Shown one piece after another: positions 1-64,000 of a DNA stretch of 64,000 bases. Position 1 is the first letter of the stretch. Every line of letters starts with the position of its first letter. A program made the position numbers and the translations under genes. The DNA is taken from the NCBI RefSeq assembly GCF_900095175.1, contig NZ_LT606946.1:188712-252711 (forward strand), given 5' to 3'. The DNA comes from Polynucleobacter necessarius (GTDB lineage Bacteria > Pseudomonadota > Gammaproteobacteria > Burkholderiales > Burkholderiaceae). The notes under the pieces were generated by a model. The model saw only the letters and a list, made by a program, of their open reading frames with translations. It was not told where the DNA came from and searched no databases.

Positions 1-1825
1 TCACTAAAAGCTGTCGGGTAGCTAGGGTGCGACCCCATTCGCCTGCAGCATTGAGGCAACTGTCAATAAAGTAGGGGTCAAATTTTTGTTGATTCCATTG
101 TGAGTAGGCGTGCGCAAGGTAACGAATATGGTTATCTCGAAGGTACTGGGCCAAAGCCTCTGCATTTTGATTAAATGGCGGACCGGGACGTGGCCCAGCA
201 TTGCCAGGGCAATCCATTACATAAATTAAATTTCTGGAGTAGTCCAGCATGAATGGGGATGGAACTTGAACGAGTAATATTTCGCCGGAAGGAATGGAGT
301 TTTGCAAAGCGATATAGCGATCCTTTTCCTTGGCAAAATCCGGGGAGAGAAAATCATTCGGCGCTAAGTTAATTGGAGTGTTGATGTAGCGAGAATAGAG
401 ACCCTCTTTAAAAAAGTTTCTGCCGACTCGCTTAGTTTGATTGAGCATCAAGACTGAAGTCACAATCACAATAAAGATGAATATTCTTTTGCAAGTAAGC
501 GGCTTGAGCCAGCGAATAGGCGCCTCAAATTGCCTATTGGACATTGCAAGAGCACTAAGCATCAAAAATGCTGAAGGTGTAGCCAAAATGACGTAGCTAT
601 AACGATACATGCCTGCAGGTGTTAATGACATCAAAGCTGTACTCAAAATTACCAAACCGATCATGAGTAGCACAAAACGTATTTGTACTTGCGAACGACT
701 ATAGCTAATGAAGGCCAATCCGCAGACAAGCAATAGGCAGTACAAGGGAGTAAACTCACCAATGGCATTGAGTGTTTTGGGAAGTGTGACAAAGCCAAAG
801 CCACCCGAATAAGACAGCCCTTTACCCAGTAGTGGATAAAATGCCGTGCCGTGGTAGAGCACGTTTGATACAAGCCATGGGCTTAAGCAAATAACTAGGG
901 CCAGCGCAGAGATGAAGAACTCTTTAATCACCCACCATTTTTGAATTTGCAATAGACGAGCTATGTAAAAGCTTCCTCCGAAAACAACCATCGGTACAAA
1001 GAGATTGCCTTTAAGTAATAGCAGAGCAGCTAAAAGTATTCCGAGGAAAATGGATCTTTGATAGGAGGGTGCCGAGGAAGATTCTGTGCTTTGTGTGAAT
1101 AAAAGCAAAATTCCATAAGCTAACGCACAGCCTGAAAGTATCGAGGCAATATTGGTGGACTGTATAAAAATGCCCAAAACTAATACAAGCGCAATAGCGC
1201 CTAGAACAGACCAAGGGCGCAGGTTTTGGCTACCAACGTGAGCAATGGCAAGTCCAATGAGAAGAAGCAGGCCAGCGCCCGTCTCAGCGATGTGTAAATG
1301 AGCTAGGGGGATCAGACTTAAGAAAAGCGCATTGATAGAGCCTCCACCACCAAAGCCTTGCTCGATGCCTCGTTGATTGAATGGATCACCACCTTGAAAT
1401 CCTTCAACTAGAACTCTAATTGGAAAGGTGAGGTAGCTGGTGTAATCATCCCCGTGGTTAAAGGGTAAAAATGTCAGGTTGGCTAAGTACAGTAGGGTAA
1501 TCAGCGTAAGGACTGCTAGGGAAAAAATTTGCGAGGCCTTAAGTCTGAAGCTAATTGATGGTTGGGTTAATAATTTCCAAAGTGGGAACAGGCCTAAAAG
1601 TACTCCAAAAAGTATGTATCCCCAAAATAAGCCTACGCTTCCCAATTTCAATAATTCAATATAACCACTGAGTGCAATGAATAGCGCAAAGCCAAGGAGG
1701 CTTTTTTGTCCCCAATTGAGCTGAATCCTCTGAAAAAAGACGGCAGAAATAGCTTGCCCATAGCCCCAAAAAGCCAAGGTAACTAGAAAAACAGTCAATA
1801 TTGAAAAAAGAACGCTAGATTGCAA
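1..1825 (-). CDS. Polytopic membrane protein, GT-C glycosyltransferase-like (partial, runs off left edge)
   Basis: The minus strand is open from about 1825 to the window edge, giving roughly 608 residues with no stop, so the C-terminus is missing. Most of the translation is hydrophobic helices separated by short loops. A loop near residue 115 contains FNHGDDY, and an extracytoplasmic-looking C-terminal part follows the last helices. An early acidic loop and many helices fit GT-C/ArnT-type lipid-linked sugar transferases, but no diagnostic motif was confirmed, so the family is inference. I chose a TTG start at 1825-1823 because the frame closes upstream and no ATG is available near the first helix; a second TTG lies at 1798. 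It is divergent from the ligase gene, with about 110 bp between them that should hold both promoters. Confidence 0.65.
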   Translation of the reverse strand, partial: MQSSVLFSILTVFLVTLAFWGYGQAISAVFFQRIQLNWGQKSLLGFALFIALSGYIELLKLGSVGLFWGYILFGVLLGLFPLWKLLTQPSISFRLKASQIFSLAVLTLITLLYLANLTFLPFNHGDDYTSYLTFPIRVLVEGFQGGDPFNQRGIEQGFGGGGSINALFLSLIPLAHLHIAETGAGLLLLIGLAIAHVGSQNLRPWSVLGAIALVLVLGIFIQSTNIASILSGCALAYGILLLFTQSTESSSAPSYQRSIFLGILLAALLLLKGNLFVPMVVFGGSFYIARLLQIQKWWVIKEFFISALALVICLSPWLVSNVLYHGTAFYPLLGKGLSYSGGFGFVTLPKTLNAIGEFTPLYCLLLVCGLAFISYSRSQVQIRFVLLMIGLVILSTALMSLTPAGMYRYSYVILATPSAFLMLSALAMSNRQFEAPIRWLKPLTCKRIFIFIVIVTSVLMLNQTKRVGRNFFKEGLYSRYINTPINLAPNDFLSPDFAKEKDRYIALQNSIPSGEILLVQVPSPFMLDYSRNLIYVMDCPGNAGPRPGPPFNQNAEALAQYLRDNHIRYLAHAYSQWNQQKFDPYFIDSCLNAAGEWGRTLATRQLLV

Positions 1826-1933
1826 AAAAAGCCTTATCTTTTAAGTGAGAGTAATAAAACCATTTTGAGTCGTGATTTTTACCCGAGACCAATCATTACA
1901 TTGATCATTACTATCAGTTTCTATGATGAGATA

Positions 1934-3376
1934 ATGTCATTCAAGCTTATAATTTCTTTTTTAATAGGAGTTGCTTTGACCATTAGTTTTGCTAATCAAT
2001 CCTCAGGCACTAAGCTCGAGCCATTTCCACATTGGGCAACCTTGTCGATGTGCTCGCTATTTGCCATTTTGTATGGGGTTTGGATACTGCCGCACACAGT
2101 ATTTATAAGGCTCTCCTGTATGGTAATAGGGGGGCTACTGGGTTTGTGGGCAATCTATCGCTACCGTTCACTACTCTGGCAAAAACGGTCTTTTCCAATG
2201 GTGCTTATAGCCTTGCTATTGCTGTGGGTCACCATCCATCTGTTGTGGGTTGGCAAAGACTTTAATACGCAAAGCATGGAATACCTGAAGATTTGGAAGA
2301 AGATTGCCCTAAGCATCCCTTTTGCAATTGGCCTGGGACTTGCTATTTCTAGTAATCTTTCTGATCAGGTCAAGAGTCATCGCTACTGGCAAATAATCTT
2401 TCTTGGGTTTTGTTTGCCGACACTCATTTATTTCCTCAAATTTGCCTACGGCAAAGTTGCTAGCGGGTATGGATATCCAATCCCCAATCATTTATTACTT
2501 ATTCCCTATGACACGATTAACCCATTCGGAATGGCCAGGGCATGGTACGTCTTTTTTTGCTTACCAGCATTTGCCATTGCCTTGGGAAAAATTATTCAGA
2601 TGATCCAGGTGGATTGCTTTAGCATATTCAGAAGCTGGCCTTATTTAGCGGTGCTCCCGCTGACTGTCACATTATTTTTTATTGAGGCAGACCGGTTTGG
2701 CATGGTTTATGTCTCGATTTTCTTAGCTTCTTTCTTTGCAATAATTCTTTGGAGGTATGTCAAGAATCTCAGTTGGGAAAAGTGGGCCGCACTATTGATT
2801 ATTGCCAGTATCTCTCTCGCTCTAGTGGGCTTTAGTGTTAGCAAAAATCCACAATGGAAAACGCTTGCAGCTGATGCCAAGGTTGCAGCCCAAGTCGACC
2901 GTTACGACCACTGGAAAAATAGGAGCAAGGGCTACCCCATTAATGAGTCCGGACAAACTCCAACTGACTCTAATTACAGCCGGATCGCTTGGGCAATCAT
3001 CGGCACCCGTTTGCTAATCGAGAATCCGCTTGGTTACGGCCTAATGAGCGTATCTTTTTCAGCCCTAGGCAAACAAAAGTGGCCAGATTCTGACCTGAGT
3101 TGGACCCATAGTGCCTGGCTCGATTTTGGCTTAGGTTATGGGCTTCCTGGGTTGTTACTGTTGGGTCTGGCCGCGCTTCTGACCTGGCGAACTAGCGTCC
3201 ACTCTCAGGCCCCCTGGAGCTTGATCGGACGCTGGGGTTTGGCATCAGTGGCGCTGGTCATGACAACTAAGGAGGTCTCAGCTGAGGCTGTAATTAATGC
3301 TCTAGTATTCTTGGTGATTTGGGCTAGTGTATTAAGTCTAAAGGGTGATAGGAGCCAAACACAGCCCAAGCCTTAA
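1934..3376 (+). CDS. O-antigen ligase / polymerase family membrane protein (WaaL/Wzy_C)
   Basis: This encodes about 480 residues with ten or more predicted transmembrane helices. A long periplasmic loop (about residues 290-390) ends in a conserved-looking NPLGYGLMS and WTHSAWLDFGLGYGLPG region, the usual signature area of the Wzy_C/O-antigen ligase family. Such proteins transfer or polymerise undecaprenyl-linked glycans at the periplasmic face of the inner membrane. The frame is open further upstream to 1820, but those codons look non-coding and the ATG at 1934 starts directly before the first helix (MSFKLIISF). Because a separate frameshifted Wzy-like protein occurs at 33.9 kb, this one is more likely the ligase, but sequence alone cannot separate ligase from polymerase. 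Confidence 0.75.
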   Translation: MSFKLIISFLIGVALTISFANQSSGTKLEPFPHWATLSMCSLFAILYGVWILPHTVFIRLSCMVIGGLLGLWAIYRYRSLLWQKRSFPMVLIALLLLWVTIHLLWVGKDFNTQSMEYLKIWKKIALSIPFAIGLGLAISSNLSDQVKSHRYWQIIFLGFCLPTLIYFLKFAYGKVASGYGYPIPNHLLLIPYDTINPFGMARAWYVFFCLPAFAIALGKIIQMIQVDCFSIFRSWPYLAVLPLTVTLFFIEADRFGMVYVSIFLASFFAIILWRYVKNLSWEKWAALLIIASISLALVGFSVSKNPQWKTLAADAKVAAQVDRYDHWKNRSKGYPINESGQTPTDSNYSRIAWAIIGTRLLIENPLGYGLMSVSFSALGKQKWPDSDLSWTHSAWLDFGLGYGLPGLLLLGLAALLTWRTSVHSQAPWSLIGRWGLASVALVMTTKEVSAEAVINALVFLVIWASVLSLKGDRSQTQPKP

Positions 3377-3589
3377 GCAAACCTGATGAAGATAGGGGGG
3401 GCTATAAAGAGGTTTTCTTGGTGTGGATTCCATGCTGAAATTTTTACCGGCGTCCCGCACTTAACAGACAGAAAACGCCCCTTCAAACTTTCAGCGCTGA
3501 AATTGGAATACGTACCCTAAAAGTTTGTTGCTGATGGGTAATTGTGCTTAAGCCCCCTTTGGATTTAGTTATTTCAACACCGTAAAGTG

Positions 3590-3595
3590 TATAAT
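3590..3595 (+). promoter_or_regulatory. Candidate -10 element upstream of wzz
   Basis: A perfect TATAAT lies 24 bp before the wzz-like start. A second TATAAT (3616-3621) overlaps the annotated ATG. No convincing -35 hexamer stands 16-18 bp upstream of either, so this is only a candidate. The 240-bp gap before it shows no gene; it contains a G-run (near 3399) and a C-run (near 3553) that could pair, with no clear terminator. Confidence 0.3.
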
Positions 3596-3619
3596 AGTTA
3601 CTAATTTTATAGTCTTATA

Positions 3620-4474
3620 ATGGACCAGGATCTTATGCAGCAGGAGTCTAAACTAGAGCTTGATGAAGAAATCTCCCTCATCGATATCCTGTACTTCCTC
3701 AAAGACGCCTGGAAAGTAATAGCTATTTTCGGGCTTATCGGCGTAGCTCTATCAACTGCCTATCTAGCGATTACCCCTAAACAGTACGAGGCGGCTGCGC
3801 AAATCACGATGGCGCAAATCGGGGCCGCTAACAACAACAATCCCCTGGGCGTCAATATCGAGGAGCCCGCGCTTCTGATTGCCCGCATGTCCTCGCCAAC
3901 CAGCTTTACGCCGAAAGTGACGGCAGTCTGCGGCCTAGAGAACCAAGCCAATGGCGCACTGACGCTGAGCAAATCGATAAAGTTGACGGTTCCCAAGGGG
4001 GTTGCCAACGTGGTAGAGCTCAAAACCTTTGGCCCGACCCCCCAAGCAGCCCAAGAATGTAATTTAGCCGTATTTGAGCACATCAAAACCACCCAGTCCC
4101 AGATCGTAGCCCCCTATATTGCCGACGCAAAAGTAAAGTTAGATGACGACATTGAGCGCCTAGCTAAGGCCAAGGACCTGGTAGCTAAGGCTGATAAGTC
4201 AGGTTCGGCTATAGGCGCAGCATACCTTTCGACGCGAGATGAAATGCGCTTCTTACTAGATGAGATCACAGCCCTCAAAAATATCATCCTCTCCAACCAG
4301 AGAAGAGCCACCCGCCTGGTTGCCCCCATCTACGCCAGCGACGCGCCGATTGCACCTAAAAAACGGGTGGTTCTTGCCGCTGGACTCTTTGGTGGACTCT
4401 TCTTAGGCCTATTGATTGCGTTAGCCCGAAGCATGATCGCCAGAATCAAGAGTGAAGCAGGCGGAGTATTGTGA
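3620..4474 (+). CDS. wzz: Chain-length determinant protein (Wzz family)
   Basis: The 284-residue protein has the Wzz layout: a short cytoplasmic N-terminus containing DEEISLIDILYFL, a first transmembrane helix (about residues 33-52), a periplasmic domain with coiled-coil tendency (about 160-235), and a second helix near 258-277 preceded by PIAPKKR, a typical proline-rich approach to TM2. Wzz proteins control the length of Wzy-polymerised glycans at the inner membrane. An alternative ATG lies at 3635 behind AGGA but is spaced closely. It follows the ligase gene, and an epimerase stub plus an ABC flippase follow. The family call is firm; whether it acts on O-antigen or capsule is not visible. 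Confidence 0.85.
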   Translation: MDQDLMQQESKLELDEEISLIDILYFLKDAWKVIAIFGLIGVALSTAYLAITPKQYEAAAQITMAQIGAANNNNPLGVNIEEPALLIARMSSPTSFTPKVTAVCGLENQANGALTLSKSIKLTVPKGVANVVELKTFGPTPQAAQECNLAVFEHIKTTQSQIVAPYIADAKVKLDDDIERLAKAKDLVAKADKSGSAIGAAYLSTRDEMRFLLDEITALKNIILSNQRRATRLVAPIYASDAPIAPKKRVVLAAGLFGGLFLGLLIALARSMIARIKSEAGGVL

Positions 4475-4594
4475 TATTCGGTCTAGCGCAAGTGAGCGTT
4501 CGAGATCGGGCATTAGCGGGCTTAATGCTTATTGAGTATTGAACACTTGAAAAATAAAACCTAATTCTTTGAATCCAATCCCTCAATTCATTAA

Positions 4595-4774
4595 CCGTTG
4601 CATTGTGCGCCCCGCAGAAAAAAGCCATTGCCTCTGCAAGCCGGTGATGTGCCCGACACCTACGCCGATGTGGCCTGCCTCGTCGAGCAATTTCACTACC
4701 AACCTGCCACTATAGTGGAAGAAGGCATCCAGCGCTTTGTCGCTTGGCATGGCAATGAATTCAAGCTTATTTAA
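4595..4774 (+). pseudogene. C-terminal stub of a UDP-glucuronate 4-epimerase-like SDR
   Basis: Between wzz and the ABC transporter a frame opened by a stop at 4592 reads into about 45 residues that match the tail of UDP-glucuronate/UDP-galacturonate epimerases: PLQAGDVPDTYADV, then a Tyr-x-Pro-Ala-Thr step, EEGIQRFVAWH, and a stop whose TAA overlaps the ATG of the next gene. No Rossmann N-terminus or start codon is present. It is therefore the 3' remnant of a deleted epimerase gene, and the terminal overlap with the transporter suggests the lost gene was once translationally coupled to it. The remaining 4475-4594 shows nothing recognisable. Confidence 0.75.
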
Positions 4775-6549
4775 TGCAACCCAACCAATCCATAACAGCT
4801 CTACTAAAACGCCTCTGGCACCACATCAGCCCACGTCGCCGCGGGCAATTCGGGCTGCTACTAGTGCTGATGCTGCTCGCATCGTTCGCGGAAATTTTTA
4901 GCATCGGAGCTGTGTTGCCGTTTCTTGGAGTATTAACTGCACCTGAGCGCGTATTTAATTACGCCGCAGCGCAGCCCTTCATCCAGGCATTAGGGCTAAA
5001 AGAGCCAGCGCAACTCTTTTTGCCCCTCACGATCATCTTTGGCGCGGCGGCGCTTATCGCAGGTGCAATGCGCTTGTTGTTACTTTGGGCTAGCACGCGA
5101 CTTTCTTACGCCACTGGTGCCGACCTTAGTATCAGCATCTACCGACGCGCCCTTTACCAATCTTATGCAGTGCATTGCGCTCGTAACAGTAGCGAGGTCA
5201 TCAACGGCATTTCAAACAAAACAAATGCCGTTATTGGCATCATCACGATGCTCCTTACGCTTGTCAGTTCGGTCGCCATGCTTATTACCATTCTGCTTGC
5301 CCTCTTGTCTTTGAATCCTGTTGTTACGCTGGCTGCCTTCGGCGGATTTTGGTTGATTTACTTTATCATCATCGGTCTGACCCGAAAGCAACTCTCCAAT
5401 AATGGCGAACGCATCGCTCGCGAATCCACACGTGTTATCAAATCCCTGCAGGAGGGATTGGGGGGTATCAGAGATGTGCTCATAGATGGCAGCCAAGCGA
5501 CATACTGCCAGATTTACCGCAATGCCGATCTTTTCATGCGTAGAGCCCAGGGTAATAATTCATTTATTAGCTCTAGTCCGCGTTATGGCATGGAAGCCTT
5601 GGGTATGCTGCTTATCGTAGCGCTGGCATATTCGCTATCTCAGCAAGCAGATGGCGTCGCCAAGGCAATCCCCATACTCGGTGCATTGGCACTGGGGGCG
5701 CAGCGTTTGTTACCCGTTTTGCAGCAATCATATGGTGCATGGACGAGTATTCGGGGCGGACAAGCCTCCTTAAGGGATGCTCTTGAGCTATTAGACCAAC
5801 CCTTACCCGACTACGCCGACCAGCCAGCTGCACAACCGCTGCCCTTCAAACACAGCATCAGCCTCAAGCAGCTTGCGTTCCGCTACAGCCCGCAAGCGCC
5901 CTATGTTCTAAAGCATCTCAACCTTACCATCGCCAAAGGTAGCCGCGTGGGTTTCATTGGCACCACCGGTAGTGGCAAAAGCACCCTACTCGACATCGTC
6001 ATGGGCCTGCTAGAGCCAACTGATGGCACCTTGGAGATTGATGGCCAAGCTGTAATGCCCGCAAACAAACGCGCCTGGCAAGCCCATATCGCTCATGTGC
6101 CGCAAGCCATATTTCTGGCCGACAGCACCATTGAAGAAAACATTGCCTTTAGCGTGCCCATAGACCAGATCGACCCCCAGCGCGTCCGGCAAGCCGCACA
6201 ACAGGCGCAAATTGCCGACAGCATTGAAAGCTGGCCCAAGCAATACCGAACCTTTGTCGGTGAGCGCGGCATCTGCCTCTCTGGTGGTCAACGCCAGCGC
6301 ATCGGCGTTGCCCGCGCCCTCTACAAGCAAGCCGATGTGATCATTTTTGACGAAGCAACCAGTGCACTAGACAACGAAACTGAACAAGCCGTCATGCAGG
6401 CAATTGAAGGCCTCAGCAAGGATCTCACTGTTCTCATCATTGCCCACCGCCTCACCACGCTGAAAAATTGCACACAGATAGTTGAGCTGGGTGATGGCGG
6501 CATTAAGCGCGCTGGCACTTATCAAGACATCGTGAATCAAACGGCATGA
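4774..6549 (+). CDS. ABC transporter, fused membrane and ATPase domains (PglK/MsbA-like lipid-linked glycan flippase)
   Basis: This 591-residue half-transporter has six predicted helices in residues 20-310 and a C-terminal ATPase domain. Visible ATPase motifs are Walker A GTTGSGKST (about residue 395), signature LSGGQRQR (about 502), Walker B VIIFDEATSALD (about 521) and the switch histidine in IAHRL. Its place in a glycan cluster and its single-chain architecture fit PglK-type flippases, which move undecaprenyl-diphosphate oligosaccharides across the inner membrane. No Wzx-type protein and no Wzm/Wzt pair was found in the window, so this is the best candidate for the export step. Its ATG overlaps the stop of the epimerase stub. 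Confidence 0.85.
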   Translation: MQPNQSITALLKRLWHHISPRRRGQFGLLLVLMLLASFAEIFSIGAVLPFLGVLTAPERVFNYAAAQPFIQALGLKEPAQLFLPLTIIFGAAALIAGAMRLLLLWASTRLSYATGADLSISIYRRALYQSYAVHCARNSSEVINGISNKTNAVIGIITMLLTLVSSVAMLITILLALLSLNPVVTLAAFGGFWLIYFIIIGLTRKQLSNNGERIARESTRVIKSLQEGLGGIRDVLIDGSQATYCQIYRNADLFMRRAQGNNSFISSSPRYGMEALGMLLIVALAYSLSQQADGVAKAIPILGALALGAQRLLPVLQQSYGAWTSIRGGQASLRDALELLDQPLPDYADQPAAQPLPFKHSISLKQLAFRYSPQAPYVLKHLNLTIAKGSRVGFIGTTGSGKSTLLDIVMGLLEPTDGTLEIDGQAVMPANKRAWQAHIAHVPQAIFLADSTIEENIAFSVPIDQIDPQRVRQAAQQAQIADSIESWPKQYRTFVGERGICLSGGQRQRIGVARALYKQADVIIFDEATSALDNETEQAVMQAIEGLSKDLTVLIIAHRLTTLKNCTQIVELGDGGIKRAGTYQDIVNQTA

Positions 6550-6665
6550 ATGCCGCAGAAAAATAAGGAAAGTAACCCCTATGCTCAGTAACCTCCTCCT
6601 TCCTTATAGCCGGCGGTACAGGTTTGCGGCCCGGTTATCATTGGCTTAACTTAGGATCTATATGT

Positions 6666-7421
6666 ATGCGGCTTAAAAATAAAAGTGTAGTGATCACAGG
6701 TGCGGGAGGTCAGTTGGGTACCCGTTTCGCCCAGTCCTTTGCGACTGAGGGTGCCAAGCTTTGGCTTGCTGACATATCCCCAGAGCTGCTTGCGAAAGCG
6801 GCCGGACAAGTTCCCACAGAAAATCTGTTAGGCACCTTGATAATGGACGTGACTCAGCCAAAATCCGTGGAAAGCGCTTTTGCCAAAATACGTGAGCATG
6901 GTCCGTTGGACGTTTTGGTCAACAACGCGGGAATTGGAGTTTTTACGCCGTTTTGGGAGCGCGATTACTACGAATTCATGCAGGTCATGTCGGTCAATGT
7001 GGGCGGCACTTTTCTATGCACCCGCGAGGCCTTACGGTTAATGAAAGACCAGGGTCGGGGCGCTATTATCAATATTGGGTCGATCTATGGGGTGGTCAGT
7101 AGTGATCCAAGTATCTACACCGATTGTGCTCGCATGAACTCAGAGGTCTATAGTGCATCGAAGGCGGCCGTCATTCATATGACTAAATATTTTGCTGTGC
7201 ATGCGGCGCCACTGGGCGTTCGCGTTAATTGCGTCAGTCCGGGCGGTGTCTTCAATAATCAGGGTGAGGATTTTGTTCAGAACTACACGCAGCTCACCCC
7301 TTTTAATCGCATGGCCAAGGATAAGGAAATCTGCGGGGCTGTGATTTTTCTGGCATCCAGTGAGGCCGATTATGTATCAGGGCAGAATATTGTCGTCGAT
7401 GGAGGTTTCACAGCATGGTAG
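6666..7421 (+). CDS. SDR-family NAD(P)-dependent oxidoreductase
   Basis: The 251-residue classical short-chain dehydrogenase shows the cofactor motif TGAGGQLG (residues 11-18), NNAGIG near residue 88, the catalytic serine in INIGSIYG, and YSASK as the YxxxK pair near residue 162. It ends in DGGFTAW. The ATG at 6666 is chosen because the homologous fold starts there; the 14 codons upstream of it are unlike the family. The stop overlaps the start of the FAD-NeuB fusion by 7 bp, implying translational coupling. It probably oxidises or reduces a sugar intermediate of the acidic-sugar module; the substrate is unknown. Base composition here is clearly more GC-rich than downstream of 11 kb. Confidence 0.85.
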   Translation: MRLKNKSVVITGAGGQLGTRFAQSFATEGAKLWLADISPELLAKAAGQVPTENLLGTLIMDVTQPKSVESAFAKIREHGPLDVLVNNAGIGVFTPFWERDYYEFMQVMSVNVGGTFLCTREALRLMKDQGRGAIINIGSIYGVVSSDPSIYTDCARMNSEVYSASKAAVIHMTKYFAVHAAPLGVRVNCVSPGGVFNNQGEDFVQNYTQLTPFNRMAKDKEICGAVIFLASSEADYVSGQNIVVDGGFTAW

Positions 7422-9790
7422 ATCGTTCAGTTTTAATCTTTGGCGCAGGAATGTCGGGACTGGTGACAGCATATGAATTTGCAAAGCGGGGTGTGCCGGT
7501 AAGAGTGCTTGAGCGCTTGCCTGTACCAGGCGGCTTAGCACGTACCCTGCGTTTTGCCGACTATTACATCGATGCTGGCCCGCATCTGTTTCATACCTCT
7601 AGCCCGGAAATTATTGCTTATTGGCAAAGTATTTTTCCCGGAGTGTTTCGCACGCCGGCGCTGTATGGTAAAAACTATATCGATGGAAGGTTCTTTGAAT
7701 ATCCGTTATCCGAAGAAACACTTAGGCAATTCCCAGCTGAGTTATACGACCGAATCATGTCGGAGATGGCCGCAACGGACTCCGATCAGTTGAGCACTGC
7801 GCGCAATTACCGCGACTACATGACTGCGCTGGCGGGCCCCACCTTGCAGAAGATTTTTTACGAAGAATATCCGGAAAAATTATGGGGTATTCCTACTTCA
7901 GAATTGTCTGCTAACTGGGCACCACAGCGCATCGAGATTCGCAAGGAGAAAAAGCCGTTTCATGCGGATCAATGGTCTGCAGTTGCACAAAACGGATGCG
8001 GACAGACAATGGAAATCTTAGCCAACAAAATTATCGAGCTTGGTGGCAGGATCGACTACAACGTTGAGGTATTGAGTGTTGAGCTGGAAGGCGACGTAAT
8101 AGATCGGGTTCGCACCAGTGAGGGCACTATACAACTGGGCCGTAACGACCTTGTGGTATCAACGCTCCCTATAACCGTGAATTCACGTTTTCTTGATGTA
8201 CCCTGCAACCTTGGGTATCGCAGTGTCAAGTTGGTAGCCATTGCGACCACCGGGCCAGACCCATTTCCTAAAGATGCAGACTGGTTGTACTTCAAGGACC
8301 GGGACATCATCTTCCACCGTGCCGGTTTGCAAACGCGCTTTTCCGACATTGGCATTCCCAGGGGTTGGTCCATCCTGTGTTGTGAAATTGCCTACACGGC
8401 GGGAGACTCCGTTTCTCAAATGGATGAGGCGCAACTGCGTGAGCGTGTTATCGGAGACTTGGAGCGCATGGGCTTTGTCAATCGCGCTGAAATCGTCAAG
8501 GTTCACCACATGGATCTGGGGCCTCTTTACCCCAGCTATCGCGTGGGTTTTGAAACTGAGCTGCAACGCGTGCGCGGCGAACTCGAAAAAGTCGGTAACT
8601 TTTATTTTACCGGCACCTTAGCTGATTTTTCCTATGCCGATTTCCAGATTCTGTGCGCCAAGGCCATTGATCTGGTCGACATGATTCAGGACCCCGGCTC
8701 GGCTTTTAATAGTGTTCAGCGCGTTACGCGTAGGGCGAAAAAGTTCAAAGATGTTGTTCAAATCGGAAAGAACTTAATTGGACATCAGTATCCACCTTAC
8801 ATCATTGGCGAAATTGGGTTAAACCACAATGGTAGCGTTGAGATGGCCAAGCAACTAATCGACGTGTGTGTGGAAAGTGGTTGTAATGCGGCTAAATTCC
8901 AGACTTTTAGCACTGAACGCATATCCGCCAAAGTGTTGGATGCACGTTATAACGAGGATATTATGGACCTCGAAGAAAACCTGCATCAGCTGTTTAACCG
9001 GCTGATTTTTTCATGGGAGGAACTCAAGGACATTTTCACCTATGCACACTCACGCAACATCGATGTATTCTCCACGCCCTTTGACGTTGAGTCAGTCGAG
9101 ATGCTAGACAAGTTGGACGTACCCGCCTACAAGATAGCATCGATGGACTTGGTCAACCTACCTCTGATCCGCGCTGTGGCCATGAAAATGAAGCCCATGT
9201 TTATTTCGACCGGCATGTCCACGCTGGGGGACATTGAGGAGGCTGTGAACACTGTGCTAGAGGCTGGCAACCCTAACCTTATCTTGCTGCACTGCGTGTC
9301 CAGCTACCCGGCTTCGGCTGCCGAAACCAATTTGCGCATGATTCCGCGCTTGACTGAATGTTTCCAGGTTGTGTCCGGTTTTTCGGATCACTTTCCCGAG
9401 AGTTTTCTAGTCCCGCCTGCGATTGCCCTAGGTGGTCGGGTGATTGAAAAACATGTAACACTGGACCGTTCATTGAAAGGGCCTGATCATATTTTTTCAC
9501 TTGAACCGCTAGAGTTGAAATCAATGGTGGAACAGGCACAAGCAACCTTCACCGCGCTAGGTAACGGCATCAAGGCAATTTCAGCCAGCGAGTACCGCAC
9601 GGTTCAGCGTTTACGGCGTACTGTATTTGCTCGAGTCGCCATTCCTGCAGGGACCACCATCACACGGGAAATGTTGATAATCAAGTCACCTGGTATTGGC
9701 ATTCTTCCCAAATACATTGACCTGATTGTGGGTCGTCAGGCGCGCACACATATCAATGTAGATCATCCGATCACTTGGAGCGCTATTTGA
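7415..9790 (+). CDS. Fusion of FAD/NAD(P) oxidoreductase (amine-oxidase/UGM-like) with NeuB-type sialic acid synthase
   Basis: This single 791-residue frame carries two enzymes. Residues 1-440 form an FAD-binding protein of the protoporphyrinogen-oxidase/UDP-galactopyranose-mutase-like superfamily: GAGMSG at 10-15, ERLPVPGGLARTLR, and the usual DAGPHLFHTSSPE. Residues from about 455 form a complete NeuB/LegI/PseI-type synthase with GEIGLNHNG, KIASMD, the SDH motif, IEKHVTLDRSLKGPDH and a C-terminal SAF/antifreeze-like domain (about 734-791). NeuB enzymes condense an aldose with phosphoenolpyruvate to give a nonulosonic acid. The FAD domain presumably acts on the same sugar, but no reaction is known for this pair. 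The gene overlaps its upstream SDR and touches its downstream neighbour (TGATG), forming a tight operon. Confidence 0.85.
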   Translation: MVDRSVLIFGAGMSGLVTAYEFAKRGVPVRVLERLPVPGGLARTLRFADYYIDAGPHLFHTSSPEIIAYWQSIFPGVFRTPALYGKNYIDGRFFEYPLSEETLRQFPAELYDRIMSEMAATDSDQLSTARNYRDYMTALAGPTLQKIFYEEYPEKLWGIPTSELSANWAPQRIEIRKEKKPFHADQWSAVAQNGCGQTMEILANKIIELGGRIDYNVEVLSVELEGDVIDRVRTSEGTIQLGRNDLVVSTLPITVNSRFLDVPCNLGYRSVKLVAIATTGPDPFPKDADWLYFKDRDIIFHRAGLQTRFSDIGIPRGWSILCCEIAYTAGDSVSQMDEAQLRERVIGDLERMGFVNRAEIVKVHHMDLGPLYPSYRVGFETELQRVRGELEKVGNFYFTGTLADFSYADFQILCAKAIDLVDMIQDPGSAFNSVQRVTRRAKKFKDVVQIGKNLIGHQYPPYIIGEIGLNHNGSVEMAKQLIDVCVESGCNAAKFQTFSTERISAKVLDARYNEDIMDLEENLHQLFNRLIFSWEELKDIFTYAHSRNIDVFSTPFDVESVEMLDKLDVPAYKIASMDLVNLPLIRAVAMKMKPMFISTGMSTLGDIEEAVNTVLEAGNPNLILLHCVSSYPASAAETNLRMIPRLTECFQVVSGFSDHFPESFLVPPAIALGGRVIEKHVTLDRSLKGPDHIFSLEPLELKSMVEQAQATFTALGNGIKAISASEYRTVQRLRRTVFARVAIPAGTTITREMLIIKSPGIGILPKYIDLIVGRQARTHINVDHPITWSAI

Positions 9791-10911
9791 TGGCGACGCT
9801 AGACGAAGAAATCGAGCAAATTGTCCTTGAAGTGAATAGACTGGCTAGCCTAGAGAGCAAACTCACTGGCTTTTGTATTGGAAATACGCGCAAGATCAAC
9901 GACACTGGACTTTATTTTTCTCCGTTGCGTAGAACTAGTAGGTTGATTGCCGGTAGCGCTATTGTGTACGACGTTAGCCAAGCGGTGGCAGTGGCACGAG
10001 CGGTGGACGGCATGGTGGATTATGTGCTGGTTGACACAGAAAAAAAGATCAGCACCGAATTATACGGCGCTGATAATGTGGGTAACGTCGAACGCGCAGT
10101 ACGCGAAACAGTCAAGCATTCGCGGGTGTTGGCTTATAAGGGAAATGATCTAACAGTCGACTCAATCGAAAATTTGATCGTGCAGATACTATCAACCCAC
10201 CCACGTGGGTTGAGTGGTAAAAGGGCAGCCATTATTGGAGCTGGTAACGTAGGCTCCAAATTGGCGCTAAAACTGGTCGAACGTGGGATGGACGTATCCC
10301 TGATCCGGCGCGATAGAGTTAAACTCGCGGCTATTGTGACGGCGCTGAACATCATTAAGCCAGCAGAAACAATAGCCAAGGTCACCGCTGGCGAGGACAA
10401 TCTGTCGATCGCCCAGGGAGCTGACTTGTTGGTGGGGCTGACGCAAGGTATACCGGTTATTACAATTGCCATGATTGATGCGCTGGCACACGGTGCCGTG
10501 CTGTTGGACGGCGGCAAAGGTTGCTGTGAGCAGGAAGCTATTCGGCGTGCGCAGGAGAAGGACATTCCTGTCTATCGCGCCGATATCCGGCCGGGCTTTG
10601 AAGGACACATGGGTATGGTGTTGGAAACTGAGCGCATTGTTGAATACGCTTTGGGTCGCACTGAGTTTGATGCTGTGCCTGTCGTGTCCGGCGGCTTGCT
10701 GGCACGTCCCAACGAAGTTGTGGTTGACAGCATAGCTGATCCTCATGCCGTCTTTGGTATTGCTAATGGCTTAGGCGATTTTGTTCGAGTTCTTGACAAC
10801 AACCAAGCGCATCGTCTGCAGGTGGTACACGATTACATCCTCAGAAAGAGGGGGGCTAAAAATGTCAGAAATCATACGGGAATATTTGAGCGCCACTCAA
10901 CTAGTCAGTAA
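9790..10911 (+). CDS. Rossmann-fold NAD(P)-binding protein, unknown substrate
   Basis: The 373-residue protein has a central nucleotide-binding motif LSGKRAAIIGAGNVGSK (about residue 138), followed by an arginine-rich strand end. This resembles shikimate-dehydrogenase or alanine-dehydrogenase type Rossmann domains. The C-terminal half contains a LLDGGKGCCEQEAI segment. I do not recognise the family. The start is ATG 9790, which shares bases with the stop of the fusion gene (TGATG). Its fixed position between the synthase and the CMP-sugar synthetase suggests a role in the acidic sugar's synthesis. The last 50 bp overlap a small ORF. Confidence 0.7.
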   Translation: MATLDEEIEQIVLEVNRLASLESKLTGFCIGNTRKINDTGLYFSPLRRTSRLIAGSAIVYDVSQAVAVARAVDGMVDYVLVDTEKKISTELYGADNVGNVERAVRETVKHSRVLAYKGNDLTVDSIENLIVQILSTHPRGLSGKRAAIIGAGNVGSKLALKLVERGMDVSLIRRDRVKLAAIVTALNIIKPAETIAKVTAGEDNLSIAQGADLLVGLTQGIPVITIAMIDALAHGAVLLDGGKGCCEQEAIRRAQEKDIPVYRADIRPGFEGHMGMVLETERIVEYALGRTEFDAVPVVSGGLLARPNEVVVDSIADPHAVFGIANGLGDFVRVLDNNQAHRLQVVHDYILRKRGAKNVRNHTGIFERHSTSQ

Positions 10912-11086
10912 GGACCAGGTAAGATACTTTAGTCTAGTGGTTGATCGTGTGAGCACCCGTTGTGAAATGGACGAGAAAATTGAAGCACGCTACACAAATA
11001 TAAGTCAAAATATAACCGTCCTAAGCAGAAGCAAAAAGTATCAACAAAATGGTAAGCAAACACTAGCTGTTGCACTTCGAAAGTGA
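10862..11086 (+). CDS. Small hypothetical protein (possible truncated gene)
   Basis: This 74-residue ORF starts at ATG 10862 behind a strong purine-rich stretch (AGAAAGAGGGGG) and overlaps the end of the preceding gene. It begins MSEIIREYLSA and becomes lysine-rich and low in structure toward the end. No family is recognised. It lies exactly where base composition drops from GC-rich to AT-rich, so it may be the intact 5' end of a longer gene cut off by recombination. Confidence 0.4.
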   Translation: MSEIIREYLSATQLVSKDQVRYFSLVVDRVSTRCEMDEKIEARYTNISQNITVLSRSKKYQQNGKQTLAVALRK

Positions 11087-11105
11087 ATCCGCGAAAAGAA
11101 AAGTA

Positions 11106-11798
11106 ATGGTTAAGATCGTTGTAGTAATTCCTGCAAGAAGTGGAAGTAAATCACTTCCAAATAAAAACATATTGCCTCTACACGGCAAGCCACTCTTGTG
11201 CTACTCGGTTGCCTATGCATTGGGCTGTAAAGCCGTTGATAAGATTGTAGTTTCAACGGACTCTGAACATATAGCAAGCATCGCTAAAGAGTGCGGGGCA
11301 GAGACTCCCTTTTTAAGGCCAGGTGAGTATTCACAAGATAGCACTAGAGATTATCCGGTTATGAAGCATGCGCTTGAGTTCTTTGAAGATATTGATGAAA
11401 TTTATGATATATACGTCTTGCTAAGACCTACTTCACCAATACGACCAAGCGGGCTAATTGAAAGGACAATAAAAATTTTAGAAAAAAATCCATCTGCCAG
11501 TTCGGTTAGAAGTGTTGCAAAAATCAAAGAGCACCCATATAGAGCTTGGTACAAAGAAAATGATGGAAGTATGAGAGGATTTGTCGAGGATGTACATGAA
11601 GCTTATAACATACCCAGACAAGAGCTGCCTGATGTATATTTCCAAACCGGCGATATAGAAGCAATCAGACGAGTAACGTTATTGGATGGAAGTATTTCAG
11701 GTAGTAATGTTTATCCGTTAATAATTAAGCATGACGAGATGGTAGACATAGATCACATAAATGACTTTAAAAATGCAGAAGAAAAACTAAAATCATGA
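11106..11798 (+). CDS. neuA: CMP-sialic acid synthetase-type cytidylyltransferase
   Basis: The 230-residue protein starts with the diagnostic IPARSGSKSLPNKN loop and HGKPLL, then has the LRPTSPIRP and YFQTGDIEAIRR segments of NeuA/PseF/LegF enzymes, which activate nonulosonic acids with CTP. The ATG at 11106 precedes the first strand; the upstream frame to 11070 has no family similarity. Its position after a NeuB-type domain agrees with making a CMP-nonulosonate. Which acid it activates (Neu5Ac, Leg, Pse or another) is not evident. The stop overlaps the next ATG (ATGA). The coding sequence is AT-rich, unlike the synthase upstream. Confidence 0.85.
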   Translation: MVKIVVVIPARSGSKSLPNKNILPLHGKPLLCYSVAYALGCKAVDKIVVSTDSEHIASIAKECGAETPFLRPGEYSQDSTRDYPVMKHALEFFEDIDEIYDIYVLLRPTSPIRPSGLIERTIKILEKNPSASSVRSVAKIKEHPYRAWYKENDGSMRGFVEDVHEAYNIPRQELPDVYFQTGDIEAIRRVTLLDGSISGSNVYPLIIKHDEMVDIDHINDFKNAEEKLKS

Positions 11799-12748
11799 AA
11801 TTTCTAGTCTGTGGCTTGGGTTCAATTGGTTTTAGGCACTTAAGAAATTTAAAAGCTCTAGGATATACGGATGTTATTGTGTATAGCAGTGGTAAAAGTG
11901 TAATGCCAGGAGTTAAAGAGGAAATAGAAAAGTTTGAAATATACAATTCCTTGCACGAGGCATTGAAACAAAAACCTGATGTATGCATGATTACAAATCC
12001 AACTTCATTACATGTCTCTGTTGCGATGATGGCTGCAAATGCAGGTTGTCATTTATATATTGAAAAACCATTATCGAATACTTTAGAAAAATTAGATCAA
12101 TTACAAAAAATAGTAAATAATAAAAAACTTACAACATTTATCACGTATCAGTTTAGATTTCATCCACATATCAAGTTATTGAAAAACATATTTGCGGATA
12201 AGAAAGGCGAATATGGGGAGGCGCTATATGTCACAACCGAATGGTCTGAATATTTACCGGACTGGCATCCATGGGAAGACTATAAGCAGAGTTATTCTGC
12301 TAGAAGAGATTTGGGGGGAGGTGTTTTGCTGACTCAAATACATCCTATGAATTACTTGAGCTATATTTTCGGAGATATTGAAAAAGTTCAAATAAATAAA
12401 ATTGCGACAAAAATTTTAGGTATTGAAGTAGATGATGTTGCTGATTTGATGATAAATTTTAAAACTGGTATGGGTGGGCACGTTCATATTGATTTTTTAC
12501 AAAAACCTAGAGTGCATGCGATGAAGGTTGTTACTTCGAAAGGTAGATTTGAATGGGATTACCATGAAAATACACTATTCTTTGTTAATAATGACGGCAA
12601 AGAAAATATCTTTAAGAACGATAACTTTGATAGGAATGATATGTTTGTCGAGATGTTGAAAGATTTTATTAACTGTGTGAATTTAAATCAAGAGACTAAA
12701 TTTAATTTAGATGAAGCTATAAACGAACTAGAATTACTAATTTCGTGA
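11795..12748 (+). CDS. Gfo/Idh/MocA-family oxidoreductase
   Basis: The 317-residue protein has the N-terminal Rossmann motif CGLGSIGFRHL and the family's EKPLS motif (about residue 89), in which the lysine is catalytic, followed by a C-terminal domain with GGGVLLTQIHPMNY. Such enzymes oxidise or reduce sugars or sugar nucleotides with NAD(P). In nonulosonate clusters of this type they often follow NeuA, probably modifying the acidic sugar, but this is inference. It is translationally coupled to neuA by a 4-bp overlap. It is strongly AT-rich. After it comes an 830-bp decayed region. Confidence 0.8.
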   Translation: MKFLVCGLGSIGFRHLRNLKALGYTDVIVYSSGKSVMPGVKEEIEKFEIYNSLHEALKQKPDVCMITNPTSLHVSVAMMAANAGCHLYIEKPLSNTLEKLDQLQKIVNNKKLTTFITYQFRFHPHIKLLKNIFADKKGEYGEALYVTTEWSEYLPDWHPWEDYKQSYSARRDLGGGVLLTQIHPMNYLSYIFGDIEKVQINKIATKILGIEVDDVADLMINFKTGMGGHVHIDFLQKPRVHAMKVVTSKGRFEWDYHENTLFFVNNDGKENIFKNDNFDRNDMFVEMLKDFINCVNLNQETKFNLDEAINELELLIS

Positions 12749-12850
12749 CAGTTGATAGTATCCTCATATACCTATCGGCCGTAAATTTTGTGTCATCGGG
12801 TAATTGGTAGAAAGATAGATAGAGAAGATAGCTTTCATTTAAAGGGGTTC

Positions 12851-12955
12851 ATGCATTATCAATTGCGTTATTTAATTACTACTGCAAATGTGCGCACTTG
12901 GGAATATGACAGCACAGTTATTTTCTTGGGTGAATGTTGTTGTTTCTATGGCTGA
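12851..12955 (+). pseudogene. Decayed N-terminus of a LIC12162-family transferase
   Basis: In the 835-bp gap after the oxidoreductase gene, an ATG at 12851 opens 34 codons including LITTANVRTW and VIFLGECCCFY. These align with the start of the intact LIC12162-family protein at 26184 (LVTTSDERSW and LLFLGEWCRLY). The frame then meets a stop, and downstream frames are full of stops. The rest of the gap (to 13583) is AT-rich, with only stray minus-strand ORFs that I do not believe. This looks like a dead copy of the same transferase family. Confidence 0.6.
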
Positions 12956-13583
12956 AGATATTTTTAGCCGGGAGGGATGCCATTGTGCAGCACCTTATTG
13001 ATCGGGGTAATTTAAGATGGACGCTGAGGAATAGGTGTTTGAAGATAAATTTTTCCAGAGCTGCGTGACGTAGGTAACCGTTATCACCCAATACGTGTGG
13101 ATAATTCAATATTATGTGCATGAGCTTAAAGAAAATCTTCAAGAAAAAAGAATTTTTATAGATTTAGGTCGGTTGGGTGGAGCGGCTCCGGCATAGAGTC
13201 AAACATAAAGACGTGCATCTGAAAGGAGATATCATGGTGACAGACTAGATGATAGAGCTAAAAGAATGCTTGGCGCTCTATAAGTCGAAAAGAATGCATC
13301 AATCGCTGAGCTAGCACACGCCAAATTAGAGACCCGCCAGATTAGGTTTGGCTTACTGTGAGTGTACAAGGATTGTTGACGAATACAGTGGGTAAGAAAA
13401 ATGCAGTCAGAAATTGAAACAAAAAAAGAATCAGAATGCCAGTTCAGCACTGTTCCTCTGTATGAGAAAGGTTGCCCTCTCTTTAAGTTATGCATTATGT
13501 ATTGTCTGAGAGACACACTATATTCGTCAAGCTAGGCGCTGTAATTAAAACTATAACTCGCAAATATTATTGTAGGTGGGGTG

Positions 13584-13784
13584 ATGACTAAATTTATTCT
13601 GTACTTTGTTCTTGGGGTGGTGTATTTCGGCTTACTTTCACCGATTTCGATATGCCTCAGAATATTGTTGGGGCAAGATTATTTAAATATAAAAATAAAC
13701 GCCTTAGAAGATAGTTATTGGATCAAAAAAACGTCAACAACTGTGGATGCGTCTGCTTTTTACTCGCAATCAATTTCAAAGTGA
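13584..13784 (+). CDS. Small SxtJ-like membrane protein (short)
   Basis: This 66-residue protein has one strong hydrophobic helix (residues 4-30) followed by ICLRIL, a polar stretch and DSYWIKK. That ending resembles the C-terminal half of SxtJ-family proteins, which are repeatedly found beside carbamoyltransferases. Usual family members are about twice as long with two or more helices, so this copy may be truncated at its N-terminus. A GTG at 13581 precedes the ATG at 13584, and AGGTGGGG upstream can serve as ribosome binding site. It lies 73 bp before the carbamoyltransferase gene. Confidence 0.5.
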   Translation: MTKFILYFVLGVVYFGLLSPISICLRILLGQDYLNIKINALEDSYWIKKTSTTVDASAFYSQSISK

Positions 13785-13857
13785 GTGATAAAGATTTATG
13801 TTCTGGACAGACTTGATTGAGTGCCAGTTATTTTAACTAATTTATTTGAGTTGCTTT

Positions 13858-15693
13858 ATGAAAATTCTTGGAATATCTGCGTTTTACCACGATTCTGCAG
13901 CGGCATTAGTTATTGATGGAAGTATTGTTGCTGCGGCTCAAGAGGAACGCTTTACCCGTAAAAAACACGATCTTGGGTATCCAAAAAATTCGATAGAGTA
14001 TTGCTTAAATTTTGCAGAACTTAAGGCCAGTGATATTGATTATGTCGTTTTTTATGACAAGCCTCTCGCAAAGTTTGATAGGTTGCTGAAAACCTATTTT
14101 GCATTCGCACCTAAAGGGTTTACTTCTTTTAGGGAGGCGATTCCTGTCTGGTTGAAAGATAAGATATTTCATAAAAGACAGATTATTAAAGAGTTTTCTT
14201 TAATGGATGGAGATATAAATTGGTCGCAAAAATTGATTTTTTCCGAACACCACTTAAGTCATGCAGCAAGTGCATTTTATCCATCACCGTTTCAGAGGGC
14301 AGCGGTTCTTACTATGGATGGAGTTGGAGAGTGGACAACAACATCATTGGCGATAGGTAATGGTAGAGATCTGAAAGTACTTCGCGAAATACATTTCCCG
14401 CATTCAATTGGCCTTCTGTATTCAGCGTTTACATACTACATCGGATTTAAGGTCAATTCGGGAGAATATAAAGTAATGGGGTTGGCACCTTACGGTGAGC
14501 CACGTTATGTGGATCTAATTAAAACGCATTTGATTGATATCAAAGAGGATGGCTCGTTTCGTTTGAATATGGCCTATTTTGATTATTGCACAGGGTTGAG
14601 GATGACTAATGATCGTTTCCATGATTTATTTGGTGCGCCACCACGTTTTGCCGATGTGCCGTTGACTCAACGCGATATGGATCTAGCGGCTAGTGTTCAA
14701 GTAGTGACAGAGGAGATTGTACTAAAGCTGGCTCGAAATATTGCCAAAGAGACTGGGGAGCGCAATTTATGTCTTGCAGGGGGAGTGGCGCTGAATTGTG
14801 TTGCCAATGGAAAACTTCTCCGTGAAAATATTTTTGACAACATTTGGATGCAGCCCGCAGCAGGGGATGCAGGAGGCGCTCTAGGAGCAGCATTGGCGGG
14901 CTACCATCTGTTTTCTGGAAAATCTCGATCAGTTGAGGCTGAGGGAGATGCAATGAAAGGAAGTTATCTTGGTCCTGATTATAGTCAGAAAGAGATCGAA
15001 AAAAGATTGACAGATGCAGGCGCTAAATTTGAAACCCTTGATGATAGAGCTTTTATTGAATTTTGCGCATGTGCACTAGATGAAGGTAAGGCTATTGGTT
15101 GGCATCAGGGCAGAATGGAGTTTGGTCCGCGTGCGTTAGGTGCGCGCTCGATTATTGGGGATGCGCGTTCACCAACTATGCAGAAGATACTTAACCTGAA
15201 GGTTAAGTATCGTGAATCTTTTAGACCATTTGCCCCTTCAGTTTTGCGTGAAGATGTTTCGAGTTGGTTCGATTTAGATAGTGATAGCCCCTATATGTTA
15301 CTAGTGGCCGATGTAAAAGCTGAGAAGCGAATAGTAATGTCAGATTCTGAAAAAATGCTTTTTGGTATTGACAAGCTTAACATCAAGCGCTCATCGATTC
15401 CTGCGGTGACGCATGTTGATTATTCCGCTAGAGTGCAGACTGTCCATAAGAATACCAATCCACGTTACTATTCACTTATCGCTCGCTTTAAAGAGTTGAC
15501 GGGTTGTCCTGTAATCGTTAATACATCATTTAATGTTCGGGGGGAGCCAATAGTTAACACTCCTGAAGATGCTTTTAGGTGTTTTATGGGCACTGGTATT
15601 GAGATATTGGCGATAGGTAATTGCATTTTAAAGAAAGAAACTCAGGATCAATCTCTGGTTAAAAGTTATGAGAATAATTTTGAGCTTGATTGA
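13858..15693 (+). CDS. Carbamoyltransferase (NodU/CmcH family)
   Basis: The 611-residue protein has the N-terminal Kae1-like domain (GISAFYHDSAAALV; HHLSHAASAFYPSPF with the metal-binding histidines) and a C-terminal YrdC-like domain with EFGPRALGARSI. NodU/CmcH enzymes transfer a carbamoyl group from carbamoyl phosphate, via carbamoyl-adenylate, to a hydroxyl of a sugar or antibiotic. In this locus it probably decorates the polysaccharide. The ATG at 13858 is preferred to the in-frame TTG at 13846 because the fold begins with MKILGISAFYH. Four tandem GATT units (15688-15703) span its stop codon. Confidence 0.9.
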   Translation: MKILGISAFYHDSAAALVIDGSIVAAAQEERFTRKKHDLGYPKNSIEYCLNFAELKASDIDYVVFYDKPLAKFDRLLKTYFAFAPKGFTSFREAIPVWLKDKIFHKRQIIKEFSLMDGDINWSQKLIFSEHHLSHAASAFYPSPFQRAAVLTMDGVGEWTTTSLAIGNGRDLKVLREIHFPHSIGLLYSAFTYYIGFKVNSGEYKVMGLAPYGEPRYVDLIKTHLIDIKEDGSFRLNMAYFDYCTGLRMTNDRFHDLFGAPPRFADVPLTQRDMDLAASVQVVTEEIVLKLARNIAKETGERNLCLAGGVALNCVANGKLLRENIFDNIWMQPAAGDAGGALGAALAGYHLFSGKSRSVEAEGDAMKGSYLGPDYSQKEIEKRLTDAGAKFETLDDRAFIEFCACALDEGKAIGWHQGRMEFGPRALGARSIIGDARSPTMQKILNLKVKYRESFRPFAPSVLREDVSSWFDLDSDSPYMLLVADVKAEKRIVMSDSEKMLFGIDKLNIKRSSIPAVTHVDYSARVQTVHKNTNPRYYSLIARFKELTGCPVIVNTSFNVRGEPIVNTPEDAFRCFMGTGIEILAIGNCILKKETQDQSLVKSYENNFELD

Positions 15694-15703
15694 TTGATTG
15701 ATT
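15688..15703 (+). repeat. GATT x4 tandem repeat across the carbamoyltransferase stop
   Basis: Four GATT units run from the last codon of the carbamoyltransferase through its TGA stop. A change of one unit would alter the last residue and the stop position only. Confidence 0.6.
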
Positions 15704-15749
15704 GTAATCAATGGATCTGTTGATAAAAACAGATTATGTCGGGAATATT

Positions 15750-15854
15750 ATGTTACAAAAAATAGTTGATTTTATTGCGAAATTGTTCGGATTTAGGCGT
15801 AAAACTGAAATTAAAAAGAAAGCCTCTACAGACGACATATACCCCATGTGGTAA
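15750..15854 (+). CDS. Very small protein (34 aa) between carbamoyltransferase and SGNH hydrolase
   Basis: A 34-codon ORF runs from ATG 15750 to TAA 15854, three bases before the next gene. The product is an amphipathic segment (LQKIVDFIAKLFGF), a basic stretch and an acidic end DDIYPMW. I do not recognise it. Tight spacing to the next gene and its position beside an SxtJ-like small protein and a carbamoyltransferase suggest a real small accessory protein. Only conservation could prove translation. Confidence 0.4.
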   Translation: MLQKIVDFIAKLFGFRRKTEIKKKASTDDIYPMW

Positions 15855-15857
15855 AAA

Positions 15858-17114
15858 ATGGCAATGAAAACCAACATTCATTCATTGCGTGGTCTGACGT
15901 ATCATTTTTTTCACCGAGTATTGCAAGCGCCAGCAATTGGCTCATTATTATTGCTAAGCACTTTTATTTTGCTGCCAGTTTTACTAGCTATGATTATGGG
16001 GGATGAGTTAACTGAGCAAGCTATGTTCTTCGCTTTACTTGTCGTTAGTTCATTGCTTATTGCGGAAATTCTTTTCAGGTTAGGGTTCAGGTTTTTGAAG
16101 GGGGAACCTTATCAATTGATCCCGAGACTAAATTTTAATGGAATATATGTAAAGCCGCATCCATATATCCCCTTTGTCATGAAGCGTAAATTTAAAACTG
16201 AAATTAGTGGTGTCGTAAATTACCCATTGCATAAGGGAAGGTTTAGTTTTGGACAGTACACCACCAATAACATGGGTTTCACAAATGGCCACAACGGAGA
16301 TAGAGATGTTGTGGTACCAAAGCCGGAAGGTTTACTTCGCATTAACTGCATTGGCGCCTCCACGACAGGTAATTATATTGAGGAAAATGGGCAAGTATTT
16401 TCGTATCCACTGGAATTAGAAAAAAAACTCAAGTCTTTGATCGAAGTTTCGGTTGAAGTCAATAACTGTGGGCAAGGGGGCTATAATTCTGCTGACATAA
16501 TGGTTCGGTTTGCATTGCAGGTAATTGACACACAGCCAGATATTGTTGTGATATACCATGCCTATAATGATATTAGAGCTTATTTGACAAAAGATTTTGA
16601 GGCGGATTATTCCCATGTGAGATGTAATTTAGGTGACAATTATTGGAAATTCGCTTTAGCCGCTCAAATTCCCAATATTCCAATTAAATTTATTAATTTC
16701 CTAATAAATCGATGGCTACCGGCGAGTATTCGAAACTCACTGCTTGAACAAGTTACGATAGGTGATTTTGATATGAGTCTTAATTTTTCTGTAGGACTGT
16801 GTACATATCAAAGAAATCTGCAGCATATCATCGATATATGCCATAGTAACGGAATTAAAGTTATATTAAGCACGTATTGCCACTACCTATATGATGAAAT
16901 TAAAACAGAGTCGCTACATATTCTTTATGCCAAGATTGTAAAAGAAGAAAATAACGTTATGCGTGATTTGGCGCTTATGAACAATATTACTTTAGTTGAT
17001 AATGCGAAGTTAATACCACAGGATGAGCGTTATTTTGTAGATAGCATTCATTTCACCCCCGAGGGAATGGCGAAAATAGCAGAAAATATTGCAGATGCGA
17101 TTGCAATGAAATGA
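15858..17114 (+). CDS. SGNH/GDSL hydrolase-family membrane-anchored protein
   Basis: The 418-residue protein has two N-terminal hydrophobic helices (about residues 22-75) and then an SGNH domain: block I GASTTGN with the nucleophile serine, an NNCGQGGYNSAD segment giving the glycine/asparagine blocks, and VDSIHFTPEG supplying the Asp-x-x-His pair near the end. Such domains are esterases or acyltransferases, and in polysaccharide loci they often add or remove acetyl groups. The start is ATG 15858; MKTN at 15864 is an alternative. It follows the carbamoyltransferase module, so decoration of the same glycan is a reasonable inference. Confidence 0.75.
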   Translation: MAMKTNIHSLRGLTYHFFHRVLQAPAIGSLLLLSTFILLPVLLAMIMGDELTEQAMFFALLVVSSLLIAEILFRLGFRFLKGEPYQLIPRLNFNGIYVKPHPYIPFVMKRKFKTEISGVVNYPLHKGRFSFGQYTTNNMGFTNGHNGDRDVVVPKPEGLLRINCIGASTTGNYIEENGQVFSYPLELEKKLKSLIEVSVEVNNCGQGGYNSADIMVRFALQVIDTQPDIVVIYHAYNDIRAYLTKDFEADYSHVRCNLGDNYWKFALAAQIPNIPIKFINFLINRWLPASIRNSLLEQVTIGDFDMSLNFSVGLCTYQRNLQHIIDICHSNGIKVILSTYCHYLYDEIKTESLHILYAKIVKEENNVMRDLALMNNITLVDNAKLIPQDERYFVDSIHFTPEGMAKIAENIADAIAMK

Positions 17115-17161
17115 CTATTGAGCATCAATAAACTCTTGCAAAGATATATAAGGAAAAGAAG

Positions 17162-17701
17162 ATGAATCAGCCACTCATGACGCTCGATCTTGGTTGTGGA
17201 AAGAAAAAAAGACCCGGTGCAATTGGGGTTGATTATTCTGATCGACATAATGCCGACATTATTCACAACCTGAATGTATTTCCGTACCCATTGGCGGACG
17301 AAGGGTCCGACGTAATCTACATGGATAACGTACTTGAGCACTTAGATGATCCAATGCGGGTGATGGAAGAGGTTCATCGGATATGCAAAGTGGGAGGGCA
17401 GGTGAAAGTTATCGTCCCTTATTTTCGTTCGTTATATGCATTCATTGATCCAACGCATCAGCATTTTTTCACGGTGGACTCATTTGCATTTTACGACCCA
17501 GACCACATTATTTGCCAGCGCTACGACTATGTTAAAACAAGATTTAAAGTTGAGAGGATTGTATTTAATGAAACATTGGAAACACATGGGACTAAGCGAC
17601 TGATTGTTGCATTGGCAAATAAATGGCCAGACCGATATGAGCGATATTTAAGCCACCTCGTACCACTTGATGACATTACTTATTATCTGCGTAAAATCTA
17701 A
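17162..17701 (+). CDS. Class I SAM-dependent methyltransferase (Methyltransf_11 type)
   Basis: This 179-residue short methyltransferase has the SAM-binding motif LDLGCGKKKRPGAIG (residues 7-21), an acidic second-strand end GVDYS, and DNVLEHLDDP as motif IV. AAGGAAAAGA just upstream of ATG 17162 is a good ribosome binding site. The methylated substrate is not evident; position between an SGNH protein and a GT2 transferase suggests a glycan or lipid-linked sugar. Confidence 0.8.
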   Translation: MNQPLMTLDLGCGKKKRPGAIGVDYSDRHNADIIHNLNVFPYPLADEGSDVIYMDNVLEHLDDPMRVMEEVHRICKVGGQVKVIVPYFRSLYAFIDPTHQHFFTVDSFAFYDPDHIICQRYDYVKTRFKVERIVFNETLETHGTKRLIVALANKWPDRYERYLSHLVPLDDITYYLRKI

Positions 17702-17728
17702 ATAATACATACCCAAAATGCCTAGCTA

Positions 17729-18772
17729 ATGAAGCTTTCAATTTGTATTCCAACCTATAATCGCGCCAATCTTTTGGTGAATTGTTTAAATTCCATAATT
17801 AGCTGTAAACGAAATTCTGATCTAAACTTTCAAGTGTGTATTTCAGATAATCATTCAACAGATGGTACGGAGGATGTTGTACGGGCAGCACAGTTAATTA
17901 TTGATATTAAATATCAAAGAAACAGTAGCAATCTCGGGATCCCAAGAAATTTTCTTAACGTTGTTTCAATGGCAGAAGGGGAGTTTGTTTGGTTGCTTGG
18001 TGACGATGATATGTTAATGCCGTATGCTATTGAAAAATTGTATAGATTAATTGATGGGCATCCCGCCGTTGATTACTTCTTTGTCAATTCTTTTAATATA
18101 TCTACGGAATTTATAAAAGGTTTTCCTGCGCCCTTTGACATTGTAAATTTGCCTAGTAATATGGACCCATATTCTAAATTTACGTTCGATGGTGAAAGAC
18201 CTTTTTTACAGTTAATTGACCCTAAAATTACCTTTGACTTTCTTGGTATGATGTCATATTCCGTATTTAGAAGGGATTCATGGATTCGGAACACGAATGT
18301 CCTTGATGCAAAAGCGCTTCTAGATAAACGAACATTTTCTCATTTTGATAACACATTTCCTCATATAAAAATCTTTGCAAAAGCCTTTTCAAAATCTCAG
18401 GCTTACTTCAATGCAGAACCCTTAAGTGTCTGCGTCTCTGGGGCGCGGGAATGGTCTGATCTAAATCCGCTTGTTATGAGTGTGCGACTAATAGATGCGT
18501 TAAAGGAGTATCGAAATAATGGTCTGCCATATTGGAAATATGTGTATTGTAAAAACGATGCACTAAAATACTTTATACCAGATTTTATTAAAATATTGCT
18601 GTACAAAGAAAAGTCTGGCTATTCTTACGTTAGCCCGGTCAAATTGTTGCTTGAGTCATTTTTGTACCCTAATTTTTATCTATCATTTTTGTACGATATT
18701 GGAAGGCGCGTACGTAGAGTATTTGCCCGTATGGTGAAAATAATTGTTTCTAGGAGATCGCAGTATGAGTAA
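17729..18772 (+). CDS. Glycosyltransferase family 2
   Basis: The 347-residue protein opens with LSICIPTYNRANLL, followed by SDNHSTDGT and LGDDDM as the DxD-like nucleotide-sugar metal site near residue 95, giving a GT-A fold of family 2. It lacks long helices except near the C-terminus (about residues 300-335), so it is probably a peripheral membrane enzyme adding one sugar to the repeat unit. Its end overlaps the following methyltransferase start (18765) by 8 bp. Donor and acceptor are unknown. Confidence 0.85.
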   Translation: MKLSICIPTYNRANLLVNCLNSIISCKRNSDLNFQVCISDNHSTDGTEDVVRAAQLIIDIKYQRNSSNLGIPRNFLNVVSMAEGEFVWLLGDDDMLMPYAIEKLYRLIDGHPAVDYFFVNSFNISTEFIKGFPAPFDIVNLPSNMDPYSKFTFDGERPFLQLIDPKITFDFLGMMSYSVFRRDSWIRNTNVLDAKALLDKRTFSHFDNTFPHIKIFAKAFSKSQAYFNAEPLSVCVSGAREWSDLNPLVMSVRLIDALKEYRNNGLPYWKYVYCKNDALKYFIPDFIKILLYKEKSGYSYVSPVKLLLESFLYPNFYLSFLYDIGRRVRRVFARMVKIIVSRRSQYE

Positions 18773-20012
18773 TAGTAACTTTCATGAAATTAACTCATGC
18801 GAGGTGTGTGGCAACGACAAGCTTGAATCTGTTTTGGATTTAGGTCTTCACCCTATGTGTGATGATCTTGTAAGTGTTGATGATAACCGGGTCTGTATCG
18901 AATATCCTATTGAGATCTTATTCTGTAAAAAATGTAATACTGCACATCAGCGTTTTCAGGTTCCCAAAGAAAATTTGTTTCCTGCTACTTACCATTACCG
19001 TTCGCGATTTACAGCCGATGTGTTAAAGGGTATGAAGGGCTTGGTTGATTCCTGTGCTCAACGCTTTGGTAGCCTGGCAGGGAAAAAGGTGCTTGATATT
19101 GGATGTAACGACGGCAGTTTGTTAGATTTTTTCCATGCGCAAGAAGCGTTGACTATTGGTATCGAACCAACGGACGCGTATCTTGATGCTAAGGTAAAAG
19201 GCCATATTACCTATAATAACTTTCTATCGGAAAAGCTTACAGATTCCATTGTTGAGGCGCACGGTAAACTAGACTTTATAACCTTTACGAATGTGTTTGC
19301 TCATATTGAAGATCTGCAAGAGGTTCTTAGATCACTAAAAAAGTTAATATCTGATAACACTGTCATTGTCATCGAGAATCATTATCTGGGCTCGGTGCTT
19401 GATGGCAACCAGTTTGACACTTTCTATCACGAGCATCCCAGAACGTATAGTTATGGTTCGTTTGTGCAGATGGCATCTACCTTGGGAACTAAGTTAGCAG
19501 GTGTTGAATTTCCTTCAAGATATGGCGGCAACATCCGTGTCTTTCTGGGGAGCTCTTTGAATGCCGACTACACCGATACTGTCAATTTGACAGCTCTGGC
19601 ACTTCGTGAAGGTAATTTTTTCAACGATTTCGATACGTTAAGAAAAAATATTAAGAGTTGGCTGGGGGTGAAGCATCAATTTCTTCAGGAACAATTCAAA
19701 AAATATGGCAAGTTACGTGCCAAAGCGTTTCCTGGCCGCGCCGCTATTTTAATTAGACTTCTTGGTATGGACGAGAATTTAATATCTGCTGTATACGAAA
19801 AACCTGGCTCGCTCAAAGTGGGGCATTATTTGCCAGGTACGCGAATACCTATTTGCTCGGATGATGATTTGTTTGCTCTACCAGATCAGACTCTGCCATT
19901 ACTCAATCTGGCATGGCATATCCCTAAGGAAATTCGCCATTATTTGATGGAGCACAAATATACTGGTAAGCTTGTTGATATCTTAAGTGCAGAGGACTTT
20001 GCGACAAAGTGA
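18765..20012 (+). CDS. Sugar C-methyltransferase (zinc-binding N-terminus, Methyltransf_13/14 type)
   Basis: The 415-residue protein has an N-terminal zinc site (CEVCGN then FCKKCN), a central SAM domain with VLDIGCNDGSLLDFF (about residue 110), and a C-terminal domain typical of NDP-4-keto-sugar C-methyltransferases of the TylC3/NovU type (GKLRAKAFPGR, VGHYLPGTRIP). It therefore probably methylates carbon 3 of the 4-keto sugar made by the nearby CDP-glucose 4,6-dehydratase. ATG 18765 is chosen because AGGAG lies about 10 bases upstream; the frame extends further but overlaps the GT2 gene. Confidence 0.8.
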   Translation: MSNSNFHEINSCEVCGNDKLESVLDLGLHPMCDDLVSVDDNRVCIEYPIEILFCKKCNTAHQRFQVPKENLFPATYHYRSRFTADVLKGMKGLVDSCAQRFGSLAGKKVLDIGCNDGSLLDFFHAQEALTIGIEPTDAYLDAKVKGHITYNNFLSEKLTDSIVEAHGKLDFITFTNVFAHIEDLQEVLRSLKKLISDNTVIVIENHYLGSVLDGNQFDTFYHEHPRTYSYGSFVQMASTLGTKLAGVEFPSRYGGNIRVFLGSSLNADYTDTVNLTALALREGNFFNDFDTLRKNIKSWLGVKHQFLQEQFKKYGKLRAKAFPGRAAILIRLLGMDENLISAVYEKPGSLKVGHYLPGTRIPICSDDDLFALPDQTLPLLNLAWHIPKEIRHYLMEHKYTGKLVDILSAEDFATK

Positions 20013-20059
20013 AGTGCGAGTGGTATTGGATATTTGTGTCGTAATTAAAATTAGGCCTG

Positions 20060-21295
20060 ATGTTAATTAATCCCGAACAATACTCATGTGCCTACCCTGA
20101 TAATGTAGCTGTTATTGGTGGTGGTCGATGGGCTCGTGTACTTACTGAAGTGCTTTGTGATCTCGTTCCGTTGGGTGTGAAGTTGTCAGTACATTCGCCA
20201 CGCAATGCAAAAATGATGGTGGCATGGGTTTCTGAGCGCGGGCTTGAAAAACGAATATCCGTGTCTTCTAGCTTGCCAAGCTTTCCTTCTGATGCGTCGT
20301 CTGCCATTATTGTCACAAATGCGGCATGTGACCATGAAAGATCGGTGGAATGGGCGCTAACGCAGGGTTATCCGGTCTTAGTTGAAAAGCCACTTTGTTT
20401 AAGTTTTGTTGCGGCTCAACGTCTGGCTAATTTGGCATTGGCTAGAAAAGTTTACTTGGCTACTGCTCACGTTTTTCTTTTTGCCAGTTATGTTGAGGAG
20501 TTCTCGAAGCATGTCGCTGATGTAAACAAAATTGTATCTATACGTGTTCTTTGGATGGATCCGCAATCTGAAAGTAGATACGGTGAAATAAAAAGTTATG
20601 ATCCAGGCCTACCGATTTATGCAGATTGGCTGCCTCATGTCATTTCAATATTGGGTACTTTGGTAATTGGTAGAGATCTATTATGTGAACATTTGGATTT
20701 TTTGAAGGGTGGGGCACATTTAAAAATTAATCTTATTTATGGGCAAATTCCATGTGTCATTGAACTCGTTCGAAATGGAAATTCTCGCCAACGGGTAATT
20801 GAAGTAATCACAGATCAAAAAAAAATAACTTTGGATTTTGGCAAAGAGCCTGGCTCTATATATTCTGAAGCTACACTGTTAAGCGCTGATCAGAACTTGA
20901 CTGATAAGCCTAAGCCAGTTGCTAGAATGCTGACGGCCTTTCTCCAAGGAGCCGCAGGTGGTATTCTTGATTCACGTTTGGACATGTCGATTGGTTTAAG
21001 TGCTAGTCACGCGATTAATCAAACAAAATTTCTTTATAACGCTGCTTTGTTGTCTTGGCTTAATAAAGAATTACTAACAAAACAGGATGGCATAAACAGC
21101 GATCTGTGTTATGCGCTGACTGAATTATTGCAGGCGCAAGACAATGGCTCATCTGTGCCATTGGCGATACGCATAGACTACCTATATCGACGTATTAAAG
21201 AGCTAGTCATGCCATTAAATATTAAACCAGAATCATGTACTGCAGACGTTATCAAGCTGATAATAAAACAAGGTAACATCTCCTCATACTTGTAA
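20060..21295 (+). CDS. Gfo/Idh/MocA-like NAD(P)-binding oxidoreductase
   Basis: The 411-residue protein has a Rossmann motif VAVIGGGRWARVL (residues 15-27) and the family's VLVEKPLCLS with the catalytic lysine near residue 113. The second half is divergent, with a VWMDPQSESRYG-like region in place of common sugar-site motifs. It is probably a keto-sugar reductase or oxidase acting in the CDP-sugar branch between the C-methyltransferase and the dehydratase. The specific substrate is not visible. Confidence 0.7.
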   Translation: MLINPEQYSCAYPDNVAVIGGGRWARVLTEVLCDLVPLGVKLSVHSPRNAKMMVAWVSERGLEKRISVSSSLPSFPSDASSAIIVTNAACDHERSVEWALTQGYPVLVEKPLCLSFVAAQRLANLALARKVYLATAHVFLFASYVEEFSKHVADVNKIVSIRVLWMDPQSESRYGEIKSYDPGLPIYADWLPHVISILGTLVIGRDLLCEHLDFLKGGAHLKINLIYGQIPCVIELVRNGNSRQRVIEVITDQKKITLDFGKEPGSIYSEATLLSADQNLTDKPKPVARMLTAFLQGAAGGILDSRLDMSIGLSASHAINQTKFLYNAALLSWLNKELLTKQDGINSDLCYALTELLQAQDNGSSVPLAIRIDYLYRRIKELVMPLNIKPESCTADVIKLIIKQGNISSYL

Positions 21296-21307
21296 CAGAT
21301 AAGAATT

Positions 21308-22384
21308 ATGCCTAATACACAATATTTGAATAAATCCTTTAAAAATAAAAAAGTTCTAATTACAGGCCACACAGGTTTTAAGGGCTCATGGCTCGCCTTT
21401 CTGTTAAGCGAGATGGGTGCAGACGTAATGGGATTTGCATTGCCACCGGCAACTACTGTTAATCATTTTAATTTGCTCGACCTGGATAAAAAAATTAAAC
21501 ACGTTGTAGGTGATATTCGAGATGCTTCAATGCTTGCGGCCACTATGAAAGAATTTCAACCCGAGTTTGTGTTTCATCTGGCCGCACAAGCTTTAGTTCG
21601 ACCATCTTATGATGATCCGGGTGCCACCTTTTCAACCAATGTTATGGGTTCGGTTAATTTATTGGATGCGGTAAGATGCTGTGATTCAGTACGGTCACTG
21701 GTTTATATCACTTCAGATAAGTGTTACGAGAATGTAGAGTGGATTTGGGGCTATCGAGAAAATGATCTACTGGGAGGCCGTGATCCATACAGCGCTTCTA
21801 AGGCTGCGTCTGAGATTATATTTTCATCTTATGCGCGCTCGTTTTTTGCGCAACGTCCATCGTTAGGAGCTGCGACAACGAGAGCGGGCAATGTGATAGG
21901 TGGTGGTGACTGGGCAACTGACCGCATAATTCCCGATTGTATCCGGGCTATTGAGGCAGGTGCACCCATTCGCTTGCGGAACCCCGGCGCTACTCGCCCT
22001 TGGCAGCATGTATTAGAGCCACTTGCCGGTTATCTGTTGTTGAGTGCACGTTTGTATGAAGAACCTAAGCGTTGGGGTGGGTCGTGGAACTTTGGCCCTT
22101 CTACCAATGAAGTTCGTACGGTTCAGAATGTGGCGGAAGTTATTATTGGTCATTTAGGTAAAGGCCGCATTGAAGTTGTTGAATCTCCAGCACAGGTACA
22201 TGAAGCGCGCTTGCTTCAGTTGAATTGTGATAAAGCCCATCAATTACTAGATTGGTATCCCCGCTGGAATGCAGAGATGACTTTGGAGTCAACAGCGCTT
22301 TGGTATAAAACCGTAATGAATGGCGGTAATGCTGAACAAATTACGCGAGCGCAAATTCATGATTTCTTTCCGGAGCTGACATGA
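21308..22384 (+). CDS. rfbG: CDP-glucose 4,6-dehydratase
   Basis: The 358-residue extended SDR has ITGHTGFKGSWLAF (residues 17-30), the H-G-W-L type start typical of RfbG, YITSDKCYEN as the active-site Thr/Asp/Lys region, and a DPYSASKAASE YxxxK pair. RfbG converts CDP-D-glucose to CDP-4-dehydro-6-deoxy-D-glucose. Its usual partner, the cytidylyltransferase RfbF, is 8 kb away at 30359 instead of adjacent. The stop overlaps the ATG of the epimerase-like gene (ATGA). Confidence 0.92.
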   Translation: MPNTQYLNKSFKNKKVLITGHTGFKGSWLAFLLSEMGADVMGFALPPATTVNHFNLLDLDKKIKHVVGDIRDASMLAATMKEFQPEFVFHLAAQALVRPSYDDPGATFSTNVMGSVNLLDAVRCCDSVRSLVYITSDKCYENVEWIWGYRENDLLGGRDPYSASKAASEIIFSSYARSFFAQRPSLGAATTRAGNVIGGGDWATDRIIPDCIRAIEAGAPIRLRNPGATRPWQHVLEPLAGYLLLSARLYEEPKRWGGSWNFGPSTNEVRTVQNVAEVIIGHLGKGRIEVVESPAQVHEARLLQLNCDKAHQLLDWYPRWNAEMTLESTALWYKTVMNGGNAEQITRAQIHDFFPELT

Positions 22385-22830
22385 TAGAAGGTGTAATACT
22401 AACGCCATTACGGCAAATTTTCGATGAGCGCGGCAAAGTTATGCACATGCTGCGTGAAGACTCGCCTGTATTTTCACGATTTGGAGAGATTTACTTTTCA
22501 TGCACACATCCGGGTGTAGTAAAGGCATGGCATTTGCATAAAGAAATGACCTTGAATTATGCTGTTATATATGGCGAAATCAAGTTTGTATTATTTGATG
22601 ATCGCCCAAAAAGTTCTACACGCGGTGAAATTCAAGAATTTTTCATTTCCCCCGAAAACTATATGTTGGTGACAGTACCGCCTATGATTTGGAATGGTTT
22701 TAAAAGTGTTGGAACAACAGCTTCAATTGTAGCGAACTGTTCTACTTTGCCTCATAGCCCTGATGAGCTTGTGAGACGTTCTCCAAGTGATGTTGAGATA
22801 CCCTATGATTGGGCGTTAGTATATAGATAA
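22381..22830 (+). CDS. dTDP-4-dehydrorhamnose 3,5-epimerase-like (RmlC cupin) protein
   Basis: The 149-residue RmlC-type cupin has LRQIFDERGKVMHML, HPGVVKAWHLH with the catalytic-region histidine, and PPMIWNGFKS. It is shorter than RmlC (about 180 residues) and resembles the single-cupin epimerases that follow rfbG in CDP-sugar operons. It probably epimerises the 4-keto-6-deoxy sugar before or after C-methylation. Coupled by a 4-bp overlap to rfbG. Confidence 0.8.
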   Translation: MIEGVILTPLRQIFDERGKVMHMLREDSPVFSRFGEIYFSCTHPGVVKAWHLHKEMTLNYAVIYGEIKFVLFDDRPKSSTRGEIQEFFISPENYMLVTVPPMIWNGFKSVGTTASIVANCSTLPHSPDELVRRSPSDVEIPYDWALVYR

Positions 22831-23030
22831 ATTTTTTAAAAATAAGTATTAGTAGTTACTAATTAAATTAAATAGATTTAGCTTGACATAAGCAGTTATG
22901 TATTATCTGAAGCTTGAGTGTAGAAGTTAACACAAATAGCAAGACATTACTTCGGCGAAGGTGTCCACCAACAAAGGCAGTAAGTGATAGTTTTTTGTGA
23001 TCCATTAAAAAACAATTAAATGAGTAGGAT

Positions 23031-23057
23031 ATGAAAGATATGAAAGATATGAAAGAT
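23031..23057 (+). repeat. 9-bp tandem repeat (ATGAAAGAT) x3 plus partial at a start codon
   Basis: Three perfect ATGAAAGAT copies and a fourth partial unit (ATGAAATGT) begin the methyltransferase frame. Each copy supplies an in-frame ATG, so copy-number change would shift the distance between the Shine-Dalgarno sequence and the usable start without breaking the frame. Confidence 0.85.
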
Positions 23058-23900
23058 ATGAAATGTGCAATATGTGATGCCTCAAAGTATTATTTTTATG
23101 AGTACATGGATTTTTTTGGAAACCCAGTTGCTATTTATAAATGTATAAGGTGTGGTCATGGTTCTCATGATAAAGAATACTCGGCTGATGATTTTAATAA
23201 TTTATATCGTGAAGATTATGCTGCGGGTTATATAGAATCATCAGATGAGGTATTTTTGAAAAGGCAAATTCAATATAAATTAGATGTTAAGTATTTAACT
23301 CAATTTTATACTGCCAATAAATCTTCTAGAGTTTTAGATTATGGATGCTCAAGCGGGAATTTTCTTGATGCAATGCCAGCTGCTTGGGTAAAAGTGGGGT
23401 ATGAGGTAAATCAATCCCATATTGAGCATGTCAAATTAAACAAGACTGAAATAAAAATATTTGATCAGGTCAGTAATATTGACGGGAAATTTGACCTTAT
23501 AACAATGAGGGGCGTTATTGAGCACATACAAAATCATAACAATCTTATAGATTTCCTAAATAATAAATTATTAGTAGGCGGAGGTTTATTTATTTCTGCA
23601 ACACCAGATTTCACATCATTTCCTGCTTCATTTTATAAAGATGGTTGGAATCAAGTTAAATGCCCTGAGCATATACACCAATTTACACCCACATCACTAT
23701 CTTTTTTGCTTGCTAAAGCTGGTTTGGTTCTTAAATGCCTGGCGCATCCTTATATTGAAACACCTTATGCAAACTGGGAAAAGGATAGGCTAAATTATTT
23801 AGCAAATGTAAAAAATATTGGAGATTCAAAATCTTTAAGAGAAGCCGGCCATGCGTTTCCTGGGAATATGTTGACTGCCTACTTTGAAAAAGTTGAATGA
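23031..23900 (+). CDS. SAM-dependent methyltransferase with N-terminal zinc ribbon
   Basis: The 289-residue protein has a CAICDAS...CIRCGHG zinc ribbon followed by a SAM domain with VLDYGCSSGNFLDA (about residue 101) and MRGVIEHIQNHNN as motif IV. It resembles sugar or lipid methyltransferases of the Methyltransf_23 type. The start is uncertain: the first codons are a 9-bp tandem repeat (Met-Lys-Asp three times). AGGA sits one base from the first ATG but ten bases from the second (23040), so translation may begin at the second. Strongly AT-rich. No similar partner gene adjoins it. Confidence 0.75.
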   Translation: MKDMKDMKDMKCAICDASKYYFYEYMDFFGNPVAIYKCIRCGHGSHDKEYSADDFNNLYREDYAAGYIESSDEVFLKRQIQYKLDVKYLTQFYTANKSSRVLDYGCSSGNFLDAMPAAWVKVGYEVNQSHIEHVKLNKTEIKIFDQVSNIDGKFDLITMRGVIEHIQNHNNLIDFLNNKLLVGGGLFISATPDFTSFPASFYKDGWNQVKCPEHIHQFTPTSLSFLLAKAGLVLKCLAHPYIETPYANWEKDRLNYLANVKNIGDSKSLREAGHAFPGNMLTAYFEKVE

Positions 23901-24143
23901 CATCTAGTTGAGAGATTTGCCAAGCGAGCAGGATATTAAACTCTAAGTAGAAAATCCGACAATACTGGACGCAACGGTCAGATTAGTGCCGTCTAGTTTT
24001 TACGCGGTTGATTTGAAAATCTTTTTGGCTAGAGTGTTTTGAGGGTGCTTAAAAAAGGGTGGAAATGTCAATTTGGCATTCCTTGTTTTTTACAAGCCTA
24101 AAGCAGCATTAAATTACAATATGTGTGAGGCTGATAAAGTGCA

Positions 24144-24986
24144 ATGATGTACCGATTATTAGAATTAATAAAAAACAAAATAATTTTTTTCTGGTTGCTT
24201 CATATGTCAATCATTCAAAAAAACACAAAATGGAAAGGTCTTCATAGTGGTGAGACGTGTTTGATTTTTGGAAATGGTGCATCACTGAGATACTATAACA
24301 TTGCCGATATTACAAAAATGCCCTCAATTGGGTGTACATTTTCTCTCGTCGATAATCGTATGGTTAAATTTGGATTAGATTATTGTGTCGTGCCTGAACC
24401 TTATTTTTTCTATCCAGTACGCAGGGATAGTCGCTCAGATGCGATTGTGAGAAATTATATTGGTAAGATAATGATGAAAATCATTAAGCGTAATAAAAAA
24501 TCACGCTTTTTTTGTTCCATAACGAATTATTATGCGTTTATGCATAGATTTGGAAATGTGAGTTATTGGTATCATGGTGGAGCAAAATCTTCTGAAAGCT
24601 TCGATCTAAGTGGTAAATTCGGCAGGTGTACTGGCGCGTTAGATATGATGCTGGGTGTTGCTCAATATATGGGGTTCTCAAAAGCTATCTTGATTGGTTG
24701 TGATTACTTAGGTAACCCCGTTATGGGAGGGCACTTTTATGCGGATGATATTCCAAAGTATGAAAATGCAGACATTACTTATGCTAATCGAATTAAAGGT
24801 GTTGCTGCCGATCTTGATATCCTTGTGTTGCTGCCAAAAGGTTCAAAATCTTCTCTATTCAAATCAATGTCGTTTGAAGAGTATTTCAATACGCAAGAAA
24901 AATATCATGAGAACTTTGAGATTGTTGATGATCAGTATTTATCTATGATGCGTATAGCCGCCTCCAAAATACAAATTGTAATGTGA
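24144..24986 (+). CDS. DUF115 / GT42-like putative glycosyltransferase
   Basis: The 280-residue protein has TCLIFGNGASLRYY (about residues 38-51) and, in the second half, GRCTGALDMMLGVAQYMG followed by ILIGCDYLG. This pairing of a GNGxSL loop with a later helix and a strand ending in G-x-D-Y is the layout of Campylobacter Cst-type sialyltransferases (GT42) and of DUF115/Maf proteins. A role in adding a nonulosonic acid is thus plausible and agrees with the NeuB/NeuA genes in the locus, but the GT42 catalytic histidine was not identified. Two ATGs (24144, 24147) are possible starts. The 240 bp upstream show nothing recognisable. Confidence 0.55.
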   Translation: MMYRLLELIKNKIIFFWLLHMSIIQKNTKWKGLHSGETCLIFGNGASLRYYNIADITKMPSIGCTFSLVDNRMVKFGLDYCVVPEPYFFYPVRRDSRSDAIVRNYIGKIMMKIIKRNKKSRFFCSITNYYAFMHRFGNVSYWYHGGAKSSESFDLSGKFGRCTGALDMMLGVAQYMGFSKAILIGCDYLGNPVMGGHFYADDIPKYENADITYANRIKGVAADLDILVLLPKGSKSSLFKSMSFEEYFNTQEKYHENFEIVDDQYLSMMRIAASKIQIVM

Positions 24987-25081
24987 GTGGGTAAAGCCAG
25001 CATATCAAAACTTCAGACATGCAAATATAAGATGATCTAACATACTACCGATTTATTGGGGTCTTCATGATCTGATTAAAA

Positions 25082-26135
25082 GGTGGATTCAAACACGAAG
25101 TGCAACACGGTTTAAGGATTGAGTAAAGACTTCATTCGGACTTCTAAATCCGAATCGCTTTCTGGGTCGGTTGTTTAATTTATCTTGGATCATTCTAAGC
25201 TCCTCATCCGTTACAGTCCATAACCGTCTTTTCTTGGGATGTATTGCCTTAGCAGCCCATTGAAGTTTTCATTCAATCCCCTTTGCCAGCTGGCAAAAGG
25301 ATCGGCAAAGTACGTTGTGCTATTTAATGCAGCATAAAATTTGCCGTGTCCTGCAAATTCCTTCCGTTTGTCAAAAGTAATGGTTTTGACTAGTGGGGCT
25401 AAGGGACTCAGTTTGCTAATTATGGCGGTACTTACTAAATCAGCGGTTTTATTGATGACTTTGGTGATGAGGGCATAACCCACTCTTACGCTCTACTAAA
25501 GTCACTGCGGCTTGCTTGTGGTGGGCTCCAATGACGGTGTCACCTTCCCAGTGACCAACTTGGGTTCGATCCTCATATGGGCTGGGCGCTGGCTAATGGG
25601 CATTCTGCCGATGATCTGGCCTCTGCGTCCCCGACCACTGGCATAGCGCTTTTTACGCTTCTTTTGGTGGCGCAGCCGTTGATACGGGCTACCGCCAATC
25701 GCTTTATCGACATAGCATGACGGTAAATCGTCTCATGGCTAATGCCTACATAATTGGCAATTTGCACTGGGCTCCACCGCTCTCCCAGGCAATTAATCGC
25801 CTCATTCCAGATGGTAAGGGTAATTCGAGTAGCGTTACGAAAGCCTAAGGAGCGCTCTTATGTCAACAGAGTAGCTAACTTGGGGCGATAACCTTTGCCA
25901 CCCGTATTACGCAAGAGCTCTCGGCTAATGGTCGACTTATGTCTATCCGTCAGCTTAAAAATCTTGCTTTGGGTTTTTCCGTCTTTCATGAGAATATAAA
26001 TCTGATATCGTTCAGTTTAGCAAAGGTGTTGATAGGTCATGGCTACTTTGACTTGCAGGTTTAGAAGCTTTGAATGCTAAAACATCCTTAGCCACTACAC
26101 ATTTATCAAAGTTACACTTCGCGGTTGAATCCACC
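25082..26135 (-). mobile_element. IS30-family insertion sequence (inactive)
   Basis: The element is bounded by 25-bp terminal inverted repeats at 25082-25106 and 26111-26135 that match at 22 of 25 positions. Flanks read AAAA on the left and AAAT on the right, compatible with a 3-bp AAA target duplication. The body carries one degraded IS30 transposase on the minus strand. At about 1,054 bp it is full-length for the family, but it cannot make an intact transposase. Confidence 0.85.
25089..26040 (-). pseudogene. IS30-family transposase, multiply frameshifted
   Basis: Reading the minus strand from ATG 26040 gives an IS30 transposase in fragments: an N-terminus with an early stop (TERYQIYILMKDGK and a helix-turn-helix RHKSTISREL), a middle part VQIANYVGISHETIYRH, a catalytic-core part with TFDKRKEFAGH and a ASWQRGLNENFNGLLRQY segment, and a C-terminus NNRPRKRFGFRSPNE. 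At least two internal stops and two frame changes separate them. The conserved Asp/Glu residues are largely recognisable, so decay looks fairly recent. Confidence 0.85.
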
Positions 26136-26183
26136 AAATATAACCATGGCCATGTCCCATAAAAATAATATCCGAAGCGAGAT

Positions 26184-28007
26184 ATGCTTAATTTTAATAA
26201 TATGCCAATGATCCAAAGGCACTTGGTTACCACATCTGATGAGCGGTCATGGAAAACAGATCAACCATTACTATTTCTCGGTGAGTGGTGTCGGCTTTAT
26301 GATAGAGCACAACATTGGTCTGGCCTTGATGCGATCGTCGCTCCCCCATTTAATTTTTCTATAGATCAGAAAAAAATACACATTGAATACGTGCAAGAGA
26401 TGTCACGCATTTTGTTGGGGGAATTAACTCTTGCTCTCAATAGGATGCATGAAGTGAACCATTCTCAGCGTTATTGGGATATTCTTCTGGGCTATTGGCT
26501 TCAGCGATACGTAGCGGTAAGTTTTAATAGATATTTCACCATTAAGAATGTTATTGATCAGTATAAGATAAAAAGTACTACGGTCTTTGCGCTGAAAGAT
26601 TACACATTGGCTACAGATGACTCAATTAACTTTTTGTACGCTTGCAATTCCCCACTTTGGAATCATATTTTTTATAAAGATGTATTGCAACATCTTGGTG
26701 GGTGTGAGTTGGAATATTTATCTTTAGTTGATGGCGAGATAGACTGTTTTAGATTTCATACTAATGGAGTTCAAGCGAACCAGAAATCTTTCTATAAGCA
26801 AGCAAGGCATGTCATTTCTCGTTTACTTTCATCTTTTAAAAGCAACAAGCACGCTTATATTTTTAATACCTATTTGCCAAGATGGCAAGAAGCCAAGCTT
26901 AATTTTTCTTTTGGGCAGTGCCCTCAATTATGGGAAAGCCCACCCATACAGTTCACCCCGTTAAATAAAGATCTACGATATCTTTTTAGAATTAACACAG
27001 ATGGATATACTGGATTTGAAAATTTCGTACGACGTCAATTGCCGAAAACTATACCAATTTGTTATTTAGAGGGATATTCAAAGCTATGCAATCAGGCTGA
27101 TTCCTTACCCTGGCCTACTAAGCCAAAGTTCATTTTTACTTCAACTAGTTTCGATAATGATGAGATATTTAAAGCCTGGACTGCTAAAAAAACGGAACAG
27201 AAAATACCTTATTATATTGGTCAGCATGGAAATCAATATGGGACTCATATATATATTGGGAATGAAAAGTGGCCTTTGCGTCAATCAGCAGATAATTTTC
27301 TAACCTGGGGGTGGCAATATGATAAAACTAAAGATATCCCAGCCTTTATTTTTAAAACCGCAGGTAAGAAAAAAAGAAATAGATCATTGAATGGAGGGCT
27401 GCTACTAATTGAGGTGTATCAACAGCATATGTGCGATCCATTTGATACTTATTATGAGCATGGGGTGTATTACAAAGAGCAGTTTGAGTTTGTTAATGCG
27501 TTACCTGCAGAAATTAAGAGAATGCTTACTGTTCGTCTGCATAACAGTTGGCATTTGACCACTTGGTCCGACGGTAGGCGTTGGGCTGATTTTGACCCTT
27601 CAATTCATATAGATTCTGGAATATTGCCAGTAGAGAAGTTGACCGCTCAAAGCCGTTTAGTTGTCCACTCGTACGACTCTACTGGCATATTGGAAACTTT
27701 GTCTTTGAATATCCCAACCCTATGCTTTTGGCATGGGGGACTTGATCATTTATTGCCTGTGGCAAAACCCTATTATGAACTTTTGAGAGGTGTTGGAATA
27801 ATTGCCGATACTCCTAAGCAGGCCGCTGAGTTTGTTGCCTTAAATTGGGGTGATATTGATAAATGGTGGGCTAGTGAAGAGGTCCAGCGTGTGCGTCAAA
27901 TATTTTGTAATCAGTATGCAAGAAGTGAAAATGAACCTGTAACTACTCTGAAGGCCATTCTCTGTAGGGCTAGCAATAATTTTACAGGACAAATTAAAAA
28001 CGCCTGA
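26184..28007 (+). CDS. LIC12162-family putative transferase
   Basis: The 607-residue protein matches the LIC12162 family (TIGR04331-type), first described in Leptospira surface-carbohydrate loci: an N-terminal LVTTSDERSW, LLFLGEWCRLY, then NHSQRYWDILLG, and a C-terminal half with YYIGQHGNQYG and HSYDSTGILETLSLNIPT, which looks like a GT-B nucleotide-sugar site. It is presumed to be a cytoplasmic glycosyltransferase, possibly for a nonulosonic acid, but its reaction is not established. Starts at 26184, 26202 or 26208 are all possible and none has a clear ribosome binding site. An IS30 element ends 49 bp upstream, so its original promoter may be lost. Confidence 0.75.
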   Translation: MLNFNNMPMIQRHLVTTSDERSWKTDQPLLFLGEWCRLYDRAQHWSGLDAIVAPPFNFSIDQKKIHIEYVQEMSRILLGELTLALNRMHEVNHSQRYWDILLGYWLQRYVAVSFNRYFTIKNVIDQYKIKSTTVFALKDYTLATDDSINFLYACNSPLWNHIFYKDVLQHLGGCELEYLSLVDGEIDCFRFHTNGVQANQKSFYKQARHVISRLLSSFKSNKHAYIFNTYLPRWQEAKLNFSFGQCPQLWESPPIQFTPLNKDLRYLFRINTDGYTGFENFVRRQLPKTIPICYLEGYSKLCNQADSLPWPTKPKFIFTSTSFDNDEIFKAWTAKKTEQKIPYYIGQHGNQYGTHIYIGNEKWPLRQSADNFLTWGWQYDKTKDIPAFIFKTAGKKKRNRSLNGGLLLIEVYQQHMCDPFDTYYEHGVYYKEQFEFVNALPAEIKRMLTVRLHNSWHLTTWSDGRRWADFDPSIHIDSGILPVEKLTAQSRLVVHSYDSTGILETLSLNIPTLCFWHGGLDHLLPVAKPYYELLRGVGIIADTPKQAAEFVALNWGDIDKWWASEEVQRVRQIFCNQYARSENEPVTTLKAILCRASNNFTGQIKNA

Positions 28008-28020
28008 AACAAGTATCAAG

Positions 28021-28048
28021 TATTAAATATTAAATATTAAATATTAAA
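28021..28048 (+). repeat. 7-bp AT-rich tandem repeat (TATTAAA x4)
   Basis: Four exact TATTAAA units lie between the LIC12162-family gene and the YdcF-like gene. Composition changes sharply from AT-rich to GC-rich just after it, so it may mark a junction. Confidence 0.8.
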
Positions 28049-28085
28049 TTAAGTCTACCAGCAGTGCGCAAATTTAAGGGCGGTA

Positions 28086-28874
28086 ATGCAAATATATCTT
28101 CACAAAATTCTGCCAGTTTTCCTGTTGCCTGTTGGCATTACTCTGATTCTTGTCATGGCCGGGCTACTGTTCAGACGCCGATCGTTTATCTGGGTTGGGC
28201 TAGCCGTACTTTGGTTGAGCAGCACTCCGCTGGTTAGCGACTTATTGGTTCGATCTGCAGAGACTTGGGCGGAGCGAAGACTAGCCATTGACGCCCCACG
28301 AGTAGATGCAATCGTGGTGTTGAGTGGCGGCCGAGTTGTCGCGCCGGGTGTGGCGGCAGTAAGCGAATGGGCCGATGCCAATCGATTTTTTGGCGGCGTA
28401 GAATTGTTCAAAGCGAACAAGGCGCCACTGTTGATTTTTACCGGAGGATGGGCGCCGTGGGAGCCCAAGGCCAAGCCAGAGGGTGAGTTATTGATCAAAT
28501 ACGCCAAAGCCCTGGGCGTGCCGGCTAAGAGTATGTTTACCACCGGCGCGGTAGTGAATACGGCAGAGGAAGCCGAAGCTGTTGCCGCACTTCTGTTACA
28601 GCGATCTTTCGTTGACACAGGGCGACGAGGGGCGCATCCGCATGTGTTGCTGGTGACTTCAGCCTTACATATGCTGAGGGCACAAGGGTTGTTTGAGCAC
28701 GCGGGTCTGAAAGTGACGCCATTTCCGGTAGATTTCAAGGTATCAGCTGGCAGTGAGTTGGGAATCCTGGATTTTCTCCCTAGTGCGGGGGCTTTGAATC
28801 AAACTGAACAGGTGTGGCGCGAGATGTACGGTCGTGCGTATTATGGGGTGCGCAGCGTGAGAAAAACAAGATGA
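28086..28874 (+). CDS. YdcF/SanA family (DUF218) membrane protein
   Basis: The 262-residue protein has two N-terminal helices (residues 8-28 and 34-52) and a DUF218 domain with VDAIVVLSGGR (about residue 75), FTGGWAP, and NTAEEAEAVAALL. DUF218 proteins (YdcF, SanA, ElyC) are envelope proteins linked to peptidoglycan or undecaprenyl-lipid metabolism; ElyC affects cell-wall assembly. AAGGGCGG is a strong Shine-Dalgarno before ATG 28086. Its GC-rich codons contrast with both neighbours, indicating a separate origin within the mosaic. Confidence 0.85.
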   Translation: MQIYLHKILPVFLLPVGITLILVMAGLLFRRRSFIWVGLAVLWLSSTPLVSDLLVRSAETWAERRLAIDAPRVDAIVVLSGGRVVAPGVAAVSEWADANRFFGGVELFKANKAPLLIFTGGWAPWEPKAKPEGELLIKYAKALGVPAKSMFTTGAVVNTAEEAEAVAALLLQRSFVDTGRRGAHPHVLLVTSALHMLRAQGLFEHAGLKVTPFPVDFKVSAGSELGILDFLPSAGALNQTEQVWREMYGRAYYGVRSVRKTR

Positions 28875-28969
28875 ACGGATTAAGGTATGCGGAATAGACG
28901 GGCAAGGTCAGTCCTCAAGTTTTGCATCAGGTCGAATGAGTTTGTTCTAAAAAAATGGAGTGATAATAA

Positions 28970-30331
28970 TTGCATAAAATAATACGGCTTAATTTTTTTG
29001 AGAAACTTACTGAGCGATTTCGAAGCGCTGCTTTGCCTTATAAATTTGGATTTGTGCATTGTCATTCATATCTAAATGATCGGGAAATGGTCCAGATTAA
29101 GATGATGCTGGAGACTAAGAATAAAAGTGAAAAACAGAGTGTAATACTAGAATTTGAAGATCAGTTTTCAAAACTGGTTGGGCGGGGGTCTTCTTCAAGT
29201 TTTGCTTCAGGTCGAATGGCCTTTTATGCATTAATGGAATGTCTCAATATAACTAAGGGGGATGAGGTTATATTGACTGCATTTACTTGCTCTGTAATGG
29301 TCAATGCAATAATGAAGCGAGGTGCTACTCCAGTATTTTCTGATGTTGATAGCAAAACCTTTGGATCAAGTTCTCTTGCCATTCAAAAAGTAATAACTAG
29401 AAAAACAAAGTTAATTGTTGCGCAACACTCATTTGGAATTCCGTGCGACATTGAACCTATCATCCAACTTGCTAAAGAGCATGGTATTTATGTTGTTGAA
29501 GACTGTGCACTTTCACTTAATTCATCTATAAACGGAGTTAAAGTCGGTAACTGGGGTGATGCAGCAATTTTTTCTTTTGATCACAGTAAGCCCCTAAATA
29601 CAATAATCGGCGGAATACTATATACGCGAGATACTGAAATTCATGAGAAGGTTAATCATATATCAAGTATGTCTCCTTCACTTTCTTTTGAGCATCAAAC
29701 AAATCTCTATAACCAAATGATATTTGAGAAAAGACATTACATGCCCAATAGATACCCACGTGCGGAAATATTTTCTAAATTGCGAAGCATTTGGGCGAGC
29801 ATTTGGACGGGTAACCAAAACATTTTTTTTGATGAAAATAATAATAAACCTTTATCTAATAATGAAAGTTATCCATACCCTGCTAAGATGCCTGCTTTTT
29901 TGGCATTGCTAGGTACGTTTGAATTAAATCGATGGGATAAGAAGGAAAGCTTTAGAAAAAAATTACTCGCAAGTATCATTGGAATAATTAAAAAAAATGA
30001 ATATTGCTCATATTTACCTGAGGTTTACAGTGATACTACGAGAGATATTGTACCGCTGCGTTTTGTATTATCAGGAGACGAATCTCATGAGATATCGCAA
30101 AAAATCAAAAAATACATAGATGTAAACTGGGTATGGTTTCGGCAACCAATTGTTGGTGCAACAGATGGATTAGAAAATATTGGGTATGTAAGTGGTTCCT
30201 GCGAGGTTTCTGAAAAGATCTGTTCAACTATCATCAATTTCCCGTGTAATATAAATGAGGGCTATGAGCAATTGTTATTGAATTGCATCGACAACTCTTT
30301 TAATAATCAAATGGCCAATTTTTCTAATTAA
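28970..30331 (+). CDS. DegT/DnrJ/EryC1-family PLP-dependent sugar aminotransferase
   Basis: The 453-residue protein contains FASGRMAFYALM, the aspartate strand VVEDCALSLN, and FDHSKPLN with the PLP lysine (about residue 209), so it can form the Schiff base. It is longer than typical family members (about 380), with extra sequence around residues 245-300. The start is TTG 28970 behind GGAG with 9-base spacing; no ATG is available. It probably transfers an amino group to a keto sugar. A 24-bp piece of its own coding sequence (29195-29218) occurs almost exactly at 28915-28938 upstream. Confidence 0.75.
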   Translation: MHKIIRLNFFEKLTERFRSAALPYKFGFVHCHSYLNDREMVQIKMMLETKNKSEKQSVILEFEDQFSKLVGRGSSSSFASGRMAFYALMECLNITKGDEVILTAFTCSVMVNAIMKRGATPVFSDVDSKTFGSSSLAIQKVITRKTKLIVAQHSFGIPCDIEPIIQLAKEHGIYVVEDCALSLNSSINGVKVGNWGDAAIFSFDHSKPLNTIIGGILYTRDTEIHEKVNHISSMSPSLSFEHQTNLYNQMIFEKRHYMPNRYPRAEIFSKLRSIWASIWTGNQNIFFDENNNKPLSNNESYPYPAKMPAFLALLGTFELNRWDKKESFRKKLLASIIGIIKKNEYCSYLPEVYSDTTRDIVPLRFVLSGDESHEISQKIKKYIDVNWVWFRQPIVGATDGLENIGYVSGSCEVSEKICSTIINFPCNINEGYEQLLLNCIDNSFNNQMANFSN

Positions 30332-30358
30332 TTTTTTTACAAAAGGTCTCTGTTAAAT

Positions 30359-31132
30359 ATGAAAGTTGTTATTCTTGCAGGTGGGTCTGGTACTAGGCTG
30401 GCCGAATTTACTGACGTTATTCCAAAGCCAATGGTCCCTGTTGGCGGGCAACCTATTTTATTGCATTTGATGAATATTTTTGCTCGTTATGGCCACGTTG
30501 ATTTTCACATAGCACTAGGCTATAAGGCGCAAGTAATTAAGGAATACTTCTTGAATTATTATGCGCTTAATTCTGATTTTACAGTTAATTTGGCAGATGG
30601 CAGCATCACAAACCATGCTAGTAAACCTGTTGATTGGAGAGTAACGCTGGTTGATACGGGTCTTAATTCTATGACCGGTGGTCGCGTAAAGCGAATGCGA
30701 AGCTATGTTGGGAGTGAAACATTTTTACTTACATATGGTGATGGTTTGGCAAATATTGATGTAGATGCCTTGATTCGTTTTCACAAATCACATGGAAAAA
30801 TGGCAACTGTAACGGCGGTACACCCGGGTGCCAGGTTTGGCGAGCTTGCACTCGACAAAAACAACTCTGTAAGGTCTTTTAAGGAGAAGCCGCAAATGGG
30901 TAGTGGCTGGATCAACGGAGGTTTTTTTGTTATTGAGCCGACTTTCCTGGATTTAATTCCTGATGATGAAACGATTCTTGAGAAGCAGCCTTTAGAACAT
31001 GTGGCGTCCATTGGTGAGTTAATGGCATACCAGCATGATGGATTTTGGCAGTGTATGGATACCATTCGCGACCACAATGTACTTGAGGAATTATGGGCTA
31101 GTGGTAAGGCGCCATGGAATTATGAAAGTTAG
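30359..31132 (+). CDS. rfbF: Glucose-1-phosphate cytidylyltransferase
   Basis: The 257-residue nucleotidyltransferase has LAGGSGTRLAEFT (residues 6-18), IPKPMVPVGGQPIL, LTYGDGLANID with the metal aspartate, and EKPQMGSGWINGGFFV, all diagnostic for RfbF. It makes CDP-D-glucose from CTP and glucose-1-phosphate and so feeds the dehydratase RfbG at 21308. AAAGG upstream of ATG 30359 is the ribosome binding site. The two genes are usually adjacent; here they are separated by about 8 kb of foreign-looking genes. Confidence 0.92.
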   Translation: MKVVILAGGSGTRLAEFTDVIPKPMVPVGGQPILLHLMNIFARYGHVDFHIALGYKAQVIKEYFLNYYALNSDFTVNLADGSITNHASKPVDWRVTLVDTGLNSMTGGRVKRMRSYVGSETFLLTYGDGLANIDVDALIRFHKSHGKMATVTAVHPGARFGELALDKNNSVRSFKEKPQMGSGWINGGFFVIEPTFLDLIPDDETILEKQPLEHVASIGELMAYQHDGFWQCMDTIRDHNVLEELWASGKAPWNYES

Positions 31133-31134
31133 TA

Positions 31135-32271
31135 ATGAGTAGTTTGATTAGGCTGTCAAAATCATGCATCGCCGAACCAGAAAAACTCGCGGTTATGGGC
31201 GTTTTAGATCGTGAATTTCTTGGCATGGGCGCCGAGGTGCAGAGGTTTGAACAAATGCTTACTGAGTTCTTTGGCCGGTCAACAGTGTGTGTGGTAAATG
31301 GCACCACCGCATTGCAATTGGCTTTGCAAGCATGTGAGATAGGCCCAGGTGATGAGGTGTTGGTTCAGTCGCTCACATATGTGGCGAGCTTCCAGGCTAT
31401 TTCTGCTACAGGTGCAAGGCCTGTAGCCTGTGATATTGAGAACGCAACGTTGACATTAGATTGGCGTGATGCTGAAAAACGTCTTACAACCAAAACGAAG
31501 GCGATTATGCCTGTACATTACAGCGGTGGTGTTGGTGCTCTGAATGAGATGTATGCCTTTGCCCGTAAGCATGGTTTACGTGTAATTGAGGACGCAGCTC
31601 ACGCTTTTGGCTCAGTGTACCAAGGCCAACGTGTTGGTGGCTTTGGAGATGTAGCGTGTTTTAGCTTTGATGGTATTAAAAATATCACAAGTGGCGAAGG
31701 CGGATGTGTCGTAACTGATGACCCCGATGTATTGCGTAGAGTTCAAGACGCACGATTATTGGGGGTCGAAAAAGATACCGAGAAACGCTATATGGGGCAA
31801 CGCAGTTGGGAATTCGATGTGTCTGCCCAAGGCTGGCGTTATCACATGAGTAATATGATGGCGGCAATAGGGATGGAACAACTCAAGCGTTTCCCAGAAA
31901 TGGCGTCTAAAAGGCAGCGTTTGGCAAATCGCTATGATGAATTGCTGTGTGATCACCAGAACATTCAAATCCGAACTCAAGACTATTCAGCAATCGTGCC
32001 ACATATCTATGTCGTACGTATTAAAAATATGCCGAATCGTAAGCTACTGCAGCAAAGGTTGCTAGATCTTGGGATACAAACAGGTATTCATTACCAACCC
32101 AATCATGTGCTTAGTTTTTATAGCGAAGTAAATGCCTTGCCATTGCCTATCACAGATTCTGCTTTCTCTGAATTATTATCGCTTCCATTGCACCCAGACT
32201 TAACTGAGGACGACGTTGAGTTTGTTTGTACTACGCTGAAGGAGGTTCTTTGTGACTTTCACACAAAGTGA
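31135..32271 (+). CDS. DegT/DnrJ/EryC1-family sugar aminotransferase
   Basis: The 378-residue protein has NGTTALQLALQA, VIEDAAHAFGS and FDGIKNITSGEGG, where the lysine forms the PLP Schiff base, so it is a true aminotransferase rather than the lysine-less RfbH dehydrase. It probably aminates the 4-keto position of the CDP-6-deoxy sugar, given its position right behind rfbF. It starts 3 bp after rfbF stops. Its end overlaps the next transferase gene by 20 bp. Confidence 0.85.
   Translation: MSSLIRLSKSCIAEPEKLAVMGVLDREFLGMGAEVQRFEQMLTEFFGRSTVCVVNGTTALQLALQACEIGPGDEVLVQSLTYVASFQAISATGARPVACDIENATLTLDWRDAEKRLTTKTKAIMPVHYSGGVGALNEMYAFARKHGLRVIEDAAHAFGSVYQGQRVGGFGDVACFSFDGIKNITSGEGGCVVTDDPDVLRRVQDARLLGVEKDTEKRYMGQRSWEFDVSAQGWRYHMSNMMAAIGMEQLKRFPEMASKRQRLANRYDELLCDHQNIQIRTQDYSAIVPHIYVVRIKNMPNRKLLQQRLLDLGIQTGIHYQPNHVLSFYSEVNALPLPITDSAFSELLSLPLHPDLTEDDVEFVCTTLKEVLCDFHTK
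32239..32245 (+). promoter_or_regulatory. Strong Shine-Dalgarno that decides a GTG start
   Basis: AAGGAGG lies 6 bases before the GTG at 32252, inside the end of the aminotransferase gene. It supports the GTG start and a 20-bp gene overlap for the following GT2 enzyme. Confidence 0.75.
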
Positions 32272-33175
32272 TGCTTTAAAATTGGGTAAGGAGCCTTTGG
32301 TTAGTGTTGTGATGAACTGCTATAACAGCGCTAAGTATTTGCGGGAGAGTATCGATAGTGTGCTTGCGCAAACCTATAAAAATTGGGAGATTATTTTTTG
32401 GGATAACCAATCTACCGATGAGAGCGCTAAAGTATTCCTTAGTTATGCTGATGAAAGATTTCACTATTATTTGGCCCCTGAGTTTACTAAATTAGGTCTG
32501 GCACGTAACCTGGCTGTTGCTCAAGCTAAGGGTGATTGGCTCGGTTTTTTAGATTGCGATGATATGTGGTTGCCTGCGAAGTTGGAACAACAGCTAGATA
32601 TTGTCATTCATGAAAGCTCTGACTTGGGTTTGGTATATGGGCAATGTTTGGTAATAAAAGGCGACAGCGAAGTAAAAACTGGTTGGGCGAAAAGGCAGTA
32701 CAAGTATGGCAATAAAACAAATTTAAAGGCCTTGCCCGAAGGTTGGATTCTTCAGAAAATACTGAAGCTTAATTTTATCCCTTTATTAACGGCAATTGTT
32801 GCTAGCGATGTCTATCATCAAGTTGGCGGCATATCACCACATTTTGAACAAGCGGAAGATTATGAATTATTTGTAAAAATTTCAGCCACTAAAAAGGTGC
32901 GTGCGGTTCAGGATGTTGTAGCGTTATATAGGGTTCACTCTAGTAACATTTCACATGGTAATGAAGAAAAGAATTTTTCAGAATGCATAGAAATTGTCGG
33001 TAGGTTTTTACCTGATCCAATAGCTAAGGCTGGTTTGCATTGCCAACATACTATTCACGCAATAATTTTAGCTAAAAATGGTAATTTAATAAGTGGGCTT
33101 TTACACTTTATTATGTTCGGTAGTTTTCTTGAATTATATATGCTCATCTATAAGAAAATTACGCGTAAACTTTAG
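32252..33175 (+). CDS. Glycosyltransferase family 2
   Basis: The 307-residue GT-A enzyme has VSVVMNCYNSAKYL, DNQSTDESA and the metal-site DCDDMW (about residue 100), then a C-terminal hydrophobic segment (about 275-300). It is coupled to the aminotransferase, so it may transfer the amino-deoxy sugar made by that pathway; this is inference from order only. The GTG start is set by a perfect upstream Shine-Dalgarno. Confidence 0.85.
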   Translation: MTFTQSDALKLGKEPLVSVVMNCYNSAKYLRESIDSVLAQTYKNWEIIFWDNQSTDESAKVFLSYADERFHYYLAPEFTKLGLARNLAVAQAKGDWLGFLDCDDMWLPAKLEQQLDIVIHESSDLGLVYGQCLVIKGDSEVKTGWAKRQYKYGNKTNLKALPEGWILQKILKLNFIPLLTAIVASDVYHQVGGISPHFEQAEDYELFVKISATKKVRAVQDVVALYRVHSSNISHGNEEKNFSECIEIVGRFLPDPIAKAGLHCQHTIHAIILAKNGNLISGLLHFIMFGSFLELYMLIYKKITRKL

Positions 33176-33185
33176 GAAAATCAGA

Positions 33186-33420
33186 ATTAACGTCGCATCG
33201 TTGCTCGCTTCACCGATTTGCTCAAGGTGCCAATAGTGGTTACTACGACTGGCGTGCTCGTCATTCCAGTAATTGTTCTCATGACAGCCGACGATTTTTT
33301 TTGCAATGCATCCACGCGCTGCATGCGGAAAGCCAGGGCGTATTTGACAGCCCTCCCATGCTTGATGAATTACATTGCGAGGGTGAACTTGCCCCACCTA
33401 TTCACCCACCCTTAACTGGG
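33186..33420 (+). pseudogene. IS3-family transposase (orfB) remnant
   Basis: One frame reads SGYYDWRAR near 33236 and then ALHAESQG followed by SPPMLDEL, matching the N-terminal region of IS3-family OrfB (normally SGYYxW, HAESRGTYGSPR). Frameshifts and stops break it, and no orfA or inverted repeats were found. The rest of the gap to 33852 is AT-rich and I see nothing coding in it. Confidence 0.65.
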
Positions 33421-33852
33421 TAAATTACTTTATCAAGATACTAGCCACTTGAATTTTGATGGTTCAAGTTATGTTGCACCGTATATAGTTAAAACTATTA
33501 ATTCCAGTAAGTAACAACTCGTTCAATTTTATTCCCTCAATTTATGTAACTTAAGCGCCACTTAAGTATTAAAATATAAAATGTTTTTACTTTGTTAAAA
33601 CTAGTTTTGTGGCAGAGAGTTAAGAGTAGGCCTGATTATTTGTTGGTACTATATGATTATTTGATGTTCTAAGGGTAACCAAAAAATTGAAAAGAGGCTT
33701 TTATCGTGATTGTGATAACACGGTACAGAGTACTGACTGAATTTGCTTTAGATTTTATGACAGGGTGCCGTATAAGCGATTAAACTGTATCAACCCAATA
33801 ATTTAGCTGCCTTTATAATCCTCCCTATATTTTCTAAAAAATGAGTAATTAA

Positions 33853-35039
33853 ATGAATTTAAAACGGTCTTTATCAATATTCGTATTTCTCTCGACTATA
33901 CTATACCCACCTTTTATCTTTAGTGTTATTACACCAACCTTAATCCGAGTATTTTTTTTTTCATAATAGTATTTCTTCTTCTATTAAAATCAGCTCATTT
34001 TAGAGCAATTGATTTTGTTAGTGCGGGTCTTGTTGTACTAGTTTGTATTATCGGAATTACCGCTGATGCAGGTAGTGAAAATATTATCACGTCGCTTAGC
34101 ACTGCCTTAACACTTGTTTTTGCTCTAAGTCTATCAAGAGCGATTCGTGATAATGTTGATTTTCGAAGTGCATTTATTTCAGGATATTTGGTTTTATTTT
34201 TTTTAATTCCCTCTTTTGTTATTCTTGGATTCTTTTGGGGTTTAATATTAAATACAGATATTAATATTTTTTCTATTCCGGTGGCTGTGGGCGGAAACCT
34301 TAATAAGTTTAATTTATTTGGGGTGCTGCTGGATAAAGATCCGCTAATGGGCTTCGATATATACAGAAGTTTTTCATATTTCCTTGAGCCCGTATATCTT
34401 TCGCCGTATTTGGCATGTAATTTTTATTTGGTTTCTGAAATTTTACCCAATCCCCAAAAAAATAGATTTAAATGGCTGAATGGCATAGCGGGAATTTTTA
34501 CATTCTCATATCTTTTCCCTATTGTTCTTATATTTTTATTCATGATTAATAGGAATAAAATTTGCATTAAAGTAGTTTTTTTAATGATAATTATCTTCAC
34601 TCTTGTAATTTTTGGTGTAAGTTATGATGTTTCTAATTTGTTCTACGAAGTGTTTTATAGAAGTAGTTTGGAAGAGAGATTGTATCGAATGTCAATATTT
34701 ACGTTCTTAATGCAAAATTCTGATGCCATTCAAATTATTTTTGGCCGGGGGTATGTCTTTAAAGTTCCTGATTTTAATATGGACATTAGCTCGGGAATTT
34801 TAAATCAGATTGTTGAGGTTGGTCTTGTAGGTGCTGTTGCAATGTTTGTATTTGTTCTTAATGTTGTAAGGCGCTGGGAAATATTATTTTTTTACGTTTT
34901 AATTAGCTTGATTTTCGCCCCCTTAAAAATGCCATTTTTTTGGGTGTTATTGATCATTTTGTTAATTTATTACGAGTCATTGGGAGAGTCAAAAGTGCAA
35001 AATCAACAACAAGGGTATTATTTCAAGTTGAGGCGATAA
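33853..35039 (+). pseudogene. Wzy-like O-antigen polymerase, frameshifted in a T10 tract
   Basis: An ATG at 33853 begins a polytopic membrane protein that runs into a stop just after ten consecutive T (33952-33961). In the -1 register the protein continues without a stop (FIIVFLLLLK onward) to 35039, giving about 395 residues with ten or so helices, the length and layout of Wzy polymerases. One extra T, or two fewer, would restore the gene. The downstream half alone has only a TTG start at 34188. Wzy polymerises repeat units in the periplasm. The mutation could be phase variation, slippage-tolerant expression, decay or sequencing error. Confidence 0.7.
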
Positions 35040-35076
35040 TAGAGGATGTATCCATTGAACAAAAAATGAGGATGAT

Positions 35077-35364
35077 GTGCCGCGTGTAGTGGTTATATTC
35101 ATGAATCCGGTGTTGTTTAGCATGCCACACATTGTGACGCTTAGTACTGTTACAGCTAGCCAAGCTGGTAGTGCATCGCCAGCCTTGCTGCAGTTCCCCC
35201 TGATTGTTCGAAGCATGTGTCATCTCATTGCCTGTTGTCAGGGCAAAGGGATTGCAGATTTAGGGAGCGCTTGCTCATACCGTCAGCAGTTGAAAATAAT
35301 CGCAGCCAATATGAAAATTATGCAGGTTAGCGAAAATGGACTCAGAATTTTCTTAAAGCCATGA
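35077..35364 (+). CDS. Hypothetical protein, possible gene remnant
   Basis: The 95-residue ORF has a hydrophobic N-terminal half and a C-terminal LKIIAANMKIMQVSENG. I do not recognise a family. It starts with GTG and its stop overlaps the ATG of the next glycosyltransferase (ATGA), which suggests it is or was translated. It may be the tail of a replaced gene. Confidence 0.35.
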   Translation: MPRVVVIFMNPVLFSMPHIVTLSTVTASQAGSASPALLQFPLIVRSMCHLIACCQGKGIADLGSACSYRQQLKIIAANMKIMQVSENGLRIFLKP

Positions 35365-36527
35365 TCATTAACGAATGTGCGACAAAAATAACTATTGGTA
35401 TAGATGCCTCACGCAACCGATCGGGTGGTGCGGTAGCGCACTTGATCGGCATCTTGACTGAGTTTAGTCCATCAAAACACGGTGTTAAATCCATTCATGT
35501 TTGGGCTTTTCGTTCATTGCTTGATCAACTGCCAAATTTCCCTTGGATTGTAAGGCATAGTCCGGTTGCACTTGAGCGATCGCTTTTTAGCCAGCTAATG
35601 TGGCAGGCAACCGCGCTTGATAGTGAAGCGAGAACGGCAGGTTGTGACATTCTTTTTTCCACTGATGCTAGTACTCTTTGTTGTTTTGAACCATTGGTGG
35701 TTTTAAGTCAAGATATGTTATCTTATGAGCCCAAGGTCATGCATTATTTCGGTTACGGTCTTGCACGTTTGCGACTCATCGCTATTCTTGTGATACAAAA
35801 TTTTGCGTTTAGAAGAGCTAAAGGCGTTATTTTTTTGACCCAATATGCCGCCAATGTTATACAACGATCATGCGGCTTTTTACCCTCCTTTGTTTGCATC
35901 CCACATGGTGTTGATACATCGTTTAAACTGGCTAAACCATCAAATGTCTGGCCTGTAGTAGGTGGGGGGCGACCTATCAGCTGTATTTATGTGTCAAATG
36001 CGGCAATGTACAAGCATCAATGGGTTGTAGTTGAGGCAATTTCTCAATTGAGAATGCTTGGCTACAATTTGATGCTCAACTTGATTGGTGGTGGTCAAGG
36101 AAGAGCTCAGCAATTGTTGCAGGATGCAATTTCAGTTGCAGATCCAAGTGGCGTATTTGTAAAGCAATTTGAATTCTTACCGCATGAAGATCTGCCTGCG
36201 TTGTTGGCAGAGTCGGATCTATTTGTGTTTGCCTCAAGTTGTGAGAATATGCCGGTGACTTTGGTTGAAGCGATGGCAGTAGGCCTACCCATAGCGTGCT
36301 CTAATCGTGGTCCGATGCCCGAAGTGCTTGGGAATGGGGGTATATACTTTGATCCGGAAGATGCCGGCTCTATTGCTGACGCCATTGAGCAAATTATTAA
36401 ATCGCCATCACTTCGCTTGTCCATCGCTCAAAATGCAAAAACCCTTTCACAGCAATATAACTGGAAGCGCTGTGCCGATGAAACCTTTGCATTTATCGTA
36501 GAAACCAGTCTGAGAACCAAGTCATGA
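35361..36527 (+). CDS. Glycosyltransferase family 4 (GT-B)
   Basis: The 388-residue GT-B protein opens with ITIGIDASRNRSGGAVAH and carries the C-terminal donor site with VFASSCENMPVTLVEAMA, in which the EX7E pair lies near residue 300. GT4 enzymes are retaining transferases at the cytoplasmic membrane face. It is coupled on both sides by 4-bp overlaps (35361 and 36524), so it belongs with the amidotransferase set. Sugar donor unknown. Confidence 0.88.
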   Translation: MIINECATKITIGIDASRNRSGGAVAHLIGILTEFSPSKHGVKSIHVWAFRSLLDQLPNFPWIVRHSPVALERSLFSQLMWQATALDSEARTAGCDILFSTDASTLCCFEPLVVLSQDMLSYEPKVMHYFGYGLARLRLIAILVIQNFAFRRAKGVIFLTQYAANVIQRSCGFLPSFVCIPHGVDTSFKLAKPSNVWPVVGGGRPISCIYVSNAAMYKHQWVVVEAISQLRMLGYNLMLNLIGGGQGRAQQLLQDAISVADPSGVFVKQFEFLPHEDLPALLAESDLFVFASSCENMPVTLVEAMAVGLPIACSNRGPMPEVLGNGGIYFDPEDAGSIADAIEQIIKSPSLRLSIAQNAKTLSQQYNWKRCADETFAFIVETSLRTKS

Positions 36528-37666
36528 ACATGCGCCCTTATCAAATTTGCATGCATTGCATTATGGATACTTCCGATCCAAATATCATATTTGATCAGCA
36601 TGGCCGATGTGATTACTGCAATAACTTTGAGTTTACGATCAAGCCAAATTGGCATACGGATCATGAAGGAGAAGTAGCCCTTAATTTTTGGGCCGAAAAA
36701 ATTCGGAAAGAGGGTCAGGGCAAAGATTTCGACTGCATTATTGGGCTTAGCGGTGGCTTGGATAGCTCATATGTTGCCTACATTGCAAAGGAGAAGATGG
36801 GACTGCGCCCTCTTTTGTTTCATGTTGATGCCGGCTGGAATACTGACCAAGCTGTGGGAAATATTGAAAAGTTGGTAGATGGCTTGGGCCTTGATCTTTA
36901 TACTGAGGTGATTAACTGGGAGGACATGAAGGATTTACAGGTGGCGTTTTTGCAGTCGCAAATACCCGATCAGGACCTCCCGCAGGACGCCTCTTTTTTT
37001 TCTAGTCTGTATAAATTCGCCCGGAAGCACAATATTAAAACTATTATCACCGGCTCTAATTTTTCTACTGAGTGCTGCCGAGAGCCCGAGGAATGGGGGG
37101 GTTATTTGGGGATAGACAAGTGGCTCTTTAAAGATATCCACGCTCGGTTCGGCAAACGCCCTCTTGAGACTTTTCCCTTGGTTGATATTTTGGTGTCCAA
37201 GGTCTTTTACCAACGGATCATTGGTATGAAGGTGGTTATGCCACTAAATATGTTGCCTTTTATAAAGAAGGACGCCGAGGATGAACTTGAGCGCCGGTTT
37301 GGTTGGCAGAGGTTTCAGCATAAACATCATGAATCGCGCTTCACCCGTTTCTACGAAGATTACTGGTTACCGCGCAAGTTTGGTTTTCATAAGCGGCGGG
37401 CTCATTTTTCAAGCCTGATAATGACTGGGCAAATGACGCGTGATGCGGCACTCGCGCGTATTGCGCGCCCAGAGATGGATGAACATTTTTTGCAGCAAGA
37501 ATTCGAGTATGTAGCCAACAAGCTGGACCTGGCCGTGGATGAGTTGGAAGAGATTTTTGAAGGTGAAAACAGGACATACCGCGACTACCGCAATAAGCGC
37601 TGGCTGATAGGCCTTGGCGCCAATGTTTTGCGCTGGATGGGTTTGGAAAAAAGGTTTTTCCGATGA
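36524..37666 (+). CDS. wbpG: N-acetyl sugar amidotransferase (WbpG/PseA/LegA-type)
   Basis: The 380-residue protein has an N-terminal Cys4 site (C9, C12, C29, C32) and an ATP-pyrophosphatase loop GLSGGLDSSY (about residue 75), the hallmarks of the N-acetyl sugar amidotransferase family. With HisH- and HisF-like partners downstream it converts an acetamido group into an acetamidino group on a sugar; in Pseudomonas aeruginosa WbpG acts on a mannuronic acid derivative, and in Campylobacter PseA acts on pseudaminic acid. Here the acceptor could be a HexNAc or a nonulosonic acid. Four-base overlaps tie it to both neighbours. Confidence 0.88.
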   Translation: MNMRPYQICMHCIMDTSDPNIIFDQHGRCDYCNNFEFTIKPNWHTDHEGEVALNFWAEKIRKEGQGKDFDCIIGLSGGLDSSYVAYIAKEKMGLRPLLFHVDAGWNTDQAVGNIEKLVDGLGLDLYTEVINWEDMKDLQVAFLQSQIPDQDLPQDASFFSSLYKFARKHNIKTIITGSNFSTECCREPEEWGGYLGIDKWLFKDIHARFGKRPLETFPLVDILVSKVFYQRIIGMKVVMPLNMLPFIKKDAEDELERRFGWQRFQHKHHESRFTRFYEDYWLPRKFGFHKRRAHFSSLIMTGQMTRDAALARIARPEMDEHFLQQEFEYVANKLDLAVDELEEIFEGENRTYRDYRNKRWLIGLGANVLRWMGLEKRFFR

Positions 37667-38277
37667 TTCATGTGGTTGATTACGGTCTTGGCAACGTGCA
37701 AGCCTTTTTGACGCTTTACAAACGGCTTGGGTTTGAGGCTACCCGCGCCAAAACAGCGGATGATTTAACTGGCGCCAGCAAGATCATTCTGCCGGGTGTG
37801 GGTGCGTTCGACCATGCTATTGAATTGCTGGACCAATCGGGTATGCGGCCCACTTTAGAAACTTTGGTTTTGCAAGATAAGGTGCCCGTCCTGGGGATTT
37901 GCGTAGGGATGCAACTATTGGCTTCAGTTAGCAACGAGGGGTATTTGCCAGGCTTGGGCTGGTTGCCGGGTAAGGTACGCGCATTTCGTTCAGACGAACG
38001 ATCGGCAAGTTTGCCGCTGCCGCATATGGGCTGGAATGATGTACAGCCAAAGCCAGGGTCGCCTCTGTTTGCAGGATTTGAATCTGATGCACGGTTTTAT
38101 TTTTTACATTCTTATTATTTTGAATGTGACGAACCGTCACATGTTGCTGCCACGGCATCCTATGGGCTGGCTTTCAGTTGTGCCGTTTCTGCTGGTAATG
38201 TCTATGGCGTGCAGTTTCATCCTGAAAAAAGTCATCATTTCGGCGCGCAGTTGCTGAAGAATTTTGCGGAGCTTTGA
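37663..38277 (+). CDS. hisH: HisH-like glutamine amidotransferase subunit
   Basis: The 204-residue class I glutaminase has GVGAF, the nucleophile in GICVGMQLL (about residue 84) and the VQFHPEKS histidine-glutamate pair near residue 186. It supplies ammonia by tunnelling to a HisF-type partner. Because it sits between a WbpG-type amidotransferase and a HisF-like gene inside a glycan cluster, it is very probably the sugar-modification paralogue rather than the histidine-pathway enzyme. ATGA overlap with the previous gene. Confidence 0.88.
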   Translation: MIHVVDYGLGNVQAFLTLYKRLGFEATRAKTADDLTGASKIILPGVGAFDHAIELLDQSGMRPTLETLVLQDKVPVLGICVGMQLLASVSNEGYLPGLGWLPGKVRAFRSDERSASLPLPHMGWNDVQPKPGSPLFAGFESDARFYFLHSYYFECDEPSHVAATASYGLAFSCAVSAGNVYGVQFHPEKSHHFGAQLLKNFAEL

Positions 38278-38278
38278 G

Positions 38279-39055
38279 ATGCTGCGTCCAAGAATTCCGC
38301 CTTGTCTTCTGGTGCACAAGACCGGTCTTGTCAAAACCGTTGGATTTAAAGCACCCAAGTACGTAGGCGACCCAATCAACGCGGTCAAGATTTTTAATGA
38401 GAAGGAAGCGGACGAGCTTATTGTTCTAGATATCGATGCAACGGTAAACAATGCCGAGCCCAACTACCGAATGATCGCCAATCTGGCCGCCGAGTGCAGG
38501 ATGCCGCTTTGTTATGGGGGTGGTATAAAGACCCCTGCGCAGGCCAAGCGGATTATCAGCTTAGGGGTTGAGAAGGTGGCGATCAGCTCTGCAGCGGTTG
38601 AGCACCCAGAATTGATTACACAAATTGCAGATGAGATCGGTCGCCAAAGCGTGGTTGTAGCGTTGGATGTTAAAAAACGATTGTTCAGCAAAGACTTCGA
38701 TGTTTTTACCAGGAATGCGCGCACCAACACCAAACGTAGTGTTTTTGACCTAGCCGCTGAAGCCGAAAAGCTAGGGGCTGGTGAGCTGCTTATTAATTCG
38801 ATTGACTTGGATGGTGCGATGACCGGTTACGACTTGATCTTGGCCGCGAAAATCAGACAGGCAGTAAATATCCCCATCAGCATTCTTGGCGGGGCAGGCA
38901 GTTTGGATGATATTGAAGCCTTGATCCGTACCTGTGGTGTTATTGGCGCTGCAGCAGGTAGTTTATTTGTGTTCAAGGGTGCGTATAAGGCGGTGTTGAT
39001 TAACTACCCCACCTTGGCGCAGCGCGATGAATTGATCCGTAGGGCATTTTATTAA
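38279..39055 (+). CDS. hisF: HisF-like cyclase subunit of sugar amidination
   Basis: The 258-residue TIM-barrel protein resembles HisF: LDIDATVNN on an early strand, CYGGGIKTPAQAKRI, SSAAVEHPELI and an ILGGAGSLDD phosphate-site loop. It would channel ammonia from the HisH partner toward the WbpG-type amidotransferase. The start is ATG 38279, one base after the HisH stop; the frame upstream has no similarity. Confidence 0.88.
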   Translation: MLRPRIPPCLLVHKTGLVKTVGFKAPKYVGDPINAVKIFNEKEADELIVLDIDATVNNAEPNYRMIANLAAECRMPLCYGGGIKTPAQAKRIISLGVEKVAISSAAVEHPELITQIADEIGRQSVVVALDVKKRLFSKDFDVFTRNARTNTKRSVFDLAAEAEKLGAGELLINSIDLDGAMTGYDLILAAKIRQAVNIPISILGGAGSLDDIEALIRTCGVIGAAAGSLFVFKGAYKAVLINYPTLAQRDELIRRAFY

Positions 39056-39064
39056 TTACACTTT

Positions 39065-40108
39065 ATGAAAACCATCCTTATCACTGGTGGCGCCGGTTTT
39101 ATTGGCTCCCATGCCTGCGATGCGCTTGCGAAGGCGGGGCATCAACTGGTCATTCTCGACAATCTCTTTAACAGTCGCGCTGATGTCATTGATCATCTCG
39201 CCACTCTTTGCGGCAAACGTCCGGTGTTTATTCAGGGCGACATTCGCGATAGCGCAATACTTGACAGTCTATTTGCGGCCCACCCAATCAGCGCGGTCAT
39301 GCACTTCGCTGGACTTAAGGCGGTTGGCGAGTCAGCCGAAAAGCCGCTCGACTACTACGACAACAACGTCATTGGTACACTGCAATTGCTCGCCGCCATG
39401 GGCAGGGCTGCAGTAAAGACACTCGTTTTTTCCTCCTCAGCCACCGTTTATGGCGATCCTGCCAACGTGCCTATCCGTGAAGATTTCCATCGCTCTGCCA
39501 CTAATCCTTACGGTCGCACCAAGCTGATGATAGAAGACATCCTCACCGATTTGTATCAGGCCGATCCCCAGTGGCGGATTGCCCGCTTGCGCTACTTTAA
39601 TCCAGTGGGCGCACACGAATCTGGCCTGATTGGTGAAGCCCCGCAAGGACTGCCCAATAATCTCATGCCCTACGTGGCGCAAGTGGCGGCTGGCCAGCGC
39701 GAGTACCTCAATGTTTGGGGCGATGACTACCCGACGATTGATGGGACGGGGGTGCGCGACTATATCCATGTCTGCGATCTGGCTGATGGGCATGTCGCCG
39801 CACTTGATTATTTGAACCGTGTGCATGGTCTGCTGACACTGAATCTGGGCACCGGTGCGGGCCACTCAGTACTGGAAATAGTCAAAACTTTTGAGAAAGT
39901 ATGTGGGCGTATTATCCCCTATAAGATTGGGCCGCGTCGAGCTGGGGATATTGCTAAGTGTTGGGCAGATACCACGCTGGCGCAGCAACTACTGAACTGG
40001 AAAGCTAGCCGTGGTTTGGAGCAAATGTGTGCCGATGCTTGGCGGTGGCAGCAGGGCAGCGTGGCTCTGAGTTATTTGCAAGGTGATGAGAAATATGAGC
40101 AAGGGTAA
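39065..40108 (+). CDS. galE: UDP-glucose 4-epimerase
   Basis: The 347-residue extended SDR has TGGAGFIGSH (residues 6-15), MHFAGLKAVGES, the SSSATVYG serine, and YGRTK as the YxxxK pair (about residue 149). These are textbook GalE motifs for interconverting UDP-glucose and UDP-galactose (or their N-acetyl forms). The end overlaps a glycosyltransferase stub. Confidence 0.93.
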   Translation: MKTILITGGAGFIGSHACDALAKAGHQLVILDNLFNSRADVIDHLATLCGKRPVFIQGDIRDSAILDSLFAAHPISAVMHFAGLKAVGESAEKPLDYYDNNVIGTLQLLAAMGRAAVKTLVFSSSATVYGDPANVPIREDFHRSATNPYGRTKLMIEDILTDLYQADPQWRIARLRYFNPVGAHESGLIGEAPQGLPNNLMPYVAQVAAGQREYLNVWGDDYPTIDGTGVRDYIHVCDLADGHVAALDYLNRVHGLLTLNLGTGAGHSVLEIVKTFEKVCGRIIPYKIGPRRAGDIAKCWADTTLAQQLLNWKASRGLEQMCADAWRWQQGSVALSYLQGDEKYEQG

Positions 40109-40215
40109 GCCATACACCATAGGCATAGACACCACCAACTTGCGCGCCGGTGGTGGTGTTAAGCATCAGGTTGGGGTGATGCAACGACGAAAAAAAGGAA
40201 TTATTGATGTTTGAA
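40095..40215 (+). pseudogene. N-terminal stub of a GT4 glycosyltransferase
   Basis: From ATG 40095 (inside the galE tail) 39 codons read IGIDTTNLRAGGGVKHQV before a stop in the start of the next gene. This matches the N-terminus of GT4 enzymes such as the one at 35361 (IGIDASRNRSGGAVAH). The rest of the gene is gone, replaced at about 40180 by the fnlA module, so it marks a recombination joint. Confidence 0.65.
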
Positions 40216-41250
40216 AATAAAAAACTATTAATCACAGGTGGAACAGGCTCTTTTGGAAATGCAGTTCTCCGTCGTTTTTTGGATTCCGGTATTGCTGAAA
40301 TCCGCATCTTTAGCCGCGATGAGAAAAAGCAGGATGACATACGCAAGCGCTACGGTCACCCCAAGCTCAAGTTTTACATTGGTGATGTGCGCGACTTGCG
40401 TAGCGTGGCCTCTGCCATTCGCGGGGTGGACTACGTGTTTCATGCGGCGGCGCTCAAGCAGGTGCCTTCGTGTGAGTTCCATCCCATGGAGGCAGTGCGC
40501 ACCAATGTGCTGGGCACCGAGAACGTACTAGAGGCCGCTATTGCCGCAGGCGTCAAGCGTGTGGTGTGCCTCAGCACGGACAAGGCCGTGTACCCCATCA
40601 ACGCCATGGGCATCAGCAAGGCCATGATGGAAAAGGTGATGGTAGCCGCCAGCCGTAACCTGGAAGGCACAGGCACGGTGATTTGCGGCACGCGCTACGG
40701 CAACGTGATGGCATCGCGCGGCTCGGTGATTCCGTTGTTTGTGGAGCAGGTGCTGGCGGGCAAGCCCATTACCGTGACAGACCTGACCATGACGCGCTTC
40801 ATGATGACGCTGGACGACGCGGTGGAACTGGTGCTATATGGGTTTGAGCACGGCAGCAATGGCGACATCTTCGTGCAGAAGGCACCGGCTGCCACCGTGG
40901 GAGTGCTGATGCAGGCCATTCTGGAGTTGATGGGAAAGCCGGATCACACGGTGAATGTAATTGGTACTCGCCATGGCGAAAAGTTATACGAGGCGTTGTT
41001 AGGTCGCGAAGAAATGGCCTGCGCCGAAGACCGGGGCGATTACTTCCGCGTGCCACCCGATGCGCGCGACCTGAACTACGCCAAATTTGTGGAGCAAGGT
41101 GAGCAGCGCATGACCCAAAGCACGCATGGCGAAGACTACAACTCGCACAACACCACCCAGCTCGATGTGACGGGCATGAAGGCACTGTTGCTCAAGCTGG
41201 ACTTTATGCAGCGTATTGCGCGGGGTGAATCGGCGGTGGCGGAGGAATAA
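40207..41250 (+). CDS. fnlA: UDP-GlcNAc 4,6-dehydratase/5-epimerase (FnlA/WbjB/CapE)
   Basis: The 347-residue SDR has LLITGGTGSFGNA (about residue 7), VFHAAALKQVPSCE and STDKAVYPINAMGISK, where the Met-x-x-x-Lys pair replaces the usual tyrosine as in CapE/FlaA1-type inverting dehydratases. It is the first step from UDP-GlcNAc to UDP-N-acetyl-L-fucosamine. AAAGGAA before ATG 40207 is the ribosome binding site. GC-rich, unlike the AT-rich genes to the left. Confidence 0.92.
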   Translation: MFENKKLLITGGTGSFGNAVLRRFLDSGIAEIRIFSRDEKKQDDIRKRYGHPKLKFYIGDVRDLRSVASAIRGVDYVFHAAALKQVPSCEFHPMEAVRTNVLGTENVLEAAIAAGVKRVVCLSTDKAVYPINAMGISKAMMEKVMVAASRNLEGTGTVICGTRYGNVMASRGSVIPLFVEQVLAGKPITVTDLTMTRFMMTLDDAVELVLYGFEHGSNGDIFVQKAPAATVGVLMQAILELMGKPDHTVNVIGTRHGEKLYEALLGREEMACAEDRGDYFRVPPDARDLNYAKFVEQGEQRMTQSTHGEDYNSHNTTQLDVTGMKALLLKLDFMQRIARGESAVAEE

Positions 41251-41254
41251 CATC

Positions 41255-42382
41255 ATGAAGGTGCTGATTACCGGATCCAACGGCTTCGTTGGCAAGAATT
41301 TGCAGTTGCATCTGGCCCAGCGTAAGGATGTGCGGGTGGTCTGCTTTACCCGTGACGAAGACATGTCGCGACTGCCTGCGCTGTTGCATGGTGTGGATTT
41401 TGTGTTTCACCTGGCTGGCGTTAACCGTCCGCTAGACCCGGCTGAATTTGTGTCTGGCAATACAGACTTGACGCAGGCGCTTTGTAAGGTAGTGGCCAAC
41501 GTAGCCGAGATAACTGGCAAGAAGGTGCCAGTTGTTTACACATCATCCACACAGGCGGCCCACGAAAATGCCTATGGCAATAGCAAGCGCGGCGCTGAGG
41601 ATGCGCTGTTGGAACTACAGCGCATCCACGGTGTGCCGGTGCATGTGTTTCGCTTGTCCAATGTGTTTGGTAAGTGGTGCAAGCCCAACTACAACTCGGT
41701 GGTGGCGACGTTTTGCCATAACATCGCGCGCGGCCGGCCGATTCAGGTCAATGATCCCGCCGCACCTCTCACGCTTGTGTATGTTGATGATGTAATGAAG
41801 CGCTTTGTGCAGATCATGGATGGCGCGGATGCTGCGATAGATGCCGATGGTTTTGCCACCATGGCGCCGCAATACACCACTACAGTAGGCGAACTTGCGC
41901 GTCAGTTTCAGGTATTCAAGGACAGCCGCGAAACGCTAATGACCGAGCGCGTGGGCACTGGGCTGGTTCGGGCGCTGTATGCCACCTACGTGAGTTATCT
42001 GCCGGTGGAATCGTTTGCTTACACCGTGCCGCAATATGCTGACCCGCGCGGCGTGTTTGCAGAAATGCTCAAAACGCCTGATTGCGGCCAGTTCTCATAT
42101 TTCACGGCTCACCCCGGCATTACGCGGGGTGGCCACTACCACCATAGCAAGACCGAGAAATTTCTGGTGATCAAGGGCCAAGCTTGCTTCAAGTTCCGGC
42201 ACATGCAAACCGGCGAGACACATGAACTGCTTACCAGCGGTGACAAGGCCGAGGTGGTGGAGACCGTGCCTGGCTGGACGCACGACATTACCAACATTGG
42301 CACCGACGAGATGGTAGTGATGCTGTGGGCCAATGAGGTTTTTGACCATGAGAAGCCAGATACGTTTGCTTGTGCGGTTTAA
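41255..42382 (+). CDS. fnlB: NAD-dependent 4-reductase with C-terminal cupin (FnlB/WbjC/CapF)
   Basis: The 375-residue protein has an N-terminal SDR domain (LITGSNGFVGKNL; YGNSK as YxxxK at about residue 109) and a C-terminal cupin domain with the GGHYHHSKTEKFLV metal-binding histidines. This two-domain form is CapF/WbjC, the second step toward UDP-L-FucNAc, with the cupin carrying the 3-epimerase activity. ATG 41255 follows fnlA by 4 bp. A dead IS3 element separates it from the third gene. Confidence 0.92.
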   Translation: MKVLITGSNGFVGKNLQLHLAQRKDVRVVCFTRDEDMSRLPALLHGVDFVFHLAGVNRPLDPAEFVSGNTDLTQALCKVVANVAEITGKKVPVVYTSSTQAAHENAYGNSKRGAEDALLELQRIHGVPVHVFRLSNVFGKWCKPNYNSVVATFCHNIARGRPIQVNDPAAPLTLVYVDDVMKRFVQIMDGADAAIDADGFATMAPQYTTTVGELARQFQVFKDSRETLMTERVGTGLVRALYATYVSYLPVESFAYTVPQYADPRGVFAEMLKTPDCGQFSYFTAHPGITRGGHYHHSKTEKFLVIKGQACFKFRHMQTGETHELLTSGDKAEVVETVPGWTHDITNIGTDEMVVMLWANEVFDHEKPDTFACAV

Positions 42383-42411
42383 ATATGTTGCTAGCCCTTT
42401 GCCGGTAAGTG

Positions 42412-42835
42412 TGAGCTGTGACCTTCCCCCGATACTCCAGAACAAATGGAGCTATCTCACCTTAGGGTTGAAAACTTACGCTTAAAGCAAGAAGATGAAA
42501 TTGATCCGATAAAACCAGACAGGTCAGGGTATTAAAGTGTGCTCTATGAGTCGCAAAGGTAATTGCTGGGATAAAACTCCTGCCGAAAGTTAGTTTGGTA
42601 GTTTTAAGAATGAAGCCATCTTTGGCAATCGCTTTGCCACCCATGAGCTTATGGAGGCTACTTGCTTTGACTATATTGAAGTGCGCTACATCCGTAAGCG
42701 CCTTCACTCAAGCTTAGGCTATCAGTCCCCTAAGCAATATTTACAGAACTGGTTAACCAAGAAAGGGAGGATGCTGGTAGCATGATGACTCACGCTGATT
42801 GCAGGTGAAAAACGAGGGGAAAGTCACAACTATCA
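42412..42835 (+). mobile_element. Deletion derivative of an IS3-family insertion sequence
   Basis: Imperfect inverted ends lie at 42412-42429 and 42816-42835 (the inner 17 positions match at about 14). Inside, a short stretch resembling an OrfA end (VENLRLKQE) is joined directly to the C-terminal part of OrfB. Most of the element (about 0.8 kb) is missing. It lies between fnlB and fnlC and ends 11 bp before the fnlC start. Confidence 0.75.
42510..42783 (+). pseudogene. IS3-family transposase OrfB C-terminal remnant
   Basis: The translation reads MSRKGNCWDKTPAES, a stop, then FGSFKNEAIFG, DYIEVRYIRKRLHSSLGYQSPKQ and a terminal stop at about 42783. This is the C-terminal catalytic-domain region of IS3 OrfB, including the conserved glutamate-containing SxKxE segment. 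The internal TAG and the lost N-terminus make it non-functional. Confidence 0.85.
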
Positions 42836-42846
42836 ATTTTGAAATT

Positions 42847-43995
42847 ATGAAAAAACTAAAAATCTTGACTGTGGTTGGTACTCGCCCTGAAATTATTCGC
42901 TTGTCGCGCGTATTGACGCGGCTGGACGAGCACTGTGAGCATATTCTAGTGCACACAGGCCAAAACTACGACTATGAGTTGAACCAGATCTTTTTTGATG
43001 ACTTGGGCGTACGCAAGCCAGACTACTTTTTGAACAGTGCAGAAGGCAGCACTAGCGCTGCCCACACCATTGGTAATCTGATCATCGCGGTGGATAAAGT
43101 GCTTGGCGAAGTGCAGCCTGAAGCTATGCTGGTGCTGGGTGACACCAACAGTTGCCTGTCAGTTATTTCGGCTAAACGCCGAAAAATTGCAATATTTCAC
43201 ATGGAAGCTGGCAATCGTTGTTTTGACCAACGCGTACCCGAAGAAACTAACCGTCGCATTGTTGACCACACGGCCGATGTCAATTTGACGTACAGCACCA
43301 TTGCACGTGACTACCTGCTACGTGAGGGTTTGCCGCCAGATTTGGTTATCAAAACCGGTAGTCCGATGTTTGAGGTGCTAACGCATTACCGGCAACGAAT
43401 TGACGCATCGGACGTTTTGGCCCGCTTGGGGTTGGAGGTTGGCGGCTATTTTGTGGTAAGCGTGCACCGTGAAGAAAACATTGAGTCTGAGCAGTCGTTC
43501 ACCAAACTGGTAGCCGTGCTGAACGCCCTAGCTCAAGACTATGGCCTGCCAGTGATCGTATCGACCCACCCTCGCACCCAAAACCGGGTTGATGCCACGG
43601 GCTCGGTGTTTCACCCGCTGGTGCGATTGCTAAAGCCGCTGGGTTTTCATGATTACAACAAGCTGCAACTCTCTGCACGTGCCTCCTTATCAGACAGCGG
43701 CACGATCAATGAGGAATCATCGATCCTGAACTTTCCGGCACTGAACCTGCGTGAGGCGCATGAGCGCCCTGAAGGTATGGAAGAAGCCGCCGTGATGATG
43801 GTGGGGCTGGAGGTAGAGCGCATGCGCCAGGGCTTGGCCATTTTGGCAACGCAGCCGCGCGGTGATGACCGCAGTGACCCCCATGGGATTCGCCCGGTCT
43901 ATGACTACAGCATGCCCAATGCCTCAGATAAGGTATTGCGAATCATTCATAGCTATACGGATTATGTGAAACGTGTAGTCTGGAAGAAATATTAA
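42847..43995 (+). CDS. fnlC: UDP-N-acetylglucosamine 2-epimerase family (FnlC/WbjD/CapG)
   Basis: The 382-residue non-hydrolysing 2-epimerase shows VVGTRPEIIRLSRV, HTGQNYDYELNQIFF, LVLGDTNSC, FHMEAGNRCFDQRVPEE and SDSGTINEES. It completes UDP-L-FucNAc synthesis after fnlA and fnlB. ATG 42847 has no clear ribosome binding site because IS3-derived sequence ends at 42835, so its translation signals were probably altered by the insertion. A TTG at 42799 lies inside the IS. Confidence 0.92.
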   Translation: MKKLKILTVVGTRPEIIRLSRVLTRLDEHCEHILVHTGQNYDYELNQIFFDDLGVRKPDYFLNSAEGSTSAAHTIGNLIIAVDKVLGEVQPEAMLVLGDTNSCLSVISAKRRKIAIFHMEAGNRCFDQRVPEETNRRIVDHTADVNLTYSTIARDYLLREGLPPDLVIKTGSPMFEVLTHYRQRIDASDVLARLGLEVGGYFVVSVHREENIESEQSFTKLVAVLNALAQDYGLPVIVSTHPRTQNRVDATGSVFHPLVRLLKPLGFHDYNKLQLSARASLSDSGTINEESSILNFPALNLREAHERPEGMEEAAVMMVGLEVERMRQGLAILATQPRGDDRSDPHGIRPVYDYSMPNASDKVLRIIHSYTDYVKRVVWKKY

Positions 43996-44002
43996 GGTCG
44001 TC

Positions 44003-45250
44003 GTGCGAATTCTTGTTGTTACCCAGTATTTCTGGCCAGAAAATTTTCGTATTAATGACTTGGTTTCAGAGTTTTGCTGTCTTGATCATGAGGTTACCGT
44101 ACTAACAGGGCGCCCAAACTACCCCTCTGGCGTGGTTTTTCCTGCATTTAGATTAAATCCATCTGCTTACGCAAAGTTTGAAGGTGCCAATGTAATAAGA
44201 GTGCCTGTAATTTCCCGTGGTAAAGGTGGACTGAGGTTGGTGTTGAATTATGTAGGCTTTGTTATGTCAGCAACAGTTCTCGGGGTTTGGCGTTTGCGAG
44301 GTCAGAAGTTTGATGTAATTTTTGTTTTTGAGCCCTCACCTATCACTGTTGGTTTGCCCGCAATCTTGCTTAGCTACATTATGAGTGCCCCCCTTGTTTT
44401 TTGGGTCCTTGATCTTTGGCCGGAAACTCTTGAGGCTATTGGAGTGGTTCGCTCGAGATATATTTTGAAAGCCATTGGCCGTTTAGTAACCTTTATCTAT
44501 AATCGGTGCGATTTAATATTGGCGCAATCGAAAAGTTTTATTCCACAAATTCGTCGGTATTGTAAAAAAGAAATAAAAGTCGAGTACTTTCCGAGCTGGT
44601 CAGATGCTACATTTAACTTTTCAATTGTCGATTTGGCCAAAGAAGTGCCTGCGAAAAAAGGTGTATTTAGTGTTATGTTCGCCGGAAATATTGGCGATGC
44701 GCAAGATTTTCCAGCCATACTTGACGCTGCTGAAGTGTTAAAGCGTAATAAGGGAATACGATGGCTAATAGTTGGCGAAGGGAGAGTAAGTGAATGGGTT
44801 AAGTCTGAAGTAAGTCGACGTGGCCTTGAGCATTGTGTTCTGTTTTTTGGCAGCCACCCTATAGATCGAATGCCTTCCTTTTATAAACATGCCGATGCAT
44901 TGTTGATGTCGTTAAGGGCGGAATCAATTTTTTCGATGACCATTCCTGGAAAACTTCAGTCCTATCTTGCTGCTGGCATTCCGGTGCTTGCAATGCTAAA
45001 TGGAGAAGGGGCAGAGATCATTCGTAGATCAGGCGCTGGTATAGCCACTCCGGCTGGGGATGGGCTGGCTTTATCTTCCGCAATAATGCAAATGGCTAAT
45101 ATGAATACTGAAGATCGGTTGAAGATGGGGCGAGCTGGTTTGGCTCTTAGCGAGTATGAGTTCAACCGAGGGACTCTCATCTCCAAGCTATTGTCGTGGT
45201 TTGATGAATTGTGTGTAGCTGGAGGTGAGATTCAGGGGCGTTTTAAATGA
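44003..45250 (+). CDS. wbuB: GT4 glycosyltransferase, WbuB-like (L-FucNAc transferase)
   Basis: The 415-residue GT-B enzyme begins VTQYFWPENFRINDL and has LTGRPNYPSG, the start typical of WbuB, which normally follows fnlC in L-FucNAc clusters. The C-terminal donor region includes SIFSMTIPGKLQSYLAAGIP. It probably transfers FucNAc to the lipid-linked acceptor. GTG 44003 with AAGG just upstream is the start. The stop overlaps the next ATG (ATGA). Confidence 0.87.
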   Translation: MRILVVTQYFWPENFRINDLVSEFCCLDHEVTVLTGRPNYPSGVVFPAFRLNPSAYAKFEGANVIRVPVISRGKGGLRLVLNYVGFVMSATVLGVWRLRGQKFDVIFVFEPSPITVGLPAILLSYIMSAPLVFWVLDLWPETLEAIGVVRSRYILKAIGRLVTFIYNRCDLILAQSKSFIPQIRRYCKKEIKVEYFPSWSDATFNFSIVDLAKEVPAKKGVFSVMFAGNIGDAQDFPAILDAAEVLKRNKGIRWLIVGEGRVSEWVKSEVSRRGLEHCVLFFGSHPIDRMPSFYKHADALLMSLRAESIFSMTIPGKLQSYLAAGIPVLAMLNGEGAEIIRRSGAGIATPAGDGLALSSAIMQMANMNTEDRLKMGRAGLALSEYEFNRGTLISKLLSWFDELCVAGGEIQGRFK

Positions 45251-46194
45251 TTTTAGTGACGGGGGCATCCGGTTTTGTGGGGGAATTTTTATGTGCAAGT
45301 TTAGTTAAATGCTCTCCTTTACGTATTTCAGTTCGAGATAAATCTAAAGCTAAGTTGTTCGCAAATGTAGATATTATTGAAGCATCTCTATCCCCCGATC
45401 AGAATTGGTCATCCACGCTTTCTGGAATTTCAGTGGTCGTTCATTGCGCGGCCAGAGTGCATGTGATGAATGAGGAGGCTGCGGATCCTTTATTAGAATT
45501 TCGCCGAGTGAATGTCAATGGAACACTTAATTTTGCTCGACAGGCGGCTGAAGCGGGAGTGCGTCGCTTTATTTTTTTAAGCTCAATAAAAGTAAATGGA
45601 GAATGTTCTGTGCCCGGTCACCCATTTACGACAGATCAAATTTCTGCGCCAAGTGACCCCTATGGGGTTTCAAAATATGAGGCTGAAATAGAGCTAAAGG
45701 CATTGGCTGCAGAAACGGGGATGGAGGTGGTAATTATTCGTTCGCCACTTGTCTATGGCCCAGGGGTCAAGGCGAATTTTCTGTCCATGATGAAATGGGT
45801 AAAGCGAGGGATTCCACTGCCGCTTGGTGGCGTCACAAAAAATCGCCGCAGTTTTGTCTTCATTGATAATCTCGTTAGCGTGATTGTTGCTTGCATCAAT
45901 CATCCTTCGGCAGCTAATCAGACATTTCTGGTATCGGATGACGAAGATCTATCAACTGCAGAATTATTAAGGCGCATGGCTTTTGCACTTGGGTACCCTT
46001 CAAAATTAATACCAGTCCCAGTAGCTTTAATCATCCTCGGCGCAAAGTCATTTGGAAGGGTGGATATTGCTCAACGTCTTTGCGGTTCTTTGCAAGTTGA
46101 TATAAAAAAAACAAAAGATTTGCTTGGCTGGTCACCGCCTGTGAGTGTCGACGAAGGGTTGTGTCAGACTGCGGCCCACTTCTTGAAAATGTAA
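45247..46194 (+). CDS. NAD-dependent epimerase/4-reductase (WbpV-like)
   Basis: The 315-residue SDR has LVTGASGFVGEFL (residues 3-15), VHCAARVH, the FLSSIKVNGE serine region and PYGVSKYEAE as YxxxK (about residue 138). It resembles WbpV/Gne-type enzymes paired with a PglC/WbpL-type transferase and WbpM; there the dehydratase makes a 4-keto sugar and this enzyme reduces it to UDP-QuiNAc. The pairing here supports that, but a 4-epimerase role is possible. Confidence 0.85.
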   Translation: MILVTGASGFVGEFLCASLVKCSPLRISVRDKSKAKLFANVDIIEASLSPDQNWSSTLSGISVVVHCAARVHVMNEEAADPLLEFRRVNVNGTLNFARQAAEAGVRRFIFLSSIKVNGECSVPGHPFTTDQISAPSDPYGVSKYEAEIELKALAAETGMEVVIIRSPLVYGPGVKANFLSMMKWVKRGIPLPLGGVTKNRRSFVFIDNLVSVIVACINHPSAANQTFLVSDDEDLSTAELLRRMAFALGYPSKLIPVPVALIILGAKSFGRVDIAQRLCGSLQVDIKKTKDLLGWSPPVSVDEGLCQTAAHFLKM

Positions 46195-46213
46195 CACTAG
46201 GTATATTTTTACT

Positions 46214-46774
46214 ATGAAGCGAATATTTGATCTTGTATTGGCGCTCTTTGTTGCTATTGTGTTGGCATTGCCGACCTTAGTAGTGGCCATTGTCGTCCGA
46301 TTGACCTCATCTGGGCCTGCGCTGTATTGGTCAGACCGTGTAGGTAGGCGCAACATCATTTTTAGGATGCCAAAATTTCGCACTATGCAAGTTGGAACCC
46401 CTACTGTAGCAACCCACCTCCTTTCAGGCTCAGGTCAATATCTAACACCCGTAGGTTCATTTTTACGAAAATTAAGTCTAGATGAGTTGCCACAGCTATG
46501 GAGTATTTTGGTTGGTGATATGAGTTTTGTAGGGCCTCGTCCAGCGTTATTTAATCAATATGATCTAATTGCGTTGCGTACGCAATATGGCGTGGACAAG
46601 TTGGTGCCGGGATTAACTGGTTGGGCGCAAGTAAATGGTCGTGATCAATTATCAATGCTAGTCAAAGTCCAATATGAGGTGGAGTATCTTAATAATCAGT
46701 CTTTTTGGTTTGATATGAAGATACTGGGCTTAACCTTTTTAAAAGTGGTTCGGCGATCTGGGGTCTCTCATTGA
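46214..46774 (+). CDS. Initiating sugar-1-phosphate transferase (PglC-like, bacterial sugar transferase)
   Basis: The 186-residue protein has a single re-entrant-type hydrophobic segment (residues 5-30), KFRTMQ, the catalytic LSLDELPQLW, VGPRPAL and PGLTGWAQVNG. This is the small PglC-type monotopic phosphoglycosyl transferase that puts the first sugar phosphate on undecaprenyl phosphate. With WbpM and a WbpV-like reductase beside it, the first sugar is plausibly QuiNAc or a related 6-deoxy HexNAc. Confidence 0.92.
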   Translation: MKRIFDLVLALFVAIVLALPTLVVAIVVRLTSSGPALYWSDRVGRRNIIFRMPKFRTMQVGTPTVATHLLSGSGQYLTPVGSFLRKLSLDELPQLWSILVGDMSFVGPRPALFNQYDLIALRTQYGVDKLVPGLTGWAQVNGRDQLSMLVKVQYEVEYLNNQSFWFDMKILGLTFLKVVRRSGVSH

Positions 46775-46783
46775 TTTGAGAGA
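46764..46783 (+). terminator. Hairpin overlapping the end of the PglC-like gene
   Basis: TCTCTCA and TGAGAGA form a perfect 7-bp stem with a 6-base loop that includes the stop codon. No T-run follows directly, so termination is weak or it has another role. Confidence 0.35.
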
Positions 46784-46946
46784 GCATCTTCCCCAACTTT
46801 TTATTTCCTGCGCCATTCGCTCTGATTGGACAGTTCTAATTAATAAAATCGGTTACTTTCAGTAGGTTTTTAGATGGGAATAGTTTCTATGTGCCATTAA
46901 CGCCCATATCGCTTCTTATTTTGATATGTAATTTATAATCAAACTT

Positions 46947-48932
46947 GTGCCCATTAATGCAACTAAACAGTCATTATTAAACCTACCTCGCTCAGTTAAG
47001 AGGGGCTTGGTGATGTTCGGAGATGTCCTTATTTGTGGATTTAGTGTTTGGCTTGCATTTGGACTTCGTCTAGATCAGTGGGGATATTTTCAGGGCCAGC
47101 AGTGGATGGCATTCATTGCTGCTATCGGTTTTTCATTTCCCCCTTTTGTTTCTTCTGGCTTATACCGGGCTATTTTTAGATATGTTGGCTCGGCTGCGCT
47201 CGCTTCAATGGCGCGCGTTTTCATCATTTACACGGGCTTATTCTTCTGCACTTTTACGCTCCTTGGAGTAGATGACGTTCCTCGGTCAATTGGCGTCATT
47301 CAACCAATCCTATTGTTTATCGGAATTGGCACCAGTCGATACTTTGTGCGCTATTTTTTAGGTAGCATCAACAATGTTCAAAAGTCATTTCAGCGAGCTC
47401 AGCCTATTGCGCTGATTTATGGAGTTGGCTCAGCAGGCCGTCAATTGGCATCAGGCATCACTAGTAATAAAGAAATGTTGGTCAAAGGTTTTATTGATGA
47501 TGACCCTCATTTGCAGGGAAGCACAGTGAATGGGATTTCTGTATACCCCAACACTGATGTGCAAGGGCTTATTCATCGACTAGACATTACGGATGTGCTT
47601 TTGGCCATTCCCTCTGCGAGCCAAAATCGCAGAAGTGAAATTATCGCCTCATTAAACGGGTGTGGCGTACGTGTTCGCACCTTGCCAGGACTCATTGATT
47701 TGGCCTCTGGTCGTGTTAGGATTTCAGATTTACATGACCTGGACATGAACGACTTACTCGGAAGAGCGGTGGTTCCGCCCGATGAAGAGCTATTAGAAAA
47801 AAATATTCGCGACCAAGTTGTATTGGTAACCGGAGCGGGTGGCTCCATTGGTAGTGAGCTATGCCGTCAAATTATAAAGTTTTCTCCTAAATCATTAATC
47901 CTGCTCGATAGTAGCGAGCACTCCCTCTATTTAATTTATGAGGAATTAAAGAAAGCAGTTACCGCGCTTAAGCATGATGATTTGGCGAATGGTGGTGATG
48001 GCCAAGATTCTCTGCCTCACCCAGCCTTGTCAAACAAGTTGGCGGCTAGCTTGGCTTCAGTTCGAGATAGCGATTTGTTGCGAAAGATTTTTAGAGCTCA
48101 TCAGCCAAATACGGTCTTTCATGCGGCTGCATATAAACATGTTCCATTGGTTGAGCAAAATCCTGCCGAAGGCATTCGTAATAATGTGTTTGGGACATTC
48201 ACTTGTGCTCAGGTGAGTTTAGAGTGTGGTGTCAGCAATTTTATTTTGGTGAGTACTGATAAGGCTGTTAGACCTACCAATGTGATGGGGGCTAGTAAGC
48301 GAATTGCCGAGCTAGTTTTGCAGGCAATGGCAGAGGTTTCTGCTAAGGGTGACCATTCAACGAATTTTTCGATGGTGCGCTTTGGTAATGTGCTCGGATC
48401 ATCAGGGTCTGTGGCGCCTCTTTTTAGCGCTCAAATTGCGGCAGGCGGACCCATTACCCTGACGCATTCTGAAGTGACTCGCTATTTCATGACCATTCCT
48501 GAGGCGGCGCAATTGGTGATTCAAGCGAGTGCCATGGCTGTCGGGGGTGATGTCTTTGTATTAGACATGGGTGAGCCCGTGCGTATTCATGATTTAGCTG
48601 TCAAGATGGTGTATTTATCGGGTCTATTGGTTAAGGATGAGGCTCACCCTCACGGCGACATAGAGATTGAAGTCACTGGTTTACGTCCAGGTGAAAAGCT
48701 CTATGAAGAACTCTTGATTGGTGATAATCCACAGCCAACGGCTCACCCAAAAATCATGAAGGCACATGAAGAATTCATGTCTTGGAGTGATTTGCAGCAA
48801 GAGCTTGAAAAGCTTAATATTGCCTTGGCCGCATGTGATGGTAAGTTGATTAAAGGCATGCTCAAAAAGTTAGTGCCTGGCTACCAGCCTAATGGCGATG
48901 TAGTAGATTGGAATGGGCGGGGGAACTCCTAA
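46947..48932 (+). CDS. wbpM: Membrane UDP-GlcNAc C4,6-dehydratase (WbpM/CapD)
   Basis: The 661-residue protein has four N-terminal helices (about residues 20-130), a first Rossmann domain (IYGVGSAGRQLASG) and the catalytic SDR domain with VTGAGGSIGSEL (about 293) and VSTDKAVRPTNVMGASKR, where Met replaces the usual tyrosine. WbpM makes the UDP-4-keto-6-deoxy-GlcNAc that the WbpV-like reductase would use. GTG 46947 lies only 8 bp after a TATAAT (46934-46939), which would give a nearly leaderless mRNA if used; an internal ATG exists at codon 23. Confidence 0.92.
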   Translation: MPINATKQSLLNLPRSVKRGLVMFGDVLICGFSVWLAFGLRLDQWGYFQGQQWMAFIAAIGFSFPPFVSSGLYRAIFRYVGSAALASMARVFIIYTGLFFCTFTLLGVDDVPRSIGVIQPILLFIGIGTSRYFVRYFLGSINNVQKSFQRAQPIALIYGVGSAGRQLASGITSNKEMLVKGFIDDDPHLQGSTVNGISVYPNTDVQGLIHRLDITDVLLAIPSASQNRRSEIIASLNGCGVRVRTLPGLIDLASGRVRISDLHDLDMNDLLGRAVVPPDEELLEKNIRDQVVLVTGAGGSIGSELCRQIIKFSPKSLILLDSSEHSLYLIYEELKKAVTALKHDDLANGGDGQDSLPHPALSNKLAASLASVRDSDLLRKIFRAHQPNTVFHAAAYKHVPLVEQNPAEGIRNNVFGTFTCAQVSLECGVSNFILVSTDKAVRPTNVMGASKRIAELVLQAMAEVSAKGDHSTNFSMVRFGNVLGSSGSVAPLFSAQIAAGGPITLTHSEVTRYFMTIPEAAQLVIQASAMAVGGDVFVLDMGEPVRIHDLAVKMVYLSGLLVKDEAHPHGDIEIEVTGLRPGEKLYEELLIGDNPQPTAHPKIMKAHEEFMSWSDLQQELEKLNIALAACDGKLIKGMLKKLVPGYQPNGDVVDWNGRGNS

Positions 48933-48961
48933 ACCATGAGCGCCCCATTAAAGCTTGATGT

Positions 48962-49378
48962 TTGTGCCATGATCTTGATGCATTTTTAAAGCAGTGGTGG
49001 ATTTTGTCAGTTAATACATTTCTCTCTGATCTTAAGCAATTTTTCATCAATTCATTCTCAGACCCCGTATATCAGGATGGGGTCTTGTATTTCATCATTG
49101 AAGAGCTGCCCAATCCAAGAGATTCTGAAATATTTAAAATTCTATGCGGCAGTACCCAGATTGCTTTGGATGCGGTTACTCTAGATGAGCCGGGGGTTAT
49201 TATTGCTAATGAGCTCATTGGCCTGCATGCGGCTACCATTTGTAAGTACCTATACCAAAAAATTGAATGTGTAAATATTGCACCTTGGGCTCAAGCAAAA
49301 ATTGAAGCTCGCATGGCAAGAATTGGCTTAAAATCTAGCCCAGCTTTAGCGATGCCGCGTTCTGAGTTTAGCAATTAG
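48962..49378 (+). CDS. Hypothetical protein beside the integrase
   Basis: This 138-codon frame contains LSDLKQFFINSF, EELPNPRDSE and an AQAKIEARMARIGL end. I do not recognise it. The start is unclear: TTG 48962 opens the frame, but an ATG at 48936 reads MSAPLKLDVC and would join it with a one-base shift near 48955, so the gene may be frameshifted. Its 3' end overlaps the convergent recombinase gene by 11 bp. Confidence 0.5.
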   Translation: MCHDLDAFLKQWWILSVNTFLSDLKQFFINSFSDPVYQDGVLYFIIEELPNPRDSEIFKILCGSTQIALDAVTLDEPGVIIANELIGLHAATICKYLYQKIECVNIAPWAQAKIEARMARIGLKSSPALAMPRSEFSN

Positions 49379-50382
49379 AGTGTTCCACATATCTCATCAC
49401 CGTATCCGCTTTTGACCATCTACCACGCTGCATAATAATTGGCATGCTTGCTCCAGAGTTTAGTAAATCCTGAGCAGCGCCTACTCTCATCGAGTAACCG
49501 CTGATCCCTTTAATGACCGATTCATCTAGTCCAGTCGTCCTAGCAATCCGTTTGTAAATGCGATTGACCTGCCCAAAGCCTAGACAGTTTTGTGAAATTT
49601 TCCCTCCACGGTTAATGCCGACTATAAGATGCTCGCGCTCTTCAGGAAGTTCTTTCATCCAATCCATTAATGCTAGATGTGCTTTTTGACTTAGGTATAG
49701 CCATTTCCCAGTAGCATCCTGATCAGTTTTACTTTTTCTCAGGAGAATGGATGACGTTTCAATACTATTCTTCATGTTGATTTGGACATCCTTGACTTGC
49801 AGCGAGACTAATTCACTACGCCTGCATAAGGTGTCATAGGCCACTAGTAATAAAGCCCGATCTCGAATACCTCTAATGGAATTGTCGGTAGCTAATAGCA
49901 ACCTGTCTAAGGTGTCTGCATTAATACTTCCAGCCTGATTAGAGGAGTGCCCTAATTTTTGATGCATTCTGCGCACCTCTAGGCTGACATCAGGATCTTT
50001 TGTGGGATCATCAAATCGATTTAGTTTTGAATAGCAGAGAGCCCACACAAGGCTCGCCGAATGCTTGCAGAAGTCTGCCGCTGCCTGTTAATTCACAAAT
50101 ATATTGCGCTACTAAATTGGGTTGTGCTGGCAGCGCATTGGCATTTCTTTCATGGCAAAAGTGGAGGAAATCATTAAAGTCTGCGCGATAGGCTCTGATG
50201 GTTGATGGTGCATATGCACCATCAATTTTCACAATGGTTTCTTGAAGGAGTCTGGTGGCCTTATTGAAGTCCGAAAATAGAGTCACCACATCAGCGCTTC
50301 GCTGGCCAGTACTCACGAGTTGCAGCCTTCTTTTAACTGGACTTTTGGGGTCAGATTGTGCAAAATCTTGATTATTAAGCAT
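49368..50382 (-). pseudogene. Tyrosine recombinase/integrase, frameshifted
   Basis: The minus strand encodes a phage-type integrase in pieces: 50382-50060 gives the N-terminal SAM-like domain (STIRAYRADFNDFLHFC), a short middle piece reads TSASIRRALCGLSAI in another frame, and 50048-49368 gives the catalytic domain with YDTLCRRSELVSL, GRWSKADTVMRYVEH and the tyrosine nucleophile. Two single-base shifts within about 60 bp break it. The box II motif is GYSMR where relatives have GHSxR, so even the repaired protein would lack the usual histidine. AAAGAGG before ATG 50382 is intact. Confidence 0.8.
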
Positions 50383-50405
50383 ATTTTGAACCTCTTTTGT
50401 TCAAT

Positions 50406-50447
50406 TTAATAAATAATTAGTTCTATAAAGAACTAATTATTTATTAA
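50406..50447. promoter_or_regulatory. Perfect 19-bp inverted repeat in the integrase/XRE divergent region
   Basis: The arms 50406-50424 and 50429-50447 are exact reverse complements with a 4-base ATAA spacer. The repeat sits between the divergent integrase (start 50382) and XRE regulator (start 50462). It could be the regulator's operator overlapping both promoters, or a recombination core site. The right arm ends one base from the purine-rich ribosome binding site of the XRE gene. Confidence 0.75.
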
Positions 50448-50461
50448 AGGATATATTTAAC

Positions 50462-50701
50462 TTGATTACAAGCGCTCAAATTCGTGCTGCGAGAGCGTTG
50501 CTTGATTGGTCTCGTCAGACACTCTCCGAGCGTTCTGGCGTTGGAATTTCTGCATTAATGCGTCTTGAGTCCGCCGCTGGTATTCCTGGTGGAAATATCA
50601 AGACATTTGAGGCTGTCCAAAAAGCATTTGAAAAAGCAGGTATCGCATTCATTGGCGGTCCCGATGATGGTCCAGGTGTTCGGTTATTTACTAAAGGCTA
50701 G
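50462..50701 (+). CDS. Small XRE-family transcriptional regulator
   Basis: The 79-residue protein is a helix-turn-helix domain (QIRAARALLDWSRQTLSERSG, residues 6-26, continuing through GISALMRLE) with a short IAFIGGPDDGPGVRLF tail, a common stand-alone regulator form. It starts with TTG behind AAAGGA. Its likely operator is the perfect inverted repeat directly upstream, which would let it repress itself and the divergent recombinase; that is inference. The following gene begins 3 bp later. Confidence 0.85.
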   Translation: MITSAQIRAARALLDWSRQTLSERSGVGISALMRLESAAGIPGGNIKTFEAVQKAFEKAGIAFIGGPDDGPGVRLFTKG

Positions 50702-50704
50702 GTA

Positions 50705-51586
50705 ATGACCAAATCCTCATCTGTTACAAAATCCAAGTCCTCTGGCGGCCCCCAGAGTGACGACGGTAAAAAGATTGCATTGCGTAATTCGTTAAAGACA
50801 GGCGCCTATTCCAAGCTCGTGGTATTGCCCAACGAGAGTCAGCAAGAGTTCGATCAATTGGTTGAGCAATTTCAGAGGGATTTCTATCCCAAGGATGCTG
50901 TGGAGATGATGTTGGTGCGTGAGATGGCCGTCATCACCTGGAAAAAGCTCCGCTCGAAAAGTTGGAGCACGACTACTGCGCGCGCCAGTTGGCAGCGCAA
51001 ATTACTTTGGAAGAGTTTCTTTCCATTAACACTCTGTTTACAGATATGACCCACCGGTTCTGGGTCGACACAATGGGGTGCCAAGTGGGAAGGGGGCCGA
51101 AAATCTCGCTAGACTTGTCGGGCTACTAGAGCCGCATCGTAATTTAAATATGAGCGTTGAACAGCTGGGACTGATTAAGAAGGATTTCCCTTTTGTCTAC
51201 GATTCAGTCTTGGCGAAATACTATCAGCACACATCCCTGGCCAGTGGCGAGCCCAGCCTTGAGGAGATCGTGACAACGGTCATTTGGTTTGATGATCTAT
51301 CAAAAAATACCTTGTCCCGATCTGTGTCAAGAGTATGTTGCCATACTATCAAGGCGGCTTGCAGTGCGTCAAATTCCGAGAGCAAATCGAAGAGGGTGTT
51401 ATTCAGATTCGACAAGAGCGCCTCCTCAAGATGATGCAGTTAGGCGGAGTGCAACGCGCCAGCGATGATCTCAATCGCACCATGATCCGCACGGTGAACG
51501 AGTACCGCAAGCACCACGAGTGGCGCATTCAGAATCGCACTGAGCAATTACCCGATGGAGATGCCAATCAGCTCACTGCAGACTAG
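50705..51586 (+). pseudogene. Hypothetical gene broken by several frameshifts
   Basis: ATG 50705 begins a protein with RNSLKTGAYSKLVVLP and EMAVITWKKLR, which then continues in other registers as LEKLEHDYCARQLAAQITLEEF, as NMSVEQLGLIKKDFPFVYDS, and finally as a C-terminal QIRQERLLKMMQLGG with ENRTEQLP-like end near 51586. The pieces would form one protein of about 290 residues, of a type often seen as hypothetical next to XRE genes on islands. I cannot assign a function. Three or so frameshifts make it non-functional. Confidence 0.6.
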
Positions 51587-51598
51587 AGCGGTACTGTT

Positions 51599-51623
51599 TT
51601 TACGAATGAGACGTATTCGTAAA
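51599..51623. repeat. 9-bp inverted repeat (possible terminator or operator)
   Basis: TTTACGAAT and ATTCGTAAA are exact reverse complements with a 7-base loop. They lie just past the broken hypothetical gene, before the higBA promoter region. Too weak to call as a terminator. Confidence 0.4.
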
Positions 51624-51742
51624 TGAGAATGAGTCCGTTTTGTAGATTTAGTTAATAGAAAAAGTGGGGCAGAAATACGCCCGCTAATGCCATGTATCAC
51701 GTATGCCTTTATCTTTGATTTGTGTAAAAAATCATGTAAACT

Positions 51743-51752
51743 GTTAATTAAC
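51743..51752. promoter_or_regulatory. Palindrome in the higBA promoter region (candidate HigA operator)
   Basis: GTTAATTAAC is a perfect palindrome 16 bp before the higB start and close to likely promoter elements. HigA-type antitoxins autoregulate by binding such palindromes; here it is inference from position. Confidence 0.4.
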
Positions 51753-51767
51753 ACAATACAATATAAC

Positions 51768-52046
51768 ATGATCAAATCTTTCAAACATAAAGGCCTTAAG
51801 GATTTTTTTGAGAGTGGAAATAAAGCAGGAATTTTGACGCATCATGCGAAAAAGTTACAAATTTTACTAACCGCATTAAATGCTGCTAAAGATGAACGCG
51901 ATATGAATGCACCGAGCTGGCAATTGCATTCCTTAAGTGGAAACTTAAAAAAGCATTGGTCGGTGAGTGTCAGCGGCAATTGGCGTATCACCTTTCGATT
52001 TGATGAAGGTGATGTTGAGTTGGTTGATTATCAGGATTATCACTAG
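51768..52046 (+). CDS. higB: HigB-type toxin (RelE superfamily mRNA interferase)
   Basis: The 92-residue protein has the RelE/HigB form: FKHKGLKDFFESG at the start, LHSLSGNLKKHWSVSVSGNW in the middle and RITFRFDEGDVELVDYQDYH at the end, with the basic and aromatic residues used for ribosome-dependent mRNA cleavage. The ATG at 51768 is chosen over upstream starts. The antitoxin gene follows by 10 bp in the toxin-first order typical of higBA. Confidence 0.9.
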   Translation: MIKSFKHKGLKDFFESGNKAGILTHHAKKLQILLTALNAAKDERDMNAPSWQLHSLSGNLKKHWSVSVSGNWRITFRFDEGDVELVDYQDYH

Positions 52047-52056
52047 GGGAAATGAC

Positions 52057-52350
52057 ATGAATATGCACAATCCAGCGCATCCAGGTGAGGTGCTTAGAGA
52101 GTGGTTGCCAGAAGGAATGCGTATCGAGCAGGCTGCGCAGCAATTGCACATTTCTCGCACCACTTTATCCAAGGTACTCAATGCAAAATCAGGCCTCACC
52201 GCACCCATGGCCTTGAGGCTGGCTGCGTGGTTGGGGACCTCGCCCGATTTATGGCTGGGAATGCAACTGCAGTGGGATTTGCGACAGGCAAAAAAATTAC
52301 GATTACCTAAAATTAAACCCATTAAGCGCGAAGCTGTTTTAGTCGTTTAA
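52057..52350 (+). CDS. higA: HigA-type antitoxin (XRE family)
   Basis: The 97-residue protein begins NPAHPGEVLREWLP and carries the helix-turn-helix AAQQLHISRTTLSKVLNAKSG, then LRLAAWLGTSPDLWLGMQ. This is the standard HigA layout; it neutralises HigB and represses the operon. ATG 52057 has AGGGGA about 8 bases upstream. A second ATG follows two codons later. Confidence 0.92.
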   Translation: MNMHNPAHPGEVLREWLPEGMRIEQAAQQLHISRTTLSKVLNAKSGLTAPMALRLAAWLGTSPDLWLGMQLQWDLRQAKKLRLPKIKPIKREAVLVV

Positions 52351-52416
52351 TGATAGGCCATATTAGATCGTAGCTAAATTAATGCGAAGCACAAGAGATT
52401 CAACCGAAGGCCTACT

Positions 52417-52653
52417 CATCCTGGGTTAATTTTGCGTGAGGATGTTTTGCCTAGCGTAGGTATTTCGCAAGCAATTTTTGCCAATTATCTGGGGCTTAGT
52501 TCGTCAACCGTATCCAAAGCCCTAAATGAAAAGAGTGGGGTGAGTGCGCAATTGGCAGTTCGCATCTCAAGGATTATTGGAGGCTCTCTCGAAAGTTGGT
52601 TGCGTATGCAAGGTGCAGTGAATGTTTGGGAAGTTCAGGGGATCACAAGATAA
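52417..52653 (+). pseudogene. Orphan HigA-like antitoxin ORF without a normal start
   Basis: The frame reads HPGLILREDVLPSVGIS, then SSSTVSKALNEKSG and an ISRIIGGSLESWL end, matching HigA over its whole helix-turn-helix domain. No ATG, GTG or TTG precedes the conserved HPG segment in frame; the first usable one is TTG 52432, which would remove it. There is no toxin gene next to it. It may be a decaying second antitoxin, or a gene with an unusual start. Confidence 0.55.
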
Positions 52654-52692
52654 TTTAAATGCACTCGCTATGGGGAATTAAACACCCCATAT

Positions 52693-53790
52693 TTATCTCA
52701 AGTGCATCCAACTAGGCGTTCTCAGTTGGACAATTCTTGCGTAGAGCCATACATAGCAAGTGATAAAAATCAGGCTGGAAGCAATTAAGGCCGGGGTTGA
52801 GTGCCACCAAAGGATTGCTGGCGTGACGCCCAATACCGTCAGGACCCAAAGATAGGGCGCTGTTTAGCGTTGGCTGAAAAGATTCCCTGGCAGTGGTGGG
52901 GTAGTAGGATTCGGCGATAGATGAGCGTATGGAAGTGAATCCCATCGGGCTGACCTAGACTCTTGCCTTGACGGATTTTTCTGCGATAGATTGTGAACAG
53001 TGTTTCAACAATGGGGTAGCCATTAATGAGTAAGGCAAACCAGGGCGAGATCTCCCGGTGTCTGTAGGTCAGTATGACGCTCAGGCTGGCGATCCAAAAT
53101 CCAGTGAGATAGGCGCCACCATCACCCAAAAAGATTGGGCCTCTTGGATAGTTCCAAATAAAAAATCCCAAAATGGCAGCAGCCATAATCAGACTCAGAT
53201 ACATAATCTGTGAGTCGGCAACTACAAAACTGACGTATGCAATGGCTAGTAAGGTAATGATGCCTACCATGCTAGCTAGGCCGTTAAAGCCATCAATAAT
53301 ATTGTAGGCATTTGCCAGGCCGGTAATCGCAAAAACAGTTAGTGCGCCACCAGTAATGGAAAAAGTAAGAATCAGATTAACATAAGGGATATCTAATCTC
53401 GTTATGTAGGCTGGCATCAGGTAGACCAACATGGCAGCAGAAATTGCAGTAAAAACTAATCTGAGTCTAACGCTAATTTTTTTGGTTAAGTCTTCGGTTA
53501 GGCCAACGGCAAAGGTGGGGATTGCGCAAACCAATAAGGTAAGCTCCGTAATTGGAACTTGATGATTTTTAAATCTAAAGATCGTGGATGCAAATATCCC
53601 AATGGCGATACTAATGCTACCAATTCTGGGACGGCCCGAGTATGAAATTTTTGCGGTCCTAATAGGTCTGAGTCTGCTGAGAATCGCTCGTGCAGATGCT
53701 TGAAGCGAATAATGAGTAACGTCGCAACAAATGAGGTGAGAAAAGCGGCTAGTAAACCTGATATCTTTTGATTATAAATTCTAAAAACAT
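52693..53790 (-). pseudogene. WecA/WbpL-type polyprenyl-phosphate sugar-1-phosphate transferase, frameshifted
   Basis: The minus strand encodes a polytopic MraY/WecA-family enzyme. The longest open piece (53534-52839) contains NAYNIIDGFNGLAS and FLGDGGAYLTGF, both catalytic-loop motifs, and DGIHFHTLIYRR. Upstream, FHTRAVP and RIGSISIAIG sit in different frames, and downstream PYLWVLTVLGVTPAILWW lies in a third register ending at 52693. At least two, probably three, single-base shifts break the gene. Such enzymes start O-antigen synthesis by loading HexNAc-phosphate onto undecaprenyl phosphate. Confidence 0.75.
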
Positions 53791-53851
53791 ACTCAGAGGT
53801 AAAATTTGCTGGGTATGATAGTTTTAGTATTGATTTGGGGGCTAATGTACC

Positions 53852-54855
53852 TTAGGGAACCAAACTCAAAAACAAGAACTCAAAGAAGATAATCAAGTGA
53901 ACAATTCCTTGTAATAGTGTAGTTCTGCCAATGGCCAGCGTTAGGGCCCCAATAAAGAATGACAGGTACATCAGCGTCATATTCAGACTGCTGATACCCA
54001 AACTTAGTGGCAAATTAAAGATGATGGCGAAAGCCGCCACCGTCGGAATGGTCAATCCAATACTGGCCAAAGCCGAGCCAAGCGCCAAGTTCAAACTGCT
54101 CTGACTGCTGCAAAGCCTTCCGGTAGAAGTACCAGCATGGCAATGGCAATACCCACAACAGTCTTGGGTGCGCCTGCGGCTTTGACTCCTGCCTCAATGG
54201 CAGGGTTTAAGGCTTCAGCAAGGCCAACTCCTGCTGCAAGGGAAATGAGCAATAAAAGGAGGCTAGTAGCAGTCTTGAGATTGCTGGGCTTTTCTGCGTG
54301 CGTATCACTATTGGTCTTTTGATCTTCTGCCTTGGGAAGGTAGTAATCACGATGGCTCACCGTCTGGAAGAATATAAAGGCGCCATATAAGGCGAAAGAG
54401 GCAATACCCGCAAATGCCAGCTGCTCCTTGGTAAAGTCTGGTCCAGGAGTACTCACGGTCACCATGGGCATCACGAGAATGAAGGTCGCTAAAGCGGTCA
54501 GTACAGCTAAAGCAGAATTAGTGCCTTCATTACGAAAAGACATTTCATGATGCTTAAAACCACGCATGAATATGCATAAACCAATCACGCCGTTCATCAC
54601 AATCATAACGGTAGCAAATACGGCATCACGCGCAATAAACTCAGAGCCTTCATGGCTAGCAAACATCATTGCAATGATGAGAGATGCCTCAATGATGGTC
54701 ACGCTAATGGCGAGTACTAGGATTTCGTATGGCTCACCAGTTTTGTGGGCAATGACTTCTGCATGGTGTACAGCGGATAACACTGCTCCAATCAGCGTGA
54801 TTGCCATTAAGACAATGAACCAGGTTTGATTCAGTAGCGGGGCCAAAATATCCAT
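53852..54855 (-). pseudogene. chaA: Calcium/proton antiporter ChaA, frameshifted
   Basis: ATG 54855 starts an 11-helix-type cation/proton exchanger with AVHHAEVIAHKTGEPYEIL, SVTIIEASLI and, near the shift, LLPEGFAAVRA. After residue 254 a stop appears, but the adjoining register carries on with NLALGSALASIGLTIPTVA to 53852, exactly the second alpha-repeat of the family. One base near 54100 restores a 335-residue ChaA. The protein exchanges Ca2+ or Na+/K+ for protons at the inner membrane. Confidence 0.8.
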
Positions 54856-54949
54856 TAATTAGTGAACTTACCTTAAATTACTTTGATAAAAAAATACGTT
54901 TACAAGGTGACAGTTCATCGCTCACTCATAAACCTAGTTGATCCCGAGT

Positions 54950-55150
54950 TTAACTAAATACAAGAGCCATTCCAATCCATAAAAGAGCAAAACCGCATAA
55001 TAGGGTGACACTCGGTTTCTTGAGGAAGTGCTCTAGGCTATTGATATAGGCCTCATCATCACGACCGCAGTAGCGATCAAAATGCTTCCACACCATAGAA
55101 CCCACGAGCACTGGTATCAAGATTGCTAGGATTCCAAAAATAATTGTCAT
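54950..55150 (-). CDS. Small two-helix membrane protein
   Basis: The 66-residue protein has one helix at residues 2-20, a charged loop (KHFDRYCGRDDEAY) and a second helix at 46-64. I do not recognise the family. It lies upstream of chaA on the same strand and may share its transcript. Confidence 0.6.
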   Translation of the reverse strand: MTIIFGILAILIPVLVGSMVWKHFDRYCGRDDEAYINSLEHFLKKPSVTLLCGFALLWIGMALVFS

Positions 55151-55286
55151 AGAGTTTTCATTCTCTTTTAATGATTTCTTGCGCCAGCGAGCTCTAAAAG
55201 CGTGTTTAGGTATTAAACCCTGAGATAATAGAGAAATTAATCATTATTTGTATTTACCTTTTCTTTATTCTTTGAAAGCTGTCCAC

Positions 55287-55865
55287 ATGACCGAGTTGTC
55301 CCTTACCCAAATAAAAGAAATCCGAGCCGCTGTTTTAGGTGCCGCTGCCAAAGTGCCTGGCACTCTTATTGGCATGGGCGTTTTATTTATTGTTCTGGGC
55401 ATGATTGGTATTGCTGGGCAAACCTTATTTTCTTTTGTCACGATTAATGTGCTGGGCGCATTCTTGGTCCTGGGGGGTGTATTGCAGTTTGCGCATGCCA
55501 TCAAATCTATTGGCTGGAAGAGTGTGTCAATTCAGCTAGCGTTGGCATTTCTCTATATTGCCGCTGGTTTATATACCTGGGCATTTCCGATTCCTGCGCT
55601 AGAAGCTATTACGCTATGGTTAGCAGCTATCTTCTTTGTTACTGGTGTGCTACGTTTGATTTCAGCATTTCAGCACCGTCACTTCAATGAGTGGATTTGG
55701 TTAGTGTTGTCCTCAGCCATCTCTATTTTGATGGGCGTACTGATTATGAGTGGCTATCCCGAGAGTAGCCTTTGGTTGCCTGGCCTCTTAATTGCCATTG
55801 AGCTTTTATTACAAGGCTGGTCACTGCTTTTCCTAGGATTAGCAGCACGTTCTTTGACTAAGTAA
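55287..55865 (+). CDS. HdeD-family membrane protein (DUF308)
   Basis: The 192-residue protein has six closely spaced helices in three pairs, with GVLFIVLGMIGIAGQ, VLGGVLQFAHA and LRLISAFQHRH between them. This is the HdeD/DUF308 layout, a family linked to acid-stress resistance in enterobacteria. ATG 55287 is preferred to the upstream in-frame start at 55248. Divergent from the small membrane protein on the left. Confidence 0.8.
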   Translation: MTELSLTQIKEIRAAVLGAAAKVPGTLIGMGVLFIVLGMIGIAGQTLFSFVTINVLGAFLVLGGVLQFAHAIKSIGWKSVSIQLALAFLYIAAGLYTWAFPIPALEAITLWLAAIFFVTGVLRLISAFQHRHFNEWIWLVLSSAISILMGVLIMSGYPESSLWLPGLLIAIELLLQGWSLLFLGLAARSLTK

Positions 55866-55954
55866 TACTCGGGGGAATGTTTTAAACATTTATTGACTAT
55901 GACAATGAAAAAACAGACCTCTATAAAAACCTGGCCTTAACTACTGCTCAGCGT

Positions 55955-56077
55955 ATGAAAAATGCCGCTAAGACGCCAAAGCCGGGTGCTGCAGAGCGTA
56001 TTGCGAAAACCAAAAAAGAGCTTGCTAGTAGCAATCCTATGCTGGCCTCTTTGATGGGTAAGGCAAAGTCAAAATAA
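55955..56077 (+). CDS. Short basic protein, possibly 5'-truncated
   Basis: The 40 codons from ATG 55955 encode a lysine-rich product ending SLMGKAKSK. In the same frame, sense codons (DYDNEKTDLYKNLA) continue upstream to ATG 55877, but a TAA is the third codon there. The full form would have 66 residues. Either the longer gene has acquired a nonsense codon or only the short form is made. Not recognised. Confidence 0.35.
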   Translation: MKNAAKTPKPGAAERIAKTKKELASSNPMLASLMGKAKSK

Positions 56078-56145
56078 AGTCCTTCAGTCAGATCATTCAC
56101 CATTTTCTAGTTACTAGATTGAGTCAGGGCGATTAAGTTACTCCA

Positions 56146-57221
56146 TTGAAAAAAGATCACTCACTTTTTCTGATTGATTTGCTAAAAGTGAGTGCAGCTT
56201 TGCTGATTATTTTGCATCACCTATCCAGTTATGGACAGATTGCTATAGATGCAAAATTGGCCTTACCAATGCTCATGGAGTATTTATTTGAGTATGGTCG
56301 CTTTGCAGTACAAATCTTCTTGGTGATGGCAGGCTATCTCGCTACCCAATCGCTAACCCGTTTTGCTAAACAAAAATTTAGCGCCAATCTGGCCTTGCGC
56401 ATCATTATCAATCGCTATTTACGTTTGTTTGCTCCCTATACGGTAGCACTAGTCTTCACCATTGCTTGTGCTTGGCTTACCCGCTTTTGGATAAATGATG
56501 AGTTCGTTGGTAAGCAAGAGACACTGGGTCAATTTGTGGCGCACCTCTTCTTCTTGCAGGGGATTTTAGGTTTAGATTCTATTTCTGCGGGCGTTTGGTA
56601 TGTGGCGATAGACTGGCAGCTTTATTCAGTATTGGCCATCCTGCTGATGTCCTTTAGCTCGTATCAAGCTTTAGTTTGGCTACTGAGTATTGTGTCCGTT
56701 AGTTCATTGCTGTATTTCAATCGCTCCAGCCAATATGAGTCTTACTTCATTTACTTTTTAGGCTCCTATAGCCTTGGAATGCTCGCCTATCTAGCGAAAA
56801 ACTATTCAGACCAAAAGATCAGGGGTTTAGCTAAATGCTTATTATTTGCGCTTGGGGCCGTGATCGCAATTTCTTCTTTTCAGGAATTTTGGGCTCGCAA
56901 TGTCTTGGCATGGTGCGTAGCACTAGCCTTATTTATCTGGGGTAAAGCAAGCTACCCCCCTGTTAATCCTAATAACTCCGGCCTTAAAAAAGAGCCTTAC
57001 AAGCAATAGCTTGGGCAAGTCCACGCTCTTACTGCGCCTTCTTGATTCACTTTGCATTTATCTTGTTAGCAAACACGATATATATTGCTTCAGGTTTGTA
57101 TGTTCATGCCAATGGCGCGATGGCGATTGGCATGATGGTTCTCGTGGTGATTGTGAGTGTGATTGCATCGAACTACCTTTATCGCTTGGTTGAGATTCCA
57201 TTGGCCAAATTAAAGATTTAG
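56146..57221 (+). pseudogene. Acyltransferase family 3 (OafA-like), frameshifted in A6
   Basis: TTG 56146 begins a polytopic acyltransferase with LLIILHHLSSYG, the conserved histidine pair of family 3, and VWYVAIDWQLY. It stops at 57009, but the next register continues ALQAIAWASPRSYCAFLIHF to a stop at 57221 after a final helix. The shift falls in an A6 run (about 56988), where one extra A restores a 358-residue enzyme. Such proteins O-acetylate surface polysaccharides. Confidence 0.75.
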
Positions 57222-57351
57222 AAGATTATTTTTTATCTTATAGGCTTGAAAAACATTTACTGGTTAGGCGAATTCACCACCCTCAAAAGGTTATATAGTT
57301 TGAACACGACTCACCCATTAACCGTTCGGTATATCCGATTGCTTTTTGGGC

Positions 57352-57382
57352 GACAGACCACCTTCGGGTGGTTTTGTCTTTT
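57352..57382 (+). terminator. Rho-independent terminator with TTCG loop
   Basis: ACCACC (57357-57362), loop TTCG and GGTGGT (57367-57372) form a strong stem followed by a T-rich tract; GACA/TGTC outside can extend it with a small bulge. It would end transcripts from the acyltransferase. Unusually, it finishes only 14 bp before the next gene's presumed start. Confidence 0.8.
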
Positions 57383-57395
57383 CTAGAGCGGGAAA

Positions 57396-58055
57396 ATTAT
57401 CAAAACTACTATTTATATTGATGGTTACAACCTCTATTACGGCTTGCTAAGAAATTCAAAATTGAAGTGGCTGGATATTGTGAAGTTATTTTCTGAGTAC
57501 ATCTTAGATAAAAATGCAGAATTAACTCAAGTGCGCTATTACACGGCGCCTGTCCTCGGAAGGATGTCGGATGACCCGATGTCAACCCAGCGACAAAGGC
57601 TATATCTTCAGGCCTTAAGAAAAATGTACCCCAATTCTTTGGAAATAATCCAAGGAAAAATTTTAGCAACAACACCCTACCAAAGATTGGTGAGGCCCAT
57701 TAATGAAGCCCCTGAATTAAAAATAGTTCAGGTTTATGACTTTAATGAAAAAAAGACCGATGTTAATTTGGCATCAGATCTCATTACTGGGGCTTGGACA
57801 GGCGCATATGAGCAGGCCGTAGTTTGTAGCAATGATTCTGATCTTGAGGGTGCGTTAGCGGCGGTAAAGAGGCACCATGCCCAATTGCGAATTGGTTTAG
57901 TTGCGCCAATTCAAAGTAAAAATCATCGACATATTTCGGGTGATCTAGCAAAACACTCCGACTGGGGAAAGATTCTCAGTGTTTCGCATGTGGCTGCTGC
58001 GCAGTTACCATTGAAGATTCCGAACTCAAAAATCCAAAAGCCTGACTCTTGGTAG
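57396..58055 (+). CDS. NYN-domain protein (PIN-like RNase), non-canonical start
   Basis: The protein (about 219 residues) has the NYN-domain start IYIDGYNLYYG, with the first catalytic aspartate, and a C-terminal VCSNDSDLEGAL with the acidic SDSDL-type site, then LVAPIQS. NYN domains are metal-dependent ribonucleases. The ordinary starts (first TTG 57444) would delete the catalytic aspartate, and an in-frame TAG is at 57384, so only ATT 57396 or ATC 57399 can begin the full domain. Either an ATT start is used or the original ATG was lost. Confidence 0.65.
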   Translation: MIKTTIYIDGYNLYYGLLRNSKLKWLDIVKLFSEYILDKNAELTQVRYYTAPVLGRMSDDPMSTQRQRLYLQALRKMYPNSLEIIQGKILATTPYQRLVRPINEAPELKIVQVYDFNEKKTDVNLASDLITGAWTGAYEQAVVCSNDSDLEGALAAVKRHHAQLRIGLVAPIQSKNHRHISGDLAKHSDWGKILSVSHVAAAQLPLKIPNSKIQKPDSW

Positions 58056-58062
58056 GGGGTGT

Positions 58063-58590
58063 TTATATCCCCATATCCTTGAGGACGCGGAAGATTTCTC
58101 GATAAGCCTTAGGAGGTTTATTAGTTTCTTTTTCCTTGCGCGCGTTGCGAATGAGGGTGCGCATATTCTGAATATCCATATCGGGATATTGCTCAATCAT
58201 TTTGGTAAAAGCTGCATCATCGGCGATCAGTCGATCGCGATAAGACTCTAAATGGTGGAGCTTGGCAGTCTCTACTTTGCTAACACCCTGGATTGCATCT
58301 AGACGCTTCTGAATGGCATCCAACTCTTCTTCATCCAAAAAGCGCATGAGTTTGCCAAGGTATTGTTTATGGCGACGTATGGCTTCAAAACTTTTGATTT
58401 TGTTGGTTTCAGCAATGGCAGCCTTAATGGCCTCATCCAGTGGAATGGTCTTTAATGCATCGCTACTGAGAGCTGCTAGAACCTCGGCCAGCTTCTGGCG
58501 TTCAGTCATCTGGCGCTTGAGCTCTGACTTGCTAGGACCATCATCAAGATCATCTTTCTTGGGGGTCCGGTTCTTTTCATTAACGTGCAT
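58063..58590 (-). CDS. darP: Ribosome-associated protein DarP/YjgA (DUF615)
   Basis: The 175-residue, highly charged helical protein has SKSELKRQMTERQKLAEVLA, AIRRHKQYLGKLMRFLDEE and the KAYREIFRVLKDMG end typical of YjgA/DarP, which binds the 50S precursor and helps late ribosome assembly. It is intact and convergent with the NYN gene. Confidence 0.92.
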   Translation of the reverse strand: MHVNEKNRTPKKDDLDDGPSKSELKRQMTERQKLAEVLAALSSDALKTIPLDEAIKAAIAETNKIKSFEAIRRHKQYLGKLMRFLDEEELDAIQKRLDAIQGVSKVETAKLHHLESYRDRLIADDAAFTKMIEQYPDMDIQNMRTLIRNARKEKETNKPPKAYREIFRVLKDMGI

Positions 58591-58717
58591 GGAGCTATTT
58601 TAGACGTGTAATGATGCTTGCCCACCAAATCCCTTGGATAGTTTCGATAAATTTACGCCCCTTGCTTGCTTGGTGAATAATAGCCAATGAACCCCTAGCC
58701 ACTCTCTAGCGGAAAAT

Positions 58718-61262
<2,545 letters not shown>

Positions 61263-61266
<4 letters not shown>

Positions 61267-62177
61267 AGATATTAATTGTGGGCGCGGGTGGTATTGGCGG
61301 CTATTACAGATCGAAGTTGATGTTGGCTGGTGCAGATGTCACTTACCTCCTACGCGAGAAACGCCAGGCGCATATTGAGCAGCATGGTTTGGTAGTGGAG
61401 ACACCAAAAGGTAGTTATACGGTGAATCCTAAAACAGTGACCGCTCAAGAGCTAAAGCCGATCTATGACCTCATTATCTTGGCACCCAAAGCCTTTGATT
61501 TAGAAGACTCTTTGCAGTCGATTGCTGGGGCTTTCAGCCAAGGTCTCATCTTGCCTTTCCTCAATGGCTTGGCGCATATAGAGCAACTAGATAAGCACTT
61601 TGGTCGCGAACGCGTGATGGGCGGTATTGCTCATATCGCTGCAACGATTACCGAGACAGGTGCAGTAAAGCAGTTAACCGATTTGCATGTTCTGACCGTC
61701 GGTGCCCGCACACCAAGTCAAGAGGCTGTGGCAAAAGCATTTTATGAGTTGTGTCAGAAGACTGACTTTAATGCAGTCTATAGCGAGAATATTGAACAAG
61801 CGCTGTGGGATAAATGGACTTTTCTGAGTGCCTTAGCGGGAATGACCACTTTATGTAATGGCTCTATTGGAGAGATTGTTGCTACTCCTTATGGCGATGC
61901 ACTGACTAAAACCATGTATGCACAGTGTTGTGCGATTGCAGATGCACGTGGATTTACGGTCGCTGCTGGCGTGCAAACTAAATCGATTGAGATGCTCACC
62001 GCAGTTGGATCGCCAATGACGGCATCGATGTTGCGAGATTTAAACGCTAGTAATAAAACAGAGCATGGGCATATCTTGCTCGAGATGATCAATAAGGCGC
62101 AGGCTAAGCAATTGGACTGCGATTTAATCAAGATGGCATATACCCATATTGAAGTGATTCAGCGTCGTAATGCTTAA
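61263..62177 (+). CDS. panE: 2-dehydropantoate 2-reductase family (PanE/ApbA)
   Basis: The 304-residue protein has the N-terminal ILIVGAGGIGGYY NADP motif (residues 3-15) and a C-terminal helical domain with LWDKWTFLSALAG and MLRDLNASNKTEHGHIL, where the lysine and the acidic residues of ketopantoate reductase are expected. It is intact. The ATG overlaps the previous stop (ATGA). The exact substrate may differ from ketopantoate since many paralogues exist. Confidence 0.85.
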
Positions 62178-62212
62178 GCAATAAGTATGAATATGGATAT
62201 GAGTATTTGCCA

Positions 62213-63100
62213 ATGATCTTGCGCATTCTGGGTATTACCCTGCTAATCTTTGCGATTGTGTTCGCGGGGTTCTTATATGCACGATATAGAAAGCCCAATA
62301 TGAGTGGTGCTAATCACACCCTCATTGATTTGGCATTACCGTGTTTTATTTTTATCTCTTTATCGGCTAAGCCACTGGATTTCACAAGCGCTGGCTATTT
62401 GGTGTTAGCGGCAGTATTGATAGTCGTATTTTCAGGTCTATTGGCTTTGCCTTTGGCTAAATATTCCGGTACGGGGGCCAAAGCCTTATTGCCGTCCATC
62501 ATGTTTACCAATGTCGGCCCGATTGGTATTCCGCTCACGGTCTTGGCATTTGGGCAAGATGGATTGGCACCATCAGTGCTTCTCATGGTGCTCTCCAATA
62601 TTTTGATTTTCTCGCTAGGTTCGGCAGTGATGACCGGCAAGATGGATGCTAAAAGCATTTATGCCAGCCCCTTGGTATGGTCGATGGGTCTAGGGCTGTG
62701 GTTTGGTCACTTTCAGATGACTTTGCCGGACTGGCTAGATACCTCGGTCACCATGGTCAGTACTATTTTGATTCCCTTGATGTTGATCTCTCTGGGCACT
62801 CGCCTAGCCGAAGGAAAAATCGAGCATGTCAAAGCGGGGGTCGTTGCGACTGCACTTTCGATTGTTCTGCGCCTGCTGGTAGCCTATTTGGTGATATGGG
62901 CATTACCTTTGGAATCTATTCAGAAGGGTGCATTAATCATTTTTGCTGGCTTGCCCCCTGCGGTATTTAATTACATCTTGGCCGATCGCCATAATCAAGA
63001 GCCCCAGAAAGTGGCCTCCATCGTTATGGTGGGGCATCTACTGTCGGTGATCTATTTACCTCTGGTGATTTGGCTAGCCATCTATACCGGTACGCCCTAA
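62213..63100 (+). CDS. AEC-family transporter (auxin efflux carrier-like)
   Basis: The 295-residue protein has ten helices in two inverted sets, with the conserved LALPCFIFISLS and FTNVGPIGIPLTVLAFG half-site and PPAVFNYILADRH near the end. AEC carriers export or import small organic acids such as malonate. ATG 62213 is chosen; the frame extends 6 bp upstream to a TTG. It lies 35 bp after panE. Confidence 0.85.
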   Translation: MILRILGITLLIFAIVFAGFLYARYRKPNMSGANHTLIDLALPCFIFISLSAKPLDFTSAGYLVLAAVLIVVFSGLLALPLAKYSGTGAKALLPSIMFTNVGPIGIPLTVLAFGQDGLAPSVLLMVLSNILIFSLGSAVMTGKMDAKSIYASPLVWSMGLGLWFGHFQMTLPDWLDTSVTMVSTILIPLMLISLGTRLAEGKIEHVKAGVVATALSIVLRLLVAYLVIWALPLESIQKGALIIFAGLPPAVFNYILADRHNQEPQKVASIVMVGHLLSVIYLPLVIWLAIYTGTP

Positions 63101-63366
63101 GCACAAGCTGGGATTAAACCTATTATTAAAGTGGTTAAGGTAGATAAGGTAGAAGGTAAAGTAGTTGAGGGAGATTCCGTCCGCTAGCTCCAGGGCTAAT
63201 TAGGTCCAGCAAACCCTTGAAGTTAGTACCTCCGCCTGAAAGAGGGTTTTAGGGTGAATCATTTTCATGGAGAAATTAGCGTAAACCCCAATTGAGATGC
63301 TGGTAGGGAGGAATACGATCGTGTTGTTGTTATGCTGATTAATAAAAAAAGAATTGGAGATATTCG

Positions 63367-64000
63367 ATGTCTATTACTGCCAAAGATGCAGCCCCAGTAG
63401 TTGTTCAAGAAGAAAACACAAGTCAATCCCGTAGAAAGTTTTTCAGCAAAGCAGGTGCTGCTGCTGTAGCTGTTCCACTGGCTGGCTTCCCAATGATTTC
63501 TGTAGCTCAAGCTCCTGTTGTATTGAAAATGCAAGGTGCTTGGGGTGCAAAAGATGTCTTCAATGAAATGGCTGAAGATTACGTCAAAAAAGTAAACGAA
63601 ATGTCTGGCGGTAAGCTCAAGATTGATTACCTCGTTGGCGGTTCAGTAGTTAAGCCGTTTGAAGTAACTGACGCGGTTAGTAAGGGTGTTCTAGATGGGG
63701 TCACCAAGTTGCGGTTTACTGGTACGGTAAGTCTAAAGTAGCCTCATTGTTTGGCTCTGGCCCAATTACTGGTGCTAACGCTGAACAGACTCTCGGTTGG
63801 ATTCAGCGTGGCGGTGGCGATCAGCTCTATCAAGAGTTGCTCAAAAAGTTGAACCTGAACATCAAAGGTTTCTTTGCGTTCCCAATGCCAACTCAGCCAT
63901 TAGGCTGGTTTAAAAAGACTCCACCAAAGAATGCTCAAGAGCTCGTTGGTTACAAATATCGTACCGTGGGCCTTGCGGCTGACTTGATGCAAAGCATGGG
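63367..64000 (+). pseudogene. TRAP transporter solute-binding protein DctP, Tat-exported, frameshifted and cut by the window edge
   Basis: ATG 63367, preceded by TTGGAGA, begins a twin-arginine signal (SRRKFFSKAG, then a hydrophobic stretch and VAQA) and a DctP-type binding domain: VLKMQGAWGAKDVFNEMAE, KIDYLVGGSVV. A stop comes at 63739, but the next register continues HQVAVYWYGKSKVASLFG through QPLGWFKKTPPKNA to the edge. One base in the GGGG at 63698-63701 restores it. TRAP proteins bind carboxylates in the periplasm for uptake. Confidence 0.8.

Follow-up and report, generated by a model that had tools for sequence, protein, structure and literature searches.

The well-known routes by which bacteria make Neu5Ac, legionaminic and pseudaminic acid begin with release of the aldose by a hydrolase, or a hydrolysing epimerase, dedicated to this step; the NeuB-family domain condenses an aldose with PEP. 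Compared with the sialic and pseudaminic acid synthases (N. meningitidis NeuB/SiaC, 1xuu and 2wqp; C. jejuni PseI, 8h2c), the fusion protein described here has an added N-terminal flavin domain, Ser or Gly in place of Arg314 and an Arg in the loop that follows strand 2, and its own genome is without NeuC and PseG. Compared with UGM (K. pneumoniae 2bi7, D. radiodurans 3hdq, A. fumigatus 3ukk), its flavin domain shows ca. 20% identity, leaves the curated models unmet, has Tyr for the uracil-contact Asn270 and is joined to a synthase. The NeuB-phosphatase fusion of Leptospira interrogans likewise combines NeuB with a second pathway enzyme; as given in the excerpt of PMC3438082, the phosphatase is C-terminal, whereas the flavin domain of the present fusion is N-terminal. 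The sfmABCDE genes of Shewanella oneidensis (flagellin modification; five genes) comprise, in the excerpt of PMC3765264, a NeuB-domain protein and a predicted 3-oxoacyl-ACP reductase, and no NeuC-type gene is named there; they differ in that the NeuB-domain protein has 290 aa, a TPP enzyme, a methyltransferase and an ATP-grasp protein accompany it, and the excerpt names no flavin fusion. The literature search (titles and abstract openings) gave no description of a fusion such as the present one; its relatives bear database names such as 'sialic acid synthase SpsE/protoporphyrinogen oxidase'.

The window, i.e. the whole stretch of DNA analysed (64,000 nt; Polynucleobacter necessarius, GCF_900095175.1, NZ_LT606946.1, positions 188712–252711, forward strand; genome of 1 contig, 1,907,709 bases, completeness 99.99%), harbours a polysaccharide locus. 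All genes of the segment in question lie on the + strand. An SDR dehydrogenase/reductase (6666..7421, ATG at 6666; ORF and profile matches) overlaps the start of the fusion (7415..9790) by 7 bases; the fusion overlaps the gene of an undescribed Rossmann protein (9790..10911, 373 aa; 308 protein matches, model pLDDT 89.2) by 1 base; a NeuA/PseF-like CMP-sugar-acid cytidylyltransferase follows (11070..11798; PF02348, 83.9 bits; TIGR03584, 144.1 bits, below the cut-off of 205.7), the frame of which opens with TTG, a later start being likely; it overlaps by 4 bases a Gfo/Idh/MocA oxidoreductase (11795..12748), for which the nearest model is UDP-GlcNAc 3-dehydrogenase (86.9 of 450 bits). Upstream, an ABC transporter of PglK/MsbA-like type (4774..6549, +; family profile matches), with a homologue upstream of the fusion in locus L005 (664 bits), is a possible export flippase for the fusion locus.

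Several other genes of the window were recorded beside this segment. Between the Gfo/Idh gene and the carbamoyltransferase region, ca. 0.8 kb (12749–13580) holds only short ORFs (44–94 aa, both strands). A NodU/CmcH-type carbamoyltransferase at 13846–15693, preceded by a small hydrophobic ORF (13581–13784, by eye), may possibly serve O-carbamoylation of the polysaccharide. At 26184–28007 a transferase of TIGR04331 (LIC12162 family; above cut-off; L005 homologue, 607 bits) is a candidate transferase for the unusual acid. A WbuX-type sugar amidotransferase adjoining a HisH homologue was found at 36524–38277, both exceeding the cut-off; such pairs occur in acetamidino-sugar loci.

The frame 7415–9790 comprises 791 codons with no internal stop (ORF; Pfam; alignment of 140 fusions; AF2 model, pLDDT 85.4). 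Residues 1–427 (7415..8695, +) form the UGM-fold flavin domain and residues 444–791 (8744..9787, +) the NeuB-SAF synthase domain; Pfam placed Amino_oxidase at 13–400, NeuB at 481–720 (E 4.2e-80; PF03102, 269.1 bits) and SAF at 735–790 (PF08666, 39.7 bits), the last two above cut-off. The unbroken FAD/NeuB-SAF frame of the initial annotation was thus confirmed in its coordinates, domains and overlaps, and 139 further fusions were aligned to it. These rule out the assembly error for which the initial annotation had allowed. Chance and artefact were likewise rejected: in a search of 5.8 billion proteins with the fusion, 7996 candidates were scored and 405 of them matched at E ≤ 1e-3; of the best 120 matches, 116 reach at least 770 aa. 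The four shorter ones (P0040, P0044, P0045 and P0054 of P0001–P0120) were omitted from the alignment, which contains the 116 proteins, the fusions of 23 loci and that of the window; some of the proteins are probably the locus genes themselves (e.g., P0010 and L003), so that the 140 fusions are not all independent.

The loci were collected by scanning a species-genome collection with the alignment A1 of the Rossmann partner and two peptide patterns; 192 stretches were obtained and 27 confirmed, a list that is not exhaustive, since it comes from a two-pattern scan. The record titles of the contigs name Betaproteobacteria, Burkholderiales, Gammaproteobacteria, Deltaproteobacteria, Zetaproteobacteria, Nitrospiraceae, Omnitrophota, Elusimicrobia, Magnetococcales, Pelagibacteraceae, SAR86, Parcubacteria, Pacebacteria, a Nitrososphaerales archaeon (MAG), Prochlorococcus and others. 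Of these 27 loci, 23 yielded a fusion call; in 26 of 28 genomes (the own genome and the other 27) a NeuB match lies within an open frame of at least 791 aa, 24 of these being aligned fusions and two (G022, G026) being assigned by length alone; G017 has contig-cut NeuB pieces and G023 no NeuB match in an open frame of at least 791 aa. The fusion is a subfamily spread under many phylum names and is not restricted to the host organism. In the tree of synthase domains, 23 of 24 fusions cluster (SH-aLRT 92, not starred), L029 standing outside on a long branch; on removal of L029 and SOLO_L024 the 23 fusion synthase domains form one group (support 69). SOLO_L019, a contig-cut fusion piece with Gly at 314, was left out of the trees, which are compatible with the fusions having arisen once. 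When the flavin domain was used by itself as query, 33 proteins matched; many of them retain NeuB, and many lie on short contigs. Among them are flavin-only proteins such as P0247 (517 aa, on a 12.5-kb contig) and P0252 (445 aa), which may be split-gene versions, and the distant P0262–P0265 (23–25% identity).

Fold comparison assigned the UGM fold to the flavin domain, and the residues equivalent to those of UGM are H57, H60, N87, Y152, W157, R172, R302, Y372, Y407 and D409 (positions counted along the profile alignment of fusion and UGM; six control UGMs matched the profile, and the alignments of four were examined). Equivalents of Klebsiella UGM N84, Y155, R174, R280, Y314 and Y349 are identical in 140/140 fusions, the profile alignment at R280 being a weak, separate segment, where eukaryotic UGMs align unbroken; that of W160 is kept in 139/140 and that of H60 in 136/140. 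According to Table 3 of PMC3624792, in the part available, R174 and R280 are the diphosphate arginines and N84 and Y349 are sugar contacts, N270 contacts uracil, R343 the FAD pyrophosphate and Y185 the diphosphate. The last three are changed: the N270 position carries Tyr in 139/140 fusions, the R343 position Thr, Ala, Ser, Gly or Cys (Arg in 0/140) and the Y185 position Phe in 140/140. The curated UGM models were not reached (PF03275, 21.8 of 26.3 bits; TIGR00031, 47.8 of 303.75 bits). The UGM-like character of the FAD half noted in the initial annotation is borne out by the fold and by retention of most diphosphate and sugar residues, and by its sequence the domain looks built for gripping nucleotide sugars.

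In the synthase half, the equivalents of NeuB E25, Q55, K129, Y186, S213, H215 and E234 (PEP/metal and catalytic residues) are present in 140/140 fusions. The position of Arg314 of N. meningitidis NeuB is occupied by Ser (84), Gly (54), Ala (1) or Pro (1) and by Arg in none of the 140; in the host it is Ser758 (bases 9686–9688). Conversely, the loop following the second barrel strand carries Arg502 (bases 8918–8920) in 140/140 and Ser504 in 137/140 fusions. Control NeuBs have the reverse pattern (Arg314 in 30/30, loop Arg in 0/30); they are the 30 best-scoring NeuB loci, a non-random sample (112 of 274 genomes with a match; L066 and L069 nearly identical). The control pattern also holds for the unfused NeuBs read in the 28-genome set (13/13), of which 11 are neighbours of NeuC. 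In PMC6795526, as far as the excerpt goes, Arg314 of NmeNeuB positions the N-acetyl group of ManNAc and R314A is inactive; of two further active-site residues named in the same excerpt, N74 falls in a loop without safe alignment and F288 counts opposite Arg732 of the fusion. Loss of Arg314 together with presence of Arg502 suggests that the aldose substrate is not ManNAc-like at C2. The unusual aldose proposed in the initial annotation gains from both features, each constant in 140/140; the new product proposed with it is still something that we infer.

The loop Arg is not unique to the fusions, since it was also aligned in six SAF-less NeuB-cytidylyltransferases. These proteins of ca. 590 aa, likewise bifunctional, are encoded by the gene that comes next downstream of the Rossmann gene in six loci (L011:11108-12868, with Pfam matches determined for this locus only; L009:8275-10032; L014:11044-12840; L016:5742-7514; L017:11031-12776; L018:11048-12835); in their active-site columns Asp replaces Thr110 and Gln replaces Asn184.

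The own genome, searched as a whole, gave a single NeuB match, the fusion. No hydrolysing NeuC/LegG was found in the complete own genome; the sole Epimerase_2 match (PF02350; 42799–43995, within the window) is nearest to the non-hydrolysing WecB (TIGR00236, 200.1 bits, slightly below the cut-off of 210.15) and scores 62.7 bits with the NeuC model TIGR03568 (cut-off 235.9). In the same genome, PseG gave 0 matches, N-acylglucosamine 2-epimerase (PF07221) none and LegB none above cut-off (best 113.3 of 475 bits). The absence of NeuC/LegG/PseG that the initial annotation had noted for the window thus extends to the complete genome. Within the window, the proteins of 40204–41250 (FnlA-like) and 46947–48932 gave PseB matches below cut-off, and there are two DegT-type aminotransferases (28970–30331 and 31135–32271).

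In the set of 28 genomes, NeuC was above cut-off in 13, and in 13/13 of these an unfused NeuB lies 128–1778 nt away (between family matches); 11 of these NeuBs were read, all having Arg314 (G014 and G025 were left out). The nearest distance from a fusion to NeuC on one contig is 3133 nt (G008). Eleven of the 15 NeuC-less genomes have no unfused NeuB at E ≤ 1e-20, save the SAF-less kind in G007 and G009; the remaining four (G013, G015, G019, G027) have an unfused NeuB despite the lack of NeuC. PseG exceeded the cut-off in 3/28 genomes and matched more weakly in another 10. Apart from the own genome, all 27 are drafts of unstated completeness, most of them bearing MAG in the title, so that absences in them are soft; draft gaps weaken the NeuC and NeuB absences but not the 13 NeuC-NeuB adjacencies. 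On this evidence the fusion is no genomic companion of the enzymes that normally release the aldose.

The order SDR, fusion, Rossmann protein, neuA, Gfo/Idh, taken as a unit in the initial annotation, did not hold: all five gene types are contiguous in 1/27 loci (L015, in a different order), and in L021 all five are dispersed over ca. 9 kb, the cytidylyltransferase there being KdsB-like. Fusion and Rossmann protein make up the conserved core, often with a cytidylyltransferase. The Rossmann gene directly adjoins the fusion in 20/27 loci (its position in L004 was taken from the peptide-pattern locus scan); an SDR separates the two in L027, and in L022 and L026 the fusion lies some kb from the Rossmann gene on the opposite strand. 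A cytidylyltransferase is present in 19/27 loci in three forms (NeuA-like 9, KdsB-like 6, SAF-less NeuB-cytidylyltransferase 6), two forms occurring together in two loci. Other neighbours among the 27 loci are SDR (9), Gfo/Idh (3), aldo-keto reductase (5) and methyltransferase (4); because contig ends truncate many of the loci, the neighbour counts are lower bounds. The SDR and Gfo/Idh genes look accessory. L005 (titled Gammaproteobacteria, isolate MC-03) has a longer stretch in common with the window, including the ABC transporter, the TIGR04331-type transferase and the genes of 17729–18772 and 18744–20012.

Five loci titled Magnetococcales or Ca. Magnetaquicoccus (L019, L022, L024, L026, L028) have a protein of ca. 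700 aa near the Rossmann gene, which is glycosyltransferase-like (PF13524) in both loci scanned for it (L024, L026); the fusion of these five loci is cut, lies on the opposite strand or is located elsewhere.

The Rossmann protein gave generic NAD-binding Pfam matches only, and its fold matches were tied and partial; Lys85, Lys86, Lys117 and Asp120 are invariant in the 20 sequences of A1. From the NAD-binding fold and these residues it is most likely a reductase or dehydrogenase of the aldose or the acid. Among 398 genomes of the host's taxonomic family a real match to it was found in the own genome only (E 4e-241), the other 20 being weak and partial (E 2.9e-5 or worse); so sporadic an occurrence within the family suggests that the module was gained horizontally.

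These data are best explained by taking the fusion for a bifunctional ulosonic-acid synthase that belongs to a widespread, hitherto undescribed subfamily. Its product is probably an acidic sugar of the cell surface, reached without the enzymes that usually prepare the substrate. We put somewhat less than an even chance on the UGM-type half opening an NDP-sugar and passing the aldose to the synthase half, in place of NeuC/LegG/PseG. UGM chemistry proceeds through a flavin-N5 adduct and ring opening (PMC7662398, in the part available), and a UGM-like opening of an NDP-sugar would be the chemistry of the flavin half. The flavin domain would bind the NDP-sugar, N5 of the reduced flavin would attack C1 with displacement of the nucleotide, the ring would open to the flavin-iminium as in UGM, and an open-chain or easily opened furanose aldose would be released instead of, or before, re-formation of the nucleotide sugar. 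The NeuB domain, judged by its family and its checked catalytic residues, would then join the aldehyde and PEP to a 3-deoxy-ulosonic acid, which the neighbouring NeuA-like enzyme may convert into a CMP-sugar; the SDR and Gfo/Idh proteins may tailor the sugar in the host locus. The end product would probably be a 3-deoxy-ulosonic acid, CMP-activated and lacking the customary N-acetyl group. Taken at its most specific, as a non-redox, flavin-covalent NDP-sugar opener whose iminium is hydrolysed to the aldehyde and which leads to an acid without a C5 N-acetyl group, the proposal is rather doubtful.

The retained diphosphate arginines and sugar-contact residues would also suit a true mutase, acting on an NDP-pyranose to give the NDP-furanose or on a CMP-ulosonate, with NeuB attached for co-expression and the aldose coming from another, unrecognised hydrolase or from a free or phosphorylated hexose; to our knowledge, the characterised nucleotide-sugar enzymes of the UGM fold are mutases. 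At E ≤ 1e-20 a separate UGM of GLF type was not matched in the own genome, which fits opener and mutase alike, but a mutase leaves the constant NeuB fusion and the absence of NeuC/PseG from the own genome unexplained, and we consider it unlikely. The constancy of Arg502 (140/140) and Ser504 (137/140) has also been weighed as Arg502-x-Ser504 acting like the KANRSS loop of Kdo8P synthase, so that the NeuB domain would take an anionic aldose (sugar phosphate or uronic acid) and the flavin domain would serve another step of the pathway by redox or ring chemistry. In that loop, presumably, sit Arg58 and Asn57 of the synthase. In N. meningitidis Kdo8P synthase these two residues partner an inhibitor phosphate (PMC6650799, in the excerpt available). 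The loop profile of the fusions was set on the NRSS loop of the own KdsA, the control NeuB profile only further along, but this alignment is weak (probability 1.9%, E 0.026, single-sequence template), residues 501–521 are modelled at pLDDT <50 and none of the five genes was recognised as encoding a phosphatase; such a substrate appears improbable.

An ordinary synthesis of Neu5Ac, legionaminic or pseudaminic acid from the usual substrate, with a supplier enzyme missed by the models, would be in line with the nearest equivalogs (NnaB, TIGR03569, 321.5 bits; PseI, TIGR03586, 304.7 bits) and with Ser629, which replaces Asn184 in PseI and many control NeuBs as well. It is nevertheless very unlikely, as both scores are below the cut-offs (399.65 and 340.25, respectively), the arginine required for NmeNeuB activity is missing, and the complete genome lacks NeuC, PseG, PF07221 and LegB above cut-off. 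If the preferred reading of the flavin half as an NDP-sugar opener is true, the domain would be a flavin-covalent, non-redox substitute for NeuC/LegG/PseG. The lack of the N-acetyl-reading arginine throughout the family, and of the releasing enzyme in the host genome, points to an acid of the cell surface and to enzyme chemistry that current annotation conceals.
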